Below, piece by piece: positions 1 through 43,727 of a stretch of DNA of 43,727 nucleotides (positions are counted from its first letter, which is position 1; each line of letters opens with the position of its first letter). A program made the position numbers and the translations under genes. This DNA is from a virus: positions 1-43,727 of IMG/VR virus record IMGVR_UViG_3300046461_000050, one strand, 5' to 3'. The notes below the pieces were generated by a model. It had not been told where the DNA came from, searched no databases, and saw nothing but the letters and a program-made list of their open reading frames with translations.

Positions 1-154
1 CCGTCCTATCCCTGGACGGCCGGCGCCTGTGCGTGTGCTATGCCGACGGCGTCGGTGCGTACGCCGCCCCGGTGATGATCTGGACGGCTTCGCTGCGCCG
101 CTTCTTCCACGTCACCCACCGTTCGGCGCGGATGCCGACGCAGTTTTTCTGCCA
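1..154. repeat. Terminal direct repeat, left copy
   Basis: This stretch recurs at 43574-43727 at a constant offset of 43573. I see one difference, T at 28 against G at 43601. The repeat covers the last codons of the capsid gene and the spacer after it, so it is a continuation of the same genome and not a second gene. The simplest reading is a circular or circularly permuted genome whose contig ends overlap. A true short terminal repeat is possible but less likely, because the ends fall inside a coding region. Confidence 0.9.
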
Positions 155-1927
155 CAGGTTGAACGTCGGCGAGTTGCCGCCGGCCATGTCGAGCGTCGCC
201 TGATTGCTCGAATCGAGCGTGACCCGTCCGTCATCTGCCAGGAGGATTTCCCTCGGCTGGATGAAGACGATGTCGCCCGCCGGCACCGAATTGGATACGA
301 GCACGGTGTACCCCATGATCGTCCCGCCGTTTGGTGTCATGGCGACCTGGGAATCCGGTTGCCCGAGCGAATTCCGGAGCGCCGAGATCCCGCGCGCCAC
401 CGTCGGCGTGGTCACGATGTAGAGGCCGTTGGTCGGGATGTTCGCCGTATCGTAGGCCGCCAGGGCGCCGTTGATGTCGATGAACAGATCGGCCAGTTCG
501 GTCCCGCTCGCCGGAACCGGCGTCACGTTGTTCGTGACCGAGGCCGGATTGTTGGCCGTCGCCGACACGCTCGGGAGCACGAACTGTGCATCCATGAACG
601 CCGCGATCGAGCTGACGAGATCGGTTCTGACCGTCGCCTCGGCCGACGGCGACGACAGCCGGATCAGCTCTTCGGTGAGCACGATGATCCCGGCGATCTT
701 GTCGTAGGCCATCGTGACCGTCGTAAAGTCGAGTTCGGTCACGGGCTTGGCGGTTTTCTCGCCGACCCAATTCACCGTGCTCCCGACCGTCTGCACGAGC
801 ACCCGCACATTGAACGGCGTCATCCGGAAGCCGTTGATCCGGCCGATGATGGTCTCCGGCCGCAACAGCTCGGCGAATTCCGACGCGAGATTGGTCGCGT
901 AGACCATTTCCGCGCCCCAGCCCGGAGACTCGACGACGGTCGACCCGGCGACCGCCTTGATGTAGCGCGAGACTTCCGGCGTCTGCCCGTCCCAGCGTTT
1001 CGCATAGGCGAGCGTGTCCGACAGCGAGCCCTTGCCGGCTGCCACGGCCATCGCGTACCGGGTAAAGAGTGTGCCCTTCGGGAGCGTTGCGACCTCGACG
1101 CGCGGCGCCTGCCGCTGTGCGGCCGGAATCGCGGGAGACTCGAAGATCGAGCGCGCGCCGATCACCGACGTCGCCTCGAGCGCCTTGAGTTCCGCCATCC
1201 GCTCGGCGCCGGTCTGCAATGCCGCCGTGAGCCCCTTCCGCTCGGCCGGCTCTTCGCCTTCGAGGCCTTCGCCGTCGGCCTTGGCGATCAGTTCGTTGAG
1301 TCGCGTCGACTTAGTCGACAGGTCGTTTTGCAGCGTTTCGATCTGCTCGGAATACGGGATCTGGTTCTTCATGGCTTCAGCCTTACGCAATCCCGGAACA
1401 CCGGGCAGGGACGGGATGCGCGGCCCATTGCCTGACGAGGCGAGGCTTGCGGCATCGAATGACTTGATGGCGGTAATCGTGGCTTCGGCGTTCATCGGCA
1501 CGACGACGGCCGACAGCTCGCCCCAGATCCACTTGAGCACGCGCCGGAATTTCGTACCCTTGATCGGCTCTTCCTCGATCGGCTTCCAGCCAATCGACAG
1601 GCCGCGCACGAGCGGAGGCGTCGCGGAGAGCGCCGCCCAGGCCTCGTCGACAAAGTCTTTCAGGCGGCCCGGCGTATGGACCGTGGAGATCCGCGCCTTG
1701 ATTTTGATGCCCTTGCCGGGTACGACTTCGGCCGCGAAGACTTCGCCGACCGGATCGCCGTGCTGCCACAGGAGCGGCATCGGCAGGCTGTATTGCGCGC
1801 CCTCGGGCACCATCACGTCACCGCCGCGATCCGGCGTGATCGTGGAGGCGATCCCTTCGATGATGCGACGCGAGGCGTCGACGCTCTTCAGCTCGAATTG
1901 GGCGTGTGCGTCGTCAGGCCGAGACAT
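38..1927 (-). CDS. Fused HK97-type prohead protease and major capsid protein
   Basis: Residues 1 to about 160 look like a peptidase S78 prohead protease. A GIAS...D segment near residue 25 is followed by QHGD with His56 and GLSIG with Ser111, the expected catalytic His and Ser. A charged, helical linker at about 185-265 resembles the HK97 delta/scaffold region. From about residue 285 to 629 the sequence is an HK97-fold capsid protein with a typical E-loop, spine helix and C-terminal strand. In this family the protease is released by self-cleavage during maturation. At 629 residues the length equals protease plus capsid. The ATG at 1927 has no good Shine-Dalgarno and lies in an inverted repeat. 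Confidence in both halves is high. Confidence 0.93.
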   Translation of the reverse strand: MSRPDDAHAQFELKSVDASRRIIEGIASTITPDRGGDVMVPEGAQYSLPMPLLWQHGDPVGEVFAAEVVPGKGIKIKARISTVHTPGRLKDFVDEAWAALSATPPLVRGLSIGWKPIEEEPIKGTKFRRVLKWIWGELSAVVVPMNAEATITAIKSFDAASLASSGNGPRIPSLPGVPGLRKAEAMKNQIPYSEQIETLQNDLSTKSTRLNELIAKADGEGLEGEEPAERKGLTAALQTGAERMAELKALEATSVIGARSIFESPAIPAAQRQAPRVEVATLPKGTLFTRYAMAVAAGKGSLSDTLAYAKRWDGQTPEVSRYIKAVAGSTVVESPGWGAEMVYATNLASEFAELLRPETIIGRINGFRMTPFNVRVLVQTVGSTVNWVGEKTAKPVTELDFTTVTMAYDKIAGIIVLTEELIRLSSPSAEATVRTDLVSSIAAFMDAQFVLPSVSATANNPASVTNNVTPVPASGTELADLFIDINGALAAYDTANIPTNGLYIVTTPTVARGISALRNSLGQPDSQVAMTPNGGTIMGYTVLVSNSVPAGDIVFIQPREILLADDGRVTLDSSNQATLDMAGGNSPTFNLWQKNCVGIRAERWVTWKKRRSEAVQIITGAAYAPTPSA

Positions 1928-1941
1928 GGGACGGACCCATG
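1925..1941 (-). promoter_or_regulatory. Inverted repeat covering the capsid start codon
   Basis: CATGGG at 1925-1930 and CCCATG at 1936-1941 are perfect arms around a 5-base loop. The ATG of the protease-capsid gene (1927-1925) lies in one arm. In the mRNA the start codon would be paired in a 6-bp stem, and no clear Shine-Dalgarno precedes it. This could delay or couple capsid translation. That role is inferred from sequence only. Confidence 0.4.
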
Positions 1942-1981
1942 CTCAGCGATAGGCGCACATTTTGAGGTTGTTTCGGAAGAA

Positions 1982-1993
1982 AACCCTAGGGTT
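1982..1993. promoter_or_regulatory. 12-bp perfect palindrome at the end of the RHH gene
   Basis: AACCCTAGGGTT is self-complementary over all 12 bases. It overlaps the stop codon (1986-1988) of the ribbon-helix-helix-like gene, just ahead of the capsid gene. Proteins of this fold bind short palindromes as dimers, so it is a candidate operator for its neighbour. It could also be a chance palindrome. Confidence 0.3.
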
Positions 1994-2183
1994 GGCGACT
2001 TTTCAATAGCAGCGCGACCGTTTTTGAGACGGATTCGCCACGCTCCGCGGCTATTTTGCAGTAGCGATCGTGGTCCCTGGCAGGAATCCAAATCGACAAC
2101 TTCGATCCGGGCTCTAGCGATCGCGGCCGACCGCCGCGCCGTTGACCGACGACGAACACTTGCGGATCGTTCGGTTCGCTCAT
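1986..2183 (-). CDS. Small ribbon-helix-helix-like DNA-binding protein
   Basis: This is a 65-residue basic protein. Residues 15-22 are Arg/Gly-rich, then a strand (about 27-33, KLSIWIP) is followed by two predicted helices (about 35-47 and 50-62, with ESVSKTVALLL). That is the Arc/CopG pattern of one strand and two helices. The ATG overlaps the TerL stop by ATGA, so it is co-translated with terminase. It may regulate head genes or act as a small packaging accessory. The fold call is moderate and the target is unknown. Confidence 0.6.
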   Translation of the reverse strand: MSEPNDPQVFVVGQRRGGRPRSLEPGSKLSIWIPARDHDRYCKIAAERGESVSKTVALLLKSRQP

Positions 2184-3796
2184 CCTCGGCCCCCGACTGA
2201 GAGGATCTGATACACCGGTTCGACATTCACGCCGGCCGCAATCGCATCGGTGCGCGCCTGCCAGCTCAGGATCGCGGCGATCGCGGCGTCAATCTTCTGC
2301 GGCGAATCCATCCGTTCCTTCGAGATGATCCACAACGGCCGCCCGTCCTCGTCCCGCTGCCCGATGAAGTGCCGGCGCGCGTTCCCGAGATGTCGGACCA
2401 GGTCCGGATCGCCGCCGTGCCGGACGTCGCCCGTGACGATGGCCGTATGAAATCCCTCGACGGCGCGCGCCATCGTCGGATGGCGATTCGTCGCCCATGC
2501 GATCACCCGTTTCTCGCCGTAGAGGCCGATCCAGGCTGAGACGGACTCCTGCCACCAGAAGGGATCGGCGTAGAGGCGCCACACCGTGAACCGGGTGAAC
2601 AGATCGTGCAGCGTCGCGTTGATTTCGTCCCGCGGCACTTGCCATTGCGCCCGGCCGGTCGGCTTTTCCCACAGTCCGGCCTTCCACTGATACCCGCTCT
2701 TGACATGCGTCGCGACGAGCGCCGTCGAATCGCGCGCCTCTGATCCGTCGAAGCCGAGCGTAATCAGGTCGCCCGCGGCGACCGGGATCGGCGTCAGCTC
2801 GAGCGCCCGCCATCGCGTCACGTCGAAGGCCTGCGAGGATGACTGCACGAGACGGTTACACCAGACCCGCTCCCAGTACTGCCGGTCCGAGGTCGGATCG
2901 CTCCACAGCGCGACGATCGCGTCAATGTCGCGCCAGCCGGCGGCCTGGCCGGAGGCCTCGACGACCGCGGCGCGCGCGCCCTCGCGCGTCGTCAGATCGT
3001 GGCTGTCGGAGGCCTGCCGATGGAAGAAAAACAGGGAATCGTCGGTCAGCTTCCCATCGATGACGGATTGGGCGTACTCCATCGTCCCTTCGGCGATCGA
3101 GCCCGCGCCCGGCTCCGGCGCCGTCGTAATCTCGAGCGCCCAGGCGTCGGACAATTTCCGCTTCGGCAAATTCGCCTGCATCGTCGTATGCGCTTGCTTC
3201 AGCCGCGGGAGCGTCATCCGGTGCGTTTCGTCGAACACTTGGAACGTCGTCCGCGCGCCGTCTCGGGCATTCGGCGATCCCGACAGGGACACGGCTTTCC
3301 CGTCGCCATTCTTCCGGATGATGCGCTCGAGGCCGATGTCGAAGTCGCGCGCCAGCGGGCTTTCCTGGAGAATCACCCGAAGCGCCCCGTACGCCAATTC
3401 GTCGGACTGCTCTTCGGTGTAAGCCACGAGGATCACGAACGGATCCGTCACGCCGCGCCCCGGCGCCAACCCGCGGCCGCGCCAGCCGGCGAACCGAACC
3501 GGCGCCGATGGATGCAGTTCAGCCGCGGCGATGAACGCCGCCAGCTCCGTCTTCCTCAGGCCTTTCGCCAGCGACAGCGCGCACCGACGGAACCGGCGCC
3601 GGCCGGCCCGCACGTCCGACCGTGGGAACACCTCGTAAAACTTCCAGATGAACGCCCGTTGCTCGTCGTCCAGCTCCAACGGCTTTCCCCGTAGGTCGCC
3701 GGGCCCGAAGCACAGGTTAGACTCCATCCAGGCCACGACTTGCGGCCCTAGCGTCGGGTACTTGACGGGTCCGTCTTCAGGCACCATCTTTACCAA
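2180..3796 (-). CDS. terL: Terminase large subunit
   Basis: ATPase and nuclease that drives DNA into the prohead and cuts it. The N-terminal ATPase has a deviant Walker A at residues 76-84 (LAKGLRKTE) and a Walker B at 186-191 (QVFDET, Asp189/Glu190). The C-terminal RNase H-like nuclease starts near residue 345, where LGFDGS supplies the first Asp (Asp350). A further acidic site follows in LYADPFWW. The 538 residues match siphovirus enzymes. The start overlaps the upstream coiled-coil gene by 7 bases. The large-subunit call is secure, but the packaging mode (cos or pac) cannot be read from it. Confidence 0.95.
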   Translation of the reverse strand: MVKMVPEDGPVKYPTLGPQVVAWMESNLCFGPGDLRGKPLELDDEQRAFIWKFYEVFPRSDVRAGRRRFRRCALSLAKGLRKTELAAFIAAAELHPSAPVRFAGWRGRGLAPGRGVTDPFVILVAYTEEQSDELAYGALRVILQESPLARDFDIGLERIIRKNGDGKAVSLSGSPNARDGARTTFQVFDETHRMTLPRLKQAHTTMQANLPKRKLSDAWALEITTAPEPGAGSIAEGTMEYAQSVIDGKLTDDSLFFFHRQASDSHDLTTREGARAAVVEASGQAAGWRDIDAIVALWSDPTSDRQYWERVWCNRLVQSSSQAFDVTRWRALELTPIPVAAGDLITLGFDGSEARDSTALVATHVKSGYQWKAGLWEKPTGRAQWQVPRDEINATLHDLFTRFTVWRLYADPFWWQESVSAWIGLYGEKRVIAWATNRHPTMARAVEGFHTAIVTGDVRHGGDPDLVRHLGNARRHFIGQRDEDGRPLWIISKERMDSPQKIDAAIAAILSWQARTDAIAAGVNVEPVYQILSVGGRG

Positions 3797-4515
3797 TGGC
3801 CCGGCCTCCGGATTTCGCAGCCTTCATACCGACGGCTTCGCTGTGCCTTCTGCCGTCGCTGCCACGGTGACTCTGATTCGCACCGGCGCGCGAGACTGTC
3901 GATCTCGTCGATCAGCCAGGCCGGCGTGTCGTCGTGCTCGTTCGCGTCGGCCTCGACGAGCGGCGCCGGAAACGTGATTTCAACGGGATCGGAATCCGCG
4001 ATCCGTGGTTTTCGCGCGACGATAGGCGGGCTCGCTGGTACAACCTCGCGCGCGACGGCGTCCGGCCGCAATTTCGGCAATTCCGGAGCGAGTCGCAACC
4101 TTGCAGCCCGACGTTCGGCAGCGAGCGCGTTTCGTGCTTTCGTCGCCGCCCGCCGTTCGGCCTCTTCGCGCTCCCATCGGGCGAGAAATTCCGCCTTTGA
4201 TTTCTCCCGCCGGGCTTCGTCGGCGCGGCGTTTGACCTCGGCGCGCGCCTGTCGGAGTATTCCATCGGCCGTCCACAATGCAATGGACGCCGTCTTGACA
4301 GCGGCGCGCGCCTCCCATTGCGCCCGCGCCTCTTCCTGCTGATCTTTCGGTAGCGCCTCGAATTCGCGGATACAGACACGCGATACTGCGGCCTCGCGCT
4401 GTAGTAACTCGGCCTCGTCAGGATACCGGCCGCCCCAGTACATCAGGACCGCATCGACCTTATTTCGATGCGCCAGGCACGCCCGATATACCCCGTAGTC
4501 AGGTAGCGTGCTCAC
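3790..4515 (-). CDS. Charged coiled-coil protein between TerS and TerL
   Basis: This 241-residue protein of unknown function starts at GTG, overlapping the TerS stop (GTGA). The centre, about residues 60-145, is a long Ala/Arg/Glu-rich helix likely to form a coiled coil. The C-terminus is Arg-rich (residues 215-241). Its position inside the terminase operon suggests a packaging accessory or a structural partner of the terminase, but no family is recognised. The long open frame and coupled overlaps on both sides support that it is a real gene. Confidence 0.75.
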   Translation of the reverse strand: MSTLPDYGVYRACLAHRNKVDAVLMYWGGRYPDEAELLQREAAVSRVCIREFEALPKDQQEEARAQWEARAAVKTASIALWTADGILRQARAEVKRRADEARREKSKAEFLARWEREEAERRAATKARNALAAERRAARLRLAPELPKLRPDAVAREVVPASPPIVARKPRIADSDPVEITFPAPLVEADANEHDDTPAWLIDEIDSLARRCESESPWQRRQKAQRSRRYEGCEIRRPGHW

Positions 4516-4961
4516 GCCTTCAACCCTTTGAGGAATGCCCGCGGATCACGCACCGTCCCGGCCTTGACCACCGGCTTACCGGCCTTCAACCGATGCTCGG
4601 CCTCTTCACCCTTCGCCACTTCCCATTGCAGCCGGCTCCGGTCGAGCGGCGTATACCCGAACCGCTGCTCCTGTTGCCGGATCTCCGCGGCGATCTTCAC
4701 GTCGCCCGGCGTCTTATACCCCTCGTCCCACAGGAGCGCCAGGCGCCCGAGCGCGTCCGCATCCGTCTCGAGCCATTGCGGTGCCATCGGCGAGGCCCAG
4801 GCGCGCGCCCAGCAGGCCACGGTCAGCGGGTGAAACGTCCGGCCGTCCGGATTCGGGATCGCCGGCACGTCGAGCGACGTCGAGCTAAACAACTGCGTCG
4901 CGCCGGCCTTTTTGTTCGTCCGCTGGCGTAAATGCGCCGGTTTCGGTGGGGGCCCGCTCAT
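4512..4961 (-). CDS. terS: Terminase small subunit
   Basis: This 149-residue protein begins with a basic, Pro-rich tail. It then has an RTNKKAGA segment near 14-21, a P-x-HPLT-xx-W element near 40-52 and an ASPMAPQWLETD helix near 56-67. This pattern is seen in terminase small subunits of siphoviruses. It would recognise phage DNA and hand it to TerL, encoded two genes downstream. The start forms an ATGA overlap with the previous cistron. The assignment rests on these motifs plus position, so it is good but below that of TerL. Confidence 0.8.
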   Translation of the reverse strand: MSGPPPKPAHLRQRTNKKAGATQLFSSTSLDVPAIPNPDGRTFHPLTVACWARAWASPMAPQWLETDADALGRLALLWDEGYKTPGDVKIAAEIRQQEQRFGYTPLDRSRLQWEVAKGEEAEHRLKAGKPVVKAGTVRDPRAFLKGLKA

Positions 4962-5134
4962 TTCGATCCGACCTCTTCCCTGTCGGCGATGACATTTTGA
5001 CCCTGTATCACCCCGATCAAAAAGGCCCGTTTGGCGATCTCGAGCATGGCATCACCGATCGCCGACGGCGCAGCGAGGTAGAGGCGATCGCTTTCACTCA
5101 CTATCGCGTCGAGCAGCTTGCGCCATTCGTCCAT
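4958..5134 (-). CDS. Small acidic protein ahead of TerS
   Basis: A 58-residue protein with no recognised family. It starts MDEWRKLLDAIV after a clear GAGGAA ribosome-binding site and is mostly helical. A moderately hydrophobic segment near 33-45 (AKRAFLIGVIQG) is too short and polar for a firm membrane call. I chose the ATG at 5134 over one nine codons upstream because of the Shine-Dalgarno and because it clears the preceding gene. It ends in an ATGA overlap with TerS. Confidence 0.65.
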   Translation of the reverse strand: MDEWRKLLDAIVSESDRLYLAAPSAIGDAMLEIAKRAFLIGVIQGQNVIADREEVGSK

Positions 5135-5144
5135 ATTGGCTTCC

Positions 5145-5297
5145 TCATATCGGCCGCGCAATCGGCAGGCTCAGCAAGTGCACGAGCGACAGGAACAGGA
5201 CTGCCCAGGCCAGCTCATTACGCCATCCGGACCGCACCAGCGCCAGCACCGACAGCACGAACGCCCCGACCGTCAACAGAACCGTGATCGATACCAT
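5145..5297 (-). CDS. Small two-helix membrane protein
   Basis: A 50-residue protein. Residues 2-20 (Val/Leu-rich) and about 27-46 (WAVLFLSLVHLLSL) are two hydrophobic helices joined by a short RSGWRNE turn. The ATG has a good AGGAGCC ribosome-binding site. Two-helix size and topology are compatible with a small holin or another inner-membrane protein, but there is no lysis enzyme next to it. It is the first gene after the 5.3-5.4 kb control region and precedes the terminase genes. Confidence 0.6.
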   Translation of the reverse strand: MVSITVLLTVGAFVLSVLALVRSGWRNELAWAVLFLSLVHLLSLPIARPI

Positions 5298-5403
5298 GCC
5301 TGGCTCCTGTCCTCAAAACACTACAAATCGTAGCCGACAAAATCTAGCCGGGACGCTGCGCGCAACCGTTACGATTTTAGTAGCGACCCTCCCCCCCCGT
5401 CAC
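5298..5403 (-). promoter_or_regulatory. Candidate control region ahead of the packaging/head operon
   Basis: Bases 5298-5376 hold no gene, and the strip up to 5403 overlaps the end of the preceding cistron. Two related motifs, CTACAAATCGTAG (around 5322) and its inverted relative CTACTAAAATCGTA (around 5370-5383), lie about 50 bases apart on opposite strands. The second contains TAAAAT, a good -10 hexamer on the minus strand. GTGAC lies about 18 bases upstream of it, across an unusual run of eight G. This may be a phage promoter or operator. It is read by eye only. Confidence 0.35.
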
Positions 5404-5625
5404 GATTCGGACCGACAATGGGAATTCGACGTACTTCACGCGGGATCGCCGGCCCTTTGACAGCGAATCGACGAGCGCCCATTCGCGATCGGTCAGGCGA
5501 CAACGACCATCATCTGACATCGCTTTTTGCCACGCCTTTTTCAGCTTGCGCGGGAGCCATCGGCGATCCGGCACTCGGACGACATGAGGCCTCAACAGCT
5601 CCAAGAAATCGAGATCGGGATCCAC
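5377..5625 (-). CDS. Hypothetical basic protein
   Basis: An 82-residue protein of unknown function. The GTG start at 5625 follows an excellent AGAGGAGG ribosome-binding site. The sequence is rich in Arg/Lys (RRWLPRKLKKAWQKA, residues 21-35) and suits a small nucleic-acid-binding protein. It has no cysteine pairs or membrane segment. It ends just before the candidate control region. Confidence 0.65.
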   Translation of the reverse strand: MDPDLDFLELLRPHVVRVPDRRWLPRKLKKAWQKAMSDDGRCRLTDREWALVDSLSKGRRSRVKYVEFPLSVRIVTGGEGRY

Positions 5626-5643
5626 TATTCGCCTCCTCTCGTT

Positions 5644-5874
5644 TCAGAAGTCGTATTCCGATCGCCGTCGCTTCCATTGTTTCCCGTCGTGCCAACCTGT
5701 CGACCACGTCCGACCCTTACGGTCCAGAATCATCATCGGCTCATCGTCGCCGGTTGCCAGGACCGCCATCGGCGGCGCAACCGGAACGCGCTTCAGAACG
5801 CCGTCGATCATGCGCTCTTCCAGGCTGAATCCTGTCGGCCATTCGGGCAGCGCGTCCAGTTCATCTTGAGTCAT
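5644..5874 (-). CDS. Hypothetical protein after the HNH gene
   Basis: A 76-residue protein with no recognised family. The ATG overlaps the HNH stop by ATGA, which fixes the start. It is acidic at the N-terminus (MTQDELDALPEW) and basic at the C-terminus (KQWKRRRSEYDF). Its position among packaging genes is the only hint of function. Confidence 0.65.
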   Translation of the reverse strand: MTQDELDALPEWPTGFSLEERMIDGVLKRVPVAPPMAVLATGDDEPMMILDRKGRTWSTGWHDGKQWKRRRSEYDF

Positions 5875-6164
5875 TGTCCTCGTCTCGTCTTCGCGCTGTG
5901 ACACTCGAGACACAACCCTTGCAGGTTCGAACGGTCGAAGAAAAGCGCCTCTTCTCCACGATGCGGAACGATATGGTCGACGTCCGTCATCAGTTGCCCG
6001 CAGTGCCGACAAAAGGGCTCTTCTGCCCTGACCTGATCCCGAAGGATCTTCCACCGCTTCAAGGCGTAGAACTGATGGCCGGCGGTGTGGCTGTGGCCTG
6101 TGCACCATCGGCCCGCGGTCAGGTTCGGGCACCCGTTCACCGGGCAGACTTTCAGAGCTGGCAC
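5871..6164 (-). CDS. HNH endonuclease
   Basis: A 97-residue nuclease with all HNH landmarks. CRHC at 52-55 pairs with CLEC at 85-88 for zinc. The core DH is at 63-64 (VDHIVPH), Asn at 80 (SNLQGLC) and His at 89. An extra CPVNGC...C...H knuckle lies at 7-24. Small HNH proteins beside terminase genes are common in siphoviruses, and in HK97-like systems they assist terminase in cutting at cos. That role is inferred here from position. The gene overlaps the degenerate HNH-like gene by 13 bases. Confidence 0.88.
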   Translation of the reverse strand: MPALKVCPVNGCPNLTAGRWCTGHSHTAGHQFYALKRWKILRDQVRAEEPFCRHCGQLMTDVDHIVPHRGEEALFFDRSNLQGLCLECHSAKTRRGQ

Positions 6165-6493
6165 GATTGGCCCAACGGCCCTTCATATTCGTTCAATACG
6201 CGATCGCAGTACACCATCGCGAGCCCTGGAGTCGGATTAGGAAACGCCAGATCAAACCATCGAGAGGATTGGCCGAATGTCGATTCGAGTGCGCTTTTCT
6301 CCAGATGGCAGTCACTACACAGGAAATGAACATTCCACGTCACGTACTGCCCGCCGAATCGCCCTGGCACACGTCTGTCTAGCTGGCATCCATCACTGAA
6401 CCGCTTACAACAATCGCAATGGAACGGCGCCCCGATGATCTGCATCATCATCAAGGCCTTAACTGATTCGGTCAGCCTTTTCGAGTGACGCAT
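6152..6493 (-). CDS. HNH-like zinc protein with a replaced catalytic His
   Basis: A 113-residue protein. A CDCC pair near 26-29 and a CSDCH group near 59-63 frame an HNH-like core. Where HNH enzymes have LDH, this protein reads LDRR, so the first catalytic His is absent and the protein may bind DNA without cutting it. The start is ATG 6493, coupled by TGATG to the tiny cistron before it. Immediate proximity to an intact HNH gene suggests duplication and divergence, or that the two act as a pair. Confidence 0.7.
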   Translation of the reverse strand: MRHSKRLTESVKALMMMQIIGAPFHCDCCKRFSDGCQLDRRVPGRFGGQYVTWNVHFLCSDCHLEKSALESTFGQSSRWFDLAFPNPTPGLAMVYCDRVLNEYEGPLGQSCQL

Positions 6494-6558
6494 CACCACC
6501 CGGCGATCGTGACGACGTTGCCCCACACGATGTTACAGAGTTCGTCGAACCAGTCCAT
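6493..6558 (-). CDS. Possible 21-residue peptide
   Basis: A very short frame, MDWFDELCN...AGW, preceded by AGGGG at good spacing. Its TGA overlaps the next ATG (TGATG). It may be a real microprotein or simply a leader that delivers ribosomes to the HNH-like gene. Confidence 0.35.
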   Translation of the reverse strand: MDWFDELCNIVWGNVVTIAGW

Positions 6559-6568
6559 TGATTCACCC

Positions 6569-6811
6569 CTAAGCCTTATCGCTGTCGCTCAGCTTGACAT
6601 GCTGATTCATGCTGTCCCAGACGAACCGCGCGATCTTCTCGACGTTCACAGTTCTGTTGCGCCCGGTGTGCTGATATTCCGTCCGGCCGTTCATAAAGGC
6701 CATCACGTCGGCTCGGCCGATGCCGGCACCGCGGGCGATCGTGCTGGAATTGATCCCGCATGTGCCATTCAGCAGAATCCGGATCGAATCCTCGAACGAC
6801 AGGCGATTCAC
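6569..6811 (-). CDS. Small helix-turn-helix regulator-like protein
   Basis: About 80 residues. An N-terminal SFEDSIRILLNG helix is followed by SSTIARGAGIGRADVMAFMNGR, which reads as a helix-turn-helix with a recognition helix, then NVEKIARFVWD. This is the layout of a Cro-like or XRE-like half-size regulator. I take the GTG at 6811, which forms GTGA with the previous stop. A GTG two codons earlier is an alternative. Its place at the end of the second fibre block and before packaging genes would suit a late switch. Confidence 0.55.
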   Translation of the reverse strand: MNRLSFEDSIRILLNGTCGINSSTIARGAGIGRADVMAFMNGRTEYQHTGRNRTVNVEKIARFVWDSMNQHVKLSDSDKA

Positions 6812-7242
6812 TCCCACGCTCCCGTACGCGTGATGTTGATTCGTCCGTACACCAGATCGGTTTCTGCGCCTGCGTCGATCCGTTTCAACGCATAGACGTA
6901 CGATCCCGGCTTTATTTCCACGGGCGGCGAGACGTCCGGATCATAGGTATCGGTGTCGTCGATCTGCACCTCGATCGTCTGCTCGGGACTGCCGCCGAAT
7001 CCGCCCGCGATCGAGATCCCGCCTGGCGAGCCGGCCGAGGTTTTGTAGATCAATGCCGCCGCGCTGTTTTCCTTTTTCCGGACGGTGAACGAGAGATCCC
7101 ATCCGGTGATGTCCTTCAGCGGCGCCGTGTCGGCGAGGATGGCGGCCTCGAGCTGTTCGTCGGTGAGCCCATCGCCGTCGTAGATGCGGAACGGGATAAC
7201 GACGTCGGTGTCGAAGACGATCGCGAGATTGCGTCTCAGCAT
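6808..7242 (-). CDS. Putative virion/tail-associated protein
   Basis: A 144-residue protein that opens with a strand-rich domain (DTDVVIPFRIYDGDG near 11-25). It continues with WDLSFTVRKKENS and a QIDDTDTYD segment, and ends with YALKRID...YGRI. The composition resembles baseplate or receptor-binding proteins with an N-terminal virion-docking domain that take up strand-exchange partners. No enzyme motif is present. It belongs to the 6.8-9.9 kb block of structural-looking genes. Confidence 0.55.
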   Translation of the reverse strand: MLRRNLAIVFDTDVVIPFRIYDGDGLTDEQLEAAILADTAPLKDITGWDLSFTVRKKENSAAALIYKTSAGSPGGISIAGGFGGSPEQTIEVQIDDTDTYDPDVSPPVEIKPGSYVYALKRIDAGAETDLVYGRINITRTGAWE

Positions 7243-7243
7243 G

Positions 7244-7414
7244 TCATTCCATCGATCCCGCGACGATCGGTTGTCGCGTCACAGAGGATCCGTCGACCAC
7301 GTCCAGCCGTTCGGCGCTGTCGTCCTTATCAACGTCACGCCAGGCGCCTTCGTCCCAGGCGTCCGGCTCCCACGAGCCCGCATCCCAACTCGACCCTACA
7401 GGACCGGCCGGCAT
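7244..7414 (-). CDS. Small Trp/Asp-rich protein
   Basis: A 56-residue acidic protein with regularly spaced tryptophans (SSWDAGSWEPDAWDEGAW, residues 8-25). ATG 7414 directly abuts the previous stop, and the TGA is a few bases before the next ATG. The pattern is a low-complexity linker or small virion component. No family is recognised. Confidence 0.6.
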   Translation of the reverse strand: MPAGPVGSSWDAGSWEPDAWDEGAWRDVDKDDSAERLDVVDGSSVTRQPIVAGSME

Positions 7415-8251
7415 TTACGCCGGGCCCCAGGGATCGCCGCTCGTGCCGGCCCCGTCGACCGTGACGGTATTGATCGCCGTGACGTTGGACGCGACGCGAT
7501 TGCTCCCGTCAAATGTCAGCTTGTCCGTTTTCACCTTGATCGCGGCGACTTCGGTATCGACGAAGCCGGAGACCGTTGCGAGGCTCGAGGCCACCGCCGC
7601 CACGCTCGCCGCGGTCGCCAGCGCCGCATCCGCGATCGCTGTGTCCGCTTCGGCGTTGACTTGCGCCGCGCTCAGATCGTTGAATCCGGTGACGCCCGTG
7701 CCCTTGGCGAGCGCGATATTCGCGCCCGACGTCAACACACGCGAGACAGCCGACCACACCGCAGAAGCCACGCCAGCCGCTGAGGCGCCGATCGTGGTAA
7801 TCAGCCCTTGCAAGCTCGCCTCGAGCGCCACTGCGCCGGCCGACAGGTTGTCGAGGTAGCCCGCGCGCGTGGACGACAGGCGCGAAAGCAACGTCGTAAC
7901 GCCGGCCGAATCACCAGGCGCCGAGGCCGCGAAAATCATGTCGTACGCCGCCTCTTCGAGCACGACGTACGTGCCGAACACCGGCAGCGCACCAGCCACG
8001 ACGACGGAATAGAACAGCTCGCCGATGTTCGCGGTATCCGTCGCGTCGAACGTCAGCGAATAGACGCCGTTGACTTCATGCGTCCCGCCTCCGCTGTTTT
8101 TGTTCGACAGGCTCGTCCCGTTCGCGCGTAGCTTGACGTCGGTATTGGCGATCGTCAGCCCCGTTTCGGCCGTTTTGAAATCCGTATCATCGACGAACGG
8201 TCCGATCGCCCGCGCCTGGCTGGCTGTCGACTGTCTCAGGTATCCGTTCAT
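7415..8251 (-). CDS. Putative tail fibre/structural protein
   Basis: A 278-residue protein. Residues 1-105 form a beta-rich domain with a THEVNGVYSL motif, which matches the THEGNGYHTY part of the gene at 24585-25496. After residue 110 it becomes Ala/Val/Thr-rich and helical with VWSAV and repeated A-x-A runs, like a fibre shaft. The shared head domain suggests a paralogue of the tail-block protein. It lies between genes for other secreted or adhesive-looking proteins. Confidence 0.6.
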   Translation of the reverse strand: MNGYLRQSTASQARAIGPFVDDTDFKTAETGLTIANTDVKLRANGTSLSNKNSGGGTHEVNGVYSLTFDATDTANIGELFYSVVVAGALPVFGTYVVLEEAAYDMIFAASAPGDSAGVTTLLSRLSSTRAGYLDNLSAGAVALEASLQGLITTIGASAAGVASAVWSAVSRVLTSGANIALAKGTGVTGFNDLSAAQVNAEADTAIADAALATAASVAAVASSLATVSGFVDTEVAAIKVKTDKLTFDGSNRVASNVTAINTVTVDGAGTSGDPWGPA

Positions 8252-8254
8252 CGC

Positions 8255-8941
8255 TTACGCTCCCCGCAGGCGAGCGTAATAGCCCGCCGGTTTACCGCCG
8301 CCCGTGCCCGCCAATTTGAACGTCACCACAGAGGCGATGTAGATGGCGCCGTCTGTGTTCAAAGTCGTTTCGACCGGATCGGTTGCCGCCGTGACCTTTG
8401 AACAGAGGAACGCGCGGGCGCCGGTATGACCGCTGCCGATCTGATTCCCATTGGCGGGCGCTGTGAATCCATTGGTTAGAAACGTGAAATTCGTGGTCCC
8501 AGATCCGTCGAGATTGAACATCGCGATCGCCAGCTCGATCGCGTCGGCCAGCACGCCTGTCGTCCCTGATGAGCATGACGATCCGCTTGTAAAATTCTGT
8601 GTCGCCGACTGATCGACCGGTGATGCCGTGAGCCCGGCCAGTTCCAGCACAAACATCCCGGCCGGCTGCACATTGCCCCAGGCCAACCGAAACAACGTGC
8701 TTCCTCCGGCGACGGCTTCGGCGATATACCACCGCTGTAAATTTCCGGCGTTGTCGTGATCGATGATGCCGACCAGCGCGTCGCCGTCGGTTTGGCTCAT
8801 GCCGCCGAATCCCGCCAACGAACTGCCGCCCTGGAAACCCAGGACAACCGTATTCCCCGGCGATACATCAATCGTCGCCGACAGCTCGACATCGCCGCCA
8901 AACGTTTCGTTCCAGACCGCCTGAATCAACGGATCCGGCAT
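8255..8941 (-). CDS. Putative beta-sandwich virion protein
   Basis: A 228-residue, Gly/Thr/Ser-rich, almost all-beta protein, starting MPDPLIQAVWNE after GAGGTAA. Two cysteines close together (SSCSSG near 121-125) may form a disulphide. Composition and lack of catalytic motifs fit an adhesion, decoration or fibre-tip domain. It sits in the second structural block. Confidence 0.55.
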   Translation of the reverse strand: MPDPLIQAVWNETFGGDVELSATIDVSPGNTVVLGFQGGSSLAGFGGMSQTDGDALVGIIDHDNAGNLQRWYIAEAVAGGSTLFRLAWGNVQPAGMFVLELAGLTASPVDQSATQNFTSGSSCSSGTTGVLADAIELAIAMFNLDGSGTTNFTFLTNGFTAPANGNQIGSGHTGARAFLCSKVTAATDPVETTLNTDGAIYIASVVTFKLAGTGGGKPAGYYARLRGA

Positions 8942-8947
8942 CGATCG

Positions 8948-9400
8948 TTACCTCACCCCATGTTGCAGCGCCGCCGACGGGCAGATCGTGATCGTCCCGG
9001 TGCCGGTGATGTCGCCGACCTCTGAAACGGCCTTCATCAAGACGGAGACCGTTGTCGGTGTCGGGCCATATGTGATCGTCACGGTGTGGCCGCCGACGGT
9101 TTGAAACAGGATCGGTGTGGACGAAAAGTAGAGCACTTGGCCGGTTGCGCTCAGATCGTTCGGCGCCTCGAGATGTTGCCCGTATTGATTGTAGCCGTAG
9201 CGGACGAGCGGCCCGGCCACCGGCACCGGGACGCCGTCCACCGCAATCGACCGGATCCGCAGATCGGTGAGCGGCGGCCCGCAGAAGGGCACGCCGATCG
9301 CGACGCCAATGCAGGGATCGTGCACCCGATGCGCGTAATCGCACCAGTGCGCGCCCTGCATGGCCCCGATCGCCGTCGACAACGCCAGAAGTGCCCACAT
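8948..9400 (-). CDS. Putative exported beta-rich protein
   Basis: A 150-residue protein. The N-terminus MWALLALSTAIGAMQGA is a short hydrophobic signal-like segment. It is followed by a Cys-containing region (HWCDY, HDPCIG, PFCGPP) and then beta-rich sequence. Spacing to both neighbours is 6-7 bases. It may be exported with the preceding secreted protein. Function is unknown. Confidence 0.55.
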   Translation of the reverse strand: MWALLALSTAIGAMQGAHWCDYAHRVHDPCIGVAIGVPFCGPPLTDLRIRSIAVDGVPVPVAGPLVRYGYNQYGQHLEAPNDLSATGQVLYFSSTPILFQTVGGHTVTITYGPTPTTVSVLMKAVSEVGDITGTGTITICPSAALQHGVR

Positions 9401-9406
9401 CGGCGG

Positions 9407-9922
9407 TTACTTGTAGATGCGGCCGTTCGTCGGAGATCCGGGCGGCCCGAGTTTCACCGGATCAACTGCGTCGAAAGGGATCGACGTTGTGGCCCCCACC
9501 TGTTTTGTTGAGGAATTCGTGCCGTCTGGATTCAGGGCGTAATTCCACGGCGTGATCCCCAGTGTATGCGCGCCTTTCGAGACGCCTGACGGCATGGCGT
9601 AGAGATACGGGATCTTGCCCGCATTCGTGCCGCCCACGCACGCCGGCCCAGAGGTCGGGACGAAATCGACCGCCGGCCCGCTGTCGAGCGTGTAGGTAAA
9701 GCCGTTGATCCGCTCCGGGACGAGCGTGGGATCGGACGGCGAGGCCGGCACCGTCGCCGCTTGCAACCATGTCACGGTGTAGGGCTTGGCCGACGTCACC
9801 ACATACGGAGGCGTCCCAGGAAGACAGGCCTCGGTCAGACTCGGCGCCTGTGCGCTCGACAGGCACGAGAGGCCGAGCACCATCAGCAACGCCAACGCGA
9901 TCCGTACTCCGGTCGATTTCAT
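9407..9922 (-). CDS. Signal-peptide protein from an internal start
   Basis: Internal initiation at ATG 9922 has the strong ribosome-binding site AAAGGGGAG. It would give a 171-residue product opening with a classical signal peptide (MKST...ALALLMVLGL, then SSAQA as a cleavage-site-like end). The mature part is Pro/Gly/Thr-rich and beta-like. The same frame is open upstream into a zinc-finger segment. I consider the exported form the main product because a signal peptide in the middle of a protein would make little sense. Confidence 0.65.
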   Translation of the reverse strand: MKSTGVRIALALLMVLGLSCLSSAQAPSLTEACLPGTPPYVVTSAKPYTVTWLQAATVPASPSDPTLVPERINGFTYTLDSGPAVDFVPTSGPACVGGTNAGKIPYLYAMPSGVSKGAHTLGITPWNYALNPDGTNSSTKQVGATTSIPFDAVDPVKLGPPGSPTNGRIYK

Positions 9923-10156
9923 GCGCTCCCCTTTCAGGTTGTCGAGATAGGCCCGGATGATCCTGAGCTGTTCGTCGCGAATGCGACGGTGATGGACGTT
10001 GTTGCTCGGCGACGGCACCCGATACTGCGTCGGATTGTGCGCCGGCACGTCGACGCCGCGCGCGTGGATCATGCGGCAGGTATTGGAGCAATGCGCGGCG
10101 CCGCGCCGCTTGCACCGCTCGCCGCATCCAGGCCTGTCACAGATCGGCATTGACAT
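9407..10156 (-). CDS. Long in-frame form: Cys-rich finger fused to the exported protein
   Basis: From ATG 10156 the frame encodes a cysteine-rich finger (CDRPGCGERC...CSNTC, residues 6-27), a basic linker and a helix (EQLRIIRAYLDNLKGER). It then runs without a stop into the signal peptide that begins at residue 79. Either the phage uses two nested starts, or a stop between two genes has been lost by mutation or a sequence error. The finger part alone looks like a small zinc-binding phage protein. Confidence 0.4.
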   Translation of the reverse strand: MSMPICDRPGCGERCKRRGAAHCSNTCRMIHARGVDVPAHNPTQYRVPSPSNNVHHRRIRDEQLRIIRAYLDNLKGERMKSTGVRIALALLMVLGLSCLSSAQAPSLTEACLPGTPPYVVTSAKPYTVTWLQAATVPASPSDPTLVPERINGFTYTLDSGPAVDFVPTSGPACVGGTNAGKIPYLYAMPSGVSKGAHTLGITPWNYALNPDGTNSSTKQVGATTSIPFDAVDPVKLGPPGSPTNGRIYK

Positions 10157-10484
10157 CTGAGGCGCCCACAGTATAGCCGAGCCAAAACCAGACCGTGACA
10201 GCTTTTCCGAAATCGCCGACGCGCTCGCCGGCTTTGCCGATGATCCCATCCTCCACGAGCGCGTTGCGGAGCGAGCAAATCGACTGCACCGGGACGATAC
10301 ACGCACACGCCTTCGACAGCTCGCGGGAGGCCTCCGGATCGGTCAGTCCGGCCGCGCCGGCCGCACGATAGACGGCCATGAGCGCCGCGGCCTTCGCCCC
10401 GCGATTGCGACCGGCTGTTACCGCGGCTTTGTAGGACGTGTGGCTCCGGCGCGCGAACGGTAAACGCTGTTCTGTGAACGGCAT
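10137..10484 (-). CDS. Putative winged-helix protein
   Basis: A 115-residue protein starting directly after the previous stop. Residues 30-100 show a possible winged-helix pattern: a helix (AALMAVYRAAG), TDPEASRELSKAC, CSLRNALVEDGIIGKAGER, then a wing-like strand (KAVTVWFWLGY). That is typical of phage regulators placed among DNA-metabolism genes. No close family is recalled. Confidence 0.55.
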   Translation of the reverse strand: MPFTEQRLPFARRSHTSYKAAVTAGRNRGAKAAALMAVYRAAGAAGLTDPEASRELSKACACIVPVQSICSLRNALVEDGIIGKAGERVGDFGKAVTVWFWLGYTVGASDVNADL

Positions 10485-11069
10485 TCATGCACCTCGAACC
10501 ATTGCGATTAGGACATCACGAAACGCAAGCGGCGTCGCTTTTGCCTCGCGTTTGCTTAATTGCCCGATTCCAAGCGCCGCGAGTTGTGCGCGCGGCCTGT
10601 CTGCGCTGATCCATGCTTCGGGCGCCGGACCATAGCCCCACTTGAGCGCATGCGGATCTAAACCGTAGGCATAAAGCCACGTCGCCTTACGCGCTCTGTG
10701 GCCGTAGTGTCTTTGCTCGACGTGCGCGACCCATCCGCCGCAGATCGCCCGCTGCCATCCGCCGCCAGGACTCGGCCTCGGCAATCCAAACGTCTTCCAC
10801 GCGAGCGTCAGTGCAGGATGCTCCAACACGCCGCCCCATGTCCGCACAGCGCGAAGTGCTGCCTCGAAACAACCTCCGTCGTCACCGACGCGATGGCCGT
10901 AGCGTCTCTGATTCACTGGCGCCATTTGGCACCAGCGATCACACGGCGGATGTGCGATCACGCGCCACGGCCCGTTGTAGAGCCTGGCATCACGCTTCAA
11001 ATCCCACAGGTCGATCCCTTGGACACCCACATAGATGCCGTTCGATTCGACGAAAAGGGCCGCGATCAC
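10485..11069 (-). CDS. Dcm-like cytosine methyltransferase-related protein
   Basis: A 194-residue protein. It opens with a strand (MIAALFVESNGIY), then AHPPCDRWC near 39-47, where PPC resembles the catalytic PC of C5-cytosine methyltransferases. VRTWGGVLEHPAL near 74-86 and RARKATWLYAYG near 125-136 follow. This layout recurs in phage proteins thought to derive from Dcm-type enzymes, but the protein is about half usual length and lacks a visible ENV-type motif. Activity is therefore uncertain. Confidence 0.55.
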   Translation of the reverse strand: MIAALFVESNGIYVGVQGIDLWDLKRDARLYNGPWRVIAHPPCDRWCQMAPVNQRRYGHRVGDDGGCFEAALRAVRTWGGVLEHPALTLAWKTFGLPRPSPGGGWQRAICGGWVAHVEQRHYGHRARKATWLYAYGLDPHALKWGYGPAPEAWISADRPRAQLAALGIGQLSKREAKATPLAFRDVLIAMVRGA

Positions 11070-11329
11070 GCTTCCTCTTCGTCCTCGGCCTCTAGCAACG
11101 GCAGGACGGTTCCCTCGCGGATCGCCGTCCGGAGTTGCGCGACAGACTTCTCGCGGTATTCCTTCGACGTCTTCAGGTCCGACTTGAGACGGAAGATGTC
11201 CTCGTCGGCCCGCTGGATCGACAACTCGAGCTGCCGCAGGTTCGCGACGTACTCAGACGGCGCCTGTACTTCGCCGCTTCGATCGTTCACTATCGATTCG
11301 CTGTCGAGCGTCACTCTCAAGCCATCCAT
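11066..11329 (-). CDS. Small coiled-coil protein
   Basis: An 87-residue protein. Residues 28-70 are a heptad-rich helix (LRQLELSIQRADEDIFRLKSD), and the C-terminus is very acidic (EAEDEEEA). The ATG at 11329 lies inside the end of rusA, and the stop overlaps the next start (ATGA). Its partner is unknown. It could be an accessory of the recombination genes it sits among. Confidence 0.6.
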   Translation of the reverse strand: MDGLRVTLDSESIVNDRSGEVQAPSEYVANLRQLELSIQRADEDIFRLKSDLKTSKEYREKSVAQLRTAIREGTVLPLLEAEDEEEA

Positions 11330-11778
11330 AACGCCGGCCTTTCCTGTTGGCAAATCACGATCGCGGCGCGTGGATATTCGCCGTCGCGACAGTAGCGTTT
11401 TCGCGCGATCAGTAGCGTGACCTGCGAATCATCGACCCAGACCACACCCGTGAGCGCATCCTTCACCGCGCGCGCGAGCTTGTCCGCATCCGGCTTCGTG
11501 ACGTGCGGGACGTCGACCGGTGCGTATTTCTTCGTCTGATATTTCAACGGCCGAGGGAGGTAAAACGTCACGTCGATCGCCATCGGCGTAACTTCGCTGA
11601 AAGGCCTGAGTCCCTCGTGAGACATCGCCAGCGCCGCGACTTGCGCGATCGCGCGCTCCCAGGCTTTGCACTTGGCGTTATCGTTCGTCACGATGATCCG
11701 ATTCGAGCGCCGTGCTCGAAAGGCCTTCGTCGAGCCCTTAGGCTGGCTCACGCCGGCCACGGTAAAGGAGAGTGTCAT
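11317..11778 (-). CDS. rusA: RusA-like Holliday junction resolvase
   Basis: A 153-residue endonuclease that resolves four-way junctions during phage recombination and packaging. KPDADKL at 95-101 with Asp97/Asp99, then Asp107 and VDD at 115-117, supply the acidic cluster, followed by a basic RKRY near 126-129. This order is diagnostic of RusA. The start is fixed by an ATGA overlap with the Dam-like gene. Together with the putative annealing protein and the Cas4-like nuclease it suggests a phage recombination set. Confidence 0.88.
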   Translation of the reverse strand: MTLSFTVAGVSQPKGSTKAFRARRSNRIIVTNDNAKCKAWERAIAQVAALAMSHEGLRPFSEVTPMAIDVTFYLPRPLKYQTKKYAPVDVPHVTKPDADKLARAVKDALTGVVWVDDSQVTLLIARKRYCRDGEYPRAAIVICQQERPALWMA

Positions 11779-12248
11779 GGCCTGAACACCACCACCATCG
11801 AGGGGAAGGGCGCCGGATCCTTGCATCCGCCGAACTTCAACCGTCCCGGCAAAAATCGGACCTCGACGCCGGGCCTAGGCCGATGCGTCTCAGCATCCCA
11901 GATGTGCGCGTGAAACGCCTTCGTATCCGTTCGCGCCGGTAGGAGCATCACCACCGTCGCGCCGTTGCGCGCTTCCTCTGACGCCTTCGCGATAAACTTC
12001 GCCGCCTTGCCGCGACTATACGGCGGATTGACGAAGACGCGCGCCTCGGAGTAATCCCCGTCGTCGGACCAGTCGCACTCGAGCGCGTCGAAAATATGCT
12101 GACGAACCGGCAGGCCGTTGTGTGACGTGCAGGCGGCGTCAGTTGTAAATCGAAACTCCGCATTCAATGCCGCAAAAAACTCGGGCGGCGTGCTCCATTC
12201 GTCCGACTTGGAGCTGAACATCAACGCAGTATTCACCGTTTCCCCCAT
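11775..12248 (-). CDS. Phage-type DNA N6-adenine methyltransferase
   Basis: A 157-residue protein of the phage Dam family. The N-terminal EWSTPPEFFAALN at 17-29 and FTTDAACT at 34-41 precede the catalytic NPPYS at 74-78 (a DPPY-type motif). It ends with a V-x-FLPGRLKF strand. It would methylate adenine in a short site, probably to shield phage DNA from host restriction. It is one of at least three genes here that could modify phage DNA. Confidence 0.88.
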   Translation of the reverse strand: MGETVNTALMFSSKSDEWSTPPEFFAALNAEFRFTTDAACTSHNGLPVRQHIFDALECDWSDDGDYSEARVFVNPPYSRGKAAKFIAKASEEARNGATVVMLLPARTDTKAFHAHIWDAETHRPRPGVEVRFLPGRLKFGGCKDPAPFPSMVVVFRP

Positions 12249-12258
12249 CGCGTGCTGC

Positions 12259-12894
12259 TCACGACGCGACCGCCTTCCGAATCTTCCCGACGTGCTCGCG
12301 TTGGTTCTGGCATGAATCGGCGTGCAGTTCGTGGCATTCGGCCATCCAGGCGCGCATGGCGTTGTAGGTCGGATTCGAGGCCGAGTGTTTTCCGGTTTTG
12401 GTCCGGTCGACAGACGCGCGCGACGCGCGCTCTTGTACTTCAGAAGATGAAGATGAAGATGAAGATGAAGAGCTTTTTTCGGCTAACCCGCGGCTTTGCT
12501 GTTGATAACCCGCGGCTTTCCCGCGGCTTTGCTGCGGCCTACCTCCCTTCAATCCGTTTAATTGCATGGCGCGTCTATACTTACGCTGCTTGCGTCGTTC
12601 TTCGTCTAACCGCTTGTGTTGCCAGCGGCCGGATCCGTCGAGATAAAAGCACGGCGAGATTGCCGGAGACAGTTGATCAAAATGTTCGCGCGTGATCGCG
12701 AGTGCGCGTGCAATCCGATCCGGATCGGCGGCGGGAATCCCGTGCTCGTTCCAGCAGAGCGCCAGCAGTTTTACGTAGGCCCCGAATTCCTCCAGCGTCA
12801 TCGCTAGGACGTTGAAGTCGGCGAGGATGTCTTGTGCGTAGAATTGGAAGGCGGGCGCCTTGCCTTTGGGCGTGCTAGGATTGCGATCAGCCAT
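12259..12894 (-). CDS. DUF1376-type replication-associated protein
   Basis: A 211-residue protein. Residues 10-110 (APAFQFYAQDILAD..., then a helical winged-helix-like stretch and CFYLDGSGRWQHKRLDEE) match the DUF1376 domain of phage replication-initiation proteins. A basic linker with NGLKGGRP follows, then eleven consecutive serines, then a C-terminal helical end. The ATG at 12894 has GGGAG at good spacing. An in-frame ATG at 12999, coupled by ATGA to the upstream gene, would add 35 residues. It is the only replication-like gene seen. Confidence 0.75.
   Translation of the reverse strand: MADRNPSTPKGKAPAFQFYAQDILADFNVLAMTLEEFGAYVKLLALCWNEHGIPAADPDRIARALAITREHFDQLSPAISPCFYLDGSGRWQHKRLDEERRKQRKYRRAMQLNGLKGGRPQQSRGKAAGYQQQSRGLAEKSSSSSSSSSSSEVQERASRASVDRTKTGKHSASNPTYNAMRAWMAECHELHADSCQNQREHVGKIRKAVAS
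12436..12476 (-). repeat. Hexanucleotide tandem repeat coding for serine
   Basis: About five copies of GAAGAT on the plus strand (TCATCT on the coding strand) lie inside the DUF1376 gene and encode most of an eleven-serine tract. Units of six keep the reading frame, so copy-number change would alter linker length without breaking the gene. Confidence 0.8.
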
Positions 12895-12995
12895 TTCGGA
12901 CGACTCCCGATCGTCTGTGGTTAGGTGACGCCGGCCGTTGCTCGCGGCTGTCGTCACCGACACTTTACACGCCTCCGGCTGGCCTTCGCAAGCCT
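12895..12995. other. Short gap, or N-terminal extension of the DUF1376 protein
   Basis: If the DUF1376 protein starts at 12894 these 101 bases are non-coding. If it starts at ATG 12999 they encode a 35-residue N-terminal extension. No promoter or hairpin stands out. Confidence 0.4.
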
Positions 12996-13241
12996 TCATC
13001 GATATAACCAAATGTCCGGCACCATATGCGCTCGAGGCCGCATGCGGGGCACCTGGCCGAGCGCCAGTGTCGTAAACCCGACCCGCGACGGGCCGATCCA
13101 CCACGACACAGGCGCGGCGTTGCCTCGACTGACACGCTCGAATTCGGGGATTTCAGGGAGTGCCCATCGCGGATCGTCGGAGGTTTCGTCGCCGTCTTTC
13201 AAGAGCCCGATCGTGCCGTTCCGCCTGATCCCGTTCCCCAT
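12996..13241 (-). CDS. Small hypothetical protein
   Basis: An 81-residue frame starting at ATG 13241 with a G-rich ribosome-binding site upstream. It has a plausible beta-rich C-terminus (WWIGPSRVGFTTLALG) but no recognised domain. It lies 20 bases after the methyltransferase. Its TGA overlaps an ATG in frame with the DUF1376 gene. Confidence 0.5.
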   Translation of the reverse strand: MGNGIRRNGTIGLLKDGDETSDDPRWALPEIPEFERVSRGNAAPVSWWIGPSRVGFTTLALGQVPRMRPRAHMVPDIWLYR

Positions 13242-13260
13242 GCTCGGCCCCCGTTCGTGG

Positions 13261-14328
13261 TTACGCTGTTCGTTCCGTCGCGAATAACGGTGCTACCGCT
13301 CCGATGCGCTTGCGTGCCAGTTCCACATAGACCGGATTCAATTCGCACCCGATGAAATCGCGATTATTGCGTACCGAGACAGCGCCCGTCGTGCCACTCC
13401 CGGCGAACGGATCGAGCACCAGATCGCCAGGACGTGAGCCGGCCAGAATGCACGGCAGGATCAGATCCTCGGGGAACGTGGCGAAGTGGGCCTCGGCGTA
13501 GGGTTGTGTGGCGACATGCCAAACGCTCCTTTTGTTGCGGATGTCAGACATTAAAAACTCGCGGTAATACCCACCAAGTGCGGCCTTTGCTTCGTTTGCT
13601 AACCGTTGCGTATCATGCGCGTTTTTCAGGTACCCAGACTGCGTAGATTGCGCCTTTCCTGCATCCGACACACCGCACGAACGGATCGCCTTGATGTGCT
13701 CGTCCGTCAAACCGGCAGCTTTCGACAGGTCTAACGCGCGCCGCTGCTGTGGGCGATCGGTTGTTCCAGTCGCCGACTCATAAATCGCCTGTGCGTCGTA
13801 GTAGTACCGCGCGCTTTTGCTCAGCAGGAAGATGTATTCGTGCGCCTTCGTCGGCCGGTCGGTGACGCTCTCTGGCATCGGATTGGGCTTCGACCAGATG
13901 ACGTCTGAGCGCAGATACCAGCCATCGGCCTGTAGCGCGAAGGCCACGCGCCAGGGGATGCCGACGAGATCCTTCGGCTTGAGGCCATGATCGAGCGCGC
14001 GTCCCACCATGCCGACGTTGCCGCGATTGCTGCCCTGTTTACCCTTGAATGCAGCGTCACTCCCGGCCACCCCGCCGCCTGCGTAGCTGTCGCCTAAATT
14101 AATCCACACCGTACCGTCATCCCGCAGCACGCGCCGCACCTCGCGGAACACCTCGACGAGCTGCGCCACGTAGGCGTCAGGCGTCGCCTCGAGCCCGATC
14201 TGTCCGTCGTGCCCGTAGTCCCGCAGGCCCCAGTACGGAGGCGAGGTCGCGCATGTCTGCACGCTGCCAGGCTCAAGCGTCGCGAGAGTGTCGCGCACAT
14301 CGCCGACGAGGATGCGCCATTCGCTCAC
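13261..14328 (-). CDS. DNA methyltransferase of the N4-cytosine/N6-adenine class
   Basis: A 355-residue enzyme. The catalytic TSPPYW is at 28-33 near the N-terminus, and the AdoMet-binding DPFAGSG lies near 306-312 at the C-terminus. This is the beta-type order, and the S-P-P-Y form is common in N4-cytosine enzymes. A target-recognition region of about 150 residues lies between them. It starts at GTG 14328, forming GTGA with the previous gene. No restriction partner is nearby, so it acts as an orphan, probably for protection of phage DNA. Confidence 0.9.
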   Translation of the reverse strand: MSEWRILVGDVRDTLATLEPGSVQTCATSPPYWGLRDYGHDGQIGLEATPDAYVAQLVEVFREVRRVLRDDGTVWINLGDSYAGGGVAGSDAAFKGKQGSNRGNVGMVGRALDHGLKPKDLVGIPWRVAFALQADGWYLRSDVIWSKPNPMPESVTDRPTKAHEYIFLLSKSARYYYDAQAIYESATGTTDRPQQRRALDLSKAAGLTDEHIKAIRSCGVSDAGKAQSTQSGYLKNAHDTQRLANEAKAALGGYYREFLMSDIRNKRSVWHVATQPYAEAHFATFPEDLILPCILAGSRPGDLVLDPFAGSGTTGAVSVRNNRDFIGCELNPVYVELARKRIGAVAPLFATERTA

Positions 14329-14696
14329 CTGTGAACCCGTCGACGTTGCGAACCAAAGGCGTGTGACGGCCCGGCGTCCTGGCCCTGTCGGCGTTCCGAC
14401 GCTTCCCGCTGACGCTCGCACAGGCGGCACCACAGGCGCCGGAGGCCTGATTCATCGTTCCCGCCATGAAAAACCCGCTCACAGTCCGCACAGACGGTCC
14501 GCGGGCCATCCGGCGACCAGTCAATCGGAGGCGGTCCGAATGTTTCCGGAATGTGCCACCCCTTACGAGGCCCTACAGATACGTAGACCTTGAAGAATTT
14601 GACGCCGGTTGATCCGTTCGTGCACTCGCGCACGTAGCCGACGTTCCCCTGTCCATCCTCGAGGCGATCGCCGTCGCAATAGTTCGGCGGTTTCAT
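14325..14696 (-). CDS. Zinc-finger-like hypothetical protein
   Basis: A 123-residue protein. The first 55 residues form a small beta domain (GDRLEDGQGNVGYVRE, FFKVYVSVG). A CADC pair near 69-72 and a CRLC pair near 90-93 suggest a zinc knuckle, and the C-terminus is basic. ATGA overlap fixes the start. It could bind DNA. It sits immediately before the methyltransferase in the operon and may work with it. Confidence 0.6.
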   Translation of the reverse strand: MKPPNYCDGDRLEDGQGNVGYVRECTNGSTGVKFFKVYVSVGPRKGWHIPETFGPPPIDWSPDGPRTVCADCERVFHGGNDESGLRRLWCRLCERQREASERRQGQDAGPSHAFGSQRRRVHR

Positions 14697-15028
14697 GGCG
14701 TCGGTGTCCCGTCAGGCTGAGACTGCGCAAGGGCGGCACGCAACTCGTCAGCGCAATATCGCTGTGGCCACTCGCCCGAAGCGCTCCACTTCGCCACCAG
14801 CGCCGTCAGCGCCTCGCGGAGTGCGGCACGCTCACGGCGCATGATGACGTTCGCACTTACCAATCGAGCCATATCTGTCCCAGGCTCGGGCAGCGGAACG
14901 CGCAATTCGCCAGCCGCCGCCTCCATATCGGCGCGGAGTGCGGCACAGCCCGCGCAGGGCTGCGCATGGCGCAGGGCATCCACAAGTGCCTCTGCATCGG
15001 TCATTCGCTTCGTCAGTCGGTCACTCAT
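14693..15028 (-). CDS. Hypothetical helical protein
   Basis: A 111-residue protein, mostly helical (MSDRLTKRMTDAEALVDALRH, then RRERAALREALTALVAKW near 70-87). A CAGC pair lies near 25-28. It overlaps the preceding gene by 8 bases and the next by ATGA. No family is recognised. Confidence 0.6.
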   Translation of the reverse strand: MSDRLTKRMTDAEALVDALRHAQPCAGCAALRADMEAAAGELRVPLPEPGTDMARLVSANVIMRRERAALREALTALVAKWSASGEWPQRYCADELRAALAQSQPDGTPTP

Positions 15029-15914
15029 GGCGCCTCCGCCCTGGCTTCGCGCGCGTCGAGCTGTCCTGGTAGGCTTCCAGGCCGACCATCCGGAAGGCTT
15101 TCCCCTCGGCCTTTGCCCTTTTGTTGATGTAGCCCCAATCGATCGAGAAGGCCGCCAGCGATTCGAGGCCATCCGCCGCGGCGCGCATCAGTTTTCGGAT
15201 CTCCTCGACCTGCATCGGTGAGAGGTCGCCGATCTCGGGATTTGGATCGGCATCGGCTGGCGTGCCGGCGGGACGGGCTTTCCAGGTCTGAAGGATCGTC
15301 GTGCTGGCAAGCGGCGGCGGCGCGGTCACAGCGGGCGCCACAGGCGGCGCGGTCGCCGTCTCGGCCTCTGTCCTTAGTGCCTGGACGATGTGCTCCGGTA
15401 CGGCCTGCCGCGCGGCTTCCTCGGCCTGTCTGCGCCTGGCCTCCCGTTCCCGCGCGTCGGCCTCCGCTTGCGCCTTGCGCCGGTCAGCGTCGGCGATGGC
15501 CTGAAGTCGGGCGGTCTCGGCCGCAATCCGCCGGCCGACCACCGTGATTGCCGTTTCCCCGGCCTGCATCCACTGACCGCGGCAGGACGTGATCGCGACG
15601 TGTAGCGCATGCGCCTGGCTCGCCGGATCTTCAAAGTGTTCGCGGACCGACTTGACGGCCGCCCGAACCGACACCAGGGCAAGATCGGCCTGTTTCAATC
15701 CGGACAATCCAACAACTTCTAAGGCAAGAGCGGCCTCTGCGGTTGAATCGACATGCGCCTTTAGCACCGGATCGGGCACGAACCGGATCAGGCTCGGGAG
15801 CGGGAAGTCAGCCGGCAGGACGGCCATAAGGCCGAGCGATTGCACCTCACGCGTTTCGGTCGGCTCCTGAATGTCGATTAGCAAGCTGTCGTCATCGTCA
15901 AACAGAGTCGTCAT
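15021..15914 (-). CDS. Coiled-coil protein next to the Cas4-like nuclease
   Basis: A 297-residue protein. The N-terminal 100 residues are mixed. Residues 120-180 form a long Ala/Arg/Glu-rich coiled coil (ADADRRKAQAEADAREREARRR). A Pro/Ala-rich linker follows near 190-215, then a small C-terminal helical domain with DWGYINKRAKAEGK. Proteins of this layout often accompany phage exonuclease and annealing genes. ATGA overlap with the nuclease fixes the start. Function is unknown. Confidence 0.65.
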   Translation of the reverse strand: MTTLFDDDDSLLIDIQEPTETREVQSLGLMAVLPADFPLPSLIRFVPDPVLKAHVDSTAEAALALEVVGLSGLKQADLALVSVRAAVKSVREHFEDPASQAHALHVAITSCRGQWMQAGETAITVVGRRIAAETARLQAIADADRRKAQAEADAREREARRRQAEEAARQAVPEHIVQALRTEAETATAPPVAPAVTAPPPLASTTILQTWKARPAGTPADADPNPEIGDLSPMQVEEIRKLMRAAADGLESLAAFSIDWGYINKRAKAEGKAFRMVGLEAYQDSSTRAKPGRRRHE

Positions 15915-16555
15915 CGGTCGATCCTCCGGCACGCCTGAGCGTGAAACGTCGTGCAGAATGCCGAAAACTTGGAGAAGTCAGACCAGTCGGAGTAGACGTG
16001 AATCCGGTACGGGACCCCGTTGTCCGGCGTGAGCTGCACGGCCCATCGCTCATCGATTGGATTCTCGGTGTAGGCCGCGGCATAGGCCGCTGTCTGAAAT
16101 TGCTTCGCGCTGTGTTTCGGATCGCCGGTCGCGATGTCGACCAGGATCCGCCGCCCGTTCGGGATCAGCCCGACGGCGTCGAGCGTCCCGGCGTAGCCGA
16201 GCCCGGCGTGATACACGAGGCGTTCGCGCCGCTCCGGCGTGAATCCTGTGTTCGTTCGGAATGCGATCCACGCTTCGACATACGGCAGGCAGTCAGGATG
16301 AACCTCGAAAAGATTGATCTCTCCGTCGTCCCAGGAATGGCAGTCGGCATGGACGGCCGTTCCGAGACGCCTGCGGTATTCGATTTCCTCCCGAGCGTCT
16401 GTACTGCGCGCGCCGACGGCCTCGAAATCAACGGACACGCCGACGGCGGAAAGGATCGTCGTGACGCTCGGCACCTCGCGCCCGTCCGGCAGCGTGTAGC
16501 GATGGGCGATGGGATCGAATGTGATCATGTCGGCCGTGATGATGTCTTGGATCAT
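15911..16555 (-). CDS. Cas4/RecB-like PD-(D/E)XK nuclease with an altered active site
   Basis: A 214-residue protein. PSVTTIL near 29-35, GTAVHA at 65-70 and GTLDAVG near 123-129 (Asp126) precede the core strand LVDIATG, Asp140. QTAAY near 154-158 completes the RecB-family order. The normal core reads (D/E)-x-K; here the lysine position is Ala142, with the nearest lysine at 147. Either the lysine has migrated or the enzyme is inactive. It starts at ATG 16555, overlapping a tiny membrane gene, and sits downstream of the putative recombination protein, as a recombination exonuclease would. Confidence 0.75.
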   Translation of the reverse strand: MIQDIITADMITFDPIAHRYTLPDGREVPSVTTILSAVGVSVDFEAVGARSTDAREEIEYRRRLGTAVHADCHSWDDGEINLFEVHPDCLPYVEAWIAFRTNTGFTPERRERLVYHAGLGYAGTLDAVGLIPNGRRILVDIATGDPKHSAKQFQTAAYAAAYTENPIDERWAVQLTPDNGVPYRIHVYSDWSDFSKFSAFCTTFHAQACRRIDR

Positions 16556-16674
16556 TTGCGTTCCGCCATCGCTAACCAGATCACGCCGGCCCAAAACAGG
16601 AGCGCAAACACCGTGATCTGATTGCTGATCTGTCGTAGCAGGCCGACAAGTTCAGCGAATTGTTCAGACGTCAT
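16552..16674 (-). CDS. 40-residue single-span membrane peptide
   Basis: A short amphipathic start (MTSEQFAELVGLLRQISNQ) leads into one hydrophobic helix (TVFALLFWAGVIWLAMA) and a basic end. Overlaps of ATGA at both ends, with a GGAAGG ribosome-binding site, make it a convincing small gene. Its role is unknown. A spanin-like or signalling role is possible but unsupported. Confidence 0.65.
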   Translation of the reverse strand: MTSEQFAELVGLLRQISNQITVFALLFWAGVIWLAMAERK

Positions 16675-17846
16675 CCTTCCTGCCCTGGCTCTCTGTCGTC
16701 GACCCCGATGATCTCGACGAGCTTCGCCGCATGCGCCGGAGTCTTTGGCGCCTCCGTCACGAGCTGCACGATCCGCTTATCCTCGACGAGATTCTCCGCA
16801 TTGAGAATCAACATTGGATCGGCCGTCCCGCACCGGAAACCCGTCGACAACATCACGAGCGCCGTCCCGTTCTCGCGTTTGTTGACGCTGACGATCGTGC
16901 CGATACGAATAGCAGCAGGAAATTCTTGCGCCGCCTTCGCCTTGAGACTAGCCGCTAAATCTGACGTGGCCTGTTTATTCTCGGCCTCCACGGCAGTCGG
17001 TTGCGGCTCCGGTTGCCTCGACGCCACACCCGCAGCAACAGCCGCAGAGGCCAAGTCTGACACCGGAGTAAATCCGGCCTGCTGAGACTTCCGCGGCGCC
17101 GCCGTCGGCCCGGCGTGCACTTCCGGAAACGCTTCCTCGACGCTCGTTTCGCCTTCCTTGATCGCGTTGTGCAGCCCGGCGAGCGTCGCCATGTGCTCGA
17201 GCGTGATGTCGGCCTTTCCCTTCAGACCGATCGCCGCGCATAGCCGCGCCTCTGTCACGCCGATCACTGCGAACACTTTCAACATTTCATCCCGGCGAGC
17301 ACTGAACGTCCGCGCGTCACCGGCAATGACCTGTCGGCACTTGAGATAGATCGGGCGCCAGAAGGGACTCGGAACGCACTTGAAGACGGCATTGCGGAGC
17401 GCGATGGAGGCTGCGGCGTTTCCCGTGACGACGATCATGTCGTCGCCGAACGTCTCGCCTTTCCGATTGGTCACGCGCCTTTTGACCTCGAAGCCGACGG
17501 CCACGTTATTTTGCACGTCCCAGGCTTCGCCGCGCGCCGTGATGAATCGGCCATCGTCCGACGTCGCGCCGGCCTGAATCCGGAGATTGCCCCAGGCCGA
17601 GGCGACAATCTCGGCCAGCCGGGCCGACGGCCCCTCGATCGTCTTTCCGTCGCGCGGGACGGCGTACACGCAGCTCGCCGCGATCTCCGGCGTGAGTGTC
17701 GCCATTTCGGTCGCCGACTGGACGAACTGTGTAACCGAGCGCGGATAGCGCCGGGCTGTGGAGACTTGGACGTCTACCGTCGCGCCTCCGGCCTCGTGCA
17801 GACTCGGCGCGATCTCGCGCGCGTCTGCCTCAATGACTTGATTCAT
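16671..17846 (-). CDS. Putative single-strand annealing/recombination protein
   Basis: A 391-residue protein. Residues 40-190 hold a globular domain with SVTQFVQSATEMATLTPEIA, GPSARLAEIVASAWGNL and ASIALRNAVFKCVP...FW. This resembles phage recombinase-associated proteins that precede an exonuclease. DITLEHMATLAGLHNAIKEGE near 215-235 is a C-terminal motif often seen with them. Residues 250-310 are an Ala/Pro-rich linker and the last 80 form a beta domain. The Cas4-like gene just downstream supports a RecT/Erf-like role. Exact family is unproven. Start ATG 17846 has AAGGGA. Confidence 0.55.
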   Translation of the reverse strand: MNQVIEADAREIAPSLHEAGGATVDVQVSTARRYPRSVTQFVQSATEMATLTPEIAASCVYAVPRDGKTIEGPSARLAEIVASAWGNLRIQAGATSDDGRFITARGEAWDVQNNVAVGFEVKRRVTNRKGETFGDDMIVVTGNAAASIALRNAVFKCVPSPFWRPIYLKCRQVIAGDARTFSARRDEMLKVFAVIGVTEARLCAAIGLKGKADITLEHMATLAGLHNAIKEGETSVEEAFPEVHAGPTAAPRKSQQAGFTPVSDLASAAVAAGVASRQPEPQPTAVEAENKQATSDLAASLKAKAAQEFPAAIRIGTIVSVNKRENGTALVMLSTGFRCGTADPMLILNAENLVEDKRIVQLVTEAPKTPAHAAKLVEIIGVDDREPGQEG

Positions 17847-18042
17847 ATGTTCCCTTTCGCCGCTTCCGTTTCAATTCTGCCAGTCTCAACCGATGCGCGA
17901 GGCATCTCGCAAAGCGTCCGCTCGGCAATCCGCAAGTACCGCATCCGCCGGCCTTCCGATAACGGCGGTATCGCAGACGCATTCTGATCCGGTAGTACTC
18001 CCGGTGATACGCTCGTCGAGCCTCGACATCAACGTGCGGCAT
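17830..18042 (-). CDS. Small basic CxxC protein
   Basis: A 70-residue, very Arg/Tyr-rich protein (AYHREYYRIRMRLRYRRYRK, residues 11-30) with a CGTC pair at 34-37 and a further Cys in FARCLAH near 47. That suggests a small zinc-binding or nucleic-acid-binding protein. ATG 18042 overlaps the end of the DpdA-like gene by 14 bases. Confidence 0.6.
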   Translation of the reverse strand: MPHVDVEARRAYHREYYRIRMRLRYRRYRKAGGCGTCGLPSGRFARCLAHRLRLAELKRKRRKGTYESSH

Positions 18043-18652
18043 CGAAGAGATCCGCCGGCCCGGTTTCGAGATCCGCGCGCCATTGTGCGGGTAGCGGGAT
18101 ATTCGTCCTGGCAGCGATTGAAAACCCGGTGCCGTCGAAAGAGTCGGCGCCAGATTCGAGCGCCTTTTTGTAACGCTTCCGACCGTTGACGCGGCCCCAA
18201 TGCACCCATATGCCTTTCGATTTCGCGTATCCGCACAGGCCGCGCGCCGCCGGACTTTCCTTATATTCAGTCGTCCCGCCGATGAACAGTGCGCCCATCT
18301 CTGCCCACGGGACACGGTGCCTCGACAGGCCATCCTGCGCCACGAACGCCGGACGATGGCCGAGCGCCGCGATGACGGGCGCCCAGAATTTCCAGAGATA
18401 GAGCGTCTCTGCGGCATCCCCCACGACATCCGGAGCTGTGACGAAGAGGCAACCGTCTTTCCGTCGATAGGCGTAAAGCATCCGCATAAATCCGCCCACA
18501 TCGAGCCCATTGAAGCACCCGTTGTCCATCGCCCATAGATTCGGCACGAGCGCCAGCGAATCGGGATCACTCCATTGGCGCGGCACAATCAAGTGCCCGC
18601 AGGATGGATTGCCATTGACGGTCGAAGTGGCGCCCGAAACCAGGAGCAGCAT
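18029..18652 (-). CDS. DpdA-like TGT-fold transglycosylase
   Basis: A 207-residue protein. Its ordered motifs are MDNGCFNG near 42-49, TAPDVVGDA at 72-80, FVAQDG at 103-108, FIGGTTEYK at 123-131, HWGRVN at 151-156 and DGTG at 173-176. These follow the queuine tRNA-ribosyltransferase-like fold found in phage DpdA proteins, which exchange guanine in DNA for a 7-deazaguanine. No folE, queD, queE or queC homologue is visible, so precursor would have to come from the host. It is shorter than full-length DpdA, so substrate and activity are inferred. Confidence 0.7.
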   Translation of the reverse strand: MLLLVSGATSTVNGNPSCGHLIVPRQWSDPDSLALVPNLWAMDNGCFNGLDVGGFMRMLYAYRRKDGCLFVTAPDVVGDAAETLYLWKFWAPVIAALGHRPAFVAQDGLSRHRVPWAEMGALFIGGTTEYKESPAARGLCGYAKSKGIWVHWGRVNGRKRYKKALESGADSFDGTGFSIAARTNIPLPAQWRADLETGPADLFDAAR

Positions 18653-18670
18653 TCTGTTTGACTTCTTTTT

Positions 18671-18766
18671 TCAGTCCTCGAACCACCAGGCCCAGAAGTG
18701 ATCGGCCGTCCAGTACCACAGGTAGAGCAGTGCCCAGACGAGGCCGATCGCGATCGTCGCCTTCAC
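18671..18766 (-). CDS. 31-residue aromatic membrane peptide
   Basis: A GTG-started peptide, one hydrophobic span rich in Trp (IGLVWALLYLWYW...FWAWWFED). Its start overlaps the previous stop (GTGA). It is the last of three coupled micro-cistrons. Function is unknown. Confidence 0.5.
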   Translation of the reverse strand: MKATIAIGLVWALLYLWYWTADHFWAWWFED

Positions 18767-18867
18767 TCTTCCGGCTCAGAATCGTTCAGGCCACAGCACC
18801 TGGCGATTAGGATGGCAAACGCGAGATAGGCCGCAGCGATGACCGTCGAGATAATCCAGTACTGCAT
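18763..18867 (-). CDS. 34-residue membrane peptide
   Basis: MQYWIISTVIAAAYLAFAIL is a single hydrophobic helix followed by Arg-Cys-Cys and an acidic tail (NDSEPEE). ATG 18867 lies 7 bases after the previous stop, with GAGGACC as a ribosome-binding site. It is probably an inner-membrane microprotein. Confidence 0.55.
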   Translation of the reverse strand: MQYWIISTVIAAAYLAFAILIARCCGLNDSEPEE

Positions 18868-18874
18868 CCGGTCC

Positions 18875-18964
18875 TCACTTCCACGAGATGCGCTTGTGCG
18901 CGACCGGCGTCAGCGGCACCGGGTAGAGCCAGGACAGGACGGCCGAGATCAGGCGCCGGATCAC
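18875..18964 (-). CDS. 29-residue peptide
   Basis: A GTG start overlaps the previous stop (GTGA). The sequence is short and amphipathic (VIRRLISAVLSWLYPVPLTP) with a basic end. It may be a membrane-surface peptide or only a coupling frame. Confidence 0.4.
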   Translation of the reverse strand: MIRRLISAVLSWLYPVPLTPVAHKRISWK

Positions 18965-19224
18965 TGACTTAACTCCGCGCGTCCTGCCGCTGAGACGCGA
19001 ACGAGATCGTCATTCTCAGCGCAGTACTCGACTAGTCCGCGACGTCTCAACGCGCCGAACGTGCGATCGGCTCGTCGCCATGCGAGCGCGTCGTGATAGC
19101 ACGCAGCCTGCTCCATGACCAGTTCGGAAACCTGCAACCAGTCGTTGTCAGGCCCGTGCTTCTCGGACTCGATCCGCCCCCATCGAGCCAGTAGCGACAA
19201 CATCCGCCGCTGTGCTTCTGTCAT
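18961..19224 (-). CDS. Small winged-helix-like protein
   Basis: An 87-residue protein with helices MTEAQRRMLSLLARWG and WLQVSELVMEQ, a recognition-helix-like AWRRADRTFGALRRRGLVEYC, and a short beta wing (DDLVRVSAAGR). That is the layout of MarR-like or winged-helix transcription factors. It sits a few genes downstream of the XRE repressor. The target is unknown. Confidence 0.6.
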   Translation of the reverse strand: MTEAQRRMLSLLARWGRIESEKHGPDNDWLQVSELVMEQAACYHDALAWRRADRTFGALRRRGLVEYCAENDDLVRVSAAGRAELSQ

Positions 19225-19229
19225 AGCGA

Positions 19230-19385
19230 TTAGTCCTCCGTCAGCAGCGCCGCGACGCGCGTCATCACGTCGATCTCGGTCAGGCCGTAGATCGAGCACA
19301 GGCCGTAATTGCCGACCGTCGCCATAAAGCCGTGGCCGGGAATCCAATCGAGGTAGACGAGACAGCCGTTGATCGTCATTCTCAT
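19230..19385 (-). CDS. 51-residue hypothetical protein
   Basis: ATG 19385 follows AAGGGG. The protein is compact and hydrophobic in places (INGCLVYLDWIPGHGFMATVG) with an acidic end. TAA falls 5 bases before the next ATG. No family is recognised. Confidence 0.55.
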   Translation of the reverse strand: MRMTINGCLVYLDWIPGHGFMATVGNYGLCSIYGLTEIDVMTRVAALLTED

Positions 19386-19404
19386 TTCTGATCCCCTTTT
19401 TCAG

Positions 19405-19629
19405 TTACCAGTGACACGCCTTTTCGGCGGTGTCTCTGTCCTCGGCGAGAGTCACGGCTTTATAGCCCTGCTGCACGCGATTGGTGATACCGGATTCCCA
19501 TCGGACCCGATAAATGCTTGGCCCTGCCGCGATAACTCTGCCGTAAAGGATGGTCGCGCCGCATGCGCCAGTGTCGAACCACGTTTGCACAAACTGGCCG
19601 CGCCGAAACCGCAACGGCTCTGCCCTCAT
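19405..19629 (-). CDS. Hypothetical protein downstream of the repressor
   Basis: A 74-residue protein coupled to the repressor by ATGA. It reads as a small beta barrel (FRRGQFVQTWF, ILYGRVIAAG, IYRVRWESG), similar in feel to KOW/SH3-like modules, with a helical end. Function is unknown. Confidence 0.6.
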   Translation of the reverse strand: MRAEPLRFRRGQFVQTWFDTGACGATILYGRVIAAGPSIYRVRWESGITNRVQQGYKAVTLAEDRDTAEKACHW

Positions 19630-19898
19630 TTGGCGTTCCTTGTCTGCACTTCGTTGACGGTTTCTGGAAACAGATCCTCGACGCGAAGGCCGAAGACCAT
19701 CGCCAGCCGGAAGGCGTTCGGCAGCGACCATTCGCGCCGCTCGCCTCGGAGGATGTTGGAAATTGTCGATTGGGAGACGCCGGACAGCAGCTCGAGACGC
19801 TCCTGCGTCATGAGCTTTTTGTCCATCGCGTAGCGGAGTCGGGCCGAATCGGTCGCCGGCTGTGCGGTCAGGAGGCGCCGTTGCTGTTTCGTGAGCAC
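19626..19898 (-). CDS. XRE-family repressor-like regulator
   Basis: A 90-residue DNA-binding protein. Residues 31-77 (TQERLELLSGVSQSTISNILRGE, then LPNAFRLAMVFGLRVEDLF) are a clear XRE/Cro-CI helix-turn-helix. The GTG at 19898 has no Shine-Dalgarno and lies about where transcription from the candidate promoter would begin, so the message may be leaderless, as with lambda CI. ATG 19826 is a shorter alternative. It is short for a CI with a cleavage domain and closer to a Cro or antitoxin-type regulator. Confidence 0.85.
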   Translation of the reverse strand: MLTKQQRRLLTAQPATDSARLRYAMDKKLMTQERLELLSGVSQSTISNILRGERREWSLPNAFRLAMVFGLRVEDLFPETVNEVQTRNAK

Positions 19899-19905
19899 GT
19901 CGGAG

Positions 19906-19935
19906 AGTATGCGCCCGCGAATATTCGCATGTCAA
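19906..19935 (-). promoter_or_regulatory. Candidate promoter with a palindromic operator for the repressor gene
   Basis: On the minus strand a perfect TTGACA (19935-19930) is separated by 18 bases from CATACT (19911-19906). A 10-base palindrome, CGAATATTCG (19918-19927), fills the spacer, where a bound dimer would block polymerase. The surroundings are AT-rich in an otherwise GC-rich genome. Self-regulation by the XRE protein is the likely use. Confidence 0.6.
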
Positions 19936-19942
19936 TAATTAT

Positions 19943-20013
19943 TTTGACGCTCGCCGGTTCACCAAGGCGCCGACGCCGGCAGAATTGCCAGCACCGGACC
20001 GGCGAGCGTCAAA
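19943..20013. repeat. 16-bp perfect inverted repeat upstream of the repressor
   Basis: Arms 19943-19958 and 19998-20013 are perfectly complementary around a 39-base loop, and one arm overlaps the stop codon of the preceding gene. On the minus strand the structure is followed by AAAATAATTATT, not a clean T-run. It could end transcription from the late genes before the repressor promoter, or be a paired binding site. Confidence 0.6.
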
Positions 20014-20206
20014 TCGCTGAAGTTTGCGGCGGGAGCCCGTCCCAGGCGAGCACGTCGGCCGGCTCGATCTTGACCGGTTCGATCGGTGCCTCGGCCAGTG
20101 CCAGGATCGCGTCGAGCGCGTCGAGCAATCGATCCCGCTCGCCGTTCCCTTCCGTCAAGGCGTCGATCTTCGCGCGCGCCTCGGCCGCTAGGTCTTTCCG
20201 GTTCAT
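20009..20206 (-). CDS. Small helical protein after the PAP2 gene
   Basis: A 65-residue protein with an ATGA start. The first 45 residues form helices (MNRKDLAAEARAKIDAL, ERDRLLDALDAILALAE) and the tail is Pro-rich. No family is recognised. Its stop lies in the inverted repeat. Confidence 0.6.
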   Translation of the reverse strand: MNRKDLAAEARAKIDALTEGNGERDRLLDALDAILALAEAPIEPVKIEPADVLAWDGLPPQTSAI

Positions 20207-20730
20207 TTGATCACCGCCCGACAGAGATAAATCGAGCCCACACCGACGCCAGCGCCCGCCGCCACGTCGAGCCAATCGTGCTTGGCCGCCGCGATCCGGA
20301 GGTAGCCCGTGCCGATGGTAACGGGTATACCAACAGACCAGCGCCAGCCCGCCGCCGCCCCCGCCGTGGCCGCATGCCCTGACCAAAACGCATTGTCATC
20401 ACTCCCGTCCGGCCGTTCCTGATGGATCCACTTTTTGCTGACCCAGGTCGCCCCGTGTGCGATCCCCTCGCTACAGGCTTGGCGCCACAGGTCGCGCGAG
20501 CGATGGCCGCTCCGCAGGCTGTGGATGGTATCCAGCGTCACCTGGAGTCCGGCCGTCGCATAACTCAGGCCGTTCGCGATGTCCCGATGCGGAGGCGCCC
20601 AGGCGAATCGGTCGGAGGCCTGCGGGAGCGTCGCGCCCTGCCCGTAGCACGGCCGGCTGAGCGCCAGGATCAGGACGATGAAGAGCACGATGCACAGCCG
20701 GACGGCCCAGACGGGCGGATCGTCTTTCAT
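20203..20730 (-). CDS. PAP2-superfamily membrane phosphatase
   Basis: A 175-residue protein with all three PAP2 motifs intact: K-x6-RP at 99-107, SGH at 117-119 and R-x5-H-x3-D at 145-155 (His151 nucleophile). A hydrophobic N-terminal span (RLCIVLFIVLILALS, 11-25) targets it to the membrane. Family members remove phosphate from lipid carriers such as undecaprenyl pyrophosphate or phosphatidic acid. The start overlaps the preceding gene (ATGA). It lies after the tail genes, where lysis genes usually are, and could modify the host envelope. That role is inferred. Confidence 0.85.
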   Translation of the reverse strand: MKDDPPVWAVRLCIVLFIVLILALSRPCYGQGATLPQASDRFAWAPPHRDIANGLSYATAGLQVTLDTIHSLRSGHRSRDLWRQACSEGIAHGATWVSKKWIHQERPDGSDDNAFWSGHAATAGAAAGWRWSVGIPVTIGTGYLRIAAAKHDWLDVAAGAGVGVGSIYLCRAVIK

Positions 20731-22031
20731 GGAATCGGCATCCAGAGCGCGCGGATCGCATGATAGGCGGGATCGCCCTGCTCGGCGCGCGTGTCCCACG
20801 AGACGTTGCCGCTGCTGTCGATGATGTCGACGGCATCGAGCAGGCCGTTCGTGTTCGTCGTCGGCACCGGTTTGGCGCCGAGCCAGTACCCGATCGTGTC
20901 CTTGCTGACGATGTCCGGCGAGCTTTCGCGCGACTTCCTGCCGTAGCGGCCTTTCGCGTTCGCGTCCGGTTCGCGTGCGTTGAGCCACGGGACGAACGAC
21001 GCCGTAAACCGATGTTTGTCATCCAGGTCCGTCACCGGCCGCCCGCCGTTGTATTCCTGATGGAACTGCGCCAACAGGTCGGCCCGATTCGGCACGTGAA
21101 TCACGGGCGGCTCGGTCCCGCCGCCGCCGCCGCCGGCCTCGAGCGCCGCGATCCGCGCCTCGTGATTGTTCACCGTCCCGCGGAGGCCGTTGATCGCATT
21201 GTTCTGATTCGCGTCGCTCGCTTCCAAATTCGCCACTTTCATTTCGAGCGCCTTGATCCGGTTCTCGAGACCGGGATCCGCCGGCGCGGCGCCGATCAGC
21301 TCGATCCGATCGCCGACGAAGAGCCTGACGCCGCCAGGCGATCCCCCCGTCGTGACCGCAAACCGGACGCCGCTCGCGCACTTCGGCGTATAGGTCAGCT
21401 CGCCCGGCCAGAGCACGCCGACATGGCCGTCGGTGAGGCGCCATTTCGTGCCGTTGTCCGGCCCCTCGCCGACCGTGAGATCGCCCGCGAAATCGGGATT
21501 CGTGGCGCCCGCGAAGAGGCCTCGATTTTCGTCGTTGTCGATTACGCGCGGCGCGGCGTCGGTGCCCTCGACGCGCGCGAGGCCGGTCGGCTTGCCCAGC
21601 CGGACGACAGGCGTGATCGCTCCGCTCGCCAGAATCAAGAGCGTCACCGGGTAGCCTTGCGCGCCGCGGCCCTGGATCGCGGCATAGGATCCGCCGAATG
21701 CGATCGGGGAGCTGCCTTCGCACTCCGGGAATGCCCATCGCTGTTTTGTGGTCAGGTTTATGACGTGGCCTGTCGACCCGTCATGCCAGCCGGCGAACGT
21801 GTGCCCCGTGCTCGGATCGCAGTGCACGCGACCGTAGCCGTAGCCCTGTGCCATCGGCTCCACGAAAAACGGGACGCTCGAGGCGTCAGGCAGCACGAGC
21901 CCGGCCCAGGCGTATAGCCGGATCTCGGTCCCGTGATCTTTGACAAACCCGGCGATCACGATGCCATGATCGCCATCGCCCGCAAAGGCGACATCGGAAA
22001 ACCATCCGAGCCCGAGGCTTGATTTCGGCAT
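20727..22031 (-). CDS. Propeller-like plus coiled-coil protein, possible tail spike or adhesin
   Basis: A 434-residue protein in three parts. Residues 1-250 are beta-rich with repeated Gly/Trp turns (FAGWHDGSTGHVINL and similar), suggesting a propeller-like domain. Residues 255-300 are a coiled coil (RIKALEMKVANLEASDANQ), followed by a six-glycine linker. The last 125 residues form a separate globular domain rich in Asp/Trp. The coiled coil implies a trimer. Position after the tail tip genes fits a spike or receptor-binding protein. No catalytic motif is recognised. Confidence 0.6.
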   Translation of the reverse strand: MPKSSLGLGWFSDVAFAGDGDHGIVIAGFVKDHGTEIRLYAWAGLVLPDASSVPFFVEPMAQGYGYGRVHCDPSTGHTFAGWHDGSTGHVINLTTKQRWAFPECEGSSPIAFGGSYAAIQGRGAQGYPVTLLILASGAITPVVRLGKPTGLARVEGTDAAPRVIDNDENRGLFAGATNPDFAGDLTVGEGPDNGTKWRLTDGHVGVLWPGELTYTPKCASGVRFAVTTGGSPGGVRLFVGDRIELIGAAPADPGLENRIKALEMKVANLEASDANQNNAINGLRGTVNNHEARIAALEAGGGGGGTEPPVIHVPNRADLLAQFHQEYNGGRPVTDLDDKHRFTASFVPWLNAREPDANAKGRYGRKSRESSPDIVSKDTIGYWLGAKPVPTTNTNGLLDAVDIIDSSGNVSWDTRAEQGDPAYHAIRALWMPIP

Positions 22032-22041
22032 GATGTTACTT

Positions 22042-22203
22042 TCAGATCGCCCGATTCCCGTTGCGCGAGCGCCGGAGGATCCCGGCGTCCTCGAGTCGTT
22101 CCTGTTGCTCCGCGATGATGCGGATCAGTGTGGCGATGCAGGCCCCATGATGCTCATCCGATAATTCGTGCGCCGGCTTCCGGCAGACCGGGCAGATCGT
22201 CAC
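22042..22203 (-). CDS. 53-residue zinc-binding protein
   Basis: CPVC at 4-7 and HH/C residues near 16-20 can bind zinc. The rest is a helix (CIATLIRIIAEQQERLE) with a basic end. GTG 22203 forms GTGA with the previous stop. It may be a small adaptor; function is unknown. Confidence 0.6.
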   Translation of the reverse strand: MTICPVCRKPAHELSDEHHGACIATLIRIIAEQQERLEDAGILRRSRNGNRAI

Positions 22204-22538
22204 CGCTTCGTAGCCTTTGCGTCGTCGAGCTGCCGCTTGATCCATTCGAGATCGGTCTGAATCTTCCCGAGTTGCAATTGCATGATCTGTGCGCTCGCAT
22301 TGTTCTGATCGACGAGCACCGATAGCCGGCTACTCGTTGCCGCGATCGCGACATTGCTGGCCGTCACATCCTGGCGCACGCCTGCGACCGAGTTGAAGCA
22401 CCAGAGGCCGAGCGCGAAGAGAAACGACGACAGTAAACCGATCGCCCAGACGAACGTACTGTTATCGACCTTCCGCGCCAGGACGTGCATGTGCCCCTCT
22501 TCGACATTCTCCGAATCGCTCGCGCGCATCGATCCCAT
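22200..22538 (-). CDS. Single-span membrane protein with a coiled-coil tail
   Basis: A 112-residue protein. Residues 30-52 (FVWAIGLLSSFLFALGLWC) are one membrane helix. About 55-108 is a long helix (LGKIQTDLEWIKRQLDD) likely to form a coiled coil. AGGGGGG precedes ATG 22538. Proteins of this shape occur after tail genes in many siphoviruses, sometimes as holin-like or spanin-like components. Here it could be a lysis or virion-associated factor. Confidence 0.65.
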   Translation of the reverse strand: MGSMRASDSENVEEGHMHVLARKVDNSTFVWAIGLLSSFLFALGLWCFNSVAGVRQDVTASNVAIAATSSRLSVLVDQNNASAQIMQLQLGKIQTDLEWIKRQLDDAKATKR

Positions 22539-22551
22539 TGGCTCGGCCCCC

Positions 22552-24546
22552 CTATGTACTCGATCCGAACGGCTGTTCCCGGTTCGTCTTCGTGACGGCG
22601 AACGTATCCAAGTCGAGTTGATGCACTTGGCAGCGCAGCGCCCGCGGATCGTTGCTAAGCGCGTCGAAATGCGCGAGCGTATCGACCTGGCCGAGATCGG
22701 TATCGACGCCGCATTCCGATTCAGTAAAGGCGACATGGACGGGCGGCGTCGCGTTCTCGTCTAGAATCATTTGCGCGATCGCCGCCGCGGTGTCCTCGTC
22801 CCGGATCAGCTCGAAGTCGACATCCTCCGGCCGCTCGCCGTATTTCGTCACGCTCGGCGCATCCCGCGGCGCGTCCAGACCTTCGACCGAGACGAGCCAA
22901 TCCGGATTGACTTGTGTCGTCGTCTTCGGGAGCAGTTCGCCCTCGGCCGGCGTGCCGCCCGCCAGCGGCGGGACGTAGCGCCGCGCGACGTGGTAGTTGA
23001 CGATGTTACGGACGAGATCCCGCTGACGCTTCGCCTTATAGGATGCCTCGAACACGGTCGCCGGAGGCCCCAGGACGCGATTGATGGGCGCCCCGGTATC
23101 GATGGCCGAGGCGATCAACTGCCCGTGCCGATTCGGCCCATAGTCAAAGTGCCCGTTGCGTGCGAAGAGTGCCAGGAGCTGACCGAACGTCAAGGCCTCG
23201 CCGCCGTGGCCTAGGATGAACGCGCCGAGCACGCCGCCGGCAATCTGCGAATCCCGCAACGTCTTCAAGGCCTCGAACGTCGTCGTATCGATCCGCGAGT
23301 AGAGGCCAGGACTGGATCCGACTGTCGGAGGCGCCAGCCAGGCCCCGGACTGGTAATTGCCGAATACGAAATTGATCAGCAGGTGGAGAAATTGACGATA
23401 GAGATCATCAATCACTCGACCTGTCCCGTCACCGTTTTCGTCGATGCCCCAGAGGTTCGAGACGTGCGGCACCTGGCCGGAGCGCGAGAGATCCGACCGC
23501 GGCCCGAACATATACATCGCGAGATAGGTCCGGCCGTTGCGGGTAATCGTCCGCGCGGATCCGAATTCCGCCGCCCACCAGGACGTACCCGGCCAGGCGA
23601 CCTCGACGAGCCCAGACGCCGCGGTGATTTGCACGCGCGAGGGGTAGGGCGTGCCGGTCGACAGGCCGCCACCGGAGGCCACGAAATGCGATTGCCAGGC
23701 GCCGATGTCGTGACTCGCGGCGATGTATTCATCCCAGAGTTGCCCGCCGCGCGAGGCGAACGGGACGCGCTGTGTAAACGTCCACGGGACGACACCGATC
23801 GGCGTCTCGGCTTCCTCGTCGGAGAGTGCCCCGTACAATATTGGGACAGGTTTCCCGAGCATCGTGGGATTGCCTGGATTCGTCGGATCGCTCGGATCGT
23901 TTCCCATTTGCGGGAAGTCGTCGAGATTGAATACCCTTTGCGGAAATGTCCGCTTATTGAATTCGTCCAGGAGCACTGTGAGGTAATCCGTCACCGTCAG
24001 CGACAAGAGACGGCTAGAGGTCGGATCGACGTCGGTGATGACGCCATCGAAGACGCGCGTTTTATCGTCTGGATCGATTCGCAGGCGCCGTTTCGACGAG
24101 ACATACTGCGTATAGCGACTGCCGACGAGCGAGTCGGTGTCCTCTTGCGCTCGGAGCACGCCATCGGTATCGTCGAGCGTCGGCTGCATGGTCGACCCGA
24201 CGGCCTCGCCTTGCGCGTTCGACAGGGAGCGCGTTACCGTGCCGAACGTGACGGCCCTCGGTTCCTTCGGATCGCCGAGATTGATCGCCACTTTGGCATG
24301 GCGCCAGATCGTGCTGTCGGCCAGCTCGATTTCGGCCCAGGTCGCCAGCGGCGCATCGTTACAGATCGAGGCGTCCGGCGCCGGATTGTCGCCAGGATTG
24401 ACCTCGCCGCCGCCGTCCGGAGGAATGATGATCGCCGGGACGAACGGCCGCCGCTGAATCACCGCGACCGCGACCTGCGTCATCCGGATCGACGTGACGG
24501 CATCGTCTGACGGCGTGCCGGAATCGACGAGCCACGGGCCGAACAA
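22552..24546 (-). CDS. Tail tip/baseplate hub-like protein
   Basis: A 664-residue protein. Residues 10-160 resemble the N-terminal domains of tail tip proteins. A beta-barrel hub-like region (SKRRLRIDPDDKTRVFDGVITDVDP near 150-175 and LSLTVTDYLTVLLDEF) follows. A long middle part contains YRQFLHLLINFVFG, and the end is LDTFAVTKTNREQPF. It probably links the tail tube end to the fibres. TTG 24546 has GGGAG upstream. A CTG at 24588 overlapping the previous stop would add 14 residues. Confidence 0.65.
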   Translation of the reverse strand: MFGPWLVDSGTPSDDAVTSIRMTQVAVAVIQRRPFVPAIIIPPDGGGEVNPGDNPAPDASICNDAPLATWAEIELADSTIWRHAKVAINLGDPKEPRAVTFGTVTRSLSNAQGEAVGSTMQPTLDDTDGVLRAQEDTDSLVGSRYTQYVSSKRRLRIDPDDKTRVFDGVITDVDPTSSRLLSLTVTDYLTVLLDEFNKRTFPQRVFNLDDFPQMGNDPSDPTNPGNPTMLGKPVPILYGALSDEEAETPIGVVPWTFTQRVPFASRGGQLWDEYIAASHDIGAWQSHFVASGGGLSTGTPYPSRVQITAASGLVEVAWPGTSWWAAEFGSARTITRNGRTYLAMYMFGPRSDLSRSGQVPHVSNLWGIDENGDGTGRVIDDLYRQFLHLLINFVFGNYQSGAWLAPPTVGSSPGLYSRIDTTTFEALKTLRDSQIAGGVLGAFILGHGGEALTFGQLLALFARNGHFDYGPNRHGQLIASAIDTGAPINRVLGPPATVFEASYKAKRQRDLVRNIVNYHVARRYVPPLAGGTPAEGELLPKTTTQVNPDWLVSVEGLDAPRDAPSVTKYGERPEDVDFELIRDEDTAAAIAQMILDENATPPVHVAFTESECGVDTDLGQVDTLAHFDALSNDPRALRCQVHQLDLDTFAVTKTNREQPFGSST

Positions 24547-24584
24547 TTGCGGCCAGCTCCCGAGCGTGCGCCCGCGGACATAAC

Positions 24585-25496
24585 TCAGGACAGCGCCCCG
24601 ATCTCGTCGATGGGCTGATTCGCAGCGTCCACCGTGATCGCCGCTGAGAGCGCATTAGTGCCGGCATAGTCGCCCGTGCTGTCTGCGACCTCGAGCGTCC
24701 CGGCATTGTCCCTGACCTTATGCGTCGCCTTCATCACGGCTGCGCCCAAGCAGAGCGGCCCGGCCTTCACGGTCGCCTCAATGGCCGAGGTCTGCCGCGT
24801 GAGGATCGTATCGGCGATCACGGTCGGATCCGATCCCGAGCTGGCAGCGTTCAACGCCTCGCCGGTTGTCCCTGTGCTCAAGTGACCGGCGATGGCCTCA
24901 TCCCAAACCGCATCCGCGATCGCCGCGGCAGACGGCGCCGATCCAGTCGAGATGTCCTGTAGTTGCTTGCCGGCCGATCCGGCTGTCGTGTGCCCTGACA
25001 ACGCCTCGTCCCATACCTGATCCGCGATCTCGTTGCTCACGTCTGCGGCGACCTTTGCCGCCGTGATCGTGTCGGCCGCGAGCGTCGCCGCCGCGATGGC
25101 TCCGGAATTCCAGGCCGTGCCGGCCGCATGCGTCGTGTTGACTTCCGGACGGCCACTGCTGAACGTGCCGTTGCTGCCGCCGAATTGCGTGACGTTGGCC
25201 GGGATCTGCGCCGCCGTCGGATCGTAGCCGAGCGTAAAGACTTGCACCGTCGCCGGCACGGCTGCGGTACCGATGAAGGTAAACGCCGCGAGCGTGCCGT
25301 TCGTCTCGGCCTGGCTCGGGGCATACGTGTGATAGCCGTTACCCTCATGCGTGCAGATCCCGGATCCGACGGTGCCGATCCCCTGCGTGCCGGCGTCGAG
25401 CGTGACATACACCGTCACCGTGCCGGTAAATGCCGATCCGTCGGTCGCGCTGACCATCTGCGCGCCAATCTTTTGACCCGCGACGTTTTTCTGCAT
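24585..25496 (-). CDS. Tail fibre-like protein with VWDEA repeats
   Basis: A 303-residue protein. Residues 1-100 form a beta domain with a THEGNGYHTY motif like that of the gene at 7415-8251. Residues 140-230 hold repeats of the form (I)A-D-(A/Q)-VWDEA-(L/I)-(S/A)-GH separated by about 30-35 residues, typical of phage fibre shafts. The C-terminus is beta-rich. It sits directly after the lectin-like gene and before the tip protein, so it is a fibre or adaptor. Confidence 0.7.
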   Translation of the reverse strand: MQKNVAGQKIGAQMVSATDGSAFTGTVTVYVTLDAGTQGIGTVGSGICTHEGNGYHTYAPSQAETNGTLAAFTFIGTAAVPATVQVFTLGYDPTAAQIPANVTQFGGSNGTFSSGRPEVNTTHAAGTAWNSGAIAAATLAADTITAAKVAADVSNEIADQVWDEALSGHTTAGSAGKQLQDISTGSAPSAAAIADAVWDEAIAGHLSTGTTGEALNAASSGSDPTVIADTILTRQTSAIEATVKAGPLCLGAAVMKATHKVRDNAGTLEVADSTGDYAGTNALSAAITVDAANQPIDEIGALS

Positions 25497-26378
25497 TTAC
25501 CTGATCCCTGGCTGAATGACCGTGTTTGCGTTGCGAGCCCAGGCCGACTGGAACGTCTGACCGGCTGCGGCGCCGCCCAGGAAATAGTACCGCCGCTGCG
25601 TCTCCGGGCCGTACAGGTGCGCGTATGGCTCGGCCGACCACCATCGACACATCTCGTCAGACCATTGCGCGTCGACAACGGAGAGGAAATTGAGCTGAAA
25701 GTTATCGCACACGGTTGACGTTTGCGTGCTATCTCCGACATTGAATGTCTTAGCCGTCGTCCCGTTCGTGCGCGTTATCGCCGTCGACTGACTCGCGATC
25801 TTTACCCCATCCTGCCAGATGGCCGACCCGAGCGGACCGGCCGAAAAAATCCAGCGATGGACGAGCGTCCCGATCGTCGGCGGCGTCACGCTCAGCCGAT
25901 TCGGCGCTAGGAAATTGGGATTGTAGCCGTAATCCCAATAGATTTTGCCGTCGGTGAACGGCAGGAGCGCCGATAGGAAATCGGTATCCTGATTCGTGGT
26001 ACCTAATGCCACCGAAAAGGGCGTAGCCTGCCGGTTCGTGGTGTCCGTCTTCCTGCCGATATATAGGAATGTCCCGTGCGCCGTCGGCAGAACGACCGCG
26101 CCGCAATCAATGCGCGTTGTCGTCGTCGTGAATTGGATCGCTGTGCCGTCGGTATTACTAGCCCAGGTCGGCGTACCGGTGATCGCGAGCGCGTTTGGAA
26201 TCACGCTCCCGAAATGCACGGTCTGCTGCGGATATTGCGGCCCTGATGAACTGAACGTGCCCTGACCATCGAGCGCGAAGAGCGAGAGCACCTCGCCCAG
26301 CGCGAACGGATGCGACGGATTGATCAGGGCGCCCGGCGGCGGTTTCATCATGCCGCGCCGGATGTGCAGATTCGCCAT
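25497..26378 (-). CDS. Concanavalin/LamG-like tail protein
   Basis: A 293-residue protein with a short N-terminal lead (MANLHIRRGMMKPPPGAL). A jelly-roll region of about 200 residues has typical LamG-like strands (GTFLYIGRKTD, LVHRWIFSAGPLGSAIWQDGVKI). The end has MCRWWSAEPYAHLYGPETQRRYYF. Such domains bind glycans in phage tails. The last segment is common in phage virion proteins of this kind. Confidence 0.7.
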   Translation of the reverse strand: MANLHIRRGMMKPPPGALINPSHPFALGEVLSLFALDGQGTFSSSGPQYPQQTVHFGSVIPNALAITGTPTWASNTDGTAIQFTTTTTRIDCGAVVLPTAHGTFLYIGRKTDTTNRQATPFSVALGTTNQDTDFLSALLPFTDGKIYWDYGYNPNFLAPNRLSVTPPTIGTLVHRWIFSAGPLGSAIWQDGVKIASQSTAITRTNGTTAKTFNVGDSTQTSTVCDNFQLNFLSVVDAQWSDEMCRWWSAEPYAHLYGPETQRRYYFLGGAAAGQTFQSAWARNANTVIQPGIR

Positions 26379-26379
26379 G

Positions 26380-26775
26380 TTAGGACGTGCTCAAGCTGTC
26401 GACGGTATCGCCAGTGATCTCACACGTGACGGCGTTCGTCGCGTCGAGATTCGTAACCTTGATATTGTATTTACCCGTTCCGAGAAAGAAGTCGAGCCCT
26501 TCTGTCGTGCTCGCCGTTGTGGACGGCATCGTAAATGAGAGCAGCGCCGTCGGTGATGTTGTCGGACTCGAACCATAGCGCCGAAAGACATCGACCCGGA
26601 CGCCGCGCGTCGCCGCCACCGATCCGCCTGGCGTGTTCAGGACGTGGATCTGCGCCTCGAATTTGCCCGAGTAATCGACGTCATAATTAGCCGTGCCGGC
26701 ATTTGCCAGCGAAGACGAGCTGCGGATGTTGCCGGCGGCGTTTCCGGTATAGACCGGGACGGTTGTCGTTGACAT
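26380..26775 (-). CDS. Small beta-rich tail protein
   Basis: A 131-residue Thr/Ser-rich protein, predicted beta sandwich (FEAQIHVLNTPGGS, VRVDVFRRYG, KYNIKVTNLDATNA). ATG 26775 follows AGGGGAA. It is placed between two lectin-like genes. It is probably a decoration or fibre component, with no enzyme motif. Confidence 0.6.
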   Translation of the reverse strand: MSTTTVPVYTGNAAGNIRSSSSLANAGTANYDVDYSGKFEAQIHVLNTPGGSVAATRGVRVDVFRRYGSSPTTSPTALLSFTMPSTTASTTEGLDFFLGTGKYNIKVTNLDATNAVTCEITGDTVDSLSTS

Positions 26776-26784
26776 CGGTTCCCC

Positions 26785-29007
26785 TTAAAGAGTGCTGATC
26801 CGCACCGGCCATTGCAGCGCGTCGAACGCCGCGGCGCCAAAGACTGAAGAATCCGGCATTTTGTCCATCGGTTCCCGCAAAAACTTCCAATCGGTCGGCG
26901 GCGTTTGCTCGTGCGGAAACGTCAGCGTCGCCGCTTGCTGCACGCCAACCGCGACCGTTACCGCGCCGCTGACGATCGCGCCTGTTTTGATGCACGGCAT
27001 CGGTTGCATCCCGAGGATCTCACGGTCCGGAAATGGGATCGGATCGACGTAGGTTTCCTCGATGGCCCCGTCGGACGCCTCGAACGCATACGTCAAGTCA
27101 TCGTCCGGCGTGACGTCGTCGAGCACCGCGACGTGATCAACGCCGGTATTGATTTGAAATTGCTGCGTCGTCCCGATGATGCGGTTATTCGACCAGAGCG
27201 CCCAGACGTCGACAGGCCCGAGGAGATCATTGAGCCTCGGCCCGCCAGCGTCCAATACGACGAGATGCGAGTAATCCGTATCGCCATCCGACGTTGCGTA
27301 GATCCGGAACCGATCCCACTGCGGGAGCGCCGCCCCTTGCGCGTTGACCCCGGAGATCGACAGGACGACGCGCGGCGTCACATCACCGGCCTGGTAGACG
27401 TGCACGACGACGAGCCCCGTCGGATTCAACATGTTCGCCTTCCACGCGAGATAGATCCGCGTGTTGAGCGGGACGACGTAGGACGACGGCGAGCTGATCG
27501 GCGTGACGCCTCGGAAGATTTGCAGCGTCCGATCGGCGTTGAGGTTGAGCGACACTTGCGAGCTGTTGAAATAGAGAAACTCCGAAATGATGACGCGCGC
27601 GCTCGGTCCGGCACTGATCCGAAAGTCGGATTGCAGCACGGCTTTCGCGCTTGCCGCGCTCAAGGTGCGCTCGAGGTAATCGCCCTGGCTCCCGCTGAAC
27701 CGAATACCGGATTGCCCGGCCGGTCCATACGGCCCGGTCGCAATCGTCCCGCCGGCCGATTCTGAGGAATACATCCGGAGGCGTTGCGGCCCTGTGTAAT
27801 GGCTGAAGGGATCACAGAAGAGCAGGCCGTTCAGCTCGCCGACAGAGATCCCCCAGAGCAGGCCCGCCAGGACCATCGTGATCCCGCCGGTACCGCTCGT
27901 CGTCACGATCTTAAGCGCGACGAGATCCGTTGCCGCGATCGCGTCAAAGTGTTCGATGTCCTCGAAGTCTCCGATGCCCCCGGCCGGAATCGTAAACGTG
28001 GAGTTTCCGTCGACGCCGTTGATCACGAGCGTCACCGTCAGCGTTCCCGGCGATGTGTTATTGGAAATCCGGAAACGCAACCGGCTGAGCGCCCCGGCCA
28101 TTTGCAACCGATGTTCGGCATCGGCTAAGGTCGCGCTCGATTGTCCCGATCCCATGACGGAGAGGTACGACGTGCCCGCGGCACTGTACGTGCGGAACGT
28201 CGTTTCGTAGAACATCGCCTGATCGTTGACCGTGACCAGATCGATCGCCTTCCATGACGCCGCGATGACGCCCGAGAGGCCGGTCACGGTGAGCACCCAT
28301 TTCGCCCGGCTCCCGACCGCCACATCTGCGGTATGCGTCGTATCCTCGATCGTGCCAGTCACACCGGCCGCGAAATTGACGCTGATCGCCGTCGCCGCGC
28401 CGTCGACCCACAGCACAAAGGTTGAATCGTCGTCCCGCGTATTGGTCGCCAGCTTGACCGCCGCATTACGGAGCGTCCCGGCCGTCTGGAACGTGCACCA
28501 GACATCGTCGCCCGTCGTGCTGACCGATCCCGCGACGCCGGCCCCGGCGATCGGCATGTGCGATGTCCCGCCGCCATGCGTCCCGGTTTCGATGTGGACG
28601 TAGCGCGTAACCGAATCCGTATCAGCCGCAAAAAGGCAACCGATCGCGTCGTAGCTGAAGGCCCCAGACCCGGCGCCTCGGACGACTTCGACGTTGACAT
28701 CATCCCCGGCCGCGATCGCATCGGTGCCGGCGGCCTCGAAATGGCCGATCGTGTTGGCCGGAATCGTAATCACCGACGAGCCCGGCGACCCGTTGATCTG
28801 GATCGTGACTGTGCCGGAGGCCGGACGGGTATTCGCTAGGACGTTGATGAACAGCTTCGAGATCGTGCCCGGCGAGCGGTAGCGGATGCGTGTCCGAACA
28901 TCGCCCAGATTGTTCAGGAGGACCGCGCCACAGCCAATCGGCTGGAACACATCCGGACCGCCTCCGAAGCCCCCGACGAGCGTTGAGACGTGCGGGATCG
29001 CCGCCAC
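26785..29007 (-). CDS. Large minor tail protein with duplicated jelly-roll and lectin-like domains
   Basis: A 740-residue protein. Residues about 20-145 and 265-385 are two related beta domains sharing the pattern G-T-(V/L)-T(V/I), N-G-x-G and (D/E)xIxAxDxV, that is, an internal duplication. About 390-600 is a concanavalin/LamG-like region (YLERTLSAASAK, IYLAWKANM). HLVVLDAGGPRLNDLLGP near 595-612 is typical of phage tail lectin domains. The rest is a C-terminal beta domain. It probably contributes to receptor binding at the tail tip. Confidence 0.75.
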   Translation of the reverse strand: MAAIPHVSTLVGGFGGGPDVFQPIGCGAVLLNNLGDVRTRIRYRSPGTISKLFINVLANTRPASGTVTIQINGSPGSSVITIPANTIGHFEAAGTDAIAAGDDVNVEVVRGAGSGAFSYDAIGCLFAADTDSVTRYVHIETGTHGGGTSHMPIAGAGVAGSVSTTGDDVWCTFQTAGTLRNAAVKLATNTRDDDSTFVLWVDGAATAISVNFAAGVTGTIEDTTHTADVAVGSRAKWVLTVTGLSGVIAASWKAIDLVTVNDQAMFYETTFRTYSAAGTSYLSVMGSGQSSATLADAEHRLQMAGALSRLRFRISNNTSPGTLTVTLVINGVDGNSTFTIPAGGIGDFEDIEHFDAIAATDLVALKIVTTSGTGGITMVLAGLLWGISVGELNGLLFCDPFSHYTGPQRLRMYSSESAGGTIATGPYGPAGQSGIRFSGSQGDYLERTLSAASAKAVLQSDFRISAGPSARVIISEFLYFNSSQVSLNLNADRTLQIFRGVTPISSPSSYVVPLNTRIYLAWKANMLNPTGLVVVHVYQAGDVTPRVVLSISGVNAQGAALPQWDRFRIYATSDGDTDYSHLVVLDAGGPRLNDLLGPVDVWALWSNNRIIGTTQQFQINTGVDHVAVLDDVTPDDDLTYAFEASDGAIEETYVDPIPFPDREILGMQPMPCIKTGAIVSGAVTVAVGVQQAATLTFPHEQTPPTDWKFLREPMDKMPDSSVFGAAAFDALQWPVRISTL

Positions 29008-29008
29008 G

Positions 29009-29776
29009 TCACAGCCAGCCTTTTTGCTGCTCGTCGAAATCGAGCGTAATCGAGTCGAGATACTGACCCGCGGTTTCGGTCGGCGCCACGTAGAGAAATT
29101 CCCGGAGGTCCGTCGCGAGGTCGACGAGCATGGCGTCCGTATCGTCCTCGTCGCGAATCAGGAGAAAGTTTCGGAACTGGCCTTGCGTGTCGCGCTCGAG
29201 CGCCAGCAGATCATCCCGAACCTCGTCGCCGAGCGCCGTCGCGTGGAGACCGCGGTAGCGGACCCCGAGCCCGAGTTTTTTCTTCACGCCGTAATCGGTG
29301 ACGTGCACGATCGTCCGGTGCGTTTCTCGGTCGCTCGGATTCGGCGCCCATTGGATCTTGAGTGTCCGTAACGATTCGGCCAGGATAGGCAGGCCGAGCG
29401 CCACGCCTGACGGACCAGTCAACGCAATGTCCCACGTCGTGCTCGAGGCGTTCGCGACTTCGCGCAGATCGATCCAGGGATCGAGATAGAGCCCGTCGAG
29501 CGGGAGCGCCGGGATCGTGACCATTTCGTTCAGCCCGGCGCCGTTCGTGACCTGGATCGCCGTCGCGTTCGTGTTGATGAAGGCGATCGCCTCGAGCGGT
29601 TGCGCGCCCGCGAACGTCGCCCGATAGGTGATCGTGGTCCCGCTCGACTTCGCCACGGTATACACGAAGGCGTCGGACAGATTCGCCAGCGGATAGAGCG
29701 CGTCGACGGATCCGGCCTGGACGCTCCACGTCGCGTCGCTCGTGACGATGTCGGAAGGCCTGGAATAGAGCGCCAT
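29009..29776 (-). CDS. Distal tail/minor tail-like protein
   Basis: A 255-residue protein directly after the tape measure. It has an N-terminal beta-sandwich (IVTSDATWSVQAGSVDALYPLANL, YRATFAGAQPLEAIAFINTNA) and a C-terminal domain with RDTQGQFRNFLLIRDED and DFDEQQKGWL. This resembles proteins that cap the tape-measure end of siphophage tails. Its stop lies next to the large minor tail gene. Confidence 0.65.
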   Translation of the reverse strand: MALYSRPSDIVTSDATWSVQAGSVDALYPLANLSDAFVYTVAKSSGTTITYRATFAGAQPLEAIAFINTNATAIQVTNGAGLNEMVTIPALPLDGLYLDPWIDLREVANASSTTWDIALTGPSGVALGLPILAESLRTLKIQWAPNPSDRETHRTIVHVTDYGVKKKLGLGVRYRGLHATALGDEVRDDLLALERDTQGQFRNFLLIRDEDDTDAMLVDLATDLREFLYVAPTETAGQYLDSITLDFDEQQKGWL

Positions 29777-32700
29777 CAGGACACCATCCGTCGGACGATG
29801 GTCTTGACGCCGCGCGCGTTCGTGGCGTTTTCACTTTGCAGCACGTTTACTACTGCATCCTCGAGAACCCGCTTGAGGCTCGAAATCTGCGCCTCGCTCT
29901 GTAAGGTCGGGTTATTGACGGCGATCGAAACCGTGACGGACACGCCGCCCGAGCCAGCATCGGCCGAGGCCGGATACCCGCCGCCGGTCCAATCCCGGTT
30001 CATCCGCTCGAATCCTTCGCGCCCTATGGCCGAGACGACTGGCGCCGACAGGATCGCTTCGCCTTCGGCAGCCATGATCGGGATCCGATCAGCCCCAGAC
30101 GGTGAGGGGAAATCGAGCACGCGCCCAATGATCCCGCCGGTCCCAAATCGCCGCTTCGGGACGCTCGTCCCGGTGCCCGCTGTGCCGGTCGGCGGCGTCG
30201 ATGTGGACTCTGTCCCGCCCGTGCCGCCTGTTGGTGTGGCCGTGCCGCCCCCGGTGCCAGTGCTCCCCCTCGGGACGGCCGTCCCGGTCGCCTCTGCCGC
30301 GCCGCGCGCCCGGCCGAAGCCTTCCTCCGCGCTCGTCCCGACCTTGCTGAAGGCGTCGATCAGATCCTGTAGTTTGGCGATCAAGTCGTCGATCGATTGC
30401 GACAGCGGTTTCTCGAATTCCAGATCGCCGAAGTCGGTCAGCTTGTTCCCGTTCGCGTCGATCAGCAGACCGGCCTCGATCATCGCCTTGATAATCGGCT
30501 TCATCCCTTCCGGGATCTTGAATCCGGCTTTCAACGCTTCGGTGACGAGATCCTGAACCGACTTCTGCATCCCGACGAGCACGGTATTCGTATCCGCGCC
30601 GGCCGACTGCAACAGCGTCCAATCGTCGATGATCTGTTTCGCGATGTCGTTAATCCGCAACTGGTTGACGGCCTTGCCCAACTGCTCGACCTTGATCCCG
30701 TAGCGCCCCGCGGCCGCCTCGACGTCCTTGAAGGCCACGACGGCCTGACCGGACATCCCGAGCAACGCGCGCGCCGCATCCTCCGACAGCTTGCCCGACT
30801 TGATCAGCGTTTCCAGCATCGGCTGGAGTGCCTTGGGGATCTTCTGTCCTGTCTCGACGGCGTCGATCACGAGCTGAGACAAACTGCCCGACATGCCCGC
30901 GATCTTTTTGTTGACGTCTGCGCCAGCCAGCGTCAGCGCGCGCCAATCGAGGATCAACTGTCGCGACATCTGGTCGATGTTCGCCTGCTGGATCGTGTCG
31001 CCAAGATCCTTCCAGGTCAGGCCATACTTCTGGAGGCGCGCGTTGCTGTCGGCGACGGCCTTATCAAACTGCGCCAGCGCGAGATTGAAGGCCGACAAGC
31101 TGCGCGTCGTGAGCAGGCCTCCGGCCGAAGAATCGAGGCCAGCCGTGAGCGCCGCCGTCGAGATCGCCGCCTTGCCGCCGCGCTGTGCAATAGCCGCTGC
31201 CGACTGGCCGCCGAGTTCGTCGCGCGTGATCAGCTTGATCGCCGCTTGGATGATCCCGAGATAGCTCAGGGTATTCGTCGCGACGTTGGCGATCAGGCCT
31301 GCTGTATTGATCAGGCCATCATTGAAATCGTCGATCGCCTTGTGCATGGCGACCGTCGCGTTGACGGCTGACCCGATCTGCCCGATGAATTCACCGAAGA
31401 CGCCTGGCACGACGCGCCCGACTTGTTGGAGCGCGTCACCGATCGCGAACCACGATCGCGCCGTCTGGTCGCCATCCTTGATCATCTGCACGGCTGAATC
31501 GTGCGCGAGGCCGGCCAGGCGTTTGTAATCGTTCTCGAACCGCTTGTTGAAAAACTTGGTAAATTGATCGTCGAGCGCCGTCATCGTCTTCGGCAATTCC
31601 GCGATCGCGATCGCGGACTCATGCGCCCCGGCCTGCAACTTCTTGAACTGATCTTGTACGCGAGCGTCGAAGAATTTCCGGAAGCCATCCGCGAGATCGT
31701 TCAGCGGCTTATTCAGCTTCACGAGATCGAGCGTCGCGTTATAGGCCGCGATCAGCGCCGCTGGGGCTTCACGGTGCAGCGCCTTATAGGCGTCGATGGC
31801 CGCTTGCAGGATGCCGTTGACCTTATCTTGCTCGGCCCGCGTCATCATCGCGATCGTCACGCCTTCGCGCTGTGTCGCCGCCAGGGCTTCCATCGCATCG
31901 GCCGCGGCCTTGATCGCGGTCGCTCCGGAGAAGGCGTCGATCAGGGATCGGATCGCCTTTGCGTGGGCTTCGGCATCGGCCGCCGCTTTCTTATCGGCCT
32001 CCGCGGCCGCTTCCATGCCGGCTGTATATTGCTCGAAAAACTTCTGCGTGTCCGCGCCGAGAATGCCCGACCCGCCCGTCTCTCCGAATCCCCCCTTAAA
32101 GAGATCGGTCGGAGCGCGCGACTTCGCGCCGGCCGCCAGCTTCGCCGCCATCGCGTCGGCGTCCTGTAGCAGCTTCAGGACTTTCGATAGCTGGATCTCG
32201 GCCTGGATCGCCGCCTGCCCGCCGAGGAGTTGAGCCCACCATTCGGTCACGAAATGCCCGCCGGAATCGGCCGATGCGCTCGTCTCGTCGATCGAGCCCT
32301 TGACCTGATGCAGCAATTCGATGATGACGGGATCCGTCACGATCTGTTTGCCGACGGCTTCCTGCACCTCGTTCCAGGAGTTTGCGAGCTGCTTGACCTT
32401 GCCGGCGTAGGTTTCGATCTCCGCTTGCGCTTGGCCGCCGAACTTCTGTTGAATGGCGTCGATCACGGCCGAGGCGCCCTCGGTCTTGAGCTTCGCCTCG
32501 TCGATCACGATCCCATAGCGTTTGAGCGTCCCGGTTTCGCCCTCAAACGCTTTCCCGACGAGCAAGGTCGCCGTCCGGAGATCAATCCCGAGCCCCGATG
32601 ACAGGTCGGTCGCCGCCGTCAGCGCCTTTTCCATGTCCTTCGGCATCACGTCGCCGACCTGGACGAGCAAGGCTTGCATTTCCGAGATCAGCTCATCGCT

Positions 32701-33399
32701 ATTGACCGTTGTCTTCTGGAATTGCGACGCCATCGCCGCATATCCCTGAATGACGGCCGGCGTCGCCTGGCCTTGCGCCTCGAGCGCCGTAGTGACTTTC
32801 TTGAGCGCCGATTCCTGCTCGGCGTAGGCCTTGACCGATTCGCCGACGAAGGCCGACAGGCTCCGGAACGCGCCGCCGACGAGCCCGAGCACGGCCTGAG
32901 CGGAAATGAACCCGAGCGCCGAGGCCTTGACCTGTGATCCCAGGTCGCCCATGAATCCTGACAGCTTGGACGTTTCGACGGAGACCGGCTTCGTCGCCGC
33001 GGCGAGCGCCGTCAGCGCCGCCGGAGCTTCGCGCCCGAGCGCCGCATACTTCGCCGTCGCCTCACCGACGATGCTGTTGACTTTGCCTTGCTCGACGGCC
33101 GTCAGCTTCGAGACGCCGCCGATCGCCTCAACGGCTTTGGCGTAGGTATTGGCTTTCTCGATCGCGTCGAAGCCGATCAGCGACGCGACCGCTTTGGAGA
33201 GGCCGCGCGTCCCTTCCTCGGCTTTCGTGAAAGCCTTCCCCATCGCCGCTGAGACAGCCTCGGACTGTGTCCCGGCGGTTTTCAGATCCTTCGTAAATTG
33301 CTGCGTCGCCGATGCGGCTTTCGCGACGCCGGCCTGGAATTCGGCCGAGTCAGCCGACAGCAGGACGCGAAGGATCCCGACGGTTGCGGAGGCCGCCAT
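29776..33399 (-). CDS. Tail tape measure protein
   Basis: A 1207-residue, mainly helical protein that sets tail length. The N-terminus (ILRVLLSADSAEFQAGVAKA) is the usual tape-measure start. Hydrophobic stretches occur near 170-195. Two adjacent repeats of about 100 residues near 820-1000 share IDWR/IDDW, LAGAD/SAGAD, KIPxxxxPxxxxxIxxG. A Gly/Thr/Pro-rich linker near 1075-1120 precedes a C-terminal (RFGTGGII, GGYPASADAGSGGVSV) segment. By the usual 1.5 A per residue rule the tail would be roughly 180 nm. No lysozyme or peptidase motif is recognised. Start abuts the chaperone stop. Confidence 0.92.
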   Translation of the reverse strand: MAASATVGILRVLLSADSAEFQAGVAKAASATQQFTKDLKTAGTQSEAVSAAMGKAFTKAEEGTRGLSKAVASLIGFDAIEKANTYAKAVEAIGGVSKLTAVEQGKVNSIVGEATAKYAALGREAPAALTALAAATKPVSVETSKLSGFMGDLGSQVKASALGFISAQAVLGLVGGAFRSLSAFVGESVKAYAEQESALKKVTTALEAQGQATPAVIQGYAAMASQFQKTTVNSDELISEMQALLVQVGDVMPKDMEKALTAATDLSSGLGIDLRTATLLVGKAFEGETGTLKRYGIVIDEAKLKTEGASAVIDAIQQKFGGQAQAEIETYAGKVKQLANSWNEVQEAVGKQIVTDPVIIELLHQVKGSIDETSASADSGGHFVTEWWAQLLGGQAAIQAEIQLSKVLKLLQDADAMAAKLAAGAKSRAPTDLFKGGFGETGGSGILGADTQKFFEQYTAGMEAAAEADKKAAADAEAHAKAIRSLIDAFSGATAIKAAADAMEALAATQREGVTIAMMTRAEQDKVNGILQAAIDAYKALHREAPAALIAAYNATLDLVKLNKPLNDLADGFRKFFDARVQDQFKKLQAGAHESAIAIAELPKTMTALDDQFTKFFNKRFENDYKRLAGLAHDSAVQMIKDGDQTARSWFAIGDALQQVGRVVPGVFGEFIGQIGSAVNATVAMHKAIDDFNDGLINTAGLIANVATNTLSYLGIIQAAIKLITRDELGGQSAAAIAQRGGKAAISTAALTAGLDSSAGGLLTTRSLSAFNLALAQFDKAVADSNARLQKYGLTWKDLGDTIQQANIDQMSRQLILDWRALTLAGADVNKKIAGMSGSLSQLVIDAVETGQKIPKALQPMLETLIKSGKLSEDAARALLGMSGQAVVAFKDVEAAAGRYGIKVEQLGKAVNQLRINDIAKQIIDDWTLLQSAGADTNTVLVGMQKSVQDLVTEALKAGFKIPEGMKPIIKAMIEAGLLIDANGNKLTDFGDLEFEKPLSQSIDDLIAKLQDLIDAFSKVGTSAEEGFGRARGAAEATGTAVPRGSTGTGGGTATPTGGTGGTESTSTPPTGTAGTGTSVPKRRFGTGGIIGRVLDFPSPSGADRIPIMAAEGEAILSAPVVSAIGREGFERMNRDWTGGGYPASADAGSGGVSVTVSIAVNNPTLQSEAQISSLKRVLEDAVVNVLQSENATNARGVKTIVRRMVS

Positions 33400-33753
33400 C
33401 TACGCCGCATCCTTTCGGATCAGCCGTACCCGCTTCAATGGGATCCCGAGTTGATCACTGAGAATATGAATCATGGTCCGCTGTTCCGCCGGTGTCTGCG
33501 GCCCGCTCCGCCGCACGCTCTGTAACACTGTTTCCAGCTTCGGCAATTTCTCGACGCGATGAAACGCCGCGGTGTGCCACGCCAGCGACATCGCCGCTTC
33601 GCGCTCCGTCGTCCGTCGCTCTTTCGCGATCGCAAATTCTCGGAACAGCTCCCGAATCGTCAGGCCCCAGAATTCGGCATGGCTCAGCCCGCAGCGCCGG
33701 CCGAGACTGTAGAGTGCCCGCCAGTCCCAACCTGTTTCGGCTTCCGTCCGCGC
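33400..33753 (-). CDS. Tail assembly chaperone, -1 frame extension
   Basis: The -1 frame is open from the slippery site to 33400. It encodes DWRALYSLGRRCGLSHAEFW, GLTIRELFREFAIAKERR and VEKLPKLETVLQ. The W...L...G...EFW.LT pattern is that of gpT-type C-terminal domains. A shift at 33753-33759 would give a fusion of about 242 residues. As in lambda gpG/gpGT, this long form would appear at low level and load the tape measure protein. The stop at 33400 directly precedes the tape-measure ATG. Confidence 0.8.
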   Translation of the reverse strand, partial: ARTEAETGWDWRALYSLGRRCGLSHAEFWGLTIRELFREFAIAKERRTTEREAAMSLAWHTAAFHRVEKLPKLETVLQSVRRSGPQTPAEQRTMIHILSDQLGIPLKRVRLIRKDAA

Positions 33754-34127
33754 TTTTTCGGCTGAGCCTCCGGAGGGTTTGCCGGCGGCGTCACCCCGAG
33801 CGCGTCGAGATCCGCGGCGTCCGGTGTCGCCGCGATGGTCAGGTCCTTGATACTCCGCGCCATTTCATCGGCCGCCGATTCGAGCATGATGTCGCCGGCC
33901 TGCTTCAGCGTCACCTCGGGATGATGCAGCCGGAGCGAGGCCCAGACGAGGATCCGCTGATGCGTCCACGATCCCGCTTGCGCCAGCGACATGATCTGAT
34001 GGAAAAACACGCGCCGATCCGGCGTGCTGGCGGCCTCTTCCATCGCGACCATTGCGTCAGAATCGAGCTTGAGTGTGTAGGTGGTGCCTTGAACCTGATA
34101 AGTCGTATCGCCCGTTTTTCGATTCAC
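33684..34127 (-). CDS. Tail assembly chaperone, zero-frame product
   Basis: A 147-residue protein resembling gpG-type chaperones: YTLKLDSDAMVAMEEA near 17-32, then helices and a basic C-terminus (PKKRGRKPKQ). It sits between the tail tube and the tape-measure genes, the standard place. A GAAAAAG heptamer near the end allows a shift into the overlapping -1 frame. GTG 34127 is the start. Confidence 0.85.
   Translation of the reverse strand: MNRKTGDTTYQVQGTTYTLKLDSDAMVAMEEAASTPDRRVFFHQIMSLAQAGSWTHQRILVWASLRLHHPEVTLKQAGDIMLESAADEMARSIKDLTIAATPDAADLDALGVTPPANPPEAQPKKRGRKPKQVGTGGHSTVSAGAAG
33753..33759 (-). promoter_or_regulatory. Candidate -1 frameshift heptamer G AAA AAG
   Basis: On the minus strand G-AAA-AAG is aligned with the zero frame of the chaperone (AAA and AAG are codons). 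Slipping back one base gives GAA then AAA in the frame that holds the gpT-like domain. No obvious long hairpin follows. Confidence 0.7.
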
Positions 34128-34235
34128 GTCCGCTCACGCTCCCTCGTGCGCGCGTAGTCAATTCGACGAGTGCTGCCAGGCCCCGTGTCGCCTGCCGGCT
34201 TCACGTGTCCACCGCCGTGGAGGCCTGACAACTAT
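34128..34235. other. 108-base gap after the tail tube gene
   Basis: No gene fits here. A small hairpin (TCCAC/GTGGA, 34208-34221, 4-base loop) lies just after the tail tube stop. It is weak for a terminator and may only stabilise the message. The chaperone GTG and a GGAG-like site are at the downstream end. Confidence 0.4.
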
Positions 34236-34760
34236 TTACGGCAGGCCCGAGCTGTAGTCGCGCAACGGCGTGATCTCGCCGGTGAACGGGACTTTTCCCT
34301 CGACGCTCATTTCGCCGATCTGGTAGCGCGAGATGATGCCGCGGACCGGCAACGCAATACCCTCGAGCGGCGATCCCGTCGCGCCGGCATCTTCGCGATC
34401 CGGCAGGACGAGCATGAAATTCGCTTCGGTCACGTTGATCCACAGCGACAGGACCGAGCGATCCGCCGCGAAGCCGTCGCCGCCGCTCCGCTTGTGCGCG
34501 CCGTGTGTCGGCCGGTAATTGCCGGCGAAGGCGATCGGCCCGCTGTCGCGGATCGTGCCTTTCTTCTCCCGATGCCGTGCCGGGCTCCGCAGATGCGTGA
34601 TGTCGACGATCCCTGTCGTCAGGTCGCCTGGCGTGATCGTCGCACAATCAGGGATCGCGACGAACGATTCCGGCGAGCCATCGTCCTGGCCCACCAGAAT
34701 CTGCGCGCCGTAGCCGATGAAGGCCTCACCGGCGTAGTAGAGATCCGTTACGTCTGACAT
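34236..34760 (-). CDS. Major tail tube protein
   Basis: A 174-residue protein that polymerises into the tail tube. Its early segment (YYAGEAFIGYGAQILVGQDDGSPESFVAIPDCATITPGDL) and ENF-like SRYQIGEM...GEITPL end are typical of siphophage tube proteins, with a beta-sandwich in between. ATG 34760 has AGGGAG. Placed between tail terminator and chaperones, as expected. Confidence 0.88.
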   Translation of the reverse strand: MSDVTDLYYAGEAFIGYGAQILVGQDDGSPESFVAIPDCATITPGDLTTGIVDITHLRSPARHREKKGTIRDSGPIAFAGNYRPTHGAHKRSGGDGFAADRSVLSLWINVTEANFMLVLPDREDAGATGSPLEGIALPVRGIISRYQIGEMSVEGKVPFTGEITPLRDYSSGLP

Positions 34761-34791
34761 GTCTGTCTCCCTTGCTGTCTGTTGAGTGTCC

Positions 34792-35232
34792 CTACGCCGT
34801 GAGCCTGTATGTGATCCAATAGTCCTGCGTCATCCGGAGCACGCGCTGTTCCTTTGCGTCATAGAACCGATCCCGGCTCCCGCGATGGCTGATGTTCATC
34901 ACCGCAAGATCCTCGACGACGCCCGACCATCCCCAGATCCCCGACGCGATCGGCCCGAGCCCGTCGCCGTCGAAGGCCGCATAGAGCGTCGTGACCTGAT
35001 AGGTATCCGCGCCGCTTTCCTCGTGCGCGCGCGCCTCCACCGTGACGCGGCATTGTCCGATCCCCTCCGGCCCGCGGAGCTGTTGCCCGCGATGGTCGCC
35101 GGCCGAGTACACCAGCACGAGCGGGTACGTCGGATCCTGCGGCGTTTTGTCCAGATAGACGCGCGCGCCGACGATCGCCTGCACCGCCGTTAGTCCGGCC
35201 GTCCGGTCCCTGATGGCCTGCTCCGGCGTCAC
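34792..35232 (-). CDS. Tail terminator-like protein (DUF3168 type)
   Basis: A 146-residue protein with YPLVLVYSAGDHRGQQLRG, CRVTVEARAHEES and YAAFDGDG segments, the pattern of siphophage tail terminators that cap the finished tail and join it to the head. GTG 35232 overlaps the previous stop (GTGA). Confidence 0.75.
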   Translation of the reverse strand: MTPEQAIRDRTAGLTAVQAIVGARVYLDKTPQDPTYPLVLVYSAGDHRGQQLRGPEGIGQCRVTVEARAHEESGADTYQVTTLYAAFDGDGLGPIASGIWGWSGVVEDLAVMNISHRGSRDRFYDAKEQRVLRMTQDYWITYRLTA

Positions 35233-35675
35233 AGGAGGCCACCTCCGCCCGGCGTCTCGACCGGTCCGGCCTCGACCGCCGTCGGCCGGTTGATGCCCTT
35301 GCCGGCCAGTTCCCGCCAGATGGCCGCCGCCGTGATCTGCATGCTCCGATCGACGTTCCCGTCATACGCCGGCCGGGCGAACGGCTGCGCCTGTGTGTCG
35401 ACCGTGCCGACCTCGAGCGGCACGCCGTAGGCAAAGCCTTTGACCGGCCCGATCGCCACGGCGGCCTGATCCTCGGTTCGTGCTCGGCTGATCCCGATGT
35501 TGTCGGCGATGTGCGGCGCCTCGTCGCTCCGCGGCGCCCCAGAGGCCATCGCCGCCCGAATTGGCTCCGCGCCTTCGGTGAGCGCCGAGACGAGCACCGA
35601 CGTCGACGCCTTCAGCCCGAGCTGATTCAGCGCCTTCACCAGTTCCGGCCCACCGAATGACTGGATCTTGAACAT
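35229..35675 (-). CDS. HK97 gp10-like head-tail/tail completion protein
   Basis: A 148-residue protein starting with a long helix (GPELVKALNQLG). It then has VSALTEGAEPIRAAMASGAPR and the PxxxxFARPAYD segment near 101-110 that marks the HK97 gp10 family. The C-terminus is Gly-rich. It completes the connector between head closure and tail terminator. Confidence 0.8.
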   Translation of the reverse strand: MFKIQSFGGPELVKALNQLGLKASTSVLVSALTEGAEPIRAAMASGAPRSDEAPHIADNIGISRARTEDQAAVAIGPVKGFAYGVPLEVGTVDTQAQPFARPAYDGNVDRSMQITAAAIWRELAGKGINRPTAVEAGPVETPGGGGLL

Positions 35676-35678
35676 CGC

Positions 35679-36026
35679 TCAGCCTTTCGCGATCGTCATT
35701 AAGGCGATCTGATGATTCAGCCCGATCGGAGACGCCGTCACGATGTCGTACACCCGGCCGAATAGCTTCAGCCGCCGGTACTTCGGCACGTTGACCCGCT
35801 CCGGATCCATGTCGGCCTGGTACGGCATCGTCCACCGCGTGTCGTAGCGCGAGTTGAGGCCTTCATTCTGGAAAGCCTCATCCCCGCTCGAATCGTCGCG
35901 CCGCATCCAGGCTTGGCCGAGCGTCGCCCACGTTTCGACCGGCCGCCCCGAGGGTCCGGCCGTTTCCGTCATCTGCTGGATCGTCACCAGTTTCGTCCGC
36001 GCGCCGGCCGCCGCGACGCTCGGCAT
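35679..36026 (-). CDS. Head closure/head-tail joining protein
   Basis: A 115-residue protein, all beta (VTIQQMTETAGPSGRPVETWATLGQAWMRRD and YRRLKLFGRVYDIVTASPI). It matches the phage head-tail joining family. It resumes the morphogenesis operon after the sugar cassette; its ATG shares one base with the cassette's last stop. Confidence 0.82.
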   Translation of the reverse strand: MPSVAAAGARTKLVTIQQMTETAGPSGRPVETWATLGQAWMRRDDSSGDEAFQNEGLNSRYDTRWTMPYQADMDPERVNVPKYRRLKLFGRVYDIVTASPIGLNHQIALMTIAKG

Positions 36027-36661
36027 CAGGACTCCAGCCTCGACAGCGCCGGGACGTCCCAGGGTTTCGGCCGGCCGTGAAAGCAGACGACGCGCGCGCC
36101 GGCCGGCACGCCCCGATCCCGACAGTGCACCTTATAGGACACCGCCTGACCTGGGACGACATCGTCCCAGAACGTGACCGCCTTGAGACGTTCCCGCTCG
36201 ATCCACCGTTGATCGCCGCCGGTCAGATACCGCGCCATGACCCCGCCGGCATCGGCCGCGAAGCCGGTATACAGATCGTCCTGTTCGCCCGCCGTCCACA
36301 TCATCAGGCCCGACCCGAGCCCGCGCGTCGGTTGCAACGGCGGCCGGCGGTAGAAGTCGGCCAACGCCAGGAACGGCTCGCGCCGCCGGATCATGTCGTC
36401 GAGCGGCCCGACAATCGTGGAATCCAGATCGAGATAGAGAATCCGCGCCCCGCGGGGAAACATGCCCGGCGCGAACAGTTCCAGCTTCGCCCACCAACCC
36501 GACCAGCGGCCCGACAACGGCACCGTCGGCACCCCCGGCACCGGAACATCGGACAGGCAGACGATCGCCTCGCCTGGGGCAAATGTGCGCGCCTGAGCGG
36601 CCAATCTGACGACGTGCTCCGGCCGATAGATCCCGCCGGACCGCAGGACGCAGGCGATCAC
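36026..36661 (-). CDS. GT8-like glycosyltransferase
   Basis: A 211-residue GT-A-fold transferase. IACVLRSGG at the start, KLELFAPGMF near 70-79, the metal-binding DLD in ILYLDLDSTIVG near 84-95 and the C-terminal CFHGRPKPWD near 195-204 follow the family 8 order. Donor and acceptor are unknown. GTG 36661 forms GTGA with the previous stop; a longer upstream frame overlaps the finger gene and is not needed. Confidence 0.82.
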   Translation of the reverse strand: MIACVLRSGGIYRPEHVVRLAAQARTFAPGEAIVCLSDVPVPGVPTVPLSGRWSGWWAKLELFAPGMFPRGARILYLDLDSTIVGPLDDMIRRREPFLALADFYRRPPLQPTRGLGSGLMMWTAGEQDDLYTGFAADAGGVMARYLTGGDQRWIERERLKAVTFWDDVVPGQAVSYKVHCRDRGVPAGARVVCFHGRPKPWDVPALSRLES

Positions 36662-36807
36662 AGATACCGCCCGCCGCACGCGCGGCACAGATAGAGCATC
36701 CAGCCGTTGCCCTCGAAATAGAACCGGGCGAAGACGGGACGCGCCCAGCATCGGGCGCACTGCGCCTCGGCCGGGAGATGTTGCGTCTCGATTCGAGACA
36801 CGATCAC
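36658..36807 (-). CDS. 49-residue CxxC/CxxC protein
   Basis: A GTG-started microprotein, GTGA-coupled at both ends to glycosyltransferase genes. It has CARC at 17-20 and CRAC at 41-44, separated by a 20-residue aromatic segment (FARFYFEGNGWMLYL). The simplest reading is a zinc ribbon. In a cassette with a radical SAM enzyme and transferases, a modified peptide substrate is a more speculative alternative. Confidence 0.75.
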   Translation of the reverse strand: MIVSRIETQHLPAEAQCARCWARPVFARFYFEGNGWMLYLCRACGGRYL

Positions 36808-37508
36808 GGCTGCACCTCGATCCGCTCGTGATCCCACTTGCCAGCCCGAAAGACCCGCTCCGCCTTCATCGCGTCGAAGGCCGCCCGATTGCCCCGTCCG
36901 AACCAGTTCTCCCGCTCACCGATGTGCGCGACCCGAAACGGGACGCATTGCACCGACTTACCGGCCTTGCGCCAGCGGTCCATAAAGCGATTGTCGTAGT
37001 TCCCGGCGTGCGTCCAATGGCAATCGAGCAACGGCGACGCCTGGACGGCGGGATCGGTTGAATGGTAAAGCTGAAAATAGCCGACCCCTGCCACGTCGAA
37101 CGCGCACTTCGCCTGCCCGCGGTCCTCGAGCGCGTCCGGCGTCGCGTCGTAGCGCAGACAGCCATGCAGACGATCCGGTTGCGGCCGGTTCCGGTCCAAT
37201 CGCGCGAGCCAGTCGGCCGGCGGGACGACGTCGGAATCAAAAAACAGCCGCCAGCCGGGATCCTTCAGGAGCCAGGCGCGACTGTGCGCCGCTTCCATCG
37301 CTCGGCCTTTGTTGAAGGCCGCCCCGTCGCGATAGAACAAGTCGGTCACAAACACGTCGACGCCGGCCTCGGCGCACAGCTCGATCGTCGCCACGTCCCG
37401 CGGCGCCGTCACGACGGTCAGCGATTCCAGGCCGGGAAGCCAATGCGGGAGCCCGACCCGGAGAAATTCGGCGTAGTCGACGCAGACCGTCAGCCCGTGG
37501 ATCTTCAT
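36804..37508 (-). CDS. GT-A-like glycosyltransferase
   Basis: A 234-residue protein. A Rossmann-like start (HGLTVCVDYAEFLRVGLPHW, TVVTAPRD) is followed by AFNKGRAMEAA, which contacts nucleotide-sugar in this class, and FFDSDVVPP near 88-96 as the metal site. The C-terminal half has HWTHAGNYDNRFMDRW. Related proteins are common in phages of unknown sugar target. ATG 37508 overlaps the methyltransferase stop (ATGA). Confidence 0.75.
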   Translation of the reverse strand: MKIHGLTVCVDYAEFLRVGLPHWLPGLESLTVVTAPRDVATIELCAEAGVDVFVTDLFYRDGAAFNKGRAMEAAHSRAWLLKDPGWRLFFDSDVVPPADWLARLDRNRPQPDRLHGCLRYDATPDALEDRGQAKCAFDVAGVGYFQLYHSTDPAVQASPLLDCHWTHAGNYDNRFMDRWRKAGKSVQCVPFRVAHIGERENWFGRGNRAAFDAMKAERVFRAGKWDHERIEVQP

Positions 37509-38035
37509 GGCTTCGTCACCCACCATGACACCGATTCCTGCGGTTCGAGCGTCGTCTGCAATTCGAGGCCTTCCGTCCGCACAAATTCATCGACCGCCCG
37601 CCGCACGCCCGCGCATTCCTCTGTGTAATCGTGCCCGGCCAGAATCCCGCCTGAAACGACTTGCGGCCACCAGTCGGCGATGTCAGCCTTCGCGGAGTCG
37701 TAGGCGTGATCGCCGTCGATGTAGACGAACCCCGGATGATGATACGGCAGGCCCGGCATGAGTTCGGCGGCCCGATGGCCCGTCATCCGCAACAGGCGAA
37801 ACTTTTGACGATAGGGCGCCAGCAATTGCACCGCGATCAGCAGATCCGGCAGGCGATCGAAATCCATCTGATCGTAGGGCGCCCACGGATCGACGCAGAC
37901 CAACACCTCGGCGCACGTCCAGCGTTCGAGCAAGGCCGACGCGAACAGCGCGCGATCGCACCCGATTTCGATCCCGCGGCGGATCCCGCGCGCGTTCAGC
38001 AGATCGGCGAAATTGACCCGGCTATGGAGTTTCAC
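37505..38035 (-). CDS. Class I SAM-dependent methyltransferase
   Basis: A 176-residue enzyme. GIEIGCDRALFA near 19-30 is motif I, CVDPW near 45-49 the acidic loop, and FVYIDGDHAYDSAKADIADW with GGILAGHDY near 94-128 the signature of the Methyltransf_24/TylF-like group. These act on sugars or small molecules and can require a metal at the DGDH site. GTG 38035 overlaps the previous stop. Confidence 0.85.
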   Translation of the reverse strand: MKLHSRVNFADLLNARGIRRGIEIGCDRALFASALLERWTCAEVLVCVDPWAPYDQMDFDRLPDLLIAVQLLAPYRQKFRLLRMTGHRAAELMPGLPYHHPGFVYIDGDHAYDSAKADIADWWPQVVSGGILAGHDYTEECAGVRRAVDEFVRTEGLELQTTLEPQESVSWWVTKP

Positions 38036-38988
38036 GCGGGCACCCCTGCCGCGGCAGTCGCAATCGCCCGATCGAGCGCGGCGCCGACCGTCCGGTAATC
38101 GTAGAAGGCGCGCGCCTGTGCCGCCCATTCCAGCCGTTCATCGAGATCCCAGACCCGCAACTGATCCGACAGCACGGCCCGCAATTCCCGGAGGCCGATG
38201 GTCGGCTTCACCCGCACGAGCGCCCCGTCGATCGCCGGGAGCACGTCGAAGGCCGGCAGATCGGTAATCACCGTGCAGCCTACGGCGACCGATTCGATGA
38301 TCTTCCGGAGCGCAAACCCGAACATCGACGCCGTCGCGACGTGCACCTTATACCGGGCGATTCGCTTCAAGTACTCCGGCGTCGTGCTGCCCCGGTTCCC
38401 GTACCCCGGATGTTTCAGCACATCGATCCCGAGCATGGCCTGATCCCGGATGATGCGCTGTCTCAGCGGATAGCTTTTCGAGACCGCCCCAGACACCACG
38501 GCGCCGCCGCGCGGCCGCCGCAAGTCGATCGGATCGAGGTCGGCGACGTTGACGGAATGGTACGTCCGGATCAGCGCCTTCCCCTGCAACCATCCGCTGT
38601 ACTGTTCCACCGCGCGCGAATGGTAATAGACGATCGCCGCATCGGCCCCGACAGAGTCGAAGAATTGCGCCTGATATTCGAGGCTCGTCGCGGCGTCCTT
38701 CACCACGACGGCCTTGAAAGCGCCGTGGTTTCGCAGCGACGGCACGCGCCCGAAGCCAATATCCTTACGGAAACAGATCGGCGAATTCGGATCCCAATCG
38801 CGCGGATCGTGCACCACGACGAGATCCGGCTGATAAGCGTCGAGTATTTCGACGACGTCAGTCCGCCCGTCGTACCCCGCGCCAGCGAGCGTCCAGCCGG
38901 CCGATCCCAGCCCTTCCTGGAATTGGTCGCCCTCGCTCGTCATGTGACGGCGATAGTCGATGTTCGCCAAGACGACGCGCGCGCTCAT
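38032..38988 (-). CDS. GT-B glycosyltransferase
   Basis: A 318-residue protein. It has an N-terminal Rossmann part (RVVLANIDYRRHMTSEG, DLVVVHDPRDWD, AIVYYHSRA). The C-terminal donor domain has HVATASMFGFALRKIIESVAVGCTVITD near 230-257, the Glyco_trans_1-type loop that holds the nucleotide sugar. ATG 38988 overlaps the radical SAM stop (ATGA). Acceptor is unknown. Confidence 0.8.
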   Translation of the reverse strand: MSARVVLANIDYRRHMTSEGDQFQEGLGSAGWTLAGAGYDGRTDVVEILDAYQPDLVVVHDPRDWDPNSPICFRKDIGFGRVPSLRNHGAFKAVVVKDAATSLEYQAQFFDSVGADAAIVYYHSRAVEQYSGWLQGKALIRTYHSVNVADLDPIDLRRPRGGAVVSGAVSKSYPLRQRIIRDQAMLGIDVLKHPGYGNRGSTTPEYLKRIARYKVHVATASMFGFALRKIIESVAVGCTVITDLPAFDVLPAIDGALVRVKPTIGLRELRAVLSDQLRVWDLDERLEWAAQARAFYDYRTVGAALDRAIATAAAGVPA

Positions 38989-39878
38989 GGCTTCACCGTC
39001 CGGAGGCCTTGATAGTCCGTCGGCGATTGCGTCGTCAGCGTTTCCCCGTCGCCGTGGAGCTGTAACCGCATGTGCGGCGACTGGAGCCTGCCGGCGACCA
39101 GCGGCACAAACGATTGCGTGTAGTCGTAGGTCGCGTCGACGTCCCGATGCCCGAGACGCCGGAGCGGCACGCCGCATCCTTCATCGCAACAGCGCCGGAC
39201 TTGCGTCGCGAACCGGTCCATCTTGAACTGCCACCATCCCGAGACGGCCGGGATCCCGTGATTCTCTCCCCGGATGCCGTCGAGCGCCCCGGCGACTTCG
39301 CAGAAGTACGCGAACGGCGCCCCGTCGCGCTCGAAGATGGCCGCGGACCAGTGCTGATTGATGTCGCATGACTCCCGCGCCGCGATCCATTCGGACGGCA
39401 GCATCCCGAGATCCCGCCAGTCGAGCAACAGCGGCGAGTGCCACGAGGCCCGGTCCCGAGAGGTCGGAATCAGCCGGCCAGGGAGCCACTTGTCGATCTC
39501 GGCTGCCGCCGCGGCGTCGGCGTGCGCGTTGAGATTGAACCGGCCGAGCGGGTAGAAGACCTCGCGGACGAGCGCCCCGTGTTTGAGTAGATTGTTCGTC
39601 CAGATCCCACGCTGACGCTGATCCGGCACCTCTTCGACGAGCACGGCCATGAGATCCGTGAACCGCGGATGAATGCAGGGATTCCCGCCGAAGACGCCCC
39701 GGATCCCTTTCCAGCCTTTCAGCGACCGCAACGCCTGACGGAACACGTCGACGCTCATATGTGCGACGTCGTGCCGGAAGGGTAGCAACTGGGTACAGTT
39801 CGAGCACCACATCAGATCGCACGATCGCGAGATCACGATCTGGATCGTGTCGTTGCTCTTGTCCGTCGGCGCCTTCAT
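38985..39878 (-). CDS. Radical SAM/SPASM-like protein with a Cx4Cx2C site
   Basis: A 297-residue protein. SRSCDLMWCSNCTQ near 17-30 carries the cluster cysteines as C20-x4-C25-x2-C28, one residue more than the canonical C-x3-C-x2-C. GVFGGNPCIHPRF near 61-73 matches the GGEP-type SAM-binding motif, and WTNNLL near 93-98 the next strand. Cysteines at 171, 193, 230, 231 and 235 form a SPASM-like C-terminal set for extra clusters. ATG 39878 overlaps the MptE-like stop. It could modify a sugar or a peptide; substrate is unknown. Confidence 0.75.
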   Translation of the reverse strand: MKAPTDKSNDTIQIVISRSCDLMWCSNCTQLLPFRHDVAHMSVDVFRQALRSLKGWKGIRGVFGGNPCIHPRFTDLMAVLVEEVPDQRQRGIWTNNLLKHGALVREVFYPLGRFNLNAHADAAAAAEIDKWLPGRLIPTSRDRASWHSPLLLDWRDLGMLPSEWIAARESCDINQHWSAAIFERDGAPFAYFCEVAGALDGIRGENHGIPAVSGWWQFKMDRFATQVRRCCDEGCGVPLRRLGHRDVDATYDYTQSFVPLVAGRLQSPHMRLQLHGDGETLTTQSPTDYQGLRTVKP

Positions 39879-40474
39879 AGCGTCGCCTCGAGCGCCGCGC
39901 GCGGAAAGCAATGCAGCGCCGTCGCGCGCGTGCAGTTCACGATCGCCACGCCGGCCGCCTGCAACGGCCCGACGAGCGATTGGAAATAGGGGATCCACTG
40001 CGCGAAATTCATCCGCGGATTGCCAGGATGATCGGCGTGCCAGTGTTGGCGACCAGCCTCGGCGGTCTGCATGTCGTAGCCCAGGAGCACGATCCGGCAC
40101 ACGCCGAAGTGCACGGCCAGGTTGATCGCCTGATAACCGCTGTTGCGGCCGGTCCGCACCGTATGCGGCTCGAGCGCGAGCCCGCGATCGCCGGTTGCCG
40201 TCAGCGTGACGACGCCAAACGCCGGATCCGGCCGTTCGAGCGAATATTTCAGGCCCTTGAAATCCATCGCGCCCTTATGCCAGTGCCACCATCGACGATC
40301 CGCGGCGTAGAGCACCTCCGCCCACGGCGCGAGCGTATACGTCGAATTGATCACGATCGTCCGCGCCTTGCCCCGACAGTACTCGACGTCATCCGGCGTC
40401 AGGCTCGGCCCGCTGGCGCAAATGACCGCCGTTTCCCCCGGCCACAACCGCGGCACCGTGACGAGCTGCCCCAT
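39875..40474 (-). CDS. MptE/DUF115-like protein
   Basis: A 199-residue protein. AVICASGPSLTPDDV near 16-30 is the nucleotide-binding GPSL loop of this fold. YAADRRWWHWH follows near 56-66, then a second motif VLLGYDM near 128-134 with HWHADHPGN, and IVNCTRATALHCFPRAAL at the end. Bacterial relatives are linked to surface glycan or pseudaminic-acid addition and to pterin diphosphokinases. It begins the sugar cassette, 1 base after the connector stop. Confidence 0.7.
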   Translation of the reverse strand: MGQLVTVPRLWPGETAVICASGPSLTPDDVEYCRGKARTIVINSTYTLAPWAEVLYAADRRWWHWHKGAMDFKGLKYSLERPDPAFGVVTLTATGDRGLALEPHTVRTGRNSGYQAINLAVHFGVCRIVLLGYDMQTAEAGRQHWHADHPGNPRMNFAQWIPYFQSLVGPLQAAGVAIVNCTRATALHCFPRAALEATL

Positions 40475-40475
40475 G

Positions 40476-40796
40476 TCACGAACAGGCCGGCGACCGCCAG
40501 CCGATCAAGACGGACCACGCCCGCGGACAGAGCCCGCCGCGCTCGTCGAGTTTCAGATTCGCCCCGGTGTCCCGCTCGAACATCCACAAGACTTGCTCGA
40601 GGATCGCGCCCTGGATGCCGGGCGGAACGGTGTCCTCGTCCCACAGATCCGTCATCGTCGGATTGTTGCAAAACTGGATCGCCGCCGACGAGGCTTGCTC
40701 GATCATCAGTTGCAGATCGTCGTCTTCGGCCGTTTCCAGAATCCGGCACCGCTTGCGCGCGACGTCGAGCGTGACGAGCGTGACGGGATCGGCCAT
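40476..40796 (-). CDS. Head-tail connector (gp6-like)
   Basis: A 106-residue helical protein. TLDVARKRCRILETAEDDDLQLMIEQASSAA is the familiar N-terminal helix pair of gp6-type connector proteins, and ILEQVLWMFERDTG follows. It forms a ring under the portal. ATG 40796 overlaps the previous stop by one base (TAATG). A longer frame upstream overlaps the collagen-like gene and is spurious. Confidence 0.85.
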   Translation of the reverse strand: MADPVTLVTLDVARKRCRILETAEDDDLQLMIEQASSAAIQFCNNPTMTDLWDEDTVPPGIQGAILEQVLWMFERDTGANLKLDERGGLCPRAWSVLIGWRSPACS

Positions 40797-41875
40797 TAGT
40801 CGCCGTCCTTCCCGTCCTTGCCGTCTTTCCCATCCGACCCGCGCCGGACGGCCATCCGCCAGGCCTTTGACTCGCCGGGCCGATCGCGCGTGTCCTCTTG
40901 CGCGATCCAGAAGGATCCGCCATGCGTCACGCCGGCGCCCTTCCGGTAGAGCGTCCCTAGCTTGAAGACGCCTTCGTCGGTCGGGATCGGGATGTCCCAC
41001 TGCCCCAGGACGCTCCCGTCCTTGCGATAGAGCGTGATCGTCCGCTTGCCGTCGAAATCCGCGCGCGCGTCCTCGAGCGTCCCGTCCCGGCCGGGCGCCC
41101 CAGGCGCACCGGGCGCCCCGTCCTTCGGCCTCGGCCATGACTTCATCTGATCGGCGACGGCCTGCCGGACCCACTCCGGATCGGGCGCCACCAGGCCGGC
41201 GTCTTTCGTCTGTCCATCGGAGAATGTAAGTTGGAGCGTGCCCTGTCGCGTGATGACACCGCCGACGACGCTGATCCCGTCGCGCCCGTCTTTCCCGTGG
41301 AGGCCATCGATCCCTGCCCGGCCTTCCGGACCCACGATCCCGACGCCGTCTTTTCCGTCGATCCCGTCCCGGCCGTCTTTCCCTTGCAGCCCGACGCCAT
41401 CTTTTCCGTCAATCCCGTCCCGGCCGTCTTTCCCTTGCAGCCCGACGCCATCTTTTCCGTCAATCCCGTCCCGGCCGTCTTTCCCGGCGAGGCCGACGCC
41501 ATCCTTACCCGCCGGTCCGGTGATGGATTCCCCGCGCTCGCCCCGTTCCCCGCGCTCGCCCTGGATGCCGACCCCAGGCGGCCCGGCTGGACCCGGCGGC
41601 CCGGCGATCGGTTGTAGCGACTTCACCGCCGCCGACCATTCGGCCATGAGCGGCCGCACGTCGAGACTGGCCGACTTCGCCGCGGCAAGCTCCACGCCGA
41701 GCGCGTCGACGCGCAGCATCAGTGCATCGAAGGCCATCCCCGATTGCTTGATCCGCTCCGCATAGTCCGCGCGCGCCGCCTGCACATCCGTCTCGAATTT
41801 GGCCGTCAGCCTCCGCTCGAGGCCTTGCATACTGGCGATGATCCGATCCATCAGAGGCGAGAGATCAAGACTCAT
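40796..41875 (-). CDS. Collagen-like virion protein
   Basis: A 359-residue protein. Residues 1-85 are a helical domain that may trimerise (LMDRIIASMQGLERRL). About 90-200 are Gly-x-y repeats of collagen type, including exact repeats built on GKDGRDGIDGKDGVGLQ. From 200 the protein is globular (TLQLTFSDGQTKDAGL). A second short collagen segment lies near 250-262. The end has GVFKLGTLYRKGAGVTHGGSFWIAQED, similar to small carbohydrate-binding modules, then GSDGKDGKDGKDGD. ATG 41875 overlaps the portal stop (ATGA). It is probably a head fibre. Confidence 0.85.
   Translation of the reverse strand: MSLDLSPLMDRIIASMQGLERRLTAKFETDVQAARADYAERIKQSGMAFDALMLRVDALGVELAAAKSASLDVRPLMAEWSAAVKSLQPIAGPPGPAGPPGVGIQGERGERGERGESITGPAGKDGVGLAGKDGRDGIDGKDGVGLQGKDGRDGIDGKDGVGLQGKDGRDGIDGKDGVGIVGPEGRAGIDGLHGKDGRDGISVVGGVITRQGTLQLTFSDGQTKDAGLVAPDPEWVRQAVADQMKSWPRPKDGAPGAPGAPGRDGTLEDARADFDGKRTITLYRKDGSVLGQWDIPIPTDEGVFKLGTLYRKGAGVTHGGSFWIAQEDTRDRPGESKAWRMAVRRGSDGKDGKDGKDGD
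41332..41484 (-). repeat. 51-bp tandem repeat in the collagen-like gene
   Basis: Units at 41383-41433 and 41434-41484 are identical, and the unit before them (41332-41382) differs slightly. Each codes for 17 residues in which GVGLQ interrupts the Gly-x-y series. Exact DNA copies mean recent duplication or gene conversion, and a likely site of length variation or misassembly. Confidence 0.85.
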
Positions 41876-43254
41876 ACGAGTACTTCCGCCTTTGTGTCCC
41901 ATTCGATCAGCGCCGCTTTCACCGCCGCCGCGGCGTCAATCGGCGGATTCGGATCCGGCATCGGTGCCGGCGGCGTCGGCGGCCGCTGCGATGGCATTTC
42001 GCGATCGGCCAGGAGCTTAATCGGCCAATTCTGCTCTTGCAGGTACGGTGTCTCACCGCCATCGACCGGCCCGAGATCGAGCCATCGCTTCCGCGCCTCG
42101 TTCGGCGACGCGCCGCCGCTGATCGCATCTTGTGCGACCTTGATCCGTGTCGCCGTATCCATTTGGAACAGATCGTCAAGATTGAACTTGACCATCAGAT
42201 CGCGCCCTGGCACGTTCGGCAGGCCGATCCCGTCGCCGAGCACCGCTTGGAGGTTCACGATATGGTTCTGTAGGCAGTCGGAGTAGTACTGCTGATTTAG
42301 TGCCTCGACGCTACTGATCGTCGGATCCGGCCCGATGCCGACCTTATAGCGCGGGATGTGGAAACAGCGCGCGATGTCCTCGTCCGTCATCCGGAGCTGT
42401 TCGATCAACTGCGATTGCTCGGCCGTCGCCGCCATCGCCTGATACGTCATCCCGCCGGTCAGGACCGCGAGCTTGCCGACGTTATCCCCGGCGTGATTCG
42501 TTTCCCAATCGGCCTTCAGTTGATCGGCCGCGGTCTGATTGATGTTGCCCGGCACGAGCAAGAGGCCGCCCGGTCGCGATCCGTTGGCAAAAAACTTGTC
42601 GGACTGATCCCGGATGTGCAGGCCCTGGAGCGCCGGCCATCCGGCGGCGTAAATCGGTGAGACGCCGCAGAGCGGATGGAACAGCGGACATTCGGTGTCG
42701 TGCATGATCTCGCGCGCCGGCACCGTGACACTTTCGGCCTGATTCAGCGGATCGGTATAGAGCTGATAGAAAACCGAGCCATCCGGCGCGACGAGCGGCA
42801 TGACCCGGCAGGGATCGAGGATGTAGCCGGCCGTGACGACGTTGCGCGCGTCTCGAACCTTGAGCACGAACGTATTCCCGTGCGCCAGCTTCGAGACCAT
42901 CCACCATTCAATAAAATCGACCCACGTCTGAAAGTGGTTCGGCTTTCGCAGGAACGGCGAAAACGCCGGGCTGTCCTCGGCTTCGGTCCAAATCCCGTTG
43001 GCGTCCTCTTCGTAGAGATAGACGCAGAGCTTCGCCACGTCGCGCGCGATCAAGGTGATGCAGGCGTAGAGCGTGGGATTTGCTAGGACTGTTTCGGGCC
43101 GCACGATCTCGTTGCGTTGCCAGCCGCCGGACGTGATCTCATGCAGGAAACCCGACCACCAGCCGCGCGATCCCGTCACGCCGACGAGGCTCATCGACTT
43201 TTCCGCCAGCTCCGGCCGCGGCTTCCGTTCGAGCGTCCAGCCGAACAGGTCCAT
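41872..43254 (-). CDS. Portal protein (HK97 family)
   Basis: A 460-residue protein that forms the 12-fold DNA gate. ANPTLYACITLIARDVAKLCVYLYEED near 57-83, the LAHGNTFVLKVRD segment near 122-134, YQLYTDPLN and LSPIYAAG-type helix (CGVSPIYAAGWPALQG) are standard for HK97 portals. The end is Pro-rich with a helix. It shares one base with the previous stop (TGATG). Unusually, it follows the capsid gene. Confidence 0.93.
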   Translation of the reverse strand: MDLFGWTLERKPRPELAEKSMSLVGVTGSRGWWSGFLHEITSGGWQRNEIVRPETVLANPTLYACITLIARDVAKLCVYLYEEDANGIWTEAEDSPAFSPFLRKPNHFQTWVDFIEWWMVSKLAHGNTFVLKVRDARNVVTAGYILDPCRVMPLVAPDGSVFYQLYTDPLNQAESVTVPAREIMHDTECPLFHPLCGVSPIYAAGWPALQGLHIRDQSDKFFANGSRPGGLLLVPGNINQTAADQLKADWETNHAGDNVGKLAVLTGGMTYQAMAATAEQSQLIEQLRMTDEDIARCFHIPRYKVGIGPDPTISSVEALNQQYYSDCLQNHIVNLQAVLGDGIGLPNVPGRDLMVKFNLDDLFQMDTATRIKVAQDAISGGASPNEARKRWLDLGPVDGGETPYLQEQNWPIKLLADREMPSQRPPTPPAPMPDPNPPIDAAAAVKAALIEWDTKAEVLV

Positions 43255-43550
43255 CAGTCCTCGCCGCGCCGGTCGGATTTCTTCTTCGATGTGGGCTGCG
43301 GTTTCGGTTCCGCCGGGAGCAATGGCGGGAGATCCGCGATCGGCGGAAACGTCGTCGGATCGGGCGCCGGGAGAGTCGCCGGCTTCGGCGGATCGGGCTT
43401 CGGTGCCGGTGCCGGAGGCGGCGCATCCTCGGCGACTTTAAAGGCCTTCAGAAGCACGGCATCTTTCGATCGGACATCGACGATCGCCCCGGCGGGATGT
43501 CTCCGACCGGCATACATGTAGGGCCGCAGGAACTTCAGCGATTTCGGCAT
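43254..43550 (-). CDS. Small proline-rich protein between capsid and portal
   Basis: A 98-residue protein. The first 42 residues (LKFLRPYMYAGRRHPAGAIVDVRSKDAVLLKAFKVAE) form a small beta/helix unit often found beside phage capsid genes. The remaining half is Pro/Ala/Lys-rich and probably unstructured. ATG 43550 has GAGG upstream, after the hairpin. It may be a minor head or decoration protein. Confidence 0.65.
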   Translation of the reverse strand: MPKSLKFLRPYMYAGRRHPAGAIVDVRSKDAVLLKAFKVAEDAPPPAPAPKPDPPKPATLPAPDPTTFPPIADLPPLLPAEPKPQPTSKKKSDRRGED

Positions 43551-43566
43551 CGGCGGGAATCCTCGC

Positions 43567-43599
43567 GCGCCGGCCGTCCTATCCCTGGACGGCCGGCGC
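43567..43599 (-). terminator. 13-bp perfect hairpin after the capsid gene
   Basis: Arms at 43567-43579 and 43587-43599 are perfectly complementary, with a 7-base loop at 43580-43586. The element lies between the capsid stop (43611, equal to 38) and the next start codon (43550). On the minus strand it is followed by a GAGG ribosome-binding site and no run of T. It is therefore unlikely to be a strong intrinsic terminator. An attenuator, or a 3' stabiliser of the abundant capsid message, fits better. The contig ends cut through this element. Confidence 0.6.
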
Positions 43600-43727
43600 C
43601 GGTGCGTGTGCTATGCCGACGGCGTCGGTGCGTACGCCGCCCCGGTGATGATCTGGACGGCTTCGCTGCGCCGCTTCTTCCACGTCACCCACCGTTCGGC
43701 GCGGATGCCGACGCAGTTTTTCTGCCA
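43574..43727. repeat. Terminal direct repeat, right copy
   Basis: Right-hand copy of the first 154 bases. From 43611 onward it re-encodes the C-terminus of the major capsid protein on the minus strand. The stop codon at 43611-43613 is equivalent to 38-40. It should be collapsed with the left copy when the genome is circularised. Confidence 0.9.

Follow-up and report, generated by a model that had tools for sequence, protein, structure and literature searches.

A conserved glycosyltransferase and radical SAM gene cassette in the head-neck operon of a tailed phage: a candidate virion-glycosylation module

Why would a tailed phage carry a run of predicted sugar enzymes among the genes for its head-tail connector? 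The question is raised by the IMG/VR record IMGVR_UViG_3300046461_000050, which we analysed as one stretch of 43,727 nucleotides (hereafter the window). The window corresponds to one virus record. But for a single mismatch, its last 154 bases are a copy of its first 154, which makes a complete genome of about 43.6 kb with terminal redundancy probable. Along the minus strand, the terminase (2180-3787) and then the protease-fused capsid gene (38-1927) are followed, across the junction, by the portal protein (41872-43254; phrog_2271 1e-95, phrog_12 6e-92), a collagen-like protein (40796-41902; PF01391 7e-11; 33 G-X-Y triplets, counting runs of at least five), a gp6-like head-tail adaptor (40476-40796; PF05135 4e-6, phrog_40 3e-10), the cassette, the head closure protein Hc1 (35679-36026; PF05521 4e-12, phrog_25 1e-9) and the tail genes. 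A DNA methyltransferase gene is found elsewhere in the same genome.

As the first-pass annotation had reported, seven ORFs lie between the gp6-like adaptor and Hc1, all on the minus strand, and fill positions 36026-40474. From 5' to 3' they encode an MptE-like protein, a radical SAM (rSAM) enzyme, a GT-B-type glycosyltransferase, a methyltransferase, a GT-A-type glycosyltransferase, a CxxC protein and a GT8-type glycosyltransferase. The ATGA or GTGA overlap described for every junction is present at all six internal junctions (4 nt) but not at the outer ones, where gp6 and the MptE-like gene are separated by 1 nt (TGACATG) and the GT8-type gene overlaps Hc1 by 1 nt (TGATG). We found no promoter-like site at the cassette within the head-neck operon.

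The 49-aa ORF with two CxxC motifs (36658-36807, minus strand) was rejected as a cassette member, as it is a clean, lineage-specific 147-bp insertion between GTGATCG repeats that is missing from the close relative L001. The other six genes keep their order (MptE-rSAM-GTB-MT-GTA-GT8) and their location, from gp6 to the downstream neck or tail genes, in L001, L013-L015 and L016; the identity between L013 and the window is 43% for the portal, 32% for gp6 and 71% for the rSAM enzyme. The dN/dS values of the six core genes (0.07-0.17) indicate purifying selection. Because the order is kept in independent contigs and dN/dS is this low, the cassette is, judging by its sequence, more than a chance assembly.

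On the other hand, this gene set is one version of a variable hotspot, and we replaced the complete, coupled seven-gene unit proposed earlier with a six-gene core and a variable slot. Other phages have partial sets with the rSAM, GT-B and GT-A genes, close to gp6, to Hc1 or to the gene for the tail tube. Among the portal-selected loci the slot is empty in some, with gp6 abutting Hc1, and holds several kb of enzymes in others, so that the genes stay together next to the connector in the relatives named above but not throughout the portal family as a whole. Of the 40 portal-selected phages, 17 are homologous phages that have no cassette at all, which is part of what had been named in advance, along with sugar-free virions, as an argument against a virion-decorating role. 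Elsewhere, slot genes belong to the GT2, GT8, GT9, GT-D, FkbM and other methyltransferase families, and one slot also holds a B12-binding radical SAM protein. With contents that range from no gene at all to several kb of diverse transferases and methyltransferases, the slot is a hotspot at which glycan genes are exchanged.

Gene 1 (39875-40474, minus strand) encodes a protein of 199 aa that matches phrog_4603 (3e-49), a family carrying the name alpha-2,3-sialyltransferase, while PF01973 (MptE-like, DUF115) reaches 23.8 bits, under the Pfam curated cut-off of 34.6. The top fold match of its predicted structure (pLDDT 95) is the Maf catalytic domain (5mu5; Z 15.3 over 180 of the 199 residues), an assignment that depends on a second structure aligner and its Z scores, as Foldseek alone gave weak matches with no E below 0.001. 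Lower in rank are CstII (Z 12.1) and the MptE-type pterin kinase HPPK, a diphosphokinase (Z 11.5). According to this model, the protein shares the catalytic fold of Maf/GT42-type enzymes, which transfer a nonulosonic acid to an acceptor, and is predicted to act as a glycosyltransferase. Maf enzymes O-glycosylate Ser/Thr residues of flagellin (PMC11339370); gene 1 resembles them in the fold of the catalytic domain and differs in being a stand-alone domain.

The gene 2 product (38985-39878, minus strand) had been called radical SAM/SPASM-like. The radical SAM part stands, because relatives match PF04055 and the fold agrees. Three core Cys (C20, C25, C28) and four auxiliary Cys (C171, C193, C231, C235) are invariant in 37 phage and cellular homologues, and since only four auxiliary Cys are invariant, we dropped a SPASM domain with two auxiliary clusters in favour of a twitch domain. 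The spacing of the core motif is CX4CX2C in 10 of the 37, which form the window clade, and CX3CX2C in 27. The folds nearest to the predicted model (pLDDT 93) are those of the twitch dehydrogenases SpeY (Z 17.0, 248 residues) and BtrN (Z 12.4), members of a group that carries out two-electron oxidation of carbohydrate or cyclitol hydroxyls and with which gene 2 shares the overall fold and the three plus four Cys cluster ligands; it differs from them in its low identity (12-15%), in the CX4CX2C spacing of its clade instead of CX3CX2C, and in its location in a phage structural operon. SpeY is part of spectinomycin synthesis. BtrN is a twitch enzyme that oxidises a hydroxyl of an aminocyclitol (PMC9012708). 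Moreover, relatives of gene 2 are fused to exostosin GT47 (L008), to GT2 (L042, L098, L102) or, by eye, to a domain resembling FkbM methyltransferase (L097). Based on this fold and these fusions, we place the gene 2 enzyme in sugar chemistry, its activity being predicted.

The remaining core genes, all on the minus strand, are assigned from motifs and families. Gene 3 (38032-38988) is a putative GT-B-type glycosyltransferase, whose C-terminal motif R-K-x-x-E-x-V-A-x-G-C is kept in 6-11 homologues. Gene 4 (37505-38035, GTG start) encodes a SAM-dependent methyltransferase (PF13578 2e-11). Gene 5 (36804-37508) is a putative GT-A-type glycosyltransferase with a DxD motif, in which D91 and D93 are invariant in an alignment of 13 homologues. 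Both glycosyltransferase types are motif-based calls, with GT2-type support from one relative of gene 5 that weakly matches PF13704. Gene 6 (36026-36661, GTG start) is GT8-like, carries a DLD motif, matches phrog_1962 (1e-38) and is 31% identical to PmgQ of phage P1. The rSAM, GT-B, GT-A and GT8 proteins of the window have no Pfam match. Alignment-based sequence searches of the PDB returned nothing useful for the rSAM, GT-A, gene 1 and GT-B proteins and only weak GT8-type matches for the GT8 protein. By tblastn, relatives of the rSAM, GT-B and GT-A proteins were not found among 50,697 phage records, nor a relative of the rSAM protein among 72,556 plasmids.

What, then, would these enzymes act on? 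The collagen-like gene offers a candidate. Upstream sequence was sufficient at 71 distinct gene-1 loci, a sample mostly fetched by gene-1 similarity. Among them, gene 1 comes directly after a collagen ORF (29 loci) or after collagen and gp6 (27 loci), that is, in 56 of 71; in two more the collagen ORF is slightly farther away. In L201, L203, L213 and L263, over 3 kb separate the pair from the portal. We also analysed the 40 distinct portal-selected phages, whose figure, unlike that of the 71-locus sample, is unbiased toward gene 1. Here, the ORF after the portal has a median of 39 G-X-Y triplets with gene 1 and of 9 without it (Mann-Whitney p=1.3e-6). At least 20 triplets are present in 21 of 23 phages with gene 1 and in 1 of 17 without it, a cut picked after the data were seen and not needed by the rank test. 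The strong signal comes from repeat length; presence of collagen by a lenient repeat threshold gives only p=0.046. The portal tree implies about seven changes of gene-1 state, and its four well-supported independent contrasts run nearly all in the expected direction (sign test p=0.125, significance being unreachable with four).

The repeats themselves are less telling, as we saw no clear enrichment of the potential acceptors Ser, Thr and Lys in those of cassette-bearing phages, and Ser/Thr, the residues accepted by Maf-type enzymes, are scarce in G-X-Y repeats. Furthermore, no collagen ORF was detected with the rSAM cassettes of L004, L027, L031, L032, L034, L035 and L115, nor at several gene-1 loci with distant portals, and Pseudomonas phage PAJU2 has gene 1 and a methyltransferase together with a protein after the portal that lacks G-X-Y repeats. 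Since rSAM cassettes without collagen exist, as does PAJU2, collagen is a frequent but not a necessary partner of the cassette.

Considering all the above results, we think it rather probable that the cassette forms a module for virion glycosylation that is expressed late, in which the Maf-like gene 1 starts the glycan and, in this phage, the collagen-like fibre is the most likely acceptor. A virion-glycosylation role is supported by the Maf fold, the collagen adjacency, the SpeY/BtrN fold, the glycosyltransferase fusions and the glycosyltransferase and methyltransferase genes of the slot. The first-pass annotation had suggested that virion proteins are decorated, naming the collagen-like fibre as an example; the Maf fold, the 56 adjacent loci and the association with collagen length argue for this. 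The collagen-free cassettes, PAJU2 included, the availability of only four contrasts and the Ser/Thr-poor repeats speak against the fibre, and the MptE-type fold at Z 11.5 would also be compatible with gene 1 being a pterin kinase.

In such a module, gene 1 would attach the first sugar to a presumed acceptor residue of a virion protein, the likeliest one here being the collagen-like fibre, whose gene lies two positions upstream, and the chain would be extended by the GT-B, GT-A and GT8-type enzymes. The twitch radical SAM enzyme would convert a hydroxyl of one sugar, of postulated identity, to a ketone, or epimerise it by the same radical route, and the methyltransferase would cap the chain; the order of these steps is likewise postulated. 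As the cassette has no NDP-sugar synthesis gene among its assigned genes, the sugar donors would come from the host. Its composition differs between phages, so each lineage may make its own glycan. More tentatively, it is possible that a large group of uncultured tailed phages carries an exchangeable set of enzymes for the O-glycosylation of a collagen-like neck fibre, the sugar being methylated and oxidised by a radical route. This would be a phage counterpart of glycosylated collagen, and we know of no earlier virion glycosylation pathway that includes a radical SAM step.

A variant of the preferred reading, with which its probability overlaps, puts the glycan on another virion protein (capsid, neck or tail) and makes the collagen link indirect. 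It would account for rSAM cassettes in collagen-free phages with ordinary portal, protease and capsid genes and for the collagen-free PAJU2 cassette, and capsid glycans are reported for mycobacteriophages Che8 and Rita in PMC11256854. However, the collagen-length association and the direct adjacency to gene 1 make it rather unlikely.

Alternatively, the enzymes could act late in infection on a polysaccharide of the host surface and so block superinfection or keep progeny from re-adsorbing to debris. Pelagimyophages have host-recognition clusters whose glycosyltransferases have been read as host-surface modifiers, and these clusters also contain radical SAM gene cassettes (PMC7029224); one slot gene also weakly matches a GtrB-like family. 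Yet the seven cassette proteins include no membrane-spanning one (hydropathy KD19 max 1.47), and 114 of 115 slot ORFs lack a strongly hydrophobic segment, whereas O-antigen conversion (gtr) modules have a membrane flippase, GtrA, and membrane-bound GtrB/GtrC. Pfam and phrog searches matched none of the seven to GtrA/GtrB/GtrC-type families. Together with the location inside the head-neck operon, where no promoter-like site was seen, and the link of gene 1 to a collagen-like ORF, this makes the host surface an improbable target. It is quite improbable, too, that the radical SAM enzyme acts on a peptide side chain, for instance in the fibre, like RiPP maturases, instead of on a sugar: the peptide-acting SPASM enzymes anSME, SuiB and ChlB do come next in its fold list (Z 9-10.7), but below SpeY and BtrN, and the fusion partners are glycosyltransferases. 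Finally, hypermodification of phage DNA bases, a use known from phages whose glycosyltransferases glucosylate hydroxymethylated DNA and one that the DNA methyltransferase of this genome might suggest, is highly improbable in view of the structural-operon position, the Maf fold of gene 1 and the lack of a base-hydroxymethylating enzyme among the scanned window genes, a subset of all genes.

The earlier view that such enzymes are known singly in phages proved too weak, since at least two of these or similar enzymes occur together in P1 (pmgO/pmgP/pmgQ), Citrobacter phage phiNP, Pseudomonas phages phi_D3 and PAJU2, and Caulobacter phage CcrBL9. The P1 cluster pmgO-pmgP-ppp-pmgQ, whose surroundings carry a morphogenetic annotation, encodes a GT8-like protein together with two of the MptE family, but it lacks rSAM, GT-B and GT-A genes, has a phosphatase in between and is not part of a portal-connector operon. 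In the neck regions of PAJU2 and phi_D3, the connector genes are accompanied by a gene-1 homologue, a methyltransferase gene and another ORF that looks like an enzyme, which in PAJU2 is an unassigned neighbour of gene 1; they differ in gene order relative to Hc1 and in having no rSAM gene, and PAJU2 in having no collagen repeats. In Che8 and Rita (Freeman et al. 2023, via PMC11256854), virion-protein glycans were attributed to phage-encoded glycosyltransferases; there the glycans are on the capsid and the glycosyltransferase genes are others, and PMC11256854 mentions neither a Maf-like glycosyltransferase nor a radical SAM enzyme.

Virion glycosylation is therefore already known. A literature search of open-access papers found none on this cassette, and three points appear to be new: genes 1 and 2 are assigned by their folds, the six genes have a fixed arrangement, and they are tied to collagen-like fibres. 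Phage virions are generally regarded as protein without decoration; if our reading is true, many environmental phages would carry a sugar coat that affects adsorption, stability and recognition, and unexplained "sialyltransferase" or "morphogenetic" genes of well-known phages (phrog_4603, P1 pmgO/pmgQ) would gain a function. As for the fibre, relatives of the collagen-like protein (L013, L132) end in a CBM5/12-like domain that scores below the Pfam cut-off.

The cluster motif of the cassette's radical SAM enzyme (window 38985-39878, minus strand) reads CX4CX2C at residues 20-28, a form of the window clade that is one residue longer than the canonical CX3CX2C retained by relatives. In the same slot, between the adaptor and head-closure genes, the cassettes of two related phages carry another radical SAM protein (L207:3575-5011 and L237:10343-11767). 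Pfam matched its B12-binding domain in one member of the scanned set, and we assigned L237:10343-11767 to the B12-binding type from its similar start.

We found that the 49-amino-acid ORF with two CxxC motifs at window 36658-36807 (minus strand) represents a clean 147-bp insertion, which has GTGATCG on both sides and preserves both start-stop overlaps of the ORF.

The collagen-like proteins of three related loci (L013:2177-2959, L132:11439-12227 and L168:8299-9480) end in a CBM5/12-like carbohydrate-binding domain, in each case below the Pfam cut-off.

In the tail region, seven genes (window 20727-29776) matched nothing in PHROG; a Pfam scan of five of these seven likewise gave no match. The record is probably a complete genome, circular or terminally redundant; positions 1-154 and 43574-43727 form a 154-base direct terminal repeat with one mismatch.
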